This document shows, piece after piece, positions 1 through 64,000 of a DNA stretch of 64,000 nucleotides; position 1 is the stretch's first letter; each line of letters starts with the position of its first letter. Source of the stretch: Apostichopus japonicus (Eukaryota > Echinodermata > Holothuroidea > Aspidochirotida > Stichopodidae); the NCBI RefSeq assembly GCF_037975245.1, contig NC_092580.1, positions 25,278,501-25,342,500 on the forward strand, given 5' to 3'. The notes under the pieces are model-generated. The model made no database searches. It saw only the letters and a program-made list of their open reading frames with translations, and had not been told where the DNA came from. The position numbers and the translations under genes are program-made.

Positions 1-2026
1 CTTTGAGAAGGCCTTCGACAAATTAGACTGGGGCTTTGTTCAGGATACGCTTGCTTTTTTTAATTTCGGTCCCGATCTGAAGCAATGGATCTCCACTTTT
101 TACAGAAACGTAGTACGTGTATAACTAATAATGGCTTTATATCTGAATATTTTAATATTTCTCGTGGGGTGAGGCAAGGGTGCCCACTTAGCCCTTATTT
201 ATTTATCATTTGTAGTGAAATTTTCACCAGTATGGTAAAATTAAATAGGGCCATCAACGGTATTAGAGTCGGTACTAACGAATTCAAAATTTCCCAATAT
301 GCCGATGATAGTGTAATAATAACTGATGGTAGCAGAAACACTTTTAATGAAGTCATCACAGTATTATCAACTTTTTCTAAGTGCTCAGGATTGCAGGTTA
401 ATATGAGTAAGTCGTACTTTTTTCTAATGGGGTCCCTAGTCCCCAATTACCCGGGTTATTTCAATGAATTTAATTTTCGTATTACACATGGTCCGGTCAA
501 CTATCTTGGTATTAATTTCACGCATCACGCGGAAGACTTCTTCAAGTTAAATTACTTGCCAAAGCTATCTCGTATAAAGAATCTTATTCACCAATGGTCG
601 AAGCGAGATTTAACTCCTATAGGCAAAATTATTATTATTAAAACTTTCGCAGTGTCCCAATTGGTGTATATCCTTACAGTTTTGCCGTCTCCTCCTGTGA
701 ATTTTCTTCAAGAGATAAATAGGTTGTTTCATAAATTTATCTGGGATGATAAGCCAGACAAAATACGGAGAAGCGTTCTCTTAAATAATAAACAAGATGG
801 TGGGCTACGTATGATTGACGTCGCCTTGTTTGCAACAAGTTTAAAAACATCTTGGGTTAAAATGTATCTAGATGATAATCATAGACCGTGGAAGGATCTG
901 TTTGATTACTGCTTGAAGGCCCATGGCTGTAGGTTCTTGTTTAATTGTAATTTTCAGAACACAGATGTTAATGATATTTCAAATGTATTTGTAAAAGAGG
1001 TCTGTCAAGCTTGGGCTCATTACAATTACAATATTCCTGTAGGTAATTATGGCAATCAAATAATCCTAAATAATTCTTTTATCAAGATTGATAAACAGAT
1101 CATTTACAATGAAAGACTTTTTAGAGCCGGTGCGTACTATGTTAGTAATTTTTTTAATGAGGATGGTACCATACTACAGTATAGGGACTTCATGGAAAAG
1201 CACGACATTGAACATATTTCCTATCTTAATTACTTTAGTATTGTTTCTGCAATCCCGAGGTATTGAAGAAATAATTTGGGTGATGATGCTAATTTAAATA
1301 TTAATGGTCAACGTATGACAAAGTTCATATTCGCACCGAAAAGCAATAGATGTGTATACGAGAACTTAGTTAAAGATAAGGTTACTACCCCTAGGGCAAA
1401 ACTAAAATGGGAAGAAAAATATCGCACAGTCGACTGGAATTGGCAACGAATATTTTCTTTAATATATACGGCTGTCAGGGATCCCAAAATTCGGTATTTT
1501 CAGTTCCGATTCTTGCTTCGAATTCTTGGTGTTAATCAGTACATGCATAGAATCGGAATTGCTAACACCCCAACTTGTAGTTTTTGCAACAATTTTGATG
1601 AGACTCTGGAGCATTTATTTTGGTTTTGCAATTATGTTGATTCATTTTGGAAGGAGGTTGTTAGAAAATGGTGGAAATGTAGTTTTGAGCTTTCTCCCTA
1701 TATTATATCTTTCGGATGTATCAATGATGAATTAAACCCGATAAATTTCTTAATTTTCAATGCCAAATATTATATTTTCTCTTGTAAGGTACAGAACAAG
1801 ATTCCGACAGCTGAGGAATTTTCAGTGAAATTTCGATTTCAATTATCAGTTGAAAAGTTTCTTCTGCAAAAAGAGAAAAAGGAGCATAAATTGATTAAGT
1901 TCGATAATTGTTTTGAACATTTTTAGAAGCATGTATTGTATTGGAGTATTACAATTTGATATAAAGGTGCTGTGACACCGTGCTGTTTTATATTGTGTTG
2001 AGAAGAGAAATAAATTACGGATGGAA

Positions 2027-2058
<32 letters not shown>

Positions 2059-2062
2059 TATG
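1..2062 (+). mobile_element. LINE (L1/Tx1-like) retrotransposon, 5'-truncated by the window edge
   Basis: The 3' part of a non-LTR retrotransposon: reverse transcriptase fingers/palm, C-terminal region, a roughly 110-bp 3' untranslated tail (1927-2035) and then an A-rich and (TA)n end (2028-2062). The order RT, long linker, then a Cys/His knuckle near the C terminus is that of L1/Tx1-type ORF2. The 5' part, including any endonuclease, lies outside the window. No target duplication could be fixed because the left end is missing. Confidence 0.85.
2..1926 (+). pseudogene. LINE ORF2 reverse transcriptase fragment, two lesions
   Basis: Would copy LINE RNA into DNA at the target site. Visible motifs are FEKAFDKLDW (nt 2-31, first catalytic Asp region), GVRQGCPLSPYLF (near nt 170-205), the catalytic YADDS box (near 298-312) and a C-terminal knuckle CSFCNN-x7-H-x4-C (near 1576-1635). 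Two lesions are visible. A frameshift lies between about nt 111 and 121: the reading frame of the FEKAFD segment ends at a TAA there, and the rest continues one frame over. An in-frame TGA at 1264-1266 comes next, after which the same frame stays open to the TAG at 1924-1926. The copy is therefore dead, but recent enough to have only two visible breaks in 1.9 kb. Confidence 0.87.
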
Positions 2063-2240
2063 TTATATATCATTGCATAGAGGCAGATCTAATGATTAAG
2101 TAGACGGTTAAACAAAGTCTTAATATAACAAACCGGTACGTATCTACCTTTGCGGAACCATATGCAAAGTGTTATGAAGAAGTAAGGAAGAATAAATGAG
2201 AAAGCATAAAAAAAAAATAAAAAAAAATAATAATAATATC

Positions 2241-2320
<80 letters not shown>
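2241..2320. repeat. (GAT)n microsatellite, about 26 units
   Basis: Nearly perfect trinucleotide run preceded by an A-rich (TAA)n stretch. Read on the minus strand it gives a poly-histidine ORF, which is an artefact of the repeat rather than a gene. Confidence 0.95.
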
Positions 2321-2321
<1 letters not shown>

Positions 2322-2602
2322 TTGATGATATACCTGCGGCCTTAGGGCGCTTTACTAGAAGCAAAATGAGTACAAAAATACAGCAAATAAGAACAAACAA
2401 CAACATATCATCGATATAGCAGAGAAATAAAATATGACACATAATAAACAAACAAGGTAAATCTGCATTAGAAAATATAATGGAATTTTCGGAACATTTT
2501 CAGCATAACATGGCAGTAGAATGGAAAATATGACACGAAGAAAGTGTGTCGTTATATAAATACGAGTGGCAGTAGTGGAACAACTAACGAATAAACCAGG
2601 AC

Positions 2603-2948
2603 CAGTGGCGGGGCGTCCATACAGTCAGGGGGCGGATGCCCCCCCCCCCCTGACGGACTCAAATGGACTGCTGGCGCCCTTTTCAGCTTCTTACCACTTT
2701 TTACTTATTCGCGATTATTGACTTTTTTATTGCGCCCTCATCTACCTATTGACATTTGTCACATTTTGTTGGCGATGAGACCTATTTATTCATCTTTTAT
2801 CTGCAAATTAGCAAGGCCAGGAAAGATCATTTCCGGCGATCTATGGAGTATCTTTACTCAAAAAAATTATGTCCGCTTAGATAGTGTCGAAAGCGCCCCT
2901 ACAGACCATTGTCGCCCCCCTTGACCAATACCCCTAGCTCCGCCACTG
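2603..2948. mobile_element. Short non-autonomous hAT-type element (MITE), 346 bp
   Basis: Begins CAGTGGCGGGGCG and ends CTCCGCCACTG, giving inverted termini of the form CAGTGGCGG(A/G)GC. It is flanked by a perfect 8-bp direct repeat ACCAGGAC (2595-2602 and 2949-2956). An 8-bp duplication with CAGTGGCG-type ends fits the hAT superfamily. The interior contains a run of ten or more C and no long reading frame, so it would depend on a transposase encoded elsewhere. Confidence 0.85.
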
Positions 2949-2956
2949 ACCAGGAC

Positions 2957-3944
2957 TATATAGAAAGCGGATTAAGGAACAAAGAAGAGAAAAAAATGCA
3001 TTATATTTGTGTGTGGAACTGAACAACATGAGACACCATAACATAAATGGAAACTCCAAGGATAATTGTTGACCCCGCTGAATAACCTATTAATGTTGGT
3101 TCCTATTTCGAGATTTGGGTCCAATGAGTGTTTTAACGCCTATGCTTAAGTCATAGCAATAAACAAACATATATCTATGAATATTATTTGTGTCCAATGT
3201 ACAGTTTTCGTGGTTGTCCAACGGGGAATGACATTCACTTTGTTGCTGGAAAATAAAACACATGTAAAAAAAATATTCAATAACCAAATTACCAAATGAA
3301 GAGTAATCATGTCTATTGTACACTTTTCCTGTATTGGCCAGTATGTTTTGCCTGATAACTTCATACATTACGTGCATTGCGGTAACATTCACTATCATAA
3401 TATAAACAGACATAATATGTATTAATGTAGGTCATGCTTTCCTTTTATGTGTGACATACGATATAATACATCACCTCACAGTAATTGGTAGTAGATTTAG
3501 TTTTGTTCTTCGATCTTAAAACGCGTGAGAAGTGCCTAGTGGAAATATTATAAGTTTAACAAACAGTCCATTGTATCAATTCCCCAGAAAAAGACCGTAA
3601 TCAATACTTATAAAAGATATATTACTGAATTAAAACTCTTGTAGGCTGATACTAATATTATACTACATATTGTCATCAAAATGCCTACCATTGTCATTTC
3701 TCAGTTTATATCTCCTAATCAGAGTTGGTTATGAACAAAACCTATATTTGAAGCATAATATATTCTAAGTTCACATCCTGAGCAATTAAATATCGATTTA
3801 AAGTTTTGCTCAGACTTATGTAGGGCTTACCCAGCCGCGTTTTGGATATTGCGTCTGGACCTTAGATATAGCTGTAGACATAACAAATCACATAACAAGG
3901 ACTTTCAAGTTTAACAATCTTTACTGCGCAGGCTAACAACTTAC
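2957..3944. other. No gene recognised
   Basis: AT-rich sequence. Short ORFs on the minus strand near 3090-3413 have no recognisable domain and no convincing flanking splice sites. It precedes the 3' side of the minus-strand Ig exon. Confidence 0.5.
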
Positions 3945-4268
3945 CGACGATAAATATTGCAATGTTTTCTTGCGACGATGATTCGTCTGAATGAAGAACA
4001 GCTATTTTGTATATGCCTTCGTGCTTCACATCTGTCCTTTTTATGACCATTGAACCATCATCTTGTATGTCATACTCTCCTGAGTCATATCCACTTCCAC
4101 GTTTTTGTAAGGATTCCCCATCAAATCGCAAGGAAGATTTTCCTGCTCCGTTAAAATAACGCCTGACAGTAAGGAAGGATCATTCATACTTACAAGATAT
4201 AACAGCTGTAATATCGTAATGCAAGAAGTAGTTTTCCTTACAGACAAGTTTATTATTAGCGTCCGCCC
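3945..4268 (-). pseudogene. Isolated V-type immunoglobulin-like exon with one in-frame stop
   Basis: A 324-nt phase 1-1 exon between a TTTCCAG acceptor and a GTAAGT donor, the usual design of an Ig-domain exon. It reads through an Ig fold: first Cys in AVISCKYE, then the segment FLTVRRYFNGAG, a DGSMVIKRTDVKHEGIYKI strand in the position of the second-Cys strand, and a final ENIAIFIVG strand. A TGA at 4182-4180 falls exactly where a Trp would be expected after CKYE (TGG to TGA). Otherwise the frame is open for all 107 codons. The usual D-x-G-x-Y-x-C ends as HEGIYKI, so the second Cys is absent. No partner exons were recognised on this strand. It is best read as a decaying exon of a receptor related to the plus-strand gene at 7.2 kb, or as a single error in an otherwise live exon. 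Confidence 0.7.
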
Positions 4269-4375
4269 CTGGAAAAGAAATTAAATATCCATTTTATGTA
4301 CGGAGCGTTCACCGGATACACACAGTAATAACACACACATGTAAAAGCAAAATGGAAAATTTTTAGTACTTTGAC

Positions 4376-4620
4376 ATTAGACAACGTTGAAGGTGAAATA
4401 GTAAACGATATTTATCAATAAGTGGCTTTAGGAAAGTCAGTGTCGGAAACTTCTCTTGCTTTATCAACGGGTAATTGATATCCAGATATATGCTTGTTGT
4501 GTATGGTAAGAAAACTTTTATTATATTTATGCATTCTCAAACTTAACAATTGTCTATAACTGAATTATTATATTTTCATGGCTAAGCCTAATTCATCATC
4601 AACTGTCTGTGGATTTATTC
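4376..4620 (+). pseudogene. Relic of the receptor's first Ig exon (3' half plus intron start)
   Basis: About 245 bp aligns by eye with 7829-8120: GACAACGTTGAAGGTGAAATAG, a GGCTTTAGGAAAGTCAGTGTCGGAAAC block, an ATGGTAAGAAAAC donor region and the following intron text including ATGGCTAAG. The TACTCCTGC cysteine strand has become TTCTCTTGC, and a deletion shifts the frame. It is therefore a dead partial copy of the first Ig exon of the receptor gene starting at 7180. Confidence 0.75.
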
Positions 4621-4621
4621 A

Positions 4622-5013
4622 CTGATAACAGTCACAACGACAGTCGTAGGAGATTTATAGTGCAAGGAATCAATAGAGGGAACAACAAACCATGTGTTGT
4701 TATGGCCAATTGAAACTAACCATCCGTTATCATTTCATGCTTCTGCAAGGTGCAATCCTTAACATTGATTGTAATTAATGATTGTCAAGACAGTTTTCTC
4801 AATTCTCAATCAACTCCAGGTTCACATTGACATCTCCTGGAAACCTGATCAGTTTCGTTCTCCATTACGTTGTATGAAATGGGCTGATATATCGAACTAG
4901 CTTGTTGTTACCGGTAAGAGTTTCAAAGCTTCTGTTTGCACCATTAACTCAGTTGATCCTTGAACATCTGAACTTTGCACGATTGTGAACAACTAGATTA
5001 CTATCAGATCCGG

Positions 5014-5109
<96 letters not shown>

Positions 5110-5181
5110 TGTAATAATAATAACAGTAACAACGACAGTCGTAGGAGATTCATAGTGCAAGGAATCAATAGAGGGAACAAC
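4622..5181. repeat. Direct repeat of about 65 bp, 0.5 kb apart
   Basis: 4622-4687 and 5119-5181 both read GATAACAGT/AACAGTAAC followed by ACGACAGTCGTAGGAGATT, ATAGTGCAAGGAATCAATAG and AGGGAACAACA. Only a few positions differ. The second copy directly abuts a (TA)n(TAA)n tract, which suggests spread with the microsatellite. Confidence 0.8.
5014..5109. repeat. (TA)n followed by (TAA)n microsatellite
   Basis: About 36 TA units run into eight TAA units. ORFs called across it (Tyr-Ile repeats) are artefacts. Confidence 0.95.
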
Positions 5182-5229
5182 ATGTGAAACCATATAGTTC
5201 TATAATTATTACTATAAATAACGGGCTAT

Positions 5230-5470
5230 TATGTCTAGCTTACTCCCCCAGAGCTTATTTAGTAACGTATAAAATTCAGTTACCAGTTGGAGCAGTATAT
5301 TGAGACACCATATCATGTCGCAACATATCATATAGACCTAGCTAAGATTACGCAATGAAAGTTCAACTTCTAACCAAAGCCATGCATGGTAGGTATATTG
5401 ATATTTAAAGTTATCTGACAAAACTCTGTCAATACTAAGATATTTGTTTTACTATTTAGTGTTATTGCAT
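5230..5470 (+). pseudogene. Relic of the receptor's signal-peptide exon
   Basis: Aligns with 7100-7320 of the living gene: shared text includes GAGACACCATATCATGT, ACCTAGCTAAGATTACGC, then ATGAA(A/G)GTTC and GCCAT(G/A)CATGGTAGGT. The ATG is at 5355-5357 and the copied donor follows 5388. The 5' half of the hydrophobic core has been deleted, leaving only MKVQLLTKAMHG, too short for a signal peptide. With the Ig relic at 4376 it shows at least one earlier copy of the receptor's 5' end. Confidence 0.75.
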
Positions 5471-7179
5471 GCTTCAGTTTTGAAACAAAACTTTTCCCTA
5501 TTATAAATTTGTTTTACCTTGTATGAAATGACTTTCCATTTTCTTTGATTTAAATGTTCAATCCCTTCTGTACAGCTCAACAAAAGTTTATTTCAATTCG
5601 CAATCTTATATTCTGTAGGTATACTGTCATCTTCCTTGCTGATTTATGTCGTCCCAGTGATATATAATAGAGTTTCTGTAAAATATGTTTCCACAGCTTT
5701 TGTTGATACACAATAAGTAATGATATGCTGACCCATTAGCATCATGCTTTTCCAGCATAGGTGTTTTTCTATATTGTTGATTTAAGTTATGATTACTCTG
5801 CTCATTGAGATGATTACCGTTTTAAATAGTTTTATTTTCATCATGTTGTTATAGTGTTTTGAACAGGGCTTTTAAACATAACTATATGCATCATTTATTG
5901 TGACTACCCTTATTTTTTTGTTAAAATATTTACTTCGAAACATTTATTTTATCTTTACTTGTTTATTTGGTCTTTCTAAGGGCTACTGGAATGCTATAGA
6001 TAAGAGTGTTATCAAATAAATCTTGCAATACTGTTGACTCCTACCTCAATATCTGTTGATAGAGACCAATTTCCCGTGTAAATTCACATCCCATCGTCCC
6101 CTGTCCATCCCAACTCTCCCCATCCTCTCTGCATCTGGACATGTTAACATATTTGTAGATAAGAAGCTTTTGACCCTTCAGATGTAATTTCAGCCATAGG
6201 CTTGCAAATCACATGCAGCAATTACCGCCTTAATCAATCAAATAATGACATCAGCATTCTGCCAATGTTATCACTGATCACGTACTTTTCATACTGAAGT
6301 CATCTCTTATGTAATGCGTATTCATTATAAGGCCGTTCTTTGACGACGTATATGTAAAATATGCATATATTTCTATAACGTAGTTGATCGTGTCTATTTT
6401 GTACACCTGTCCGAGGCCCCTTTGTGTATCCTGTAGCTCCAACAACTTCAAATGAAGAGGATCAAATCATCAGTCTTACCATTATGAACGGTCGTATTCA
6501 TTTCGTGGAACGATACCGCAGAAATTCAAAATTTGCATGACGCCATTGAGCCTAGACATAATAGGGGTCGTGAGGTCAGATTCCGCACTGTCCAAAGCAG
6601 TTTGTATCAATCTTCCATACATCCTCCAGAAACACCATGGAGATTGTTCGACTAGAAAAGGGTTTATGTTTGTTAATAAAAAGGGGTGCTGGACTCAAAT
6701 CAGCCGGCTAAGTTTGTTTCGAGAAAATGCAAGTTTTCTTTCTATATAGCATTTTCCAACTTACTAGCCGCGATAATCTATTTGCATTTAGCGATGGCCT
6801 CATCGAAATCGTATCATTGAATTAGCTATTTGTGATTCTGTAGATGACCAGATCGAAATCGCAGATTTCAGTTTTGTGTATCGAGCATTCTCTCCTATAG
6901 TAAGGACGAAGTTACCCTCCCCGCTACAATAAGTAGGATATTGCTTAGGCAGTTCAATGCTGCCTAAAAGCAGGAAACAGATTGAACAAACGAAGTTCCT
7001 ATCAAATGAACAAGGAAACGCAGAACACGAAAGCAAAACTTGTTAACAATTAACAAGCTTTATTCGAGTATGGATATCTAGCGCTTTGTTCAGAAACTCA
7101 TAAAAATCAGTATAGAGCAGTACAGTGAGACACCATATCATGTTGCATCATATCATTTACACCTAGCTAAGATTACGCC
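5471..7179. other. Intergenic, upstream of the receptor gene
   Basis: AT-rich sequence without a recognised gene. Short ORFs at 6537-6749 (plus) and 6800-7036 (minus) have no domain and no splice context. The receptor promoter should lie in the last few hundred bases, but no clear core element stands out. Confidence 0.5.
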
Positions 7180-7231
7180 ATGAAGGTTCCATGGAATCTA
7201 ATCGTTCTATTTTTAACTCAAGCCATACATG
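7180..7231 (+). CDS. Receptor exon 1: signal peptide
   Basis: Encodes [18 protein letters not shown], a compact signal peptide with a positive N region and an 11-residue hydrophobic core. The exon ends in phase 1 at a GTAGGT donor. This ATG is chosen because the hydrophobic core follows at once, the phase matches the next exon, and the same ATG is preserved in the relic at 5355. Confidence 0.8.
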
Positions 7232-10200
7232 GTAGGTCTATTGGTATTTATAATTATCTGTCAAAACTGAAGTATTATAATTAGTTTTTACTACTCGGTT
7301 TTATTGCATACCGTATTTTTGAAACCGTTAGGTTCGAATCTTTTATTTGTGTAGGGAGGCCCAAGGTGGCTAATTTCGTATCTTGACTCTATGATATTTT
7401 TTGTAACCTCTGTTTCTAGGGAGCTTTCTGCTTACGTCAACGGCTGTTTTGAGTTTGTTGAGCACGTTTTCCGAATCTATTAATCAAACTAATATTACAA
7501 TGTATCACATTAGGACACCCTCCTAGACTTTTCATCAAACGAAGTAAGTTGTTAATGCTTTTCATCCATATCTTACATTACTTATTCCGAACTATTTTCA
7601 TAGTTATATTAAACACAAATTTTCAATACTTTAACATATCTATAAAATAATATGAACCTTCACATTCCGTTGCCCATTGCTTTACAGGAAGCGTAGGTAC
7701 CTACGTAACGAAGTATGTTGTCCCTGGAGATGAAGTTACAATTACATGCCAAATAGCAGGAAAGCACGTCTGGAGGTTTGAAAATGAAATAATATTGGCC
7801 GACAATTTTCAACCTGATGACGTAGAATTAGACAACGTTGAAGGTGAAATAGTGAACGATGCACTTTCTTATTTATCCATAAATGGCTTCAGGGAATCCA
7901 ATGTCGGAAACTACTCCTGCTTTATGAACGGGCTATTGGTATTCAGGTATATGCTTGATATGAATGGTAAGAAAACGTTATTTGTATGACCCTATTTTTA
8001 TTCTTAGATATGAAACTTGCATTATATATATATATATATATATATATGAGTTCTAAAACTTCACTATTTTCTGTTGACTGAATTATTGTATTGTTTATGG
8101 CTAAGAATAATCCATTCTCGACTATCATGATGTTCTGCGGGCTCCTCCGTCTCTGCAAGAAAAACTTCTTTGGCTTAAATTCTCATGCACATTGGGTTTG
8201 GTGACAATCAGAGATTATTGTGCATCATGTGGTATGTAAATGCCATTAGGATATGATCGTGGTGCGTCATAAGGGCATTTAGTAGCCAAGAACAGCTGTT
8301 TCGGCCAAAACATATATTAATTAATTTTACCATATTATTTGCACTAGCTTTAGTTGGAGGAACATATTTCAGCTTTTTACGTTTTTAGCCGTTATCCCAC
8401 CCTATTGACATGTCCATCGAGTTCTTTACATGTATTCATCACAAAGCAGAAAACTAAGATATTAGACAAGTTTTTTCCCTGCCCAGAGCATTTATTGGTG
8501 ATTAGTTAAGGACTTATGCAGATAATGAGTAGAGTTTTCTCCCACAATTTCCTATTTTCGCATACAGTTCCCCAAATCCCCTAGTTTGAATTGAACCAAT
8601 CAGTGTATAGCTAACATGTTTATTTATGAGCCGTTGCATAAAATAGACTCATTCACAGCAACCCGAAAAAGTCGCGTCGATATCACAGCCACACAATGTA
8701 CATACATAACGTATGGTGATGTAGTACATATTTGTGTATTGTGTTGCTTATGACGCCAGCAAAGTGAAACTTGTTGACACCATTACTCACTGAAGTTCAT
8801 AGAATTTAAATATTCATATTATGGGTGGGGTTTATTACGATCCTAACGGGAAATATCTTTGAGAAAAACAACGTTCAAAGTTGTGAATTTTAGACTTGAA
8901 TATATAACCTACCAAAGTATGTCAGTAAAGCATAGAAAAGTACTCAAAAAGCTGATTTAAACACACCAACAAAGGAGAGGAAGATAGTTTTCGGTGGTTT
9001 CGTCTCCTGGTCAGATGGTGTGACCTTGTCGGTGTAACTCCTATGTCAAAAGCCTTGTTCTTGCCAGCGTTTTTTCAAAGAAATATGTCAATAAATAGAC
9101 ATATATACTTATAGCAAGAAGTTGGTGTCGAGATTTACGTGTTTATTATTCGTTACAGTAAAGAGAGTTGCAGTGAATCATTACCAGGTTGACATAAAAT
9201 ATTTTGTAGTAGAAATTCTGGCACAATGAAATTGCCCATTTTGCCAAGAATTGTTGCCCTTTCTCATAACATGAATAGCAAATCCGTTAGTGCTTAATGA
9301 AACCATTTCTCACATTTTCAGGTTAGTACACAGGTAACGGTCATTAATTAATTCATATTTATATGGTGAGGGCAGTTTACTAACCGACTGTTATTTGTTT
9401 TAGTCTCTAACAGTGTAATTGCCATGTGTGTCTTGCCTGGGGACTCGGTACCTCTGACTTGTAATGTCATTGCTCACTCAACTCAAAATATCAGTTGGTG
9501 GTACAATGACATTCTTGTTCCTTCGGATAACGTGAAATCTGGACACATTGGACTAGAAAACGTGCGCATTGAGGAGCAGTCAAGCGGTGCATCAATGTTA
9601 CTCATCGACCCAATGCTGGTAGCAAATGTGGGTAACTACAGTTGTTTTGTTGAGTCCACCAAACGGAGAACCTTTTTAGTTGACATTAAAGGTAAAGTTA
9701 ATCCCTTGACAAGTAATCAATGTTATTAATGTTTTCCCTATAAGAAAGACAAAGAATTGCATCACACCTGGAAACATTTTTGTAAAATGAAACTTCTCTT
9801 CCGATTAATTCATTATATAATTTATTTTGCACCTGTTTTACGTTTTTCCACAAGATCCTAAGTTGAAACTACAAGTGAAAGGAGAAGATGACATTGAAGT
9901 AGCATACCTAGCAGCTGGAATTTTATTTGAAGTTTCATGTTTCTCCCAATCATTTGGAATCTTAATCAATACAACGATGATAATAGAAGTAACATCTACA
10001 AGTACAAACACCACTTTGGAATTAAGCAAAAGGGAGACTAAAGTAAATGAGAGGCTAACTATTCTTGAACTTGGAAACAATGATGTAGAAGTAGCCATCT
10101 TTTGTAAGAGTTACGACTCTTCAGGGTTCTTATATGGAGAAGAAATGACAAAAAGAAATGTCTATGGTAACAATATTATATTTTGTTTACACCCATTTAC

Positions 10201-13200
10201 TTCCAAGAGTATAGTTTGCTTTAAAAATTCTAATTTTAGACGATTCCTGAATATGAAAAGATACATAAAAAATAGCATTTTATTTTAATGTAATGTCACT
10301 AAAGTGACCACATTTGAATTATTCCAGCTTAAGCGATAAATGAAATTAAACTACTAATACCGCAGTGAATTCTAAGTATACCATATACTGCCATTTGCAG
10401 TATTCATTGGGATATTAATTTGTATCTGAGATTTTGCATGGACTCTTGTGCAATTTCAAGAAGGAAAGACAGAAAACAAATGAAAATAGATCATCATCAT
10501 ATAACATGAAAGCATAAAAATCGATAAACACTAAAAATTTGGTCCGGACATAAGAGTTGAGGTTATCATCCACTGATATGGGTGTTCCATTTACTATATA
10601 AATTTCATTGAAAGAATTAAAGAAAAGGAAAACATGTTAAATATGGCCGTATAACCTGAACTTAAAATGTTCTTTTCTGTTGAATATAACATGGATGCCA
10701 AAACGTCATGGTGTGATTGTGATTGTGAGTGTAAAATATCAAGACTATTCCTCATTTAATACAGTGAAGGTACAATATATGCACATGTGAAATTCACTTC
10801 TCGATAACAAACGTCTTTTCTCTTTTTAATGCTATTGCATAGTCATACCTGAACTCCGTTTCCAAATCGGCGGGGTTAATGTCACCAGTCGATACGAAGT
10901 TGAAAAGGGAGAACTTGTCATTCTAAGCTGCATTGCGTTCGGCTCTAGACCAAGAGTTTCTCTGTATTGGAAGGGAAATTACTCCAGAACTGAATCTTTA
11001 CCGGACACAATTCAGAGTAGAAACAAGCACGTATTGTCAACCATGGACTACAAAATTGTATTAGCGTTACATATAGACAGAGAGCGCACGGTTTCGTGTC
11101 ATACCGATCATGGCAAAGCAGACGAATTCAATGGAGACATTATCATCTCCTTGTCAATGAAAGGTACTATATAATTTTATCCTTGCATAAGCATTGAAAT
11201 GCGTAGATAGACGGCAGATTAAAAAGGACAAAGGGATGACAAAGCCTCAAAAGGGACTATAAAGTTGATAATGGGTTGTGTTGAACTACCTGTTTTTTGA
11301 CAAATGTTAAAATAACTCTTAAATTTAAACAGGACGGAATTAAAGTCGGTGCCCAGAACATTTGCTCTTGTCCATCAAACAACGTATATGGACAGCCGTG
11401 GCACTACAAGCATAGTTGGTTACCAATGAATAATTCAATGGCATGAAAGTATTACATTTTAGAATAAAAGCTTCTCCCACACGATTAATTGGAGGCTCGT
11501 ATATGTAATTGTATTTTCAAGCATTAATATTATTAAGATCATCGATAATTTCATAGTTTGTTTTATGTTCAAGATTTTGCATAAACATTTCGCAGTATAA
11601 ATGAAGCTAAAAATAAAATACATCGCAATGTTAATTTGAAACTATAGTTTAATAGTCTTAGAATATGAAAAGTTTCTATTTTACTCACTCAAAGATGCGG
11701 TTAGTATCAACAGTCCTGTAATATATATTGCAATACCAGTCTTGGTGTTCTGTATTGTGATCGCCACCTGTATTTCAATCTGCTTATTGAAAAGGAGAAA
11801 ACGTAAGTACATTTCTGCTTTTTGAATCATTGTACATCATCAGATAAAACATAACTACATACACTTAACAACAAGTTGTTTAAGTTACTCGCAGATGTCT
11901 CTGCAAACCGAAACCACAAGTATATGAAAGCTGAATATGATTAAGGAAAACGACGTAACAAAACGTTGTGGGATAGGGGAGCACTTTTCATTGAGCGCTT
12001 TCTCCTAAGGGAAGTTATTAACTCCTTCAAAGTTGTATCGACTCCTCGTCATTATTTGAAACGCGGACTATCGAATGCTTTGGTATTGGATTCTAATATA
12101 TACTACTATATACTTTGCAACGGTAAGAAGATGTCTCTAATATACTAATGAATAACTTAAACAGGTGGTTTTAGACTGTTGTTTATTTTCTACAGATTTA
12201 AAAGATCGGAATCTAGATCCCAGGTATGTGACTTGTTAAAAAGAATAAATATATTTAGATCTCTAGATTATACTTTGATGATAAATTTTATGACTTTTTA
12301 ATTTGCATCAGTAATTACGTGTCATTTCCAGTAAATATTTTGTGAAGCCGAATTTTAATAAATTGCAACATACATTTGACCTGTTTATAGCAATGACACT
12401 GCAACCGTTTACTGCAACCATTGTACTCATTTCTATGTACTATACTGAATCACAAACAAAATTTATTAATACCTTCCATTTTGTGTATGAGACCAAGGAG
12501 ATACTTCAGAAAGTTACTGCATTCTGTTTGACTCGTGACATCCATGCATGTTAGTTTATTATATGTTAAACTGGTATAATAGCAAGTTTTTTTTATTTTA
12601 ATGAATACAATTTTCAATGCTTTTAAAGCTCTATTAATCCAATGAAGGGACTATCATGCCCACAACCGCCACTACACAGAGATACAGGTAATTATAAATA
12701 GTAAAACTAAACTTGACTTCATGTTATTGATAGTAATAAGTTCAAACTTACCTTACTGTAGAAAGCAGTTAGTGTTGCTTTATGTACGTAACAAAAGGGA
12801 AGGAAAATAGGAAAATATCAATATAAATCAATCATTGTGATGTCTAAATTGTGGACAGGTTGTGGAATAGATGGTAGTTTTCCCAAATGATTTCTGTAAA
12901 GGCAACGCGTCATTTTAATATGACTATGCATAAATTCACAATGTTAGACGGTAAGAATCAGTTCGACAATGATGTTAATAACAAAATGATTGTGGTTTTA
13001 TTGCGAACATTTCTTACAACCTTTAAGGAAGTGTTACAATTAGTATTTCTCAAACAATAGATGTCGTTTTAACCCGGATATATTTAACTAAGTTTAGTTC
13101 AACAATGTTAATGGTGACCGACACTATAAAATAATTTACATGCTTTGTAACATCATTAAAATTGATGTCTTTCAAGCCTCTTTCTTAGTTTTGATCTTTC

Positions 13201-14756
13201 ACGAAATTGAACTTCATTCTGGGTTAAAAGCCAACGGTTCGTAATATATCGCACAAATGGTAATGCCTATATGGATTCAATATATTTAATTTGATAAAAA
13301 GTAGAAAGTGTCATTAATTTGCATTTCATATCAATTTCGCCAGATAAGAAGGGACCTATGGAGTTGTATTCGGAAAGGATACAGAGTGATATATATTACA
13401 GCGAGATAGAACCACGACAAGGAGTAAACTTCATTTCACTACTTCCTGGTGGATCAATGTTTAAATACTGGAAAGCTTCCAGCAGTAGCTTCCCAAGGAA
13501 CGAATTTATAGTTGCCAACACAATAGCAGGTAACGCATAGCAGATGTTTACATTCTTTCTCTAAATCGCATGATCAATCGGTATAGATATAGAGATATAT
13601 ACATATAATTATCCATCCATCCATGCATCTATGTATCTAACCACCCACATATTATATTTTGGTCACAACAGGTTATACTGACCCACGGAACCAAGGAAAG
13701 TCTATCATTGATTTCATTTCAAATATTCATCGCCGCCTCGAACAGAATTCAAACATTATACGCTATTTAGGCTGCTCAACTGAAAAAGGTAAGACCAGAA
13801 TGGGAAACAGCCTTTTGTGGGTAGGTATATGTATTATGCCAGTCGCAGAACAATGTGTAAACAGTATACATACTAAGGATTATTTGACGTATCGTCGGTC
13901 AAACTATTAGCGTCGAATATATTGAAGAATTTAAGTTCCAGTTTATTTTCATTTGTATTTATATTGAATAATGTAGTAAAGAAACTTATGGTTAGTTAAC
14001 AAATGCTGATGTACGGTGTGATATTAATACTTATTGTGCCCCGTGTTTCCCCCTGAAACGTAATTATGTATACTCATAATGTAGTATAAGCTAAATGAAT
14101 GGTAAAGGTTTTATCATTGAAGGACAGAGCAGAAAGACATTAATTCTGTAATCATGAAATGTTTACTGAACGCAAGGTAAAAATTATAGACATAAAGAGA
14201 AAGCACATTTGAATGGTTTCATATTGCTTCGTGGATTTTGTTACTCGTTAGTTCCACATTATATGTATGTCGAATACTTGGAAAATGGAAACCTGCAAGA
14301 TTACTTGATCAAAACTTACCAACCAAGGAGAAGAACAATATTGCAGAACCCTGGTCAGATACTACCGAATGGTCTTCAACATCCTGTGTTATTTGCTAAA
14401 GATGTGGCAAATGCATTGGAATTTCTTCACCAGAATGAGGTATTCATTTCAATCTGCAATTACTAAATACCGTATCACAAAAAGTAGAACCGAACGAAAA
14501 ATATAAGAAACACATTTCAAGAAAGAATGAGGGAAAAATAGCTCATTTAAATGAACAAGCTTAATGTACACGATTTTTTTACTTTCAGCTCTGCCACCCA
14601 GGTTTATCATCTACCAAAGTGCTTCTCAATGAAAGAGTTACTTGTAAACTCTACGACTTTTGGCCAATAGATCACACATCTGAAAAGATCATTCACCTTC
14701 GATCACGCGTGAGCCATCCTTACAAGTTTTGCTATATATCTATATATATATCTATA

Positions 14757-14831
<75 letters not shown>

Positions 14832-17800
14832 CGGCGGAGGCTGGAAGTTTTTTATCTGCAGTGTGGAAATGGGTGTGGGCAGTACGGAACTTAACAAATG
14901 TTTCGTCCCATTTCCTATTTATTTTCGTATCAAAGGGAACAGTCTATATGGTATCATAAACAGTCATATCAATACAAGCGTATTTTAAAATAGTGACAAA
15001 ATAAATTGACACTTATTCACACCTTGAAGGCTGACTACAATCGTGTCAATGGTAGAACTGTTCTTACACATGTTGGTGGCACACCAGTAAAAGGATCGAG
15101 TGATAGAAAAATCCTATCTTGTTAACAAACTTTATCTTTGTCAACGAAGGTGCATTTAAAACTTCCATAATAAAATGTTTAAAACGGCAAATGTAGTCAT
15201 GTTGCAAATTGTGTTTTACAAAAGGAAATCGAACTCTTTTTGTTATGATTACACCGTTATTTCTCTACTTTTTTATAATCCCTTCAAGGATAATCAAACG
15301 TTGGAACGGCTACCACCCGAAACAAAAGAGTCTTCTATATATGGTTTTCCCTCTGATATCTGGTCTTTTGGAATATTTTTATGGCAAATATTCTCTTTTG
15401 GTAAGAATTTCGTGAAAAAGGTGTTCATGAAAAGAAACCTATACGTTACGGATCCATTTTTATACATATAATTGAGAAAACTGTAAGTCGGATATTGGTT
15501 GGTCTCTTCCCCATAGCAGTTAAAAAACTACAAGTATTTTAAAATTTCAGGAGTAGTGACAAAGTATGTTATTAAAACAAGGTAAAATCGTTTTCTTTGT
15601 CTCATTAGTAGAGGCATTATATGTGTATGTATAGCTAAACAAAGACGATTATGATGACGCTGATGGCGCCTCCTACAATACCGGAAGACCTTGATAACCA
15701 AGATGATGAGTTTTAGTGAACTATGCAGTCATCCAAAAAGAATTTTGGTAGATGGAATATTACAAACCTTGCCGACATTAGCATAATTATTACCAAAAAC
15801 CTAATCAGTCTTTGAAATATTTTTTTTCAGGGGAAGTCCCTTGTCAACAAATATACTCAAGAAAAATAAGTGAAGATCAGAGGGAGTCAGTTTGCTTAAG
15901 TGAACCGCCCTTTTGTCCTCCAGGAATGTGAGTTACGATTCGCTTCAAAACTGTCAACCTTTTAAACTCTGTAAAAGTAAGTTGGCCTGACGTTTCAATC
16001 CTAGCAGGATCTTCTTCAAAGGCTAAATGACAAGTAACAGTAACAGAAGTGACAAAAACACGCACAGAATACAGACATGTTAATGAGAATGGTAAAAACA
16101 AAGAGATAGATGTAAGGGGATTAGCAGTCAAGGGATGGAAAGAAGAAAGAAAGAAACCAACAGGGGAAGAATACACTCTAAAAAACAAAGTGCTGAAAAC
16201 AGCACATAGAGTGCTATTTTACAGCACTTACCAAGAGCCCTATGAGGGATTGCACCCTAAGTGCTATAAACAGCGCTCTCAAAGGTGCTAACCATACAAG
16301 CACCTGAAAAGTGCTACAACAGTCCCGCACTTTAAGTGCTACCACCAGCACTGGAAAGAGCAAATATAGCACCTGTAAGTGCAAGTCCTAATTAATCTGT
16401 ATCACTTGCAAATATGGAATGCAAAGGGTAGGTCAAAACACAGCATCTCCTGACTGAAATAAAAGGGAACACATTTTTTTCTTTTCTTTCTTCCTTTTAT
16501 TGCTTCCTGTACTTGAGAAATAAAAATTCATAAGTTAGACTTATACCAAATAGTGTAGACGAATTAGCTTAAGTATCTCAGCTAAACCCTTTGGTTACTA
16601 TAAATTTAAGGCTGTTGACCAGAAGTGCTAGAGTATAAACATGCATAGTGTTCTAGCCTAACTTTATGTTTACATTTAGCCATGGATGTTACAATTTTCA
16701 AACATGATATTAATTTTGTGTATTAGTACTGAGTGATATTTACAGGAGATGGGACTATGCACCCCTAAAATTCAGTAAAATCCAGATTCCAACTGGAAAA
16801 GATCTCAGATTGGACGAATTAAATTTAAAAAAAAAAAATTTTGACCACCCAATGAGGCTTTGGTCCCATGGTCCCTTATTTTGGACAACACCTTCAAACC
16901 TATTCACTCCACTCTTTTAATTAAGTCAAATGAAAATAACACCAACTTGATCCCCAAATGGGGCAAAATTAAACTGAAACATAACACTGAATAACATCTA
17001 ACAGTCTGAATGAATGTTTTAAAACATGATAAAATTAGCAGTGACAACACCCAATCAAGACTAAGTTAGGTAAACCTACGCTCCCGAAGGGCGAGCAAGT
17101 ACCTGACATATTGTGAGTCATTAATTACTAATGAGTAATTTGTGTGAGTGGCTGTGGCTGAGATCTGGTGCAAGCAGTATCCCTCCCATTTTATAAGCCC
17201 AAACTTAAATCATCAACTGTACAACCTGAATAACTGGTCAAAACCTGAATTTATCCATCATAACCAGGTTCATCTGGAGATGATTTTAGAGATATATGTG
17301 GGTCTAAGTTGTGTAGTGTTCAGTTTTGTATTTGTTAACCCTGTGTTGTAGGCCTTATATTTCTGTTAATGTCAAAAATCCAACTACACTTTATATAATA
17401 GGTATATACTGAGCTCTAAAGGATTACTAGAATTGAAACACTGATCCCAAAGTAAAAACATACGGCATGTTTTTCTACTACAAAATGGCCTATGCAACTT
17501 AAGAAACGTTAAGAGAAATCTTGAAAGAGACTAATGCTAGTAATTAAAACGAATAAATTTTAAGACATGCTTGCAACAGACTTTCCTTAATGCTTTTTAA
17601 CTAAACTGTGAACAGTCTCTACTCCACATTTTGCAAGCTATCCTTATCTCCTTAACATGATTACTTATCTTTTGACCTGTTAGGGGTATGCCATACAACA
17701 CAGTTTGGATAAAGGTGTAGAAATCTGTGAGCTGCACCGCATACACTCTTAAAAAGTTGGGTAAAAATATTGACCAACTTTTAACCAACACTGGGTACAT

Positions 17801-20800
17801 ATGTAACCGCTCAAAAAATGGGCAAAGTTTGCCCAACAGCAGTTGGGTAATGCATTTACCACGTAGTTGGGTAAATTATTTTACCCATTATTGGTTAATC
17901 CATAAAGTTAGTTGGTCAATTTGTTGCCCAAGATTGGTTAATGAATGAAATTGTATTGGATTGTTTTTACTCAATGTTGGTTGATTGTTACAATTAGTTG
18001 GGTAATTTGATACCCAATATTGGTTAATGAATCTAATTATATTTGAGTGATTTTACCCAATGTTGGTTGATTGATACAGTTAAATTGGGCAATTTGTTAC
18101 CCAATATTGGTCGATGAATGAATAAAATGAAATGTACACTAGGGTTTAAAAATATTAACACATAAAATAGTATTAAATTCTCATTTTATTGATGAAAACA
18201 GCTTCAAAAAGCTTCACTAGAACTAACAACACATAAAATGGTTTTACAGAATTTAGCAACATGGTATTGTTGGTTGCAGTAATCTATTAACTTGCTTTAT
18301 ATCATATTGTGTCAATATGTTTATCATGAAAATGTATCAATGTATGCTTTGCAAATTTGCTTTAGGACTTGGAACATGAATATTCACATACAAGTTCATC
18401 ATTAAACTACAATATATTCTCTTCATGGATAAAATTAACCTTAACATACACAACATTGTTTGGTTCTTGCCCACTGACCAATTTGTAACAAGTGTTGTTT
18501 ACAGCTAAGTCTTTTTTGCAGTTATAGGTGATTGTTTTCACTAGACACTCCATTAAGTGCTAAGAAATTTGAGCACATAAGCAAGAAGTTCAACAGGAAA
18601 TGGCAAGTCCTCATAATTATATCATGATAATTATATCATGATAATTATATAGATATAACTAGTAGTGGAAACAAATATGGCTCAATGTTAGAAAAGGAGG
18701 ACTATTTATGATATATCAATGGTTAATTCCAACATAAGCAGTCTTGTGCAGCTATAACATATTCTTCTTTATTAAACATATTACCTATACAATGCAAACT
18801 GACTTGAATGGAACACACATGGTATCACACATACAAACCTCTCATATGTCTTTAATGTCTCAAATTTGAGCACAATTTGTAAGTATCATGATATGAAATT
18901 TACAGACATAAAAGGAAAGGTTAATGATGGTGCAGGTTTACCTAGTTCTTCAAGCCAATGCACATAGTATATCGAAGATTGTTTATTTCACAGGCACCAA
19001 GGAATTTTCACACATATCAAATATGAATCCCTAACCAGTTCTCTTTAAAACTTATTTTAATGTTAAACATTGCATACATCATGAAAAAGCATGACAATCA
19101 CAAATCTGTTTGAAATCTAGCCCTAGTAGTTATAGTGTAAATTTTTGATTACCTGCTTCCCTTCTCAAGAATAGTCAGATCTGTACATTTGACTTAAAAA
19201 AGACCCTCAACTGTGTCATAAGCAGGATCAAAACAACATCAATGTGTACACGTTATGGAAAAAATGATAAGATGAATTTGATAAGCAAACGTATACAAAC
19301 ATTTTTTTCCATGAAGACACATAAAGTCAGTGCATGTTTATGAAAAATGATAACATGCAAAAAAGTAAAAGAATTTTAAGTGACAAAAACCAACTTAATT
19401 ATTGAACCAATAAAATGAGTAAAAGCAGCAAGGTCCGGATCCAAGAAGTCATAACTTTTTGTTTAAAGAAAAACTGTAACAAACAGATTAAACTATCCAG
19501 TACACTGAAAAGTCATTGCTTGGAAGAAATAAATGCCAAAAGATCTCTGATGCTGCTTGAAATGTTTGCGTCCAAGAATTCGTATATGAAGGTTTGAAGA
19601 AACTTCCATGTCAGCTTGCAATGTCGCTGGAATTCACTATCGAAAATATACACCCCCTTACGCATTGAATACTCGCCCCAAACCGCGTACGTGCGGCCAT
19701 CTCAAAAGTTAACTTTTTGTTGCTTGCAAGTGACGTGTTGTTCGTGTAGCTACAAAATGCAGACAGTATAGTAATGAAACGTGATACGTTTTTATCTTTA
19801 GCTGGACCTGAGATGTCCATCGCTGTATCGTTTATACACTGTGCTGTGGGTATTTACTGCAGCTGTATGTACTGACTGTATACTAGTGTCTAATTACTGA
19901 CGGTAGCAAGCTGTGTGTGTATTTTCTGGGATCGATGGTGGTGCCTAACACTTCTGTTACACCTCAGTCAAAACTAGGTCAGATTACGGCATTAGACGTT
20001 TCTTTTTGCGCGAGTCTTCACACCCTTTAAAGCAAACACCTATTGCTTACAGTAAGGATGGTTGTGGCAGAGCATGTCTCTCGAGAATAACATAGGCCTG
20101 GGATGGTGTTAGGTGGGTGCCTCTGCACACTACAAATGGCTGTGGCGTCATGTCCACATCGATAGTCCTTGCGTATTCTTCTATGTCAACATCCTCCTAC
20201 AGTTATAAAAGAAAAAGGTACAATTTATTCCTGACTGTTAGTGTAATTTATTCCTAACTGTGAGAGGGACATTTCAAATAAAAAAAAAATGCAATGCAGA
20301 ATATGACCGTGACACCTTCGTACTGAGTAGTACTAACCTTAGTTAGACAGAACAAGAAATAATGTAACTGCTGACTGCTGAGCACACACAGCTAACAGCA
20401 TCTCTGACCAGATTCCAGAATAGACAAATTATGTGAACTTGGAATTTCCGTCACATGAAGCACACGATATTTTCTCTCATAATAGCCATAAATTAACATT
20501 CATAACATAGGTGACCTTGCAAATTTACACAGATTCAGAATAATATTTTGGTCATGATGCCCTTTTAGTATTTATTTCATGTAGCAACTTTGAACATTCA
20601 TATATTACAGTAATCTTACTAGTTTTTCCTCAACCAAATACTTAGACTCTGCAGTGAAGGTCAAGCGAGACATCAACATGCCTAACAGTTTTGGTATGAC
20701 ACGGCTGGGATTAGAAATCGAGCCCCCACCTCCTGGATGGCTCTGACCACTCGGTTCTTTTCCCCATTATGTAGCTTATATAGGTGAGCGTGGGACATGA

Positions 20801-23800
20801 TAAATATTTTGGTGGGGGTGGGGCGGGGGGAAGGTTTCCCAGCATTTCATGACAACAAAGTTCCCTGATGAATTTCCAAAATTCCCTGATGATTAGTTCA
20901 ACCTATTTCTAGTGTGATATGTCTTCGCACATTTTGGACATGAGCCAATATATCAGACTGACTGCTCTCTTTGGGCCAATCAAATTCCCTAGCTTTTCCC
21001 TAATTTTTGAGGCATTTTTCTCAAATTCCCTAACTTTCCCTGACTGGAAAAAGGGAAACTAATTTTCAAGGTTCTGCTCCCATTTTCCAGGATGGCTGGC
21101 AACCCTGCTAACCAATCTGCCCTCACAGACCCCCCCCCCACACCCAGGAAAATAATTCTTAATGACCCCAGGGTTGAGAAACTATGATTTAATTGCTGTG
21201 TCTGTTTATTCACCTCTCAAAAATAGATGATTTGTACAGTTTTTAGACACTCTAATGTGGAGAAGTTTCTTAAAAGTTAGTCATTAAAGGGAAACACAAA
21301 TAACATAAAGTTTATTACTAGTTGACTACATGATCTCTGTCAAATAACCATAGCTTGTTCCAAATTTTAATTTACAGTTTCCCTGACTACAAATAATATT
21401 TGACCTATGTTGAGCATTAATGCCATGGGCATGTTTCAAGTGAAATTAATAAGTCCTAATGTTGCCATCTACAACCCTGAGACAATTGAAAAATGTATAT
21501 CCCATTTAGTTTCTTTAAAGTACCTTCTGTCACCAACCCTTCAAAAATTTCATCCTGGTGCCAATCTTTGGTATGAGCTCCTTTATAGTACCTTCATGAT
21601 TCATCCAACAAGGACAACACAGCATTGTCTATCTCATTCTCTGAAATAACAACAACAAAAAACTATTATTTAAAGAAAATAGCATACAGTTTTAAAATCA
21701 AAACAGTGCCAAAAAGGGAGGGGAGAATTCATTAAAAAAAAATTGTTGCACCTTCGTCAAGTAGTGATTTTTTATGTTTTTACTGTAAGCAGATAGAGTC
21801 TTAAAATCTACATGGTTGTATGTGGTTATCGTGAAGAAAGTTACAACCGTTTTTGATACCCAAATGACACAGTTTGGGCCAAAAATGTTTTATTCAAAGA
21901 ACTACATTACCCTCCATGACACCCTTCTAAATGGAAATGGTTTTTTCATTTCTTGACAATGATACATGATTACCACGGGTCAGATATTTGGCTGTGAGCC
22001 AGCAAAGTGATGATATATATAATATAAATCAATGCAAAATTACCAAACAATTTTTTATTATGCCTCACAACTTGGTTAACCAAACGAAAAGGTCATCAAA
22101 AGTTCATTATGGTTTTAATATTTGGATAAATGCATACACTTAGCCTTAGCATAGGCCCCTTTAAGTTTTATCATTCAATTCATTTATACCTGAAAAAGAA
22201 AATGATAGAAGGAAGAAACATATTTTTACATGTCAAAATCTTGTCTTTCTGATCACATAGTCTCGGGCCTACAGATACGCCTACTGTACCAGTTTTGGGG
22301 AAATTTTGCAGACATAGGATCTACTGTACTCTTAAAGTTAAACCATAAATTTATGAATATTGTGAGGCTGAGCCCCAATAAAAATCAACATTTGTAATAC
22401 TAAGGCGAGGTATAAATTAGTAGTTTCTTGTCCTGCCTGCATCCTTTTGCCCACTGGGTCAATTTCCTTCCCTTTTTTTTAATTTATCAAATTTGAACAA
22501 CCAATTTACCCAAATTTTTACCACAGAAATTCCCCTTCTGATCACACTCTCTGTAGGTTAATTGCCTGCACCCTCACTTTTTCTGAACAGTTAGGAAAAG
22601 AAACTATTTTATTTACAAAAATGTGATCAATATGGCCCAGGCAATACTAACATTTATTTAAGTTATATTTGTAATATATGACACAACTATATTTGTAATA
22701 GTAAGTAATATATGACACTCAATCTAGGAAGTTTTCCAAAACAATTTTCTGCAAGCTAGTATGAAGTTGACTAAGTTAGGCCTATCCTTAGTGACATCTT
22801 AATAGTTTTCTTAACTTTGTTCAGAAAACTGAAAAATGTGAGCCTAGGACTGGACAAGTGTCATCAACATTACTTATACCACGCCAAACACAAGCATAAC
22901 GTTATACCTCCGTAGCCTAACGTATACGCAAAGCGCGCTCCATCTTGTGCAGCAGAGTTAGGCCTAGCCTACGCACGGGCTAGTCTGGGCTACGAACACA
23001 ATATATACTGTTGACCTAACGTTTGGAAATTGCCAAGTCTGTAGACGGACACAACCTAACGTTAGGCTGGGCCAAGTAATACTAGCCAATCCGTTTGGGG
23101 GTATGAATACTATACCTTCAAATGATTCCTTCAAGTCTTCTACCCCCAACTTCGTTAAAGTGTCAACACATCACCATCATCAACCGAGGACGAGGAAGAC
23201 ATAATTCAAAATATACTCATGAATGTACCCAAGAATATTCTACTGCAATTCGATCGTATGTACCGTATCTAGTAGAAGTGTGCTGTTATCACGTCGCAAC
23301 GCGCAGCATGCCTTCACTGGTACTCCAGCGTAGTTAGTATACGAATGTACGTTCGCAATGATCACATTGCAGTTCGAATTGTACGACAATATTTTGGCGG
23401 GAACATTGCCCAGACGTTGGGCAAATGGACTCGTATATATACAGGATAAACGTTGGATAATTGTTTCCAACACCATTTTACCCATAATGGTTAAAGAATT
23501 AACCAACATTTTCTTAAAACATCTCTACCCAACAAATTTTTGCCCAACGTTTTAAGAGTGTATGCTACATTAAAAACATAATGAACTTTCATTAAATTAT
23601 CTGTAGCTGCTACAATTCCACATGCTTGCCTGGAAACAGGTAGGGCAACTCCATCCAGAACTACAAAAAAACTGCTGCAAGTCAGTCACATTGCTTCCAA
23701 TGTCCAAGAGGTGTGGCTATTTACTGCTGAGTTGGCTTTTCCTTGCATATTCTTCCACATTTGTTCCGATCTAAGAAGAAAATATATTAAGCAAGCATTA

Positions 23801-26800
23801 ATTTCCAAAATAGTGCCAATTTCTCTAGTAATCTCTGAAAACTTCAACTAGTCCGGGTGAAAATTAGTTCACATTCTGCTTGCATCACTAACCGTACTAT
23901 TGTGTATCTTGCCTGAACTGCTGCCTGGCTAGTGCCATATTTTAACCAAATATAAAATCCATGTTAATATCTAACCAGCTAATAAGATATGCAGATATTA
24001 CTTGATATATAATTAAGGATTATCTGGCTCAGGTATAGAATAGTCTACATTGACCCACATCTGTATCAGATAGTTTTATGTGGTTGACTCTTATCTCCTG
24101 GAGGAAAGACACATTTAATAAAAGCACCTACCTGGACCGCCCAGCGCAGATTGAGCCAAGGGGCTGAGGCCTAGAGGACAGAATGTCAGCACCAATATCC
24201 CCTAGGCTCAAATGGTTAAAGATTGATCACTCTGCATGAATTTTGGCAGATCTTTCCCACTCAACACACAAAACAACTTACTGGTTGCCAGGCGATGAAG
24301 TAACGGACATTGTCATCTCGACTGCATTTTCCACTTTTCCTTGTGTTGAAAGACGGCAATAGGTGAACCAATGCAAAGAGACCGTACATGGATGCATGTT
24401 CTAAAGAAGAAAATGAAAAGTTTCTTAATAATGAAAAACATAAAAACAGATTACATATCTCAACAAAACAGATGTATATGTCAACAAAATAGTGTGACGT
24501 GTCAGTTAGTAATTGTTTGTTCCTACTACTTGCTCTAGAAATTGCAATATACAAATTACACATAGGCACTGCATGCCAAAAAAAAAAAAAACATTAATCT
24601 GATATACTTTTATGTCCACTGAACCCAATTACATAGGCCTGTGTCAATTTCACAGTCATAGGTCTTTTCAGTCACTAAAATAAATATGGTGGAAGACTGA
24701 AGGATTTCTGGGATGCTTCTATAATTGAAATTGGTTAGGCCAGGAAATTAATACTTTTGCTTATTGAATACACTGTTGGATGGAGGAAACTAAGGCATCA
24801 AGTGGTACAGTAACTCGTATCAATGAATGAACCAAGCAAGTGGCTATACAGGTACAACCCTACACCACCAGACCTACAACATTGGTTCTAGAATGTTTCT
24901 AGAATAATAACACACCCCTCCACCCACAGCGCTTTAACAGTACGTGGCTCAAGAAAATTTCCTTCAGTTTACCCTTACTCCACAGCTGGAAAGAAAGCAA
25001 AAGTGAACAGGGTTGCCAGCTTAGTCAATTTTAGTGCATGGGCCTAAGAACTGGCTACAAATTTTAGTTATAACCTTTGATCTGAAATCTGGATACAAGT
25101 TTTAATCCACTGATTTCAACAATTTGCGAGCAATCTGATAATGATCTGGCTATTTTTGATTCACACGCTGCAGCCTGAATTGACACTTAAATGATCTTTG
25201 ACCTCAATTTTTGGATACACTCGTGATGGGTCCCCTCCCATGGATCAGCTTAGCCAAGTTAGCTTCAGTACTTGAAAATTCACATAAGACTGCAGGAGAT
25301 AATACCACTTAATGAACTATCGTTAAACAGGTAGATGCCCACCAACCACATAAGCTCCCACCAACTTCTATGGTGTCAGAACTTAAGTCTTCTTCAAAAT
25401 CTAGATTGGAATGTAATTCAGTTTTGGTTTAATCACTTTCATTCATTTCTTCCATGTATGTCTAAAGAAAGTTGGGTACCAGACAAACTGTTAACAGCAT
25501 TGCCACTTTTCTGTACATGATCTTACCTATAGCAGTCTTTTAAAGAGCTAACATACCAAATATTCACTACAGAAAACTTGACTGAACTTGCATAATGAGA
25601 GTCACATGACTACAAAATGTTAGCACTTTTTTGAAACATACCCTCAGACTTTTCTGTTTCTTCAAATTCAAACTGAAGGTCCCGCAGAGCTGAGTTGGTG
25701 AGTACATGCTATGTACTTCCAAATGAAGCGGGAATGTTCCCCCTTTCATCAAAAAGTTATTGGCGACCTGATCTCCATACATCTGCTCAAAGTCTTGCAA
25801 AATCTACAAGTACAGGAATAGAACAAGAAAACATGCAATGAATCTCAAAACATGTCAGGTTTCTTTCATTTTTCTGCAAAAGCTCGAGTCTATAAACAGT
25901 TTCCATAAAAAAAAGCATGTTTAAAGTTTCACCGAAATTTGTTTCAAAATAATTGGAAAATTTAGCCTACCTATAATCTTTCACTTTTCATGAGAGAACA
26001 TCTTAAATGAAGCATATTTACATTGGGAGTCATCATTTCAAAAGAAAAACATATTATAGTAGGCCTTCCTTGATAGGTGCAAACAAGGCAAACATTAGGG
26101 TACACAACATTAAGCGATGCATGAAAAATGGGAAACACTATGAAGGTCAAATAAGAATAGGATGTATACAATTACTCTGATCATTATTTTATGTTTACAT
26201 TTACTTTAATTTTTCTTTAAACCTGAATAATGTATGACTGTGAAGTATGGTTTGTACTTATACTTTTTAGGCTACTTCATTTTTTAGTCGGCAATCACAC
26301 ACAGACCTTACACTGCAAAGTAACGTTAACAACACCAACGTTAGGCCTGTTACCACAATAATGTTAGGCCTAGGCTAGGCTACCACAAATTCAAAGCGTA
26401 ATATGGAGTGGCAGGCCTTCCACAACGTTCTCTTGTGGTCGTCTAGCGGCCATCGGCTCATATTCTTTAGGCATTGGCATATAAACCAATACCAATACTT
26501 ATTGCATTGGGCTTGCCTCTCTTATACGTTAAGACTCTGTGATTGCCACTTGTGCAAACACAGTAGACTGTAGTACCAGTAGCACACCTCAATCGAATCA
26601 CCATTGGCGGCCATAAAGTTAGGCCTTATAAATGTTACAATAAGGAGGTAGGCTAGGCCTATAAACGCCCAATCATAAACTTGGCATAGCCTAATGTTAT
26701 ATCAGAGCGCATTTGGCATTTACATACGTGAATAGACCTATGAAATAAGTGGTAGGCTACCATCACTAAGACGTCGACAGAGGAATTATTTCAAGGGAAT

Positions 26801-28115
26801 TCCCGACGTCATCAGCGAAGCTAGGTTATTGAAAACATGAATGATCACTCAAATTTCATAAAAGGTCGCCATATCAGCTTTCAAATATTCCTTACTCTGG
26901 TGAATATTCACAGATTTCAATTCAGAAACTTACGTCTGCCGGTGGAACGTTCGTCAGTTGTCACGTCTAGCGATGCGATATGCAACTATTTGGTTATAAC
27001 CAATAGCGTTGTTGCATGTTACTGACGTCACCGCCTTCAGCCAATCAAAAGTTAATACGAAACTTTCAGCACTTAATAAGTGCAGTGCATCACAACTACG
27101 GCGATAGCACTTTGGTATGGTGCAAGTTATTTAACACTTGAAGGTTGAGATACTAGCTCTTAAAGTGCTAATTGATGACTAGCACCGTGTTGGAGCTACT
27201 AAATTAGCACTTCAGTTTTTAGAGTGTAGAGGTATGAGATAAACAGTGGAAAGGCAAAGAGAGGATTAAGGGAAGGGGGTAGGAAATAAACTGGAGAAGG
27301 ACAAAGACAGGAAGGTGTGGAGAAAAAATGGTGGAAGAGAGCTGTGAGAAGAGGAGTGATGGAAGATCCTGCTAAGATCGAAACGTCAGGCCAACTTACT
27401 TTTACACATTCTCCTACACAGGCTCTCTAGTGGATAAGCAGTTTGCTAACAGTTTTATTTGATATCAACCCTTTAAACTGACAGAAAATATAAATAGCAG
27501 AAAATGGATGTAAAATTTGATAGCGTTTGTGATCCATTGCAAAGTAACAAACCGATACTATGCCGTATAAAAATATAAGCAAAACTCCCGCTCAAAAGTA
27601 TATTGTTTTGGTCCTTTTTACATTGCAGGTTTGAGATGATGCTGAAGATGTGGGATAAAAGTTGTGGAAAAAGACCAATCCTGCCCGTCGTTCAAAGTCA
27701 AGTAAATACTGCTCAAATGTCCATCTCAGAGGTAAATGAACAGCATTTCCTTCATGACCCTGATTTTAAAATACATGCGGCTATCATTAATGGAAGATCG
27801 CTAGCTAGCATTATGCATTGAAACGAACTACCATTAACACCTTTTTAGCCGTCCAGACTACCATACTTTCTTGTCTATTACTTCTGAGTCTTGGAGGTAA
27901 ACCAACAACGTAAAGAAAGTTGCGTTAGAAGACTGTAGGTGGGCAGGAAATGGAAAATGAAGGCAATTTCAAACTAAGGTTGGGGCGTTATTTCGTTATC
28001 CATTTATTTTCATGATAGAAATGATCCATTTCTCTTTTTTTTTAAATTTTAGGCAGGAAAACAGAATTTAGACGGGAAATGCTACATGACGGTAGTATCA
28101 GCAGACGTAGAATAA
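7180..28115 (+). CDS. Ig-domain receptor tyrosine pseudokinase, 16 exons, 810 residues
   Basis: A single-pass cell-surface receptor of the Ig-containing RTK type. Joining the exons 7180-7231, 7688-7966, 9404-9691, 9855-10166, 10843-11163, 11695-11802, 12196-12223, 12629-12687, 13344-13529, 13672-13788, 14252-14439, 14589-14708, 15289-15400, 15831-15927, 27629-27731 and 28053-28115 gives 2,433 nt, exactly 811 codons. Every junction has GT/AG ends and matching phase. Order: signal peptide, four Ig-like domains, membrane helix, short juxtamembrane segment, kinase-like domain, 20-residue tail. The kinase fold is recognisable (PPE motif, DIWSFG in helix F, KRP near the C lobe), but all phosphotransfer residues are replaced. 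Such receptors usually act as ligand-binding partners or decoys for active kinases; that role is inferred. It may be auto-annotated as FGFR-like or Cad96Ca-like. Confidence 0.85.
7688..7966 (+). CDS. Receptor exon 2: Ig-like domain 1
   Basis: Phase 1-1 exon of 279 nt. Ig signature: VTITCQIAG (first Cys), then VWRFENE (core Trp), then [13 protein letters not shown] (second Cys in the usual G-x-Y-x-C strand). Part of the ligand-facing ectodomain. A degenerate copy lies at 4376-4620. Confidence 0.85.
8023..8048. repeat. (TA)n microsatellite in receptor intron 2
   Basis: Thirteen TA units; no coding value. Confidence 0.9.
9404..9691 (+). CDS. Receptor exon 3: Ig-like domain 2
   Basis: Phase 1-1 exon of 288 nt with [10 protein letters not shown] (first Cys), [10 protein letters not shown] (core Trp) and [13 protein letters not shown] (second Cys). 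One potential N-glycosylation site lies in QNIS before the tryptophans, another in GNYS. Confidence 0.87.
9855..10166 (+). CDS. Receptor exon 4: Ig-like domain 3 (divergent)
   Basis: Phase 1-1 exon of 312 nt. FEVSCFSQS gives the first Cys and [13 protein letters not shown] the second, but the central Trp is missing and the middle strands are Thr/Asn-rich ([12 protein letters not shown]). It is a divergent Ig-like fold, supported mainly by length, phase, position and the two cysteines. Confidence 0.75.
10843..11163 (+). CDS. Receptor exon 5: Ig-like domain 4 (membrane-proximal)
   Basis: Phase 1-1 exon of 321 nt: [21 protein letters not shown] holds the first Cys and the core Trp, and [15 protein letters not shown] the second Cys. 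It was not visible as a long ORF because the frame closes soon after the donor. Confidence 0.82.
11164..11694. other. Receptor intron 5
   Basis: AT-rich intron sequence; nothing else recognised. Confidence 0.6.
11695..11802 (+). CDS. Receptor exon 6: transmembrane helix
   Basis: Encodes a short stalk, then [19 protein letters not shown], a helix of about 22 hydrophobic residues ending at the basic stop-transfer KRRK. This orients the Ig domains outside and the kinase-like domain inside. Phase 1-1, GTAAGT donor. Confidence 0.88.
11895..11944 (+). CDS. Possible alternative terminal exon just inside the membrane
   Basis: After a CTCGCAG acceptor, the phase-1 frame from exon 6 reads [15 protein letters not shown] and then TAA (11942-11944). 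Used as a last exon it would give a membrane receptor with a 20-odd-residue tail and no kinase-like domain. The full-length model skips it and splices 11802 to 12196 in matching phase. It could be a real short isoform or a chance acceptor. Confidence 0.35.
12196..12687 (+). CDS. Receptor exons 7 and 8: juxtamembrane segment
   Basis: Two short exons, 12196-12223 (28 nt) and 12629-12687 (59 nt). Together they read LKDRNLDPS, then [19 protein letters not shown]. Flanks are TTTCTACAG/GTATGT and TTTTAAAG/GTAATT. Their phases (1-2, then 2-1) are the only combination that joins exon 6 to the kinase exons in frame. Too short for any ORF scan. Confidence 0.65.
13344..13529 (+). CDS. Receptor exon 9: kinase-like N lobe, glycine-loop and VAIK region
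   Basis: Reads [14 protein letters not shown], a Tyr-rich stretch DIYYSEIEP, then [15 protein letters not shown] where the glycine loop (GxGxFGxV) should be; only one Gly-Gly pair is kept. The VAVK strand is IVANTIAG, so the ATP-anchoring Lys is replaced by Asn. Two adjacent tyrosines before the N lobe could be phosphorylation or docking sites. Confidence 0.78.
13672..13788 (+). CDS. Receptor exon 10: kinase-like helix C region
   Basis: Encodes [14 protein letters not shown] then [15 protein letters not shown], matching the RTK pattern of helix C followed by (H/N)xNI(I/V)xLLGxC. The helix C Glu that pairs with the VAIK Lys is Asn here (ISNI in place of xSEx). Confidence 0.82.
14252..14439 (+). 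CDS. Receptor exon 11: hinge, kinase insert and helix E
   Basis: [17 protein letters not shown] is a typical RTK hinge and helix D. A short basic insert ([11 protein letters not shown]) follows, then [18 protein letters not shown] for helix E. Ends phase 0 at a GTATTC donor. Confidence 0.87.
14589..14708 (+). CDS. Receptor exon 12: catalytic loop and DFG region, all key residues lost
   Basis: [20 protein letters not shown] aligns with xxHRDLAARNVLLxENxxxK: HRD is HPG (catalytic Asp to Gly) and the Mg-binding Asn is Lys. LYDFWPIDH replaces the DFG strand (Gly to Trp). The rest of the segment aligns without gaps, so these are substitutions rather than misreading. Confidence 0.87.
14732..14829. 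repeat. (TA)n microsatellite in receptor intron 12
   Basis: About 100 bp of TA units with interspersed ATC. Overlapping Tyr/Ile ORFs on both strands are artefacts. Confidence 0.95.
15289..15400 (+). CDS. Receptor exon 13: activation-segment end and helix F
   Basis: [18 protein letters not shown] gives the PPE motif and a following Tyr; [15 protein letters not shown] is the strongly conserved helix F of RTKs. Structural residues are therefore kept while the catalytic ones are lost. Confidence 0.9.
15831..15927 (+). CDS. Receptor exon 14: C lobe, G-E-x-P segment
   Basis: Reads [17 protein letters not shown] and ends [11 protein letters not shown], the usual RTK stretch between helices F and H. 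The donor splits the Met codon in phase 2 (AT/G) and pairs in frame with 27629 across an 11.7-kb intron. Confidence 0.83.
16190..16385. repeat. Left subterminal AGTGCT/AGCACT cluster of the middle transposon
   Basis: More than a dozen copies of GTGCT or AGCAC in both orientations within about 200 bp. The same word recurs near the right end (27065-27215). Clustered short subterminal repeats of this kind are typical transposase-binding arrays. Confidence 0.75.
16390..17596. other. Left interior of the middle transposon, no gene recognised
   Basis: AT-rich, lies 3' of the transposon gene. The ORF at 17148-17351 has no recognised features. Confidence 0.5.
17755..18115. repeat. Left subterminal GTTGGGTAA/TTACCCAA cluster of the innermost transposon
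   Basis: About fifteen copies of (T/A)GTTGG(G/T)(T/C)AA or its complement, for example TAGTTGGGTAAATTATTTTA then CCCATTATTGGTTAAT. A matching cluster lies at 23405-23550. The motif differs completely from the AGTGCT array of the element it landed in. Confidence 0.8.
18116..20046. other. Interior of the innermost transposon, no gene recognised
   Basis: AT-rich. Contains a short tandem repeat of ATAATTATATCATG (18613-18651, almost three units). ORFs at 19415-19597 (plus) and 19611-19820 (minus) have no recognisable domain. A GC-richer patch at 19610-19900 may be a second promoter-like region. Confidence 0.45.
20640..21150. repeat. Probable repeat insertion inside the innermost transposon
   Basis: Shows a G-rich block (20812-20832) and repeated TTCCCTGA/CCCTAA/CCCTGACT phrases ending AGGATGGCTGGCAACCCT, followed by a C-run. 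It looks like a common interspersed repeat, but I could not assign a family or define its ends. Confidence 0.4.
22880..23100. promoter_or_regulatory. GC-richer promoter-like patch of the innermost transposon
   Basis: Directly upstream-to-overlapping the first SAM exon on the minus strand. Contrasts with the AT-rich surroundings by repeated CCTAACGTTAGGCCTAG-type words and several CpGs. A similar word set (AACGTTAGGCCT, GTTAGGCCTAGGCTAGGCTA) occurs at 26325-26385, near the 5' end of the middle transposon's gene. Confidence 0.4.
25804..27060. other. 5' region of the middle transposon gene, promoter-like
   Basis: Holds the GTTAGGCCTA-rich patch (26325-26385, 26615-26665), several CpGs, and a candidate minus-strand first exon ending at 26934. 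Upstream coding exons, including any SAM domain, were not recognised here. Confidence 0.4.
27629..27731 (+). CDS. Receptor exon 15: end of the kinase-like C lobe
   Basis: [20 protein letters not shown] aligns with the RTK segment (Y)ELMLxCWxxxPxxRPxFxxL, keeping the structural Trp and Arg-Pro. It joins in phase 2 to 15927 and so proves that the nested transposons lie in an intron that can still be spliced. Confidence 0.87.
28053..28115 (+). CDS. Receptor exon 16: C-terminal tail
   Basis: Phase 0 from GAG/GTAAAT at 27731. Reads [20 protein letters not shown] and TAA (28113-28115). A single Tyr lies in the tail. Confidence 0.72.
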   Translation, partial: AGKQNLDGKCYMTVVSADVE

Positions 28116-31100
28116 CAGTAAAACTGCAGAAATATAAAGACTACTGAATGTCAAAATTACCGTTTCGAATTCCCAATCGGTCAAGTTGGACAAATCTTCA
28201 AGTAAACTAAACTAAACTAAGGAGCTTACTTCTTCATACAGTTATATATAAAGACTGTTGGGTAGACAAATGTTTTCTAAATTGACATGCACTGTTTAGT
28301 AATGTATGTTAATTAGAGGAGCCGCGTGTAGAACTTGTTTGATACTCAGTATCCCTCAACCGCACGATATATTTTACACGTTATGTTCACGTATTCTTGG
28401 TTGCAATTGAAAATAACTCTCATCCGGCCAAATTTGCCAGAGTGCACGTTTGTGTTGTAAACGTCCACGGTACTTAATAGCATGTAGTTTATCACAGGAG
28501 CAATTGGAACTCGAAGTGACGCAGGACATTGTTAGCCATCTTTTGTCATAAATAGTCCTCTTCATCACACTTTGGGTGCATAATAGGCTAGTCCGCTAGT
28601 CCACTGTAAACAACAGTTTCACAGACATATATGCTTCTAAGGTTACGGTAGCTACAGTGGACTTAGTCTTATTATAAATTTCATTCAGCAAACATTAATG
28701 TAAACCATGGGACATTTACAATGATTTTACCACAAGGGTGATAAATTGTATCTTTTAGGTCATAGGGTAAACATTAACGGTTTATATTCTCACATGAAGA
28801 GGTAGCAGGCTGGTGTAGTCACACATGTTCTAAACAATTGGTGCTTAAGTATATTTTAACATTATAAACCTGATTTTGAAGTACAAAGCGCACTTTCTCG
28901 GTAACGTCGTAAGACGACCATGTAAATACATTACCTAGAACTATCTATTTCTGGTTGTCATTTATTACTTAGGCTTCCCTAAAGTTCAATTTCAATATCT
29001 CAAGCACTGCATCGCTAAAATGGTAAAGATATGTATATCTAATATATGGATGTATTGGCACTTATTTGGAATACAATGTCTGACTCAGCAATTTATTTGG
29101 ATTTAAAGCAAAGAAATATATGGATAGACTTGCAAAATGATATTACGACGTTTACTTCTATAGTGGATTTACACTAGTATGTAAAGTGACCATTGAAAGT
29201 AATGCTTTAGCAATTTAAATAATGAGTGTCATGTGGGAAAGTGTCGTCGGCATCCATTGAGAATTGTTGTCGGCCTTGATGCTCGGAAACATGGGATTTC
29301 GTACATTTAATGGATGCTTACGTAGAACGGTATGACTATACATAAAACACTATCCTTATATTACTGGTGTTCAGGCGCGTAGCCAACCTTGATGATGTGC
29401 TGGGCAAAGCTAAATTTGAGGCCCCATTTTAATAGATGCTATTTTCAGTTTAACTAACGCTTGTATCGATATTTGTGTTATCACAGCATAGGCTGTATGT
29501 TATGTTGCGAACCTGAAATTTAAGAAAGGGGATGGGGGGTGGAGGGGGGGGAACAAAATTCGACAAAAGGGTCTTAGATGCAAGATGTTGCTATCATATT
29601 CATCGTTTCAACTACATTTTTTTATCACGACTTTGCATGCGTGTGTTCGGTAGTGGGGAGAGAAGTGGAGACAATATACTACTTTGTGCCAGTTTTTGTT
29701 TACGTATTATCTTGATAAAACTACTATATGAACAGGTAAAATTACTCGATATTTCGATTAACCCATGAGCTTAGTACAGTTTGATAACTATGAAATGATT
29801 TAGAATCCCAATTGAAGGTTTGTAAAGTTATATGTATTAACTCAAGAGATTAAGATCTTTATATGGTTTGTAGTTACATGCAAGAACTCTAAGGTTGCTG
29901 TAATTTTATTTAGTGATAACAAAAGTGCTGGGATATGTGATATGCTGTGATGATTTTCATTGTATTGAGAAGTCGCTGACGTATCGCTACTAACAGAGAG
30001 AATGGTATAGGATTTAAAAAAGGCCAAGCGTGCAACAATGTAACTTTAACATTAACGATTAAAGTTAATGTTTTTTTTTTGTTCCAATTAATAATTATGA
30101 GTAAAATGTTTAGTTGGTTACATTGTAACCAATACACCGACGTGTCGTTATTTCCAATTGTGAAAGAATAGAGATATATCATTAATGCATCATTGCTGTC
30201 ATTTAATGTAAATTTCGAATTTATATTTTTAACTTTTAAGTACGACAATATCTGTCACCTACTTTCTGTTTAAACAGCACCTTCAGATGTTAATTGTGTA
30301 CCCTTGAAAAAATTAAACTGGTGTAATTAAAAATTTAAATGTCTTTATAACTTGAGTCTTTTCACAAAATAACACTTCACAAAATCACCACGTGTTATTT
30401 TTATCTAAGGAAAAATAGTAAATTAATATTCCATTGTAACTAAAAATAATGTAAAGTCACTTAAAAATCTTTTAGCACACATTTAACAGATTTAATGAGT
30501 TGTTTAAGGGTTTCAATGAATAAATCATATTCTTTTCATGGTATTGCTGGTGATGTTTGAAACAGAAACAAAAAGTAATTAAGGTAACACGAAGTAAAGG
30601 TAAACATGGACGCGTGTCGTGAATTTAGCTATTGAAATTATAGTATGGTAGACTTGTACACAAATGGTTTCCAACTTGCGCAACTAGGCTAATGTATCAA
30701 GCTTCTTTCTTTATCCCTGGTCAAGTTTTAATGTCATTGAATGTAAAACCATAGTTTCGAAATACAGTCTTTACCCCAGGAATTGCTTAATTAATATCGA
30801 TAGTTTTGTAAAGGTTTAAAATTTATAGCTATTGAAAGTAGCTGCTTTACCAACACATTCCCTTTTGAAAAATATTTTTGTTATTTCTCATGATGGTAAC
30901 TGATAGGTTGAACAATTATTACACCTATCTGAACGGGCACCAAAATGATATATTTATAGCTAACACCTATTTAAATTACACGGTAAATTGCATATATTTG
31001 ATCAAAATGGTTATCCAAGAGACGTCAAAGACGTACGGTAGACGATGTCAAACAAGCAAAACAAATAAGGAACACAATAGCGTTATATCACGAGCGTCCT

Positions 31101-32781
31101 AGCCGGGGATACTTTTCTCAAGACTTCTGTGGAGCGAGAAAAGTCCCTTGTTTATAAGTAAGGACCTTTTTCCGATTTAACGTAATGCACGGTCATATCT
31201 TACTGGAATGGCAACTGTATGAAATAATCTGTTTGTGATATTTGCAAACAAGAAAGAAAGAAGAATCAAGCCTGTTAAAAACCACAAAAGAAATACAATA
31301 AATTCTAGAACCATCTTTGCATACAGATCACTGAAATTAGTAAATTTTAGATATACATAATCTTTAAAGAAAACAAATAAAAAATATAACATTATAAAAC
31401 AAAAAGGAAATACAAAAGTTGACCTTACTTTCGTGGAGTGAGCGTGTACCAAGTCTATATTTGTTAGGGTAAAATGGGAATTAAATGCATGTGCGGGGTT
31501 TATTTATGGGAATCTATAGCGATTTCGTGTAAAAAATTAATTACATCGTTAATAATACATATATAGGCCATGGTGCTAAGGGGATCTAGCTGATCTAAGT
31601 CAAACACGAAGTATATGAACCCCACTGTTTCCTAGCAAATAAATATGATGGGATGATATCCCGCCTATTTCATGGATGGTTGCTTTCCTCTCAATAAATC
31701 AGCATGAATAAATGTTGTGAGATAGAAGTCTCATAGGAACTGAAAATTATTCTGATTAAAGATGTTGCATTACAAAATATAAAAATGGGAGACGAAAATG
31801 TTTTTTAATGACAGTTGACACGATTATTACTCTTTTAACAAAGGAATTAATGATTTCAGAATATTTTTTTACAGTTGCATGAACTAGCAAGACATTATTG
31901 TGCTATTAAGTCAAGTGAACATCGATGGTCAATGTTTTGCAGGCAAAAGTTTGTTTTCTTAGATGTAAATTGCAAACAATCCCTCTATTTCCAATCTTTT
32001 GTAGAGTAAAGTGTACAGGTACCTAAACGTGTAGTTTGGGGTGTTGCATTTGTTGAATATTTGACCCTGAAGGTTGTATTGTTTAATTTGGAATCTTGTC
32101 ACTCCCAGGTTTCTTTGTATCTTTCTAAGGGTGACTCAAATGTACTCAAATGTAACAAAAATGCTAATAGCTCACCTAGTTGAACTAATGGTTTAGAATA
32201 GCGTATCCTAGCATTGTCGGAATGTTAATCATCTGACAAACAGCTTTGTTTTACAACTGTCGATGAATCAGAACAAAAACATTGAAGCATGAAAAGAACG
32301 TTAAGCTTTTGATGTGAGTTGACAGTAATATTAAACTACGAAAAGTCACCCCATTTTAACCTCCATTATTTCACACAATTAACATTGCCTACTTTCATCT
32401 GGTTTCAATGAAAAATATTTAAATATACTTTACTTGTAGGTCCTTGCTAGAATAGTCTTATAGTTTCACTTCGTGTTGAGTTTCCAGCAGACCGAGTCAT
32501 GTAAAACTAACACATAACATCAACTAAATACTTCGTTATGTAAGTAGGAAATGTTTTTTAAAATCACTTTGCAACTTCTATAAAAATGTGAATTTTCAAT
32601 CTTTTAATTTAATACAGGCAAATTTCCATAATTTCATTGTTCCCGGTACGATTTTTCCAAATATATATATCTTTTTGTTGAAACTCAAAACACAGCTTAA
32701 ATAATTTGAAGATGAACAATGGACATTGTGTTCTTTACCGAATGTGTCACTCTATGACTTCTGTTTGTCGTTTTTCGACAG
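28116..32781. other. Intergenic, no gene recognised
   Basis: AT-rich. Near 29367 a phrase CAGGCGCGTAGCCAACC resembles the end of a common DNA element but no opposite end was found. A G-rich run lies at 29527-29550 and a 9-bp perfect stem (AACATTAAC/GTTAATGTT) at 30047-30071. ORFs of 60-110 codons here show no domain or splice support. Confidence 0.5.
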
Positions 32782-32925
32782 GTCCTTAGGCACAAGCCTT
32801 ATAGCTAATCATGGATTTCGAAACTCATCCAAGACTAACTGTCATTTTATATTATGAAAATGCATTTCTTTGGATGGAAATAGGCTCACTTAGTGTTTAG
32901 AGCCAAGCATGTGACTTTTATAAGC
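32782..32925 (+). pseudogene. Relic of the last exon of an FBXO31-like gene
   Basis: After a TTCGACAG acceptor it reads SLGTSLIANHGFRNSSKT then NCHFIL and TGA. It is plainly a copy of the intact terminal exon at 42508 (YFGTGLIAMHGFRNSSRT). A deletion removes the DEDVF segment, and a TAG replaces Tyr in SLSVYSR. The downstream sequence TGTCATTT...GGATGGAA(A/C)T(A/G)GGCTCACTTAG is also shared. Confidence 0.82.
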
Positions 32926-33418
32926 AGCAATGTTTGCTCTACAATTTGTGTAATTTATCATGTTGGGGCTTTTCTATCATTCAAATAGATTGTTGCAACA
33001 TTATAAACATATTATTTGCAGGCTACAAAAGTTAAATATCTGTTCTAGCACATATCAGTTCCATTTGTGCAATTGTGATTATTGTTTAACAATGAGCGTA
33101 ATCATACCTTTCAGTAATATTGCAATATAACAACGTTTGCTTATAGCTGGAATGTACCAATTTGAAACTATTTCTATTTTGCCGTAATATTTATCTAAGT
33201 TTGAAACGTTGTGTATGTTAGAGTGTTAGATTAACTTGACAAGATATTTGAAAATGTTTGTAGAGTGTAAATCCTGTGGGTATCCGTGTGGGTGATTTAA
33301 GAATGGTAAGGACATAAATTCACAATAATTCGATTAATTCATAAAACAAACTGGAATGCGTAATGAACAACTCCAGGACGCACATTAAGCTAATATGTTA
33401 GATATTGTTGACACAGCA

Positions 33419-33826
33419 TCACTGTACAAAATACCAGTGAACAATACAGAACGCCAACGGCGCTTTTTGCATATTGCAAAGAAAATCATACAGCATGTGT
33501 TTTAATTGAAGAAACAACGACAGTATCATTTGACTGAATACTAAACCAAAGACAACATAGCGGACCCTCAAATGTATTCCACACATCTCATAGGAGAGAA
33601 TATTGTAGCTTTGAGTTTCCCTATTAATAAAACCAATATAACTGTAATAGAAGCTACTTTGAAACATGTAGCATATACTTAGCCAAAAAGCGTTTGAAAA
33701 CTCGCACATTTTACCGTTGCCTATCTCACATATCCTTGCTAACGCACTTGTAACTACAGGTGGTACAGACAGGGGTGAGGGAAGTATTATTAATATGACA
33801 AAATCACGGCTGCTTCTAGCTGTCAC
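33419..33826 (-). other. Unassigned 135-codon ORF
   Basis: The longest open frame in this gap. The translation is hydrophobic and Cys/Tyr/Phe-rich in its second half, with no family I recognise and no flanking splice or start context. The plus strand of 33717-33902 is also open. It may be a repeat fragment; I do not claim it as a gene. Confidence 0.15.
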
Positions 33827-34816
33827 TCCGACATATTACCCCCATCCCAGAAACAGGTCATGCAACAGTGGTTTACATATTAACGTTGTTCCAATCAAGT
33901 AAAGCTCCGGCCGCTACAGTATCTTGTTTTCCTTCATCAATGCAAATTTTTCATCCGAATTGATATTTGAATAAGAAGGAACAGGAAAACAGGTTTATTA
34001 ACAAGGATTCTTCACCAATGAATACAAGGTGATGCAACTTTATAAGAATTATCATTCATTTTCAAATTGGTCACTATTCTGTATCACAGAAGAGGAACGA
34101 AGCAGTTTATTAAACATATTACATTCGTATATTAAACCTCAGTTGCAAACATTTCTTGGATTGAAGCTGTTGTATCATCAAATATTAAAATCCGGCTCTA
34201 TAACGTAGACACATCTGCAAAGCGCGAAAAGCGTTAAAACTAATTTCCTTCTATAAGAGAAGCATGTTAATCACACGCGAGCAAAAATAAAAGGCAATAA
34301 AATGAAGACTTTGGACAAAGTTCGATAACATATTAACTTACTGAGAAACAATACCACAGCTACAATAAATCAGCTAATATATACTTTTTAATATAAAAAT
34401 GAATTTTAATTTCAGTCAAAACAGCACGTGAATTGTTAGTTCAATTTCAGCCACTACGACCATTGTACATTACATTTGTTGTAGTCACTTTAATTGGACT
34501 AAAGGCAGCGACAGAAATACCATCCAAATGTTATCCATGACATTTTCTTCTTTCATATTCTCAGCTAAGACATTGGAATTAATGGAGACATTCTTACATA
34601 TTTGAACTATAACGTAAACAACGGTTATAAGTAATGCTGCAACTTAACAAGTAACACATGGATATTCCGTGTATTAGAGAAAATACTTTGTCTAGCATAT
34701 TTATCACCCATTTCAAACAGAGAATTTGTACAACTAAATGTTCTGGGTAGTTCACTCGAAAAGGTACCGATTCAGTTGCGTTGCGCCCGCAACTCACATC
34801 ATTTGCCAGAGCATAT

Positions 34817-35051
34817 TTAGGCTGCTTTGTGTTCCTCGTCGGTTATCTGCAAATATTAAGAGGGAAACTATACCCATTGAGTGAGATTGTAACTAAAAAA
34901 GACGCTTATCAATTTTCTCTTTCGATTTGGTGATAGTTGCAAGTATCTCTTCGACATGTATTTGAAAAGTGAGTAAGAAAAATAATGTTAAAAGGTTACC
35001 TTTCTCTTTTCTTTACATCTTTTAGCATTGTCTTGTAAGTGTTTTGCTCAT
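34817..35051 (-). pseudogene. Relic of the last two exons of the 18-residue-exon array gene
   Basis: 35051-35000 lies between CCCCAG and GTAACC and resembles the intact penultimate exon 43845-43792 (shared KTM/KSL-x-x-(V/I)KK pattern), but it is 52 nt instead of 54, so the frame is broken. 34846-34817 reads ITDEEHKAA and TAA after TTTGCAG, matching the intact last exon ITKDEYADALKICAGKNT. With the FBXO31 relic at 32782 it repeats the order and convergent orientation of the living pair. Confidence 0.78.
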
Positions 35052-36850
35052 CTGGGGAAAATGAAAGCAACATATTTCATCTAATTTCTAACTCATCAAA
35101 CAAAGAGACTTCTAGCGGCGCACAAAATGTATAATGTACATACGGACGGGAAAACGCTAATCGAGTAATTTTCAGGAACTTGGTAAGGAAAGCCTGCAAC
35201 TTCCTCCAAGCGTTGCTTGAACTTTAAACCACAGTTCTCCATTTCATAAAGTTGTGGTTCCTTAGGTCCCTAGGTACATTTATGTTGTTTTATGAAGGGA
35301 AAGTAATTCAAGAGTTACTCAAAGGAACATAATAGACTCAATGACCATGTATTTTACAGATGAAGTGAAATTGTGCTCACCACGGAAGCTGGTAAGCATT
35401 TCCTCAACCTTTGCATAACGTTGCTTTTATCGTTTTTTCTTATATATTAGGCCACAAATGTCAGTAGGTTTAATGAAAGGGAAAATATTAAGAAATCTGA
35501 CCATATACCATTGTGTCTCACCAGCGTACTTTGCAAAAAGCACAATGGGGGGGGGGAGGGGGGAGTACTTTGATTCACTAATACAAGCCATTTTGTCAGT
35601 TGCTATTTTGGTTGTAATTTATTGAATGACAAAACATTTTAACACTAGAATGGCAAGATGTCCGGCATTGTAAGTCCGACAATTCGGTGCACCTTTCTCT
35701 ATTACGCATGTTGTTTAACATGTATGTTTGGGATTTTTAAGAACAGTATTTGAAGCAAACTAAACAATTGACATGCTGCATTTTACGGAATCCTACACAT
35801 ACACATTTTCACACTACTGCACTGTGTTGAGGGGCAGATGTGACCCGGTAAATGCACGAGATGAAGAGTACATGTGCATACTGAAGAAAAATGGAGAGTA
35901 CATAGCTATCCCCATGGCCCGAACTTGCTCTCCTCGCCCCTGAATGTGTCCTTCGTTTTGATGTAATGTTAGCGGCCACACTAGTTCACAATTCTGACTG
36001 ATGAAATCGTTCGAAACACTGAGCTTCATTAAAATTAAGTTTTTACAAGTCAAGTGTGTAGAGCTTGCGGTTTTAAACATATAATAGCCAGCTATATACA
36101 GATTAAATATGAGTTGTGAGCTAATGGCAGTGTAATTATCATCATGGTTCGTAATTGGAACTGATGAATACTAGGATTTATGTGATATGTTTAAATTACA
36201 TTTGACCATTTAAACACATCAATCCTATGCAACATACGGTAACCATATAGGCTTTTAATTTCTGACCCTGGATTCTAGACTTCGAAGGAAAGTAAACTTC
36301 TACCAAAGAAAATAGCATACCCTCTACATTTAAAATGCAGAAACAATGTCTGCTACTCACATATAGCCTCCTGCACGCAGCTGTGATTAGTGTAGTGACA
36401 TGTAAAATGTTACATACTGTAATTTGCATGCTTTAGCTGATGATGAACACCAACCTAAAGGCTATGATGTGAACTAGCTTTAATCAACTGTGAAGTTTCG
36501 TTATAAACGTAATTATAGCAGTCCTGACAGTCTCAATCATCTTCTTTCCAGAGTAATGTAACCTAAACAATCACTCAATCACAGTGAGGTACACTTCTAC
36601 CACATTTTGTTACTCTAAAAATAGATTATTGAGCAAATGTTCACTAAAGTTAAGAAATGAAGATAGTGTGTATAAGACTTCTATTTGCCAGGCAGCACTA
36701 AAATGACTGTATGTTATAAGAGCTTTGCTTCTAAACTTTAAATGTTTGAAACGTTTTTTAGTAACTAGCAACTCAGTTCAGCAGTCATTGTCTTTCTGGG
36801 ATGAGTTTTGATTAAATATTTTAAGTGACATTTTCTTTTCATATTTGAGT
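35052..36850. other. No gene recognised
   Basis: AT-rich with a G-run at 35548-35565. Minus ORFs at 35814-36080 and 36196-36429 show no recognisable features. The missing 5' exons of the FBXO31-like gene were sought here and not found. Confidence 0.45.
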
Positions 36851-36926
36851 TCTTCACCATTATGGTCAAACCCTTGGACTCTGGTAAATGCAGATTGATC
36901 ACTATGGGGTCTTCTAACAGTAAAGG
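36851..36926 (+). pseudogene. Broken exon upstream of the FBXO31-like gene
   Basis: Reads LHHYGQTLGLW, TAA (36886-36888), MQIDHYG, then a frame slip, then GLLTVK before a GTATGG donor. This is the FBXO31 segment recalled as LHPYRxILGLWQPxxGPYGGLLxV, which directly precedes the VVNG... exon. The lesions are a nonsense codon right after LGLW and one missing G in the GGGG run. The match to the exon at 37941 in order and content makes chance unlikely. Confidence 0.65.
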
Positions 36927-37124
36927 TATGGTTAAGCCAGCAGAATATTTTCTGTGTTCAAAATTAATTTTCTTCTGTGATTAACGAGATGATACTATGC
37001 AGGGGCAATGTTGTCAATATAGGAGCAAAGAAATATGTCTAAACAGCACATTGTACTTGTCTACTATAGAAGGTCTCTCATTGGTGATGTCAATCATATT
37101 GCATTATGGTTTACATTATGGTTG

Positions 37125-37590
37125 AGGGGGCGATGTGGTCAAGTGGTTAAGGCAGTGGACTTGTGATCTAAGGATTGCAGGTTCGAGTCCTGGCCATTCG
37201 AGTCCTGATCATTGCGGTGTGTTCTTGGGCAAGGCACGTTATCTCCATCGCCTCTCTTCACCCAGGTGTACAGATGGGGACCCTGCAAGGTAACTTTTAA
37301 TTACAGTTGCATTCGCCGGTTTTGTGGCTGACCCCTATGGGAAGTCCCCCGGGGACAATTGGTTGTGGTGCACTGTGGTGCCCCAGGAGAGATTGATTTA
37401 ATTGTGCACACTTTGGTGTGTAGGTATGACAAGTTACCATTGACCAGGGGTTAAGTTATCAAGTCGTGTGAGGAGGCTTTAGTCTCATACAAGACTAAAC
37501 CTTTAACGTTCTGCGCCAGGAGTGTCAAGTTGACAGATATGGCGCGTTATACGTGGCCACTTTATTATTATTATTATTTTTATTACACAA
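37125..37590 (+). mobile_element. tRNA-derived SINE
   Basis: Pol III A box TGGTCAAGTGG (37136-37146) and B box GGTTCGAGTCC (37180-37190) form a tRNA-like head. A body with TTCTTGGGCAAGGCACGTTA follows, then a (TTA)n tail at 37560-37586. It lies about 350 bp upstream of the first intact FBXO31-like exon. Confidence 0.85.
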
Positions 37591-37940
37591 TTAGGGTAAT
37601 CTGATTCTAAGTGGAATTTTACCATACATACTGTAGTGAATATAAGATTGTTAGAGTAGAAAGGAGAAGGAAAACTGGCAGGCAAGAAACTTTACTAAAA
37701 GGCTGAGCCAAGTTGCGCTTAATCTTATGAAATTTTCTGCCAATTGCGTAAGCCTTTTTATTTTGTCAGTTGGGACTGTTTTTTTAATAAGCAATCTGAA
37801 TTATATTAGAACTGTCTTTACTGCACCAGCTTGCATGTTTAATGTTGCTTTAAAATGATGTCAGACATTGTACCACTTTGCTATAGCTAATAACTGCAAA
37901 ATTTCAGCCAATCAGATTTGTTTCTTTAAATATCACTTAG

Positions 37941-38111
37941 GTGGTTAATGGTGAAATTATTGCAACACAGTTACAGCCTCCTATTGATCCAGAAGTATGG
38001 ATGCCATTCAAAAGGAAAGACCTCTTCAAAATTTCAGTCGATTCAGAAGGAAAGACAGTGGTAAATTGTCTGCAAGGTTCAGGAGGGCCTCATAAGATTG
38101 AAATAATGAAG
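37941..38111 (+). CDS. FBXO31: FBXO31-like exon a
   Basis: 57 codons, phase 0-0, TTAG acceptor and GTCAGT donor. Starts VVNGEIIATQLQPPIDPEVW and contains GGPHKIEIMK, aligning with the vertebrate GPHHGHIQIVK stretch. No Met lies near its start, so an upstream exon is needed for translation. Confidence 0.8.
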
Positions 38112-41100
38112 GTCAGTTCTACACAAATATGTAAAAACCTGCATTAAAAGAAAACATTTATCCGCATGGTCAAGCTTTGTAGATGAAAATCAGTATTCTT
38201 TACTTACAAAAATATTTCCTTTGAATTTTCACTAGTTGGTTTTATGATGAATTATCTGAAAAACTTACACACACTTTGGATGGCCTAGTGTAGCTTTAGT
38301 TTCTTAGAATCCTACAATGCACAATGCATGGTGTCTGATTGTCATTCTTACCAAAATGTTTTCCCTCAGATATGAATGACAGGACACCTGCTTCTTGTTT
38401 GTGTTGGTTATACATCTGCACTTCAGAGTTGTTACAAAACTTGATCATGTTTGAACAGTAGCTTTAAGATCATCAGGCTCTCCGAAAAGATTGTTGTGGT
38501 AGGCAGTATATAACCATGGCCATACCCAGACATGAATGAGATTGTATGAACTTTGAATCTGGATGGTTTCTTGAACAGTATATGGTCCAGTGGTTCATGT
38601 TACCACACAGTGATATATTTACTATTGTGTATTGTCAACTCTTTACCAACTTTACCTTATTTCCTTTAACAAGCAGGGCAACTCGTCAAACCAATTGTCT
38701 GTGCAATGTAAACAACCAGAGAAGCACAGCAAGTCCAAGAATAGAGAAGAGGTAACAAAAACAGCTTTTCTTTAATTTGGTTGACAGTCATGTATGCATA
38801 TAGAAGTGTTTTGTATGTATAGACAAATAATTGAAAATTTGGTAAACTAAGTATCTTTAGCCAAGTATTGACACAAAGTATGTGACCTCTTTTGCAACTT
38901 TTCATGTTTCAGAAATTTGCCAGTTGGATTCGTGATGAAGTTGGAATACCACTTGAACATGGTGTTCAAGGCTACCAAATGACACTGTTAAAAATTAAGT
39001 ACCTCAGCATCCAGCATTATGAGTAAGATAATAATTGTGCAATATTAATTTGCTTAAATATTATTTTAACAGTGGAGCTTCATAAGCAGCACAGTATTTT
39101 TTAGATTGTATCTGTTTTCTTAGTTAAATCTATTGAGATAAGCATGTATGGCACTCTCCAACAATGAAGGTTTCATCGCCCATTCATTGTTTGGAGTCAG
39201 TTGAGTTCATATATCATTTTGCGGCATTTTTTGCTCAAACTTACTCTTCCCAGGGGTGAATTTAGTTGGAATATTTTATATGGTAATAGTACAGTATATC
39301 AAGGGTCACTCAGGCTATTCCTGCTCAGGCTATGCCGGCTGATGTTTTGAAAGCTCCAGCTTATATCTTTCAGTATTGATAACAGTATTTTGAAGCATTT
39401 TGGAAATATTGTAACTGAAAATAGTTAATGTTATACTTCAAATTTATCTTTGCAATTCAAACTTTGATCAGGTAATTATATTATTGACCGTTGCATAGTT
39501 TTGCTTAATTTGATCTGGTAATATGTTAATGTAACTTTTAATGCACAAACACATAGATTCTGTTTCTGTAGTCAAAATATGCTACAAAAGTAAAAGGTAG
39601 AATCCCTTTAACTTCATATCTTGCAGGGATCGTTTAAATTTCTGACTCAATTCTTCCTGACAATCGTCATCGATATGGAAGATTAAGAGCTTTGGTAAAA
39701 GAAAGGTTAAGTAGTTCTAGCATGTTGAACATTTGGAACGGTTAATATGAAATCTTTAGAGAAATCAACTTTCAGTCCTAACAGCTGAAAGGTCAGGAAA
39801 ACGCACATTGGTCATTGGCACATATCTTCATTGGTCAGGGCAAAAAGTGACTGAAGTAGAAAGCATAGGTTGGACTATGTGTATCTCTGGTTTTATCATA
39901 TGTTAAGGAGAAGTAACTTCTTTTCATCTCTGTTTTAATATACATTACAGATCTAGTTGTTCTTTCACATGCCTTCAACCCATAAATTCATTATCAAATG
40001 TACCTATCCAGTCGGGGCTCTTCAAAGGTACATATGGAGGCCATGGTGTGGAGGTCATTCAGCTTACCTATGAAGGGAACAGATTATATGGAACTAAAGT
40101 CTCAGTAAGTCCAACGATTTGATTTGTTTATTCTGATACCTCCCATTTTTGTTGAAGGTGGTGGGTCTGTTATATACTTATTACATCATAGTTTGCTTTT
40201 CTCTCAAAGATGTTTATAAATGAAAGGTGTGAGACATCATATTTACATGGTAAATGAAAATTGTTCTCGTGCTACATGTAACTTAAAGATGTCGCATTAG
40301 AAAATAAACATTTTGGAAGAAAAGATTTTGTATGACAGTCAACACTATTATATATCTCAATGATTGTAGCATGTTTCTTTAGTTGAGTGAAATAGTAAAG
40401 ACAGAAATTGGAATTTTATGTGACCATTGTACTGTAATGGCAAGTGTAGAATTATGGTCATTGTTATACAGTCAAACAGTAATTTACATATACCTCAGTT
40501 GTAAGAAATTAAAAAAAGAAACAATTCCAGTCAGCTGTAAAAGTAATACAATAAGGTGTGGGGCACGTTGGGGTATGGGTTTGCGGTGATACAGAACTAA
40601 GGATTATGCTTTTCTTTTAAGGGTGACCCAAATGTGCCTGCAGGTAAAAGGAGCATTATAGTTCATTTGGATGAACCACTGGTGTTGAACAGAGAGCAAC
40701 AAAGAGACTTGAATTCAATTAAACAATTGCAAAATGAGGACTGTTCTCTACCAGAGGGCCAGGAAGCACCTGCAAGACAACCATTCTCTATTCCATTTGG
40801 TATTGAAGATAGAGGATTTTTGCAACTATGTGAACAGAAAGATATACCCACCGACTTTTGTAGAGCAAGGTAAAGTGATTTGTTTGTTTGTCTTCCATTT
40901 ACTTAAAGATGATTGTGATAAGAGTATAACTTATGAAAGCAAAAAGATATTAAGTTATTAAAGCACCTTGTACTGCAAGACCATTTAAAGGACTGAAGAA
41001 TGAAACAAAAGAAAAACTCAACAATAGATATTGCAGTGTATGTTTTATATTTGATAAGCTGTTACCTCACACAAAGTACAGCCAATCTCAAATTAAAGCC

Positions 41101-42661
41101 ATGCTTTCGTCCGCTTTCGAAAATCTGCACAAATGCACAATATGCAATAAAAAGTAGATAAAATTAACTTGCTTTTGCAAGGCTTTGGAAAATTCTGTAG
41201 GAATAATATCAAGCGCAATCAACAGTAAATAATGAAGTAAAAGGTATGTCTTTGACAAGCTGTTACTTTAAATGAAGTATAGACAATCTTAACCCCACGA
41301 TTTGAGGCTGTTACCAGAAATCTGCACAGCTGTACAGTCATGCAATCAGAAAAGTAAATAAGAACATTCTGCATATTCAAGACATTGAACCAAAAAAAAA
41401 AGGAAAGAAAAATGCACACAATCAACAGATAATAATGAAATATGAGTTTAGATATATTTATTCAAAAATGTTCAAATGAAGTAAAGCCAATCATTTTTAA
41501 ATCCATGCTCTTACACTTCAAAACTCCACCCCTCCAATTCAGCAAGTAGGCCATGACAAAATGTAGAGTCCTTTTTGTTCGACATCACATACAATATTGT
41601 TTACTAAAATCGAAGAAATAACAACAAAAAGTTTCAAGTTGTGGTATAATCATAACAGCTGTGTGCAACAGTACAGTTTTGAAGGAAAGTTCTGGTCATG
41701 CCAGTTAATTCATCTTATCTATAAATGTAGTTTCATATCTTATCTGATTTCAGAAGAGCAAAAGTGCATATGATCTGATGGGGCTGTTTATGTTGGAATG
41801 CTGTTAAAGCTGCTTCAACATCTTGGGTTTATATTTTTCACTCAAATGTACAAAAAATGAACTGACACACATTTATTACATAGTACCTGAAAGTTTGTTG
41901 AAGCCTTAGAAAACTTGTTGGCACAGGCATTTGTGGCATAATATAGCCAAAATTCAGTATTTGAAAGTATATGTGAAACAGCAAAAGAAACCTGGGTTTT
42001 GAGTGCTATTCTGTTTTACAAAGTTCACAAGCTATCGACATCATGCATTATATAACAGAAGATATGTGGCATATTTAAACAATTCTTCATCTTGGGTTGG
42101 TTTTGACAGGTTTTACATTGCTAGAGGTACATTTCTTCACGCATGGTTATGTTTCAAGTTCATCTACTATAACATTTTCATATGCAATTTTTGATTTTAA
42201 TGAATGTAAATGATTCCCAAAATGTATTCCATACCTTTATGATTTCTCTTGTAATTTATGTATATGAATGGGCCATTTGAGTCGTCATTTTTTGAGAAAT
42301 TTCTACCTTTTACGATGTTTATGAAATAAAGCTACTTATTACCTTTCCAGGTACATAATCTTTACTTGGCTAGTATGCTGGAAACCGTTAACTTAACTTT
42401 GGTGAATTCAACTCAAAATGCAACTTTCAGGCATAGCTGAACTACAAACAATGTTGGCTATTCCTGCAAACATACTTAAAACTGTCTCCTTTTCTTTTTC
42501 TACTTAGGTATTTTGGGACCGGTCTTATAGCTATGCATGGCTTTAGAAACTCATCCAGGACTGACTGTCATTTGGTAATATTCGATGAAGATGTTTTTGC
42601 ATTCCTTTGGATGGAACTGGGCTCACTTAGTGTTTACAGTCGTGCAGATGAATTTTTATAA
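37941..42661 (+). CDS. FBXO31: FBXO31-like protein, C-terminal 303 residues in six exons
   Basis: Homologue of FBXO31, the substrate-recognition subunit of an SCF ubiquitin ligase. Exons: 37941-38111, 38677-38751, 38913-39022, 39951-40104, 40622-40869, 42508-42661; 912 nt, 304 codons with stop, all GT-AG and in phase. Diagnostic matches to the vertebrate protein as I remember it: EVWMPFKRKDLFKI, WIRDEVGIPLE, SGLFKGTYGGHGVEVI, GTKVSGDPNVPAG, FGTGLIAMHGF and FDEDVFAFLWMELGSLSVYS. These build the substrate-binding beta-barrel. The F-box (Skp1-binding) exons were not found upstream, and the adjacent upstream exon is broken, so this may be a truncated copy or a gene starting from another promoter. 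The low-complexity linker in exon 5 is much shorter than in mammals. Confidence 0.83.
38677..38751 (+). CDS. FBXO31: FBXO31-like exon b
   Basis: 25 codons, phase 0-0: a polar linker GNSSNQLSVQCKQPEKHSKS and KNREE. Supported by splice sites and by its place between two conserved exons rather than by sequence identity. Confidence 0.6.
38913..39022 (+). CDS. FBXO31: FBXO31-like exon c
   Basis: KFASWIRDEVGIPLE then a Gln-rich helix and LLKIKYLSIQHYE, matching the vertebrate FRTWLREEWGRTLE...LILMKFIYTSQYD. Ends phase 2. Confidence 0.82.
39951..40104 (+). CDS. FBXO31: FBXO31-like exon d
   Basis: Contains SGLFKGTYGGHGVEVIQLTY, the most conserved FBXO31 barrel motif (GLFKGTYGSHGLE), and ends GTKVS before GTAAGT. 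Confidence 0.9.
40622..40869 (+). CDS. FBXO31: FBXO31-like exon e
   Basis: Opens GDPNVPAGKRSIIVHLDEP (vertebrate GDPNIPAGQQTVEI), then a compact linker with LPEGQEAPARQPFSIPFGI that replaces the long disordered linker of mammals, and closes on a Cys-rich end (FLQLCEQKDIPTDFCRAR). Phase 0-2. Confidence 0.85.
41037..41530. repeat. Degenerate tandem repeat in an FBXO31-like intron, unit about 215 bp
   Basis: Blocks starting near 41050, 41260 and 41470 share AAGCTGTTAC, AAAGTA(C/T)AG(C/A)CAATC, GAAATCTGCACA and AATCAACAG(T/A)AAATAATGAA phrases. Between two and three diverged units. Confidence 0.6.
42508..42661 (+). CDS. FBXO31: FBXO31-like terminal exon
   Basis: FGTGLIAMHGFRNSSRTDCH, then FDEDVFAFLWMELGSLSVYS, RADEFL and TAA (42659-42661). 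Matches vertebrate FYGTGLIAGHGF...[21 protein letters not shown]; it stops about 30 residues earlier than the mammalian protein. A decayed duplicate lies at 32782. Confidence 0.9.
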
Positions 42662-43563
42662 CCAGTTCTTTTTTTTTTAAATTTTGGCAGTTACTGCAAT
42701 TTATTTTGTGGTACCTCTCTCAGAGGAACCTTCATGAACTGGCTATGCAATAACGTGTTCAGCAGATCTACTGAATAGTATCTTCATGGATTACACAGTA
42801 TCAGACTGCTTAATTTTTCAACACACTATCCCATATATACTCTAGAGGATAGTGTGTACTTAAAATGTCAGTACGTCTTACTACTATTTATTTATTAATA
42901 GTGACATATACAACATTCATTGCTCCAGAGATGAGTTTACAGAGAATATTGGTAACACAGTACATATTTGCAGCAATTATATGTAAATATCAACAGCTTT
43001 GTTAATTTAGTAATAGTTTTGATACAATCGTGGGCCAAATTATGGTATTGTGAACTTAAATGATATTATTGCAACCTTTATAAGATGATGGGCAGAGATG
43101 TGAGTGTTTGTATCATTCATATGTGACGGTGTTCAGAAACTCATCAAAATATGGTAAACATTGTCTTTACATCAGTAACCATAGATATAAATAACATGTC
43201 AACATTAACATTCAGTTCAATGATACACATAATGTACATATTAATTGAATGCTTTGAAGAAAGATGCAGTACTAAGGTCAGGCATATGACAGACTATCTA
43301 AAAGTTTGTCAAATTGCTGATAGTTTAAAGACACCAGATATACACAGTTATTGAATACTTGTCTTCATACATGTTGACCTGTTGCTTGTCAGTGCGCATG
43401 TCACAAAATATTGGAAGAGAGGTATCATTATCTTACTCCTGTTTTTACTCCCAGCTTGCACCTATGCAAAATAAATATTATGGCAGTTGCACATAATCAG
43501 AATAGCACTATCGAAGATGAGCCTCTGAACTTTACTAGGGGTTGATTTTGTCATCAGCTCCAT

Positions 43564-45783
43564 TTAAGTGTTCTTTCCAGCACAGATTTTAAGGGCATCC
43601 GCATATTCGTCTTTTGTAATCTGCAAAATGGATGTAGAACAAATGTAAAAACTATCCAAAAATAGTTCTGTTATTGTGCAAACGTTAACCAAAGTTTAGC
43701 GTTACGGGCATGGAAGTGAGATTTTGCAGTGGAATATTTTTCACATAGTACTTATCTGGATGCAGAATTTTTAAAGTACATGTGAAGTTACCTTTCCCTT
43801 TTTCTTGATACTGGTAAGGCTTTTCTTGTATGTGGACTCACTCATCTGAAAGAAATATTACTGGAATGAAACTTCTATATGAACGTTTCTAAGTAATATA
43901 GAAATGCAGTGTAATCAAAGTATGATTCTATATGCAATAGTCCAGTATTTCGTTTGAAACACGAATCAACTGGCTCTTAATATCAGTGAGCATACTGCAA
44001 TAAAGATGCCTTGAAAATTTTATGGATTATAAAGTGACATTTGTTTTCCCTTCAGCCTACAACCGTGAAAGGGGGCAACTATTGCAGAATTACTTAAAAA
44101 CATTGCTGTGGGTTATTGCCTCATATACTCCCTTACCTCACATGAGAAAGTCACAGATAAATGTACGGATCTTCATAGCAAGTCAAAGGGAGACCTTAAT
44201 GATACCCCTATGTCTCTGTGTTTATATTGTCTCAAAATACCAATACTGAGGCTTTATTTCATTACATCCACAAGAACGTCTCTACGACTAGGTTTTTCTG
44301 AGGGCTACAGTTAATATGGAACCCATCACATGAGAGTAGTTAATAGATTCGTTCATAACTAATCGACAGGAATTTTTATGAATGGTTCGTTTTATAGGAA
44401 TGGAAAGGAATCATTTACTTTAGTTCGGACAATTAATTAAACAATGAGAGAGTAGCAGTTAAATTGATTTGCAAACAAGTAAATCTAAACAAAATACCAG
44501 TGATGCATGAAAGCACTCTGCCAGCAGATCCATCGTATTCACTTTATCTAGCTGTAGAGAGAACAGAAATGCATATGATTAGTTTTTTGGCAAATCTTAC
44601 AAATAGGGTTGGGGCGGGGTGGCGGGGGGGGGGTGGGGGTTGCTCTAAGAAGAAGCCGGAAAGTTGTATACATAGCAAATTCTAATCCCTTCTGAAAGTA
44701 ATGCATTTGTGATCTCAGAAAGGAACGCGGGTAAAAGAATGAAGTCGAAACACTTGCCCATTAATTCTCTATACAGCCAGTCTGACATACAATTTGAACC
44801 GTATAGGTTGTAATTTTCTTAGAAGTAATTATACGTTTTTGCAGTGGTAAAATTCAGCAGTACAGACATTTGAAATCCTTCCGTTTTTATTATCTCAATA
44901 CATTACATGTATAGAGATATTGTAACAGTAAGTGGGACTCTCTCCTCTCTTAAAAATTTTTCAGCATCTTCATATAAAGTTCTTTTTCTCTGGAATTTTC
45001 AGAGAAAGCATATATCATATAGGCCAACAAAAGTTACTATTTTTTATTCGAGAATTTTATCTCATTCTATGACTTTTTCACCGATTTATGTCCAAATCGG
45101 GCCAATTTGGTCTGAAATACAGTTTAAACAACCCATTTTTGCACACGCTCTAAAACTTATGTTTTTTGAAAGAGAATAAAATAGAATTGTCTGTCAACAG
45201 TGGTATCGTCTAAGATAGGGTCCTATGTATTATATATTTTATTAACATTTTAAACTTTCATTTGTTGTTTACAGGTAGGTATTAATAAGAATTTTACCAG
45301 CTGTATATGACATTTTATGGCTTTTATTTGCTTTATTTGATGTTAAATGATTTTTCTTTCTTAAAACAACACTGAGCTGCCGCCCCTACTTTTAGTAAAA
45401 AGGTCTGTTTTTGATGATTAAGCCCCGCCCCCAAGTCTGTTTTGTAGCAGATTGGCTATGACTCATGGCAGCTACATGTTAGATATACGAAAATGGCTAC
45501 CCTCGCGACAAATTTTCTGTATTGTAGTTAGGTACGCCAGGTGTAGTGTATTGCATGCTTATTACATATACAAATTCTGTACTGCTGAATTCTACGTAGT
45601 GCATTTAATTTATATTAGGCCTTCGTTTTTGTAACATCCATTTAAGGATAGTACTGGTGTTCAGGTAGCTTTTCAGAGCAAGGGCCATGATAAGTTTGTT
45701 TGATTGCCCTTCATGTATTTTGTATAATTACGTATACACATTCTTTTATTTCTGAAGGCTACTTACTGTAGGCCTAGTGCATT

Positions 45784-45829
<46 letters not shown>

Positions 45830-48800
45830 CCTAGGCCCCCTAGGTCTATTAGGCTTTCAGTGATAGCCACATTAGCATTGTACTGGTGTTCAGACAGCTT
45901 TTCCTAGGAAGGACCAGGGTAAGTTTGTTGATGGGTAAGTATAAAAGAGGAGCCGGCAATAGCATCACAACTTTTATAAGACTATAAAAATTGTATAAGG
46001 TTATGTTTTATTTATAAGGATATAAGATGTATAAGGTTATAAGAAGTATGTTTAGCTTTCTTTTGAACCTGTAATGTTTGACATCAAATGTACAAAGAAT
46101 TAAAATAAAATAACAAAATGGAGAGGAACTGAGGTGGCTATTAGGGGAGGAGGAGGCCACCCATCACTTGCATATAAAAACTTGTAATCTTCTTTTACAT
46201 TATTTTTTCCAAGTCATAAATCAATGAAATCTTCATGTCAGAAAAATTGAGATGGAAAAACGTGGGTTGTTTTGATATCTAGAAGTGGACACAGTTTTGA
46301 TGGTAGTCACCACTACAGTCTACAGTAACATACAGTAGGTCAATAAGCCTAGCTCTCAAGGCAGGCATCAAGAATATGGTCGAGTTGTTCGCCTCTTCTA
46401 ATTTGGCCGTTGTCATTGACGTCAAACTATATGACCAGAAAGTCCAACAGAGACTGACCCAAGATGAAGGATACCACATAAAAAACAAGTTCTTAAATAT
46501 TCTATGACATTACTAAACCTTGCAACGTCGTTCTTTCGACTAACAGGCAATGAGCGCTAAAGGCAAGACTAGCAGGATAAAGTGTAACCTGCAGAGACTA
46601 TTCGTGGCAAAGTAGCAAAAATGCAAGTTATATATTTGTTGTACCATGATTGATATTGATAATTGTAGAGACAGAGCAAAGATTTGAAATTAGGTATCAA
46701 AATTAAAACTTCCAGTATTGAGATACTGCGTCATTGATGCTCTTGTTCTAATATTGTATTTGTGCACTAGTAAAAGCCTCCAAAGTCAGTAATTACAAAA
46801 GTAGAATATGTTTAACTCTTACCCAGCTTTGGTTTATCGAACACTCGGAAATATCTTCTAAATCTGTTTCGTTGATCTGTTGTTATGGTGGTAATAAAAT
46901 ATTCAGTTTCGTTGGCACAACTTTTGTTAGTAAAGTCATTACTTGAATTTTTCGCATCACATGCAGTTGGGTAAATTGTAAAGGGATATCTGTTTACAGC
47001 AAGAATACTTTATCATACTTTGTGATCACTCATTTTAACGTCAATTTACGTTCACACTCTGATAGAATTTTATGTCAATATCAATTTTATACGAGCAACC
47101 AAATATACCCAGCGTTAAATTAGCTGAAACCGAGCGAACTACCAAATAGTATTGGTTACTGCAGAGGAATGAAGTTTGATGGAGACAACAATTATCTATA
47201 AATAAGTTCAAAGAATTGCTAAATTACACACCTGTCCTTTCTGCTTGGAAGCTGTCAAGATTGCAATGCACTCATCTGTTTTCATCTTAGAAAATAAGAC
47301 AATTGTCAAAAAAGTCCAATGTATTGGTTGTATTTGTAATATGCATGTAAAATATGTGCATTGTAATGAGTTTATTGCCAACTCTTTCGATATGACACTC
47401 ACTTGAGTACGTAAAGAAATTTTAGCGCAAGTGGAGATGGGAAAGTATACAAGAAGGGTTATTCACCTCAAACATGCTTTAATTTTATTCGTCAAAATCG
47501 CTAGTGTGACGATTGGCACCTTCTATAAAGAAAGTTCGATCAAATATAACAGTCAAAATGAATTTAATTGTGTACGTTCAAGTGGCATGTTTTGTTTCCA
47601 TGGTAGTTGCGAACGAAAGAAGTTTTCGTAATAAAAGGAATGTAACTTACCCATTTGTTCTGTACATTTAGAAGGAGAACTCGCAGAAACTTTTTTCGTA
47701 AATCCTGTAAAATGTTACAATGTGTATATTGTTCGACAATTAAATTATTTTACATATTCTTCGTACGTAATCAAATTCTTTATAATGAACGAAGTTTAAG
47801 CAGAACTGAAAGTACCTAATGATTTTCGTCGCAAACATTGCAAAAGTTCCCGGGGGCTTACTTGTGACATCCAAATAATAAACTTCATATTTATATGACC
47901 AATTGAAAACACTTATTGTGTTGTAAGATGAACTATGAACATATGAAAGCCGTGGGCGTTGGAAGATATGATACACTATGCAATTGTTAATGAGAGGATT
48001 AGATTTCTTTTAAATTTCCGAATGTGCAAGAGTAGCATCCAAAAATACAGATATTTACCGGTTTTTTTATCTTATTGATGGCTTGGTCTCTGAAAATCAC
48101 TTGGTTGTCCTGTACAATTAGAGATATATTACTTCGATTATGTAAGACATTTTGAGTATAAGTTGAGTGAGTCACTAAACAATGAGAATAAAGTAAGATA
48201 GGAAGCTTCTGTAATATATTGATTGAACTAAATTTGGCAATTCCTGATAGAGTAGAGTCATGATAATTTATATCTGTATGTGTAACTTAGTTTGATCCCC
48301 GTTCAAGTTCTTCACAAATAATTTGCTCGGAACAAGCACACATTACAATTCCACATATTTAATATATTATTGTATAAATGGCAAAGCAAGATAGAAGAAC
48401 TTACTGCTGCCTTTGTAAGTATTTTATCAAAGAGGCTGCGTAGTGTGTTTTTTTGTTGCACCGTCACCTTTTAAAAAAAGAAAGAAAATAAAACGTATTC
48501 AAATTTTTCCTGCTTACTGTAACAATGTATTATGAACGTATCCGATAGACGTTTCGATCATAACAGGATCACATGCAGACTACAAACTAAAACAGCTAAA
48601 TACCATGCAAGTTAATTAGAACATTAAACAATGTATAAAGTGGAAGTGAGTCAATGGGCAGTGACATCAAATGACAGGAAATAGTCCTCCCGATATTAAC
48701 ACGAAGAGACTAATTACTATATGACTGCTTTATGCACGTTGTGGTCACTAGCTATAGCTATTATATGATAGAGACGTTCACTGAAGTAATATCAATAACG

Positions 48801-50706
48801 TTCGAAACTACTTACGTCTCCTATAATCCCCTGAATTGCTTGTAGAAAGTACGGATGGTGAATCTATGGAAAGGGTTAGAATGTGATCCAAGATTTTGCA
48901 TACCTCTGAAAAATTGTTATAAAATGTACTTTATATCGTTTGTCTGGAACACCAACTCATGCGAGTTCATACAGTGAATTATAATCATTTTGAAGAACCT
49001 TCAAACATAACCTAATATAATATTGTAAAATACCAATTAAATAAATTCAAGAACGAATTAAAATCATGGATTAAAAGCAATCACTTGATCTCGATTACTT
49101 AATCACTTTACAATGTTGAATGAATAAATGCAGCGATTAAATAATAATTGGTAAATTGCTAACATATGTTGCTGTTTTATATGAAAATTGATATTTCAAT
49201 CGCTACATTGAAGTAATCAACACAACTGGTCAAAGTTACATTTAGATATCATAGAGGTAAACTAACATCAAATCTTACAGAATGCACTATATTATCAATA
49301 TAACAAATCTACTGTCCATAAATTGATCCAAATCGAATGCTATCAATATGGGCTGTCCATTATTTTAATACCTAAAACAGTTTAATTTGCATTTTAATGC
49401 CGGTGAAGATTTAGGCCTTTGCTCTCATTCTCAGAGAGGAGTAAGAGTCCAGCATATTTGAGTTGAAGTACAAGTTCCATTCAACACAATGTGGACTTTA
49501 CTACAATTATGACAACACTTTAATTTTTACTTTGATGTGTTCACTTTCTCTAATACCTTTTCTTTGCCAACTCCTAGGAAACCAATTTGACGAAACACTT
49601 CATCAACGTTCATCTGTAAAATAATTAATACAAGAACGTGTTATATAAATGAACGTCGACGTCTTGGATTATAAAAGAAGAACACGAAAGATACCTGACA
49701 ATAACAATGTCAATGCAATAATCGGACAAAACAATGACAAACCATACACGACATTGAAAATAAACAAAATGAAAACTTACAAGATTTTTCAATATAAACT
49801 GGATAACTGTATCAGCTATTTCTACCCCTGGATACTGAAAGCAGAAAAATATGATACACTGTTCCTGTATTTCTGATATCAAAATGCTGCATTTACTGTT
49901 GCATTAAATAAGACAAAATCATTAAATGCAAGATTAGCAAATTATTGATATAGTAAAAAGACATTTCGTTAAAATAAACAATTATTTTGTACAGGTACTT
50001 GGCAAGCCGCCGATTTGAAGAATTAGTTTCATTTGCCAGTCTGCAATATTGAAGAAGTCATTCTACCAAATTTTTGATACGGTTATGGAGTGCATAGTGA
50101 CAACGCTTTACAGCAAATTTGGTGCACAGTTTTCCGCCTGATGTTTAGTAGACACAGTGCCTTGAATGAACAAGAATCAAAATCTTGAAATCGTATTACC
50201 GAATGATAGAAAAATTAAATAGCTTACTTTCGACTTGCTAACTTCTTTCAGTGTTGCCAAAATGCCCTTGGCAGTGATCTGTTCACATGGATAAAGATGA
50301 AGTTAGTTATCAGATTATACAGTCATATTTAATTATGGAAAGGAAAACCTAGTAAACATAATAACAACGATGGTAGTTGGCAGTACAGAGCGGATTGTCA
50401 CAAAGATCCGAAATTGACATTTATTGTGAATGTCATATTTCCTTAGTATCGAAATTAAGTTGACCCTATTTTACTTTGATCGGAACTTCACTACTTAAAA
50501 GTATTCGCTGTCCGCATCAGAAAACACATTCAAAATGGAGCTTAATCAATTGTCATTATACAGTCATAAGAATGTATTGGATCCGATTTATGAAATCAGA
50601 ACTCAGTAGCAACTTGCTATATGAAAAGTTGTACCACAGGGATAATACCAACCTTCTTCTCATCGAGGAGGAACTTTGTACCTGCAACGAACTCTTCTAC
50701 AGTTAT
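43564..50706 (-). CDS. Array exons 30-41 (3' end)
   Basis: 50706-50653 ITVEEFVAGTKFLLDEKK; 50278-50228 ITAKGILATLKEVSKSK (51 nt); 49834-49781 YPGVEIADTVIQFILKNL; 49613-49557 MNVDEVFRQIGFLGVGKEK (57 nt); 48863-48816 IHHPYFLQAIQGIIGD (48 nt); 48467-48405 starts VTVQQKNTLRSLFDK (63 nt); 48109-48059 DNQVIFRDQAINKIKKP (51 nt); 47704-47651 DLRKKFLRVLLLNVQNKW; 47285-47232 MKTDECIAILTASKQKGQ; 46876-46823 INETDLEDISECSINQSW; 43845-43792 MSESTYKKSLTSIKKKGK; 43620-43564 ITKDEYADALKICAGKNT plus TAA. Less uniform in length than the 5' part but still strictly phase 0-0. The 48863 and 48467 exons are the least certain. Confidence 0.78.
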
Positions 50707-53700
50707 CTGCGTAATAAAATTCAAAGTAGGACGTTTCAATAACTGTTTTAGTGATGTGAAAAGTAAATATATATTGAAAGGAAGACTATTTGAAAGCATC
50801 GGCATATAATACATTTTATTATCATTGTAATACGAAATATTTATTGACGCTTTTATGTTTGTTTTAATTTGGTTATAACAACATAGCCTATCGATGTTTA
50901 CTAGATTATTACTAGTATGTGTTACTACAAGTAGCAATGACAGCAACAGAATTTAATGTTAATTTTAACTGAAGTAATAACGTTTGAACAAGCTTCATAA
51001 AGCAAAGCAAAACATGGTTATCATTTTATGATTAACAAATTCTGCCTTCAAATGTGACCAATTCAGACGAGACCAAAGTTATACACAGAGGCAAACATCT
51101 CTTACTTCATGTCAATATTTGTTCACCAAATAAAATAAAGAGAGTGCCCAATATATTTTAAATCACTTATTTGGTACTAACTTGATGCAGTGAAAATATT
51201 TCTGCCAGAAGTGAGAGAGATGTTTCGGGGGGCAGCTGCATAAAAACAAAGAACAAAAGATGATTTTATGTGGCAAAGAAATGTAAAGTTTGAGACCACG
51301 ATGGGTTCCCTGAAATGCCCAAGCTTGAACACCATTATAGGAAATGTTGGGCTGCATTTAATATAAAGAACCTGATGTAAAAATAAATAACTTCAAGAAG
51401 CCATTTTTTAACATGTTGGATTAAATATAAATTTAAGTGCAATGCCCTGAAAGTTTACAGTAGTTCGAAAGTTGAGTTCTCACTTATTTAAAAGTAAAAA
51501 TCATACTTGAATGAAATATAATTGATCTGAGATGAATGTCTCTTACTTTCTTCACAGCGAGTCTGATCGCCTTTGTTCTGTCAGAAATAGTAAACTGTAG
51601 GCCAAAATCAAATCAACAGTAATATATTTGTGTTAATGAAGGAGAAATCATAGGAGTCGCGAGAATAACGGAAAGCTCATAATTGGTTTGGATTTCAAAT
51701 AAGATACAAATGTGTAGATTTCAACGCCAATTTACTTCAATTCAAAAAAGAGAATTCAAAACTGAAATTTATCCTTTACTGACCAAATCACTCTCTTCAC
51801 ATCCAGCGAGAAACTTCGTAACGGCAATCAATTGCTATAAATGCAGAAATGAAAACACGGTTGGATGTGATTTTAATTTTAATGGGGAGATTTAATAACT
51901 TTCAATTGTGTAGCAGTATCCACTATATGACAGACTTAATCAACTTGAAGAACAAGTTTTGACAAGCGATGTCAACTATTGCCAAATCCTGGTGAAGTTT
52001 AAGTCACTCCTTTATACAAACCTCTTCTGCAATGTCTTCTTTGTCGATATATTCTTCCATATAATTTGAGGGCGATTCCTATGAAAGTTATAAAGTACAG
52101 GCGAAATATGAATTAGTTTTTCATCAAGTAAATAGTTTCAGTTTCACATATTTTATGTTAAACATAAAATGTTGCAATTGTTTTCTGCCTCAATGAGATT
52201 AATCGATCACCTTACAATTTAAACATCAGTATCAGTACATAAGATAACATACGTTGGACAGCAACGGGTTCACAGACCATATGTTAACAAAGAGACGGGC
52301 TGTAATCGACGTAAATCTTGTAGGTATTATAATGATTAAAATAACATCTACGCCATCCTAAGTAGGCAACATTTTTATGTGAACTATTTGTATGATCAGT
52401 CAGTCGGACGTCAGTATAAAATATAACTTACCTTGTACTTTTTGTGGAATTTCTTTAAAACCTCCTGAAACTTGTCGTTTGTACCCTATTAGAAAAGAAA
52501 GGCCGACACAGTGAAGATTAGTTCCATCTACGTATCTACTATTAATTAAATGTACTTTGGAATAGCGATATGTCTAATATTGAACATTCGCCAGAACCAT
52601 GTGACCTACGCTATATATGTTCATGAAGTACTTGATTGAATATTTTTCTTCAAACTGTTCCTAGAACATAGTTATGCCAATAAGTGAAAAGGTAGTGCTG
52701 ACTTATGGCAATTAACTTACCTTGTCTGAAGTTATCTCGGTACAAAGTGCTTTGAATGCCTCTCTAAAGTCGATCTATTATGGAAGAGAATCGTTATAGT
52801 TGATAGGTGCAGAAGAAGGAAAAACAACAAACACACACCTAAAATACAATGTCATGCAATGGAAATCATTGTTCTTAACATGAGATTCGTTGCCATAATA
52901 TCCTGGGTAGTAATGAAAACATAACGATAAAACATACTAACCTTCTTCTTTTCTTCCTGTTGTTCAATTTGCTTTGAATATATTTCATTCGATATCTAAA
53001 TAAACAAAGCAATGAAATGGTTAAGCTTTCTTGCCCTCTGCCCATTCATATGGCAATTGCCAATATGTGAAAACACCGGTGTATGTAATTAGTTTAATAA
53101 GCTAATTAGCTTAACACAGTAAATATTATTTGACAGTTTATATCAGATTAAGAACAGTACATAACTCACCAGCTTTGCATCCACACACTTCTTAAGTTCC
53201 GTGTTGTATTCAGTAATATCGAGCTGAATGGAATCACGGAAATGTAATAAATTCTCGATAAATGCGAATTAGATCATACCATTGTGTGCCGAATATTAGT
53301 TCTTCATATAGGGGTGCAACAAATTGAACGGTTTTATATATATTTGGGTTTGCACTGTTTACACCTCAGATGATATGTAAACAATTGTTCCTGGATTAAG
53401 TTTGCAGAATAATACTGCACGACTTTGCTCTATTGTAAAGTGTTAGTCTGTACTCTGTTTAGTCCAAATAAATCGCTTTGTAAACTTTATGACTCCCTTG
53501 AACGTATAAGTGCTTATAATAGATTTCAGGAAGAGTAACTCTGAACTCAATGAACATTCAGTGTCGTAAAACTTGTTTCAATATTTAAATATCTCGAACA
53601 TTGGATAAGCAACTAGCTTGGTATTTTGATTATGGAGTACAATTTGGAGTACAAATATGTAATATTGATATACATATCTTCACTATATTTTGTTAGTCTG

Positions 53701-56700
53701 TGGTTGATTCCATTTTGTTGTCTGTTGGGGTGGACATGTGGGCAGTGCATGGTATGAAAAGTATTGAGACTGAGTTATTCAACAAGTTAGAAGTGTATCA
53801 ATCTAGACGTATTTAAGAGAATACCAGCCTACGGTAGACCAATTATATCAAGGAATTGATTTAATTATTTTCTACGAGTCAATACATATATGGACAACTG
53901 ATATGGATCATGATCAAGTAAAAATCCCTCGCAGTGGATGAATGATACTACTGGCTGCAACAAACCGTTATAAATCATCTTTATACAGCGGTGTAGTAAG
54001 AACATTAATAATTCCGATTAATTATTCGATTTTCGGTATTTAATTTCTACAAAAAAAAATCAATGAGTTGCCTTTTTCCTTTTGTATCATAGCCAGTTTG
54101 ATTTTGCTTACTCATAATTTTGATACATACACCTCGATTTTTATTGCGCGCATGTAAAAAACCTTAAACATTACGCTTAAAACATTTATGAGTTATTCTG
54201 AACCTGCAAGAAAGTATGATTACGTCACAACGCAGCTTTAATACCCGCCCATATCACCGTTAAAGAAAACACTATAGCAACTCCATACCTTTGCTTTTTG
54301 TAACAAGTCCTCCAAAAATTTACAAAGTGCTTCTTCAGTCATCTACAAGAATGTTCATAAACAAACAGTGGTTACTAAATGAAAGATGATATACGAATAT
54401 AAAAATATAATTTTTAAGTACATGAAAACATTCCTCATTTTGAATAAAACCATATTCAGCGTGAAGTATTTAATAAACCCAATCAGGTGGATTTAACGAG
54501 TACCTGTTTAGGGTATTATACAAATACTGACGGAAGTATACCGTAAATTACCAGGCCCATTAGGTACACCATCAAGTCGATAACCGGGCTTTCACAAAAG
54601 CGGGGTGGGTTCAGGGATGCTTGATTTACCATTATCACTGTTTTACAGGGGAAATTATCCAATCCACCAATGTAACCGAATAACCCAAAATAAAAGCTTT
54701 TCTGAGGTTTTTAGGTTAAACTGATGGCCATCCCATAGTTTACTTGAAGCATACAGATGAAAATAATAATATACTACGCATATCATATATCGTATACGAT
54801 GAACGATTGTGTAAAACTGAGCATACTTTGAGCGACCAATTTAAGTAACGCTCTCTAAAAATCGGCCCTGCTCTCTACTGCAATTACCAGATTATGTGAA
54901 ACAATTGCGGACATGCCATTTCTGCTACTAAAGTTTCACAAATGTGAAACGAAAGTTGTTAGTTTTCGACATTTTAATGGTGTAATCGTGGAAAATTGCA
55001 CTATATCAAGAATTGTTAGCGTATTTTCTTTTCTTTCATGATACCCTTTCAGTGTATTGTGTTCCGATCCTTACTAAGTGTAAACGCGGTTAGTCGATCT
55101 AAGGTTTGGTATTGCTGCAACATGGCTTCTTCCAACGAAGCTGGTCATGTGACCACTTGACCAATACTTTACTATACAAACATAGAACATTCAATAAATA
55201 AAAACACATCACGGCTTCGGATATTGGTTGAAAAAATGTAACATGATCAAGAATTCAAGATCACGTTGTCACAGTTTCTACAAACTGTAATATATCAGGT
55301 TCTGAAGTATTTTGCAATATTTGAAAATGGTACCATTTTAGAGTTCATGCTGTCATAGATCCATGATAATTAATAACGTGCCTGCTACTCACCAAATTTT
55401 CCTTTCGACAGCCGTGAAGTTTCCCAATTGAATCTTGCAAATCCAACTATACAAGGTTTCAGGAAAAGAATCGAAATTGTAGCAGAATTGCTCTATATAA
55501 TGCAAACTAAATTTTCAATGTAGAGAAGCACGCAAAGAATCATATGAAATAATAAAAAACAAAGTGTGTATCGAATAGGACAGCACAGCAAACAAATCAC
55601 TGTGACAATTTAAGTGCAAACCAAGATTTCATTATTAGTAATATTTATGTGGCAACATTAGTAAACAATTTCCAATCAGATGGTCATGTTAAATGACGTT
55701 TTCACCTACGACTTGACAGAATATCAGAGCTTGCTTCAAGAAACTGGTTGCGTTTGACTACTGCATTCCAAATAATTATATATATTTTTCAATAGAGCAA
55801 TCCATAGTGTGAAAGCAAATCAATTTGTGCCTCTTACAACATCAATTAATAGATAAGTCACTTGGTCACGTTAGCAGTAATGAAAAAAAAATGAATATTC
55901 CCTAATACACAAGAAGGCTATAGGCTAGGTTGGTTGGCATGAAACTATGAAATCGTGTACGGTATATGTTAATGTTTGCAAAATAACATGTTTTAGCAAA
56001 TTTCCATTTGCTAATAACAGTAGTTTATAAACTTTATATTCACGTGTATATATTTATATGAAGTTAGTAGAGGGGATAAAATAGGAAGAGAAATTATTGG
56101 AGGGCAGAAAACTTGGAACCAATATATAAATTCGAGCTTATTAGCTGAATGGTAGAAAGAAATTCAAATGTATCCTGTCTTCATCTGATACTATTATTTT
56201 CTTTCTCACTAAAACTAAAGTAATTAATCAATAAGGTTTATCCTGAATAGAAAAATACTTACAATTTCGTTCTTTTCTTCATTGTTCAATTCTTGAACGA
56301 AGTCGTTGATAGAAATCTTGATGGAAAAGTGAGTGAACAAAAAAGGCACGGATAAGAAGAATAGATTATCATATTTATTGCATTGTTAGTTTATTATTTT
56401 CATTAAAATACGTAATTATTTTATATTTAGGCAATGTATCTCACTTTACCGACACAATTATTGATGAATTAAAACCGACAAACCTTTCCGTTCTTTAACA
56501 AATCAAACAGTTCATTCCAATAATCGTTGACGTTGATCTGAAAGAGAGAGATAGAAATACACAAGAAGAGTTTTAACGAAAAGTTGAAGTAGAAACCAAT
56601 CAGCAGAGAAACCAATCAGCTTAACAATACACACGTAGAAATTTTAAATAGTGACAAACAACTCCTGTGAAACAATGATATGAACTACTTTTCATTGTCA

Positions 56701-59700
56701 CAGAGGATAACTCTTCATCTTTTCGGCAGACATTAATTGTTATTATTTTTAATCAGTGTTGCTGTCATGAATGACACAGGGGTTGTGATTTAGGAGCGAT
56801 GAAACTACAAAGGTTCCAACATAAGTCATAAAAACACACGATATTCCCCCCGGCGCTCCTGGCGCTCAATTGACATCGAATATGCTTTAACATACCTTCT
56901 GTTTCTGCAGAAAGGCATGGTAGACCTCCATCAGAACTTCTCGTGATATCTGAAGAAATAAATTACGCATTATGAGCAAATCTTAACATTACGATTTATT
57001 TTTAGGAAATATTAATACACATTTTGTTCCTTCGTGTGTGTCCACAGTGTTCGTCAAAATTTTATATGCAAAGGGCAAATGACTATCACATATGAACAAT
57101 TCTGAATATAGCTTATGGATATTTTGCTGTACACTGAAAATAGCTTTAAACTTCACAATGAATATCACAGTTTGTAACGTGGTATGAAATACTATATTGG
57201 AATCGACCAATTTGGATATGAGTAACCTATAAGTAAAATAAGCGACATACGTCACACATGACAAAGAACACATCATTTAAATTTGGAATGGTTAGCTCAT
57301 ATTGCTCAATTGCCTAATTGCAGCACAACAACTTACTTTTTTGTCCACAAACTTGGTCTGTAGTTGCCCAAAGACAGTGCTTTGATCAATCTGTTTGTGC
57401 AAAGGACATGATTAGTGCAAAACCTGAGTCAAATATAGTTTATAAGAAATGTTTATAAAATGGAGCGAATACAGTCGAAAAGGTTGAGAAATTGAACGAA
57501 ACATAAAGGAAGTGAGTAATATTAAAGTAGATTCGGGATTCGAGACTCTTTGAAAGCTATTTCTATTACACACCATTCCTTAAATTTCCTATGTCGAATA
57601 TGACGCAGCTATACATATGTTCATTAGCATGTCGAACTAAAAATGACTGTTGCATGCACCTGACTTTTGAATTTCAAAAACTGTCGGACAATTTAAAAAC
57701 ATGGATTATCGTTTGTAATAAAATATTTTGAAAACCCTTATTATAATTTATACATTTATCTTAAGTCATTTTCCCAACACTGATACAGCGTTTGAGAAAC
57801 TACAGAAATGTCGTCGATATTCAATTATTTTTTTACACATATTAGGAAAAAATAATCTGAGATGATACTCACCAAGTCTTTCAGGAAACAGTTTTGTAGT
57901 TCGGCGATGAAGCCTTGGATATCCACCTGCAAAAGTTCAGGGAAACAAACAGTAAATATATAATAGTAAAACAAAATATTTGCAAATGTTGCGTTAAAGT
58001 CAGATACACATGGAAAGACTTTTGATATATTGCTAATGGATACATAACTGTGGGTTCCGGATAGCAAACTCTGTGACCGTAATACTAAGGGATATATGTG
58101 TTGTATTACAAACATTATGTATGGGTTGGGTGTTAGCTCAGTGGTTAACACCGGTGCCTTTCAATCATAAGGTCCCGGTTTCTAGCCACTCCAAGATTAA
58201 TGTATGTCGTCCAGTTACAGAGTTGTTGAAAATTGACAATTCATAATTATGGACGTAAATTATGTATCTAATAGACTGACTTCGGTCAGCTTGCGAGTTC
58301 CTGCTTGCAGGAGGATCTTAAATACATACATCCACCCATACATACATACACACAATTAAGGTTAGATGTTTACGTAAATAGCTATGTTCGTTTGTCTCTC
58401 ATCACTGAAAGGAAGGCAGGTTATTAGGGTGATGCATAAACTCGGCAGAGATCTTTATTTCTAAATATAAACACTCAAGCCTAAAAGTAGCAAATGGACC
58501 CATGTTCAGATGACTATAAACATCTAAAGATTTAATTGAATATCCAAGATTTATTTTATCATTAAATTATTTGTTTTTACTGAATCATTTTGCTATCACA
58601 ATAACCATGAAAATTCCATAATCACTTCCAAAAGTTTCCTTTGCATTAACAAACATATAATAAAAGTATATTATTGTCACTTTATTTGATGACACAAAAT
58701 ATATTCAAATTTAGCAGTAGTAGCAGTCTGTCACATGATCTAAAATAAGCAAACAACAGTTTGACGAACGCAAACGTATATACATAAAATAATCATACCA
58801 GTCCCTGTCCTTTTGAAAACAACGAAAGGGGTACACATTTGGTCAGATTACGATCATAATGACTTTTCACAAGTGAATGGCTACCTTTAATTACATTTTA
58901 TTAGTATAACGAGAAACGTACTCATTACCTTACTACTGGTAAGGAGCTGGTTAAGCTTTTCACAAAAAAAGGCTGGAGATATCTGCAAAAGTTCGGACAA
59001 TAGTTTTCTTTGTAAGGCACTTTGATGAAATGTAACAAAAATTAAACGGTAATTTTAATTGATGACATGTTTACATTACTGTTATAATTTAAAAAAAAAA
59101 AATTTATTGTTTGATGCGTTTGTAAGATAAAATAACCAAGGTGGTAAGTAGTCAGGTAACACTAAAACTGAAATATGAGTTCCTTTAGTCATGCCCTATG
59201 GATTTACAAATTTCCAATGCATGATTTACGCCTTTAAACGTGGAACACTAATTGAATTTACTTACGGACTTGTGATGTAGACAATTTTCCAATTCTGTGA
59301 AGTAGCAATGGATATCAATCTGTGGAAATTAACACAGAACATGTTAACATTACTTTCAAGTATTAGACAAATGAATAACATTAAAAACATGATAAAATTT
59401 TAAACATTTGTATGAGAGGTTAACCTCTTACCTTTTTTGTTTCCAAGAGTGAGTCGATTTGTGCTACGAAAGTCTTTTCAGGTATCTGTGTGGACATGTA
59501 TATTTAGCTTTGGATAAATCATTGTGTTTTGCATTCATTTCAAACTTTTCATTTGATCAATAGATCTAAAACGGCATAATTATGTTTCTTTGGTCTTACT
59601 TTACGCTGCCTTTTTCAGCCCTCTCCCACCCACAAAAATGGTTAATAGGAACAGACGTAAAAATGAGTTCTAGAGCAAAGGAACAATCTACTTATCAGAA

Positions 59701-62700
59701 AAGACTGCCGTTTATCAACAAACGTTCTCAAGCCATTACAGATGATATTGCATGGTTAGTTTATACTCTGTCCGTCTGCCGCGTGTAGGACAATTTTATA
59801 TCAGTAAACTGAGGTGCATTTGCTAGATGGATACTAAAAGTTCAATGAAACAGCAAAATATATATGACGATATGTCTTGCAGAAATATGTTAAGATATTT
59901 TCATTATGTCCTGCTCCACAAACTCCAGTAACACGATACACAAGTATGAGCAAATACTACTACAATTGTTCAGTAAAACTACGTTATTTCTATTAAATGG
60001 TGTGTAGCTTACCACACTTTGTTGTAAGCAGTTCCATAATTCCTCGATGTACTCTTGTGTGGTAATCTGTGTGTAGATACAGAACAGGGAACATTTGAGT
60101 CTTCATTTTCAATCTGTTTCAAGTTTATAGGTGATGAATTTATTGAAATTTTGTAAAGTGTCCTATTACCTTTGCTGTTGAAGACTTTACTTACCACGCT
60201 TTTGCTGCAAAGATTCTGTAGCCTCTTCAAAAAGGCAGGTTCATCCGTCTACACGAATGAGATGAAATTGATAACACATGTAAGTCGAATTACAAAGGAC
60301 TAGCAACAGTATTTAACACAGCTGTAAACTGGAAGTCTACTGACTGACTCCTCACTGTCTGACTGACCCACTCACTGATTCACTACCTCGCTAATTGAAT
60401 CACTCCCTCACTGAGTGACTCTTCACTGACTGACATACTCACTGACTGAGTACAACTCTGAATGACTCACTGACCAACCGACAAACCGGTCGTCGGTTGT
60501 AAACCTTCAGTGCCACAAGTCCTGAAATCGACATATGACGAATTACTTGGCATATGTCAGTTTCTTGTGAACCCATTTAACAGAATCATAACATGGGATT
60601 GGAAAATTATGTTACCAGTCATTTCAAAGCGCTCTTGATTGGAAGAAACTGTTATATGTGCAAAAATTCAATTACCGTCTGCTAGTTTCTCGCACTCTCA
60701 TTTGATGACTTTGTCAGATATCTACACACCACGGTCGTGATTGACAGAAAAATAGCTATATGTCAAAGAAATCGTCATATATTGAATTGAATCCTCCAAT
60801 GAGAATGTGGGAAACTGTAAGATGCCAATTTAATTCAATGAATGTTTATTTCTTGAATATATAATTTTTTTTTTTAATGTAGAGCGTTACAACTAAACAC
60901 ACCTACCGATCTACCCTATCACTCACTGACTCTGGCCTATTTATTTCCTATATGACTATGGATACTCACAAACTTTTGCTGCAGAAAATTGCGTAATGTT
61001 GATACCAGAAACTCTTTTTGTATCTGAGAATGTAAAATATTCAAACCACCATACTGTGTCAATGTGCTGTGACATGCGTAAAGCATTACGATTGCATCCA
61101 ATCGTAAGAAAACGAAATGGTAGTGAATAAATACCTTCTATAACAATAACTTAAGTCATCGAAATTTTTCTAACAATAATAAAAACAGCATCTTAAGAAC
61201 TTACTACAAGATCTTTCAATTCATGACAATTTTTTTTAAGTAGAACGGTCTCGTCATCATGTCACTCTCATTAAAAGGAAACATACACAAACACATGCAG
61301 AAGTGAAGTACTGAAGTACCAGGTTGTTTTAATCATAAAATATAAATGTACTTTTTGTTTCGGACATGAACCAAATAGTAAATATGTTAAAAAAAACGTA
61401 TTTGGCAACTTCTATCGTCATAATGTTTCATCAGGTGATAAAGTAATGTACGTAGTGCCTTGAATTTAACGTGCCAAGCCTACTGGCTAACGAAAATCTC
61501 ACCAATGTGCTTTCCAAACACGTTTCCAGTGTATCCAAGTAGTCACCGGAGTTAATCTGTAAACAAGTGAATGTTTTGTTATTAATTTGCAAGACAATAC
61601 TCAATCAGAATAAGCAATCAAGATACATATTTATTTAATATCTAGACATTCAAGTACAAGGTAATATAAACATTTCAACAACAATAACACAAATATATAT
61701 ATACCAAATGATCCGACACGAGTCCGTCCATTTTCTTGCAAAATATGTCCATTGAAATCTGTAAGAAAATAAATCCAGTTCAACACTTATATAAGACATT
61801 AAAAAAGGGCATTGAGTTTATACATTGCTTCTACTTGTTACACAAAGAAGAGTTTTATGCAGTTGCAACAGTTGTCAGTAAAACAGTCAAATATACTAAC
61901 CAGGTTTGTTTTGACGCAGTTACGATATTCTTCGATTAAGTCATCCTTCGAAAGCTGTAAGAAAACGCCATAGATCTAACTTAATCAAATCGTATGTGTA
62001 TGAATCTTTACAGTCAGCTAGTGATAAGAATTTGTTTTTAACCAGAGTTATAAATATATGAACTTACAGTAACGTAGATATTGGTTGTGTTTGGCTCTTA
62101 ACATCAGCGTGGTTGCAAATCTTATTTAGGATAAAAACATGCTCTTTTATCATTGATAATTAAGCACAACAACTAGTAAGTTTTTTGTGTGATTTGTACC
62201 TTGTTGTTGCTTAGAAGATATTTCAACTGGTCAAAGAATCCTTCTTTCGTTATCTGTAAAAAAAGAAGAAGAAAAAAAGTCAGAAGCGTTGTTGGGTGCC
62301 GATTGGTAATATCATTGTATATACTCAGACGTATTGTCGAATCATCTCCGTGCTCGGCCATTATTTCCCCTCTAACAGCCATGTAGTTGTATTCTTTCTT
62401 CACTGTGCTTTATTGTAAAAATAAGTTGAAAAATGTCTATATTATTTGGTTCACATGGCAAAATTGATGACATTAAATCACGCTTTAGTGATATCGACTG
62501 AAACTGAATGTTTTGGTGCGATCGCATTGTTATGTAATATGGATCATATTGGAATCTGAAGCCAACTTACCAAACTTGCTTTGACTAATTTATGAAAAAA
62601 ATCCATAAGCTTCTCTCGTGACATCTGTTGAAAGAAATAATTTGTATCGAAGAGATTTGTGTTATTTGAAAAGTTCGAAAAAGAAAATATAATAAAAAAT

Positions 62701-63657
62701 ATGATGGAGAGGAATATAGGCTATGTATTTTTCCAAAGGAATAAAACCACAAAAGGCATTGATAAGTTAGAAATAGTTTAGATATCGGTAGAATTTTCTA
62801 GAAAAGATGTAGTTCAGTTCTTGTTCTAGATTGGGTTCTTAGATTCACAGATTTGATAGTTCGTTTTCTGTTTTTTGTCTTATTGTCATACGCTATTATC
62901 CATTTAATAGTCTACCCGTTTGTATCACTGGTATCATTAGTTAACTACTTTGTAGCAAGCAAAATAGTGAATTGCTCATATATAAAGAATACATGTGATC
63001 ACATCTCTTCAATTACATGCAAAATATTAGTTTTCCTTACATACATCTAAAGATTAGAATCTTTGTCATTATATTTGTTTTGTCATTGCAGATTTATTTG
63101 AACCAAGGTTTGTAACAAAATATTAAACTTAATTGACTGATTATGAGTTTGTTTGTATATTTCACCTGTTTAGATGTGAAAAGCAAGGTTAGTTCTCCCA
63201 GGAAGGCATCCTCTTGTATCTGAAATATTATCGAATAGACCATGTGTGTTTCATTCGGAACGTATAGTTTTTATCGGATGGTAAAGCATTTCCAGCCAGT
63301 CTTTTTTAAAATATCAGGAAAGAATAACTTCATTTGACAAATAAAATGTAAATAAAAAGCAGCTGATTTTGGGTCAGAATTGAAAAGAAAATACAAATAT
63401 ATGAGACTGACCATAGCATGTCATACAATAGTTCTTACAACTTACCAGTTTGTTTTTGAAACAGTTTTGCAACTGGTCAAGCAGATTTTCAAGTTGAAGC
63501 TACATAAAGAGAAACCGAAAAGTTTATTTTATTATATTAGTTTGTATAAATGCGTCATAAACACCTCAAAGATTTAAACTGTTTGCTAACCTTCTATACT
63601 TACCAGACGTTTTTCCAATAAATTATTCAGCTTTTTACAAAACTGTTCTTCGGAAAT
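43564..63657 (-). CDS. Array gene: at least 41 phase-0 mini-exons, mostly 54 nt, each one 18-residue helix
   Basis: A gene of unknown family read right to left, its 5' end beyond the window. I count 41 consecutive exons, each flanked by AG acceptor and GT donor except one with a mutated acceptor (61258). All lengths are multiples of three: 33 internal exons of exactly 54 nt, the rest 48, 51, 57 or 63 nt, and a last exon of 18 codons plus TAA (43566-43564). All start and end in phase 0, giving about 737 residues so far. Consensus is I-(S/T/D/N)-x-(E/D)-(E/D)-(F/Y/L)-x-x-x-L-x-x-(C/L)-(L/F)-x-x-K-x. Neither signal peptide nor membrane helix was seen in this part. I know no named family with this design; collagen exons share the 54-nt length but not the sequence. 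The last exon lies 0.9 kb from, and convergent with, the FBXO31-like gene. Confidence 0.85.
43846..46822. other. Longest intron of the array gene
   Basis: 3-kb intron between the third-last... and penultimate exons (46823 to 43845). Holds a G-rich run at 44607-44640, a (TA)n tract, and two related segments (near 45643-45720 and 45877-45940) sharing TACTGGTGTTCAG(G/A)(T/C)AGC and TTTTC. No further 54-nt exon was recognised in it. Confidence 0.5.
45787..45827. repeat. (TA)n microsatellite
   Basis: About 20 TA units flanked by GTAGGCCTAG and TAGGCCTAGG words. Confidence 0.93.
51182..55446 (-). CDS. Array exons 21-29
   Basis: 55446-55393 LDLQDSIGKLHGCRKENL; 54342-54289 MTEEALCKFLEDLLQKAK; 53223-53170 LDITEYNTELKKCVDAKL; 52995-52942 ISNEIYSKQIEQQEEKKK; 52774-52721 IDFREAFKALCTEITSDK; 52485-52432 GTNDKFQEVLKKFHKKYK; 52078-52022 ESPSNYMEEYIDKEDIAEE (57 nt, GTTTGT donor); 51594-51547 FTISDRTKAIRLAVKK (48 nt); 51235-51182 LPPETSLSLLAEIFSLHQ. 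Exons 21-23 are a third Cys13-Cys7-Cys13 triplet. From exon 24 on, cysteines almost vanish, Lys/Glu content rises, and the consensus loosens. Confidence 0.82.
56263..60248 (-). CDS. Array exons 11-20
   Basis: 60248-60195 TDEPAFLKRLQNLCSKSV; 60066-60013 ITTQEYIEELWNCLQQSV; 59485-59432 IPEKTFVAQIDSLLETKK; 59319-59266 IDIHCYFTELENCLHHKS; 58982-58929 ISPAFFCEKLNQLLTSSK; 57926-57873 VDIQGFIAELQNCFLKDL; 57390-57337 IDQSTVFGQLQTKFVDKK; 56949-56896 ISREVLMEVYHAFLQKQK; 56537-56484 INVNDYWNELFDLLKNGK; 56316-56263 ISINDFVQELNNEEKNEI. Exons 14-16 repeat the Cys13-Cys7-Cys13 triplet, and exons 17-19 resemble exons 3-5. Exon 19 uses a GTTTGT donor. A SINE sits in the intron between exons 15 and 16. Confidence 0.85.
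58123..58351 (+). mobile_element. tRNA-derived SINE in an array-gene intron
   Basis: tRNA-like head with A box TAGCTCAGTGG (58134-58144) and a degenerate B box GGTTTCTAGCC (near 58177). A short unrelated body and a CATACATACATAC-type tail (58325-58351) follow. Its family is distinct from the SINE at 37125. Confidence 0.75.
60335..60490. repeat. Degenerate CACTGACT/ACTGACTG tandem repeat
   Basis: Irregular repetition of (T)CACTGACTGA-like octamers over about 150 bp, in the intron between array exons 10 and 11. Confidence 0.8.
60970..63657 (-). CDS. Array exons 1-10 (5'-most in window)
   Basis: Exon spans with products: 63657-63604 ISEEQFCKKLNNLLEKRL; 63499-63446 LQLENLLDQLQNCFKNKL; 63219-63166 IQEDAFLGELTLLFTSKQ; 62624-62571 MSREKLMDFFHKLVKASL; 62253-62200 ITKEGFFDQLKYLLSNNK; 61954-61901 LSKDDLIEEYRNCVKTNL; 61758-61705 ISMDIFCKKMDGLVSDHL; 61556-61503 INSGDYLDTLETCLESTL; 61258-61205 DDETVLLKKNCHELKDLV (open, but the acceptor reads AT); 61023-60970 IQKEFLVSTLRNFLQQKF. 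Introns are 100-550 nt. Exons 6-8 form a Cys13-Cys7-Cys13 triplet. Confidence 0.85.
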
Positions 63658-64000
63658 CTGTCGGAGGCAATGCAAAATACTAACTTAGCATTGATGAAAG
63701 ATAGATCACATGTCTCCTTAGTCATCGATATCCTCTCCCATAATATATAGTGAGAGGGATTGCTTCCATGGCAATAATGTATATCCTGTTTAAAAGCTTG
63801 AGAGTCGACAAATTAACAGAGCTATAATTGTGAGGACATATGCTAATGCTTTATTGTTCGAATGTTTTCATAGTATTCTGAGTTGAATTTGCTCTGGCTA
63901 ACAATCATCTAGATGATACTTTATGAGCCGTTGAATCTTAGATGCTGTTATTTGCCATTTTTGAACAAATATTCGACTTTGGATGATTATTTACATGGGA
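63658..64000. other. Intron of the array gene running off the window
   Basis: No further AG-54 nt-GT unit is visible. The next upstream exon must lie beyond 64000. Confidence 0.5.

Follow-up and report, generated by a model that had tools for sequence, protein, structure and literature searches.

A row of 42 phase-0 mini-exons, 33 of them exactly 54 nt long, runs along the minus strand of the 64,000-nt stretch of sea cucumber DNA analysed here (the window) and, as read from sequence, appears to encode the cytoplasmic tail of an immunoglobulin (Ig)-type transmembrane receptor that is a member of a gene family. We consider it quite probable, taking the explanation as a whole, that the units are exons of one type I Ig receptor gene whose helical tail acts as a scaffold. 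For this gene design, an Ig receptor with a tail of about a hundred mini-exons, there appears to be no earlier description among the sources that we searched.

Mini-exons within the window

The initial list, spanning 63657 to 43564 on the minus strand, comprised 44 units, all read as phase 0-0, and 42 are upheld after comparison with a tandem paralog (Table 1). The unit at 52610–52660 was dropped because the paralog carries a 1-nt insertion, and the unit at 47469–47522 because a frame-neutral donor is absent in both copies. The 3′ end of the array is the stop at 43564. The initial annotation had described at least 41 phase-0 mini-exons, 33 internal ones of exactly 54 nt, and the count now stands at 42 with the same 33; its description of them as frame-neutral, mostly with one 18-residue unit per exon, is borne out by the exon lengths and phases. 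The shared motif that it ascribed to the units is well shared only by the first 24 window units; the other 18 supported units are real exons but mostly diverged. Mean pair scores are 11.2 for the first 24 units and −1.1 for the last 20 listed, compared with −3.1 for shuffled peptides.

Table 1 Supported exons of the array in the window
Exon	Length (nt)	Class or region	Position	Strand
Mini-exon 66		A, unit ISEEQFCKKLNNLLEKRL	63604..63657	−
Mini-exon 67		B	63446..63499	−
Mini-exon 68		A	63166..63219	−
Mini-exon 69		A	62571..62624	−
Mini-exon 70		A	62200..62253	−
Mini-exon 71		B	61901..61954	−
Mini-exon 72		A	61705..61758	−
Mini-exon 73		B	61503..61556	−
Mini-exon 74		B	60970..61023	−
Mini-exon 75		A	60195..60248	−
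Mini-exon 76		B	60013..60066	−
Mini-exon 77		A	59432..59485	−
Mini-exon 78		B	59266..59319	−
Mini-exon 79		A	58929..58982	−
Mini-exon 80		B	57873..57926	−
Mini-exon 81		A	57337..57390	−
Mini-exon 82		A	56896..56949	−
Mini-exon 83		A	56484..56537	−
Mini-exon 84		B	56263..56316	−
Mini-exon 85		B	55393..55446	−
Mini-exon 86		A	54289..54342	−
Mini-exon 87		B	53170..53223	−
Mini-exon 88		A	52942..52995	−
Mini-exon 89		A, final core-array unit	52721..52774	−
Mini-exon 91	54	C-flank, diverged unit	52432..52485	−
Mini-exon 92	57	C-flank	52022..52078	−
Mini-exon 93	51	C-flank	51784..51834	−
Mini-exon 94	48	C-flank	51547..51594	−
Mini-exon 95	54	C-flank	51182..51235	−
Mini-exon 96	54	C-flank, motif-like ITVEEFVAGTKFLLDEKK	50653..50706	−
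Mini-exon 97	51	C-flank	50228..50278	−
Mini-exon 98	54	C-flank	49781..49834	−
Mini-exon 99	57	C-flank	49557..49613	−
Mini-exon 100	48	C-flank	48816..48863	−
Mini-exon 101	63	C-flank	48405..48467	−
Mini-exon 102	51	C-flank	48059..48109	−
Mini-exon 103	54	C-flank	47651..47704	−
Mini-exon 105	54	C-flank	47232..47285	−
Mini-exon 106	54	C-flank	46823..46876	−
Mini-exon 107	54	C-flank	44498..44551	−
Mini-exon 108	54	C-flank	43792..43845	−
Last exon 109	57	Includes TAA stop, kept in paralog	43564..43620	−

A motif profile trained on the 24 similar window units detects in the region 25 open AG-54-GT units of at least 6 bits, 24 of them its own training units, and none in 40 first-order Markov resamples, and 21 of the 24 still reach 6 bits when each is left out of training. 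Held-out sequence upstream (63.7–85 kb in window numbering) contains 60 open units, 37 of which score at least 3 bits. The corresponding controls give 0/82 for open minus-strand units outside 43–93 kb and 0/143 for plus-strand units, while 500 column-permuted profiles yield a mean of 0.3 and a maximum of 7 against the 37 of the real profile. Motif-like units extend on the same strand for 20.5 kb past the window edge. Separately, an Rfam scan of the window at gathering thresholds returned a single tRNA-like match.

The upstream receptor and its tandem paralog

Upstream of the array, and in phase with it, are exons for a signal-peptide-like segment, Ig-like domains and a transmembrane segment, as well as an adaptor exon; all are situated beyond the window and so escaped the initial annotation. 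The best gene model spans 107 exons and 49 kb (C20:25,322,064–25,371,049) and encodes 2,345 aa, including a cytoplasmic tail of 1,831 aa. Its 101 supported mini-exons (27–90 nt, 76 of them 54 nt) are all multiples of three and read in phase 0-0, and the joined receptor–array frame is open, passing from Ig exons of phase 1-1 through the adaptor (1 to 0) into phase 0-0. Pfam matches above cut-off comprise Ig_3 (34.8 bits against 30), V-set (33.6 against 26) and C2-set_2 (26.4 against 21); a gene-finder exon inside the second Ig exon is false and was removed from the model. A putative signal peptide and a single putative transmembrane helix (about residues 462–485) were read by eye from the translation and suggest the membrane topology given here, with a short juxtamembrane segment and a K/E-rich stretch between the transmembrane helix and the helix-like chain. 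Phase, exon order and the paralog all point to receptor and array forming one mRNA.

In the tandem paralog, 99 of 103 mini-exons have equal length, with order and splice sites kept, and 241 of 5,355 nt differ over the compared mini-exons. The initial annotation had named a dN/dS near 1 in related species as evidence against the array; measured on 99 exon pairs of the paralog rather than another species, the ratio is 0.51 (bootstrap range 0.37–0.72). The four mini-exons left out of the 103 are exon 7, which lies in another register in the paralog, exon 19, which apparently has an extra codon there, and the two rejected units. Both splice dinucleotides are retained in 98 of the 99 compared exons, the remaining one being the last exon. 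Across the 76 exons compared among exons 8–84, dS (0.0945) equals intron divergence (0.0951), and in the C-flank intron divergence (0.044) exceeds that of silent sites (0.022). The C-flank alone has a dN/dS of 0.63 on 19 changes and Ig exon 3 one of 0.9, also on 19 changes. Identity between the paralogs is only 43–46% in the two distal Ig exons and 91% in the tail, and no credible counterpart of the signal-peptide exon was found in the paralog.

Because every exon is phase 0, gain or loss of an exon keeps the frame, and skipping of different subsets of the 101 frame-neutral mini-exons could generate many receptors with different cytoplasmic arms from one locus, a device that known micro-exon genes use according to the excerpted account in PMC4350168. 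We regard such combinatorial isoforms as rather unlikely here, since exon number and order are unchanged between the paralogs and the retained splice dinucleotides are what routine use of most exons would predict. Most donors of the 61 motif-like units are also strong, with a median of 8.8 bits on a matrix derived from these very sites, and array growth through duplicated exons could by itself account for phase 0. Its more extreme form, a splice-built repertoire in which each cell would have its own helical tail, with very many signalling or adaptor-binding forms and distal Ig exons exchanged between tandem genes, is unlikely; were it true, diversity would arise inside the membrane rather than outside.

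Unit architecture and related loci

Across 63 core units, hydropathy peaks at 90–100 degrees per residue, unit position 2 is S, T, D or N in 47 and position 10 is L in 46, and positions 6, 7, 11, 14 and 18 are without G or P. Two unit classes, A and B, learnt from the same units with their order not used, switch in 47 of 60 adjacent pairs, compared with at most 45 in 20,000 shuffles. A super-repeat of 13 exons is superimposed (lag-13 score 22.2, against 6–15 at other lags up to 44). The tail is mostly a chain of helix-like units in alternating A/B pairs of 36 residues, and we infer that it folds as an alpha-solenoid, an intracellular helical scaffold. It might instead be a mechanical linker, a helical spring or spacer to the cytoskeleton whose length matters and whose sequence does not. 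The tail is indeed very long, repetitive and charged (275 K+R and 308 D+E of 1,831 residues), and AjNLRC4, another sea cucumber Ig receptor, works via actin in the excerpt of PMC8699970; nevertheless, the A/B register, the 13-exon order and specific positions are conserved beyond the needs of pure length, and we consider a pure linker improbable.

Array-like units occur on the gene's strand at 6/10 other sampled C20 receptor loci, two of them thin (3/10 and 2/10), and on the opposite strand at 0/10. They are absent from four of seven five-kb samples from other C20 loci and from the C16 and C9 samples. One locus (L026) carries five exon copies that resemble one another, as do their introns. Of 150 Ig matches, 25 have a NACHT match in the 25 kb downstream, and none has one upstream or on the opposite strand; no NACHT match falls on C20 among 106 scored (of 487 candidates), and Pfam detects no NACHT in the receptor's tail. 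A kinase receptor in the window is not counted as a carrier of the same Ig type, its Ig exons not being among the 150 Ig matches. Read-through of the adaptor exon meets a stop after seven codons, which may allow a short-tailed receptor form and would also suit an array that belongs to a gene of its own or is a decaying remnant beside the receptor. The latter is very unlikely given the presence of a phase adaptor exon, the identical order in the paralog, the purifying selection on the array, and the array-like units downstream of Ig exons at the six C20 loci.

The real tail has no listed Pfam match at cut-off, its best lower matches being RST (20.1 of 22.7 bits), TMP_3 (20.9 of 41) and Vps23_core (19.9 of 26.8). 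XRCC4, Vps23_core and ACDC exceed cut-off only with an artificial consensus, which matches many unrelated helical families in Pfam. A PDB search gave no match with the window units and only E values of 0.18 or worse with the artificial consensus, and the initial view of a repeat without a named family agrees with both databases. A degenerate, calcium-binding EF-hand chain is exceedingly improbable: the unit start I-(S/T/D)-x-E-E-F resembles what we take to be the end of an EF-hand loop and its exiting helix, and weak matches exist (E 0.07–0.12), but every one is below the gathering cut-off, the D-x-D-x-D-G positions are K/L-rich, and EF-hand is absent from the nine families listed for the upstream array and from the top 25 of 74 families matched by the consensus.

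Searches of a protein collection with the 44 spliced window units, the Ig/transmembrane part, or residues 100–840 of an upstream tail piece gave no match at E ≤ 0.001 and thus no relative in any other species. The Ig/transmembrane part is also without a match, so this collection probably lacks relatives and the absence of array matches in it says little. Literature listings covering the repeat itself, exons of 54 nt, mini-exons and the Ig, NACHT or kinase families of sea cucumbers showed no description of this gene; the main text of a Holothuria glaberrima preprint does not contain 'immunoglobulin', 'exons', 'repeat protein', 'tyrosine kinase' or 'splicing'.

Comparison with known systems and proposed function

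Fibrillar collagen genes also contain long rows of frame-neutral 54-nt exons, but Gly-X-Y is absent here, with no regular Gly across the 63 core units, and the units resemble amphipathic helices. Alpha-solenoid repeats (TPR, PPR and HEAT) are tandem paired short helices of about 34–40 residues; the helix-like units are likewise paired in tandem, but have no profile match above cut-off, occupy one exon each and follow their own consensus. Dscam picks among mutually exclusive exons and so diversifies its outer part, whereas the exon row here encodes the inner part. As excerpted in PMC13428168 and PMC4835542, Dscam and other splicing-diversified Ig receptors resemble this gene in carrying many tandem related exons. 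The schistosome micro-exon genes described in part of PMC4350168 similarly have coding regions made mostly of very small symmetrical exons, with splicing variants possible. They belong to a different phylum, and here the gene encodes an Ig-type receptor with mini-exons in its tail, in units that are mostly 54 nt, mutually similar and predicted to form one helix each. AjNLRC4, by its description in the excerpt of PMC8699970, shares outer Ig-like domains and has a transmembrane segment (483–503) at about the place of the putative one here. Ig exons related to those of our receptor precede NACHT exons in the genome, whereas the cytoplasmic half here is the mini-exon array instead of NACHT.

In the proposed mechanism for the scaffold-tailed receptor, the Ig part would bind a microbe or cell, and the solenoid tail would then bind cytoplasmic partners. 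The array would occupy the place where receptors with related Ig exons in this genome carry a NACHT exon, and may have grown by tandem duplication of an exon together with its intron. Both the scaffold role of the tail and the immune role of the receptor are predictions of this scheme.

Annotation should easily fragment or miss such genes, an expectation that follows from their very short exons. Read in this way, the locus captures, at the level of the gene, a repeat protein in the course of growth, in which each exon supplies one helix-like unit and is duplicated along with its intron, within a receptor family in which related Ig exons precede NACHT at some loci and a mini-exon array at others. 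It would make testable both the birth of helical repeats and the acquisition of new inner halves by immune-type receptors in animals without antibodies.

A mini-exon array probably joined to an Ig receptor

On the minus strand of the window, 44 candidate units run from 63657 to 43564, all read as phase 0-0, and the last contains a stop codon. The initial annotation had claimed at least 41 phase-0 units, 33 of them exactly 54 nt, and this holds: comparison with a tandem paralog upholds 42 of the 44, with 33 at exactly 54 nt. A profile built from 24 of these units finds 25 scoring at least 6 bits in the window region, 24 of which are the training units themselves; 21 of the 24 still reach this score when left out singly, and none of 40 first-order Markov resamples of the region contains such a unit.

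We then ran the profile over 79.5 kb of flanking DNA and the remaining window. Upstream, at 63.7-85 kb (window numbering), 37 of 60 open AG-54-GT units score at least 3 bits, whereas 500 column-permuted profiles averaged 0.3 such units and never gave more than 7. Outside 43-93 kb on the minus strand (0/82), and anywhere on the plus strand (0/143), no open unit reaches 3 bits. A splice-chain model strings many exons together in one extended series. Because 61 of these same exons supplied the training set for its splice scores, and others placed by eye were retained, the independent check is the paralog.

The receptor exons upstream of the array join in a single reading in frame, with phases 1-1 through the Ig part, 1 to 0 at the juxtamembrane exon and 0-0 onward to the stop. 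Ig_3, V-set and C2-set_2 (Pfam) all exceed their cut-offs in this part. Two exon-like minus-strand stretches inside the array, possibly dead or seldom-used exons, were excluded: 52610-52660, for a 1-nt insertion in the paralog, and 47469-47522, for a frame-breaking donor identical in both copies. The resulting model comprises 107 exons and 2,345 residues over 48,986 bases end to end, with introns of 83-2,271 nt (median 316.5 nt) and a tail of 1,831 residues beyond the juxtamembrane exon. Two exons past the membrane exon contain E-x-x-x-L-I/L motifs, which we take to resemble acidic dileucine sorting signals. A tail of this kind would most likely serve as a scaffold, and its frame-neutral exons might yield a repertoire of isoforms.

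Receptor and kinase exons (window numbering)
Feature	Position	Strand	Remark
Signal-peptide-like start exon	92549-92486	-	upstream of array
Ig-like exon 1	91547-91242	-	upstream of array
Ig-like exon 2	90428-89802	-	upstream of array
Ig-like exon 3	89323-88985	-	upstream of array
Transmembrane exon	88734-88603	-	upstream of array
Juxtamembrane exon	87647-87574	-	upstream of array
Ig-like exon under cut-off	7651-7986	+	profile match
Ig exon over cut-off	9370-9726	+	profile match
Ig exon over cut-off	10830-11171	+	profile match
Tyrosine-kinase-type exons	14170-15468	+	PK_Tyr_Ser-Thr over cut-off

Among the 63 core units (up to exon 89), each of 18 residues, 60 have I/L/M/V at position 1, 47 have S/T/D/N at position 2, 54 have F/Y/L at position 6 and 46 have L at position 10, and hydropathy is periodic as in a helix. 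With S/T/D at position 2, acidic residues following and hydrophobic positions 1 and 6, the unit resembles a helix N-cap together with a hydrophobic staple. Two classes, derived from the same units with order ignored, have the consensus I-S-E-E-x-F-L-x-Q-L-x-x-L-L-x-x-K-K (class A) and I/L-D-I-x-E-Y-x-x-E-L-R-N-C-L-K-K-x-L (class B). They tend to alternate, with 47 switches in 60 adjacent pairs and at most 45 in shuffles. The strongest lag is 13 exons (mean score 22.2), and the remaining lags up to 44 score 6-15.

Selection and mosaic divergence in a tandem paralog

The tandem paralog shares the strand of the array gene, at a distance of ~105 kb. Mini-exons of equal length with intact splice sites could be paired for 99 of 103 (76 plus 23, the latter including the terminal exon with the stop); besides the two excluded units, the count omits exon 7 (register) and exon 19, whose counterpart is apparently one codon longer. 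The pairs differ at 241 of 5,355 nucleotides and share 1,633 of 1,785 residues, giving a dN of 0.039, a dS of 0.077 and a dN/dS of 0.51 (bootstrap 0.37-0.72; highest of 300 bootstraps, 0.95). The initial annotation had set a ratio near 1 in related species against its reading; the 0.51 of these 99 pairs comes instead from a paralog in the same genome. For the 76 pairs among exons 8-84, dS is 0.0945 versus an intron divergence of 0.0951, the latter over an alignment of 20,895 sites that omits one long intron. This equality fails in the diverged C-terminal flank of the array, since dS there is 0.022 versus 0.044 in introns. Taken together, the paralog evidence indicates that the array is evolving as protein. 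Divergence is uneven along the locus, introns differing by 0.00-0.02 after exons 11-17 and, following exons 20-48, mostly by 0.08-0.18, a pattern that gene conversion would produce.

The Ig part is a mosaic. Protein identity between paralogs is 46% in the first Ig exon (dS 2.8) and 43% in the second (dS 1.3), both near saturation, and 89%, 88% and 78% in the third Ig, transmembrane and juxtamembrane exons, respectively; no credible counterpart of the signal-peptide exon was found in the paralog. The distal Ig part is thus old or exchanged and the remainder recent, a pattern that would be expected of recognition receptors.

Related receptors and other inner halves

In the whole genome (671.6 Mb, 35 contigs), at least 150 scored matches to the first Ig exon occur (332 candidates), the weakest at E 3e-4, where membership of the same family is not assured. 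Among the 150, 90 lie on contig C16 and 12 on C20, which carries the array gene. We sampled the DNA that follows ten further Ig exons on C20. On the gene's strand, in three 10-kb stretches, 12/22, 24/36 and 8/23 open units score at least 0, the second being the tandem paralog itself; in seven 5-kb stretches the counts are 6/7, 3/10, 0/6, 2/10, 0/7, 0/7 and 0/8, with two of the positive stretches thin and the samples short enough to overlook an array. The opposite strands of all ten contain no unit scoring at least 0, and one 10-kb sample each from C16 and C9 contains no array-like units. At one related locus, five consecutive exons spaced 300-630 nt apart are identical at 44-49 of 54 bases and have similar introns, a case of tandem exon duplication.

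Within the window, an Ig exon at 3946-4254 (minus strand), which shares 45% identity with Ig-like exon 1 of the receptor and has an internal TGA, is probably a gene fragment; the 20 kb downstream contains no array unit of at least 3 bits. The plus strand carries reading frames of a non-LTR retroelement at 64-1923 (RVT_1, zf-RVT) and, at 37133-37197, the sole Rfam tRNA match (31.7 bits; gathering 29), uncalled by ARAGORN, which may be a tRNA-derived repeat. Elsewhere in the assembly, mitochondrial COX1 makes sense under the echinoderm code, Asn falling on AAA codons at conserved positions. A 31-kb contig has additional COX1 matches that contain TGA in frame (C29:13728-31219), perhaps separately assembled mitochondrial sequence.

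Ig exons also precede other inner halves. NACHT has at least 106 scored genome matches (487 candidates), none of the 106 on C20. For 25 of the 150 Ig matches, on C16, C12 and C7, a NACHT match follows on the same strand inside the next 25 kb (at 4-21 kb), and for none of the 150 does one lie upstream or on the opposite strand; these pairs form a large Ig-NACHT receptor family. Adjoining the array gene, consecutive Ig-like and then kinase exons on the plus strand (7651-15468) apparently form one Ig receptor kinase gene, its Ig exons absent from the 150 scored matches of the array receptor's Ig exon. AjNLRC4 is a sea cucumber phagocytosis receptor with an outer Ig, a transmembrane segment at 483-503 and an inner NACHT (PMC8699970). 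The likeness is one of layout, and the inner half is NACHT there but the array here. We read the array as an additional kind of inner half, joined to a related type of outer half.
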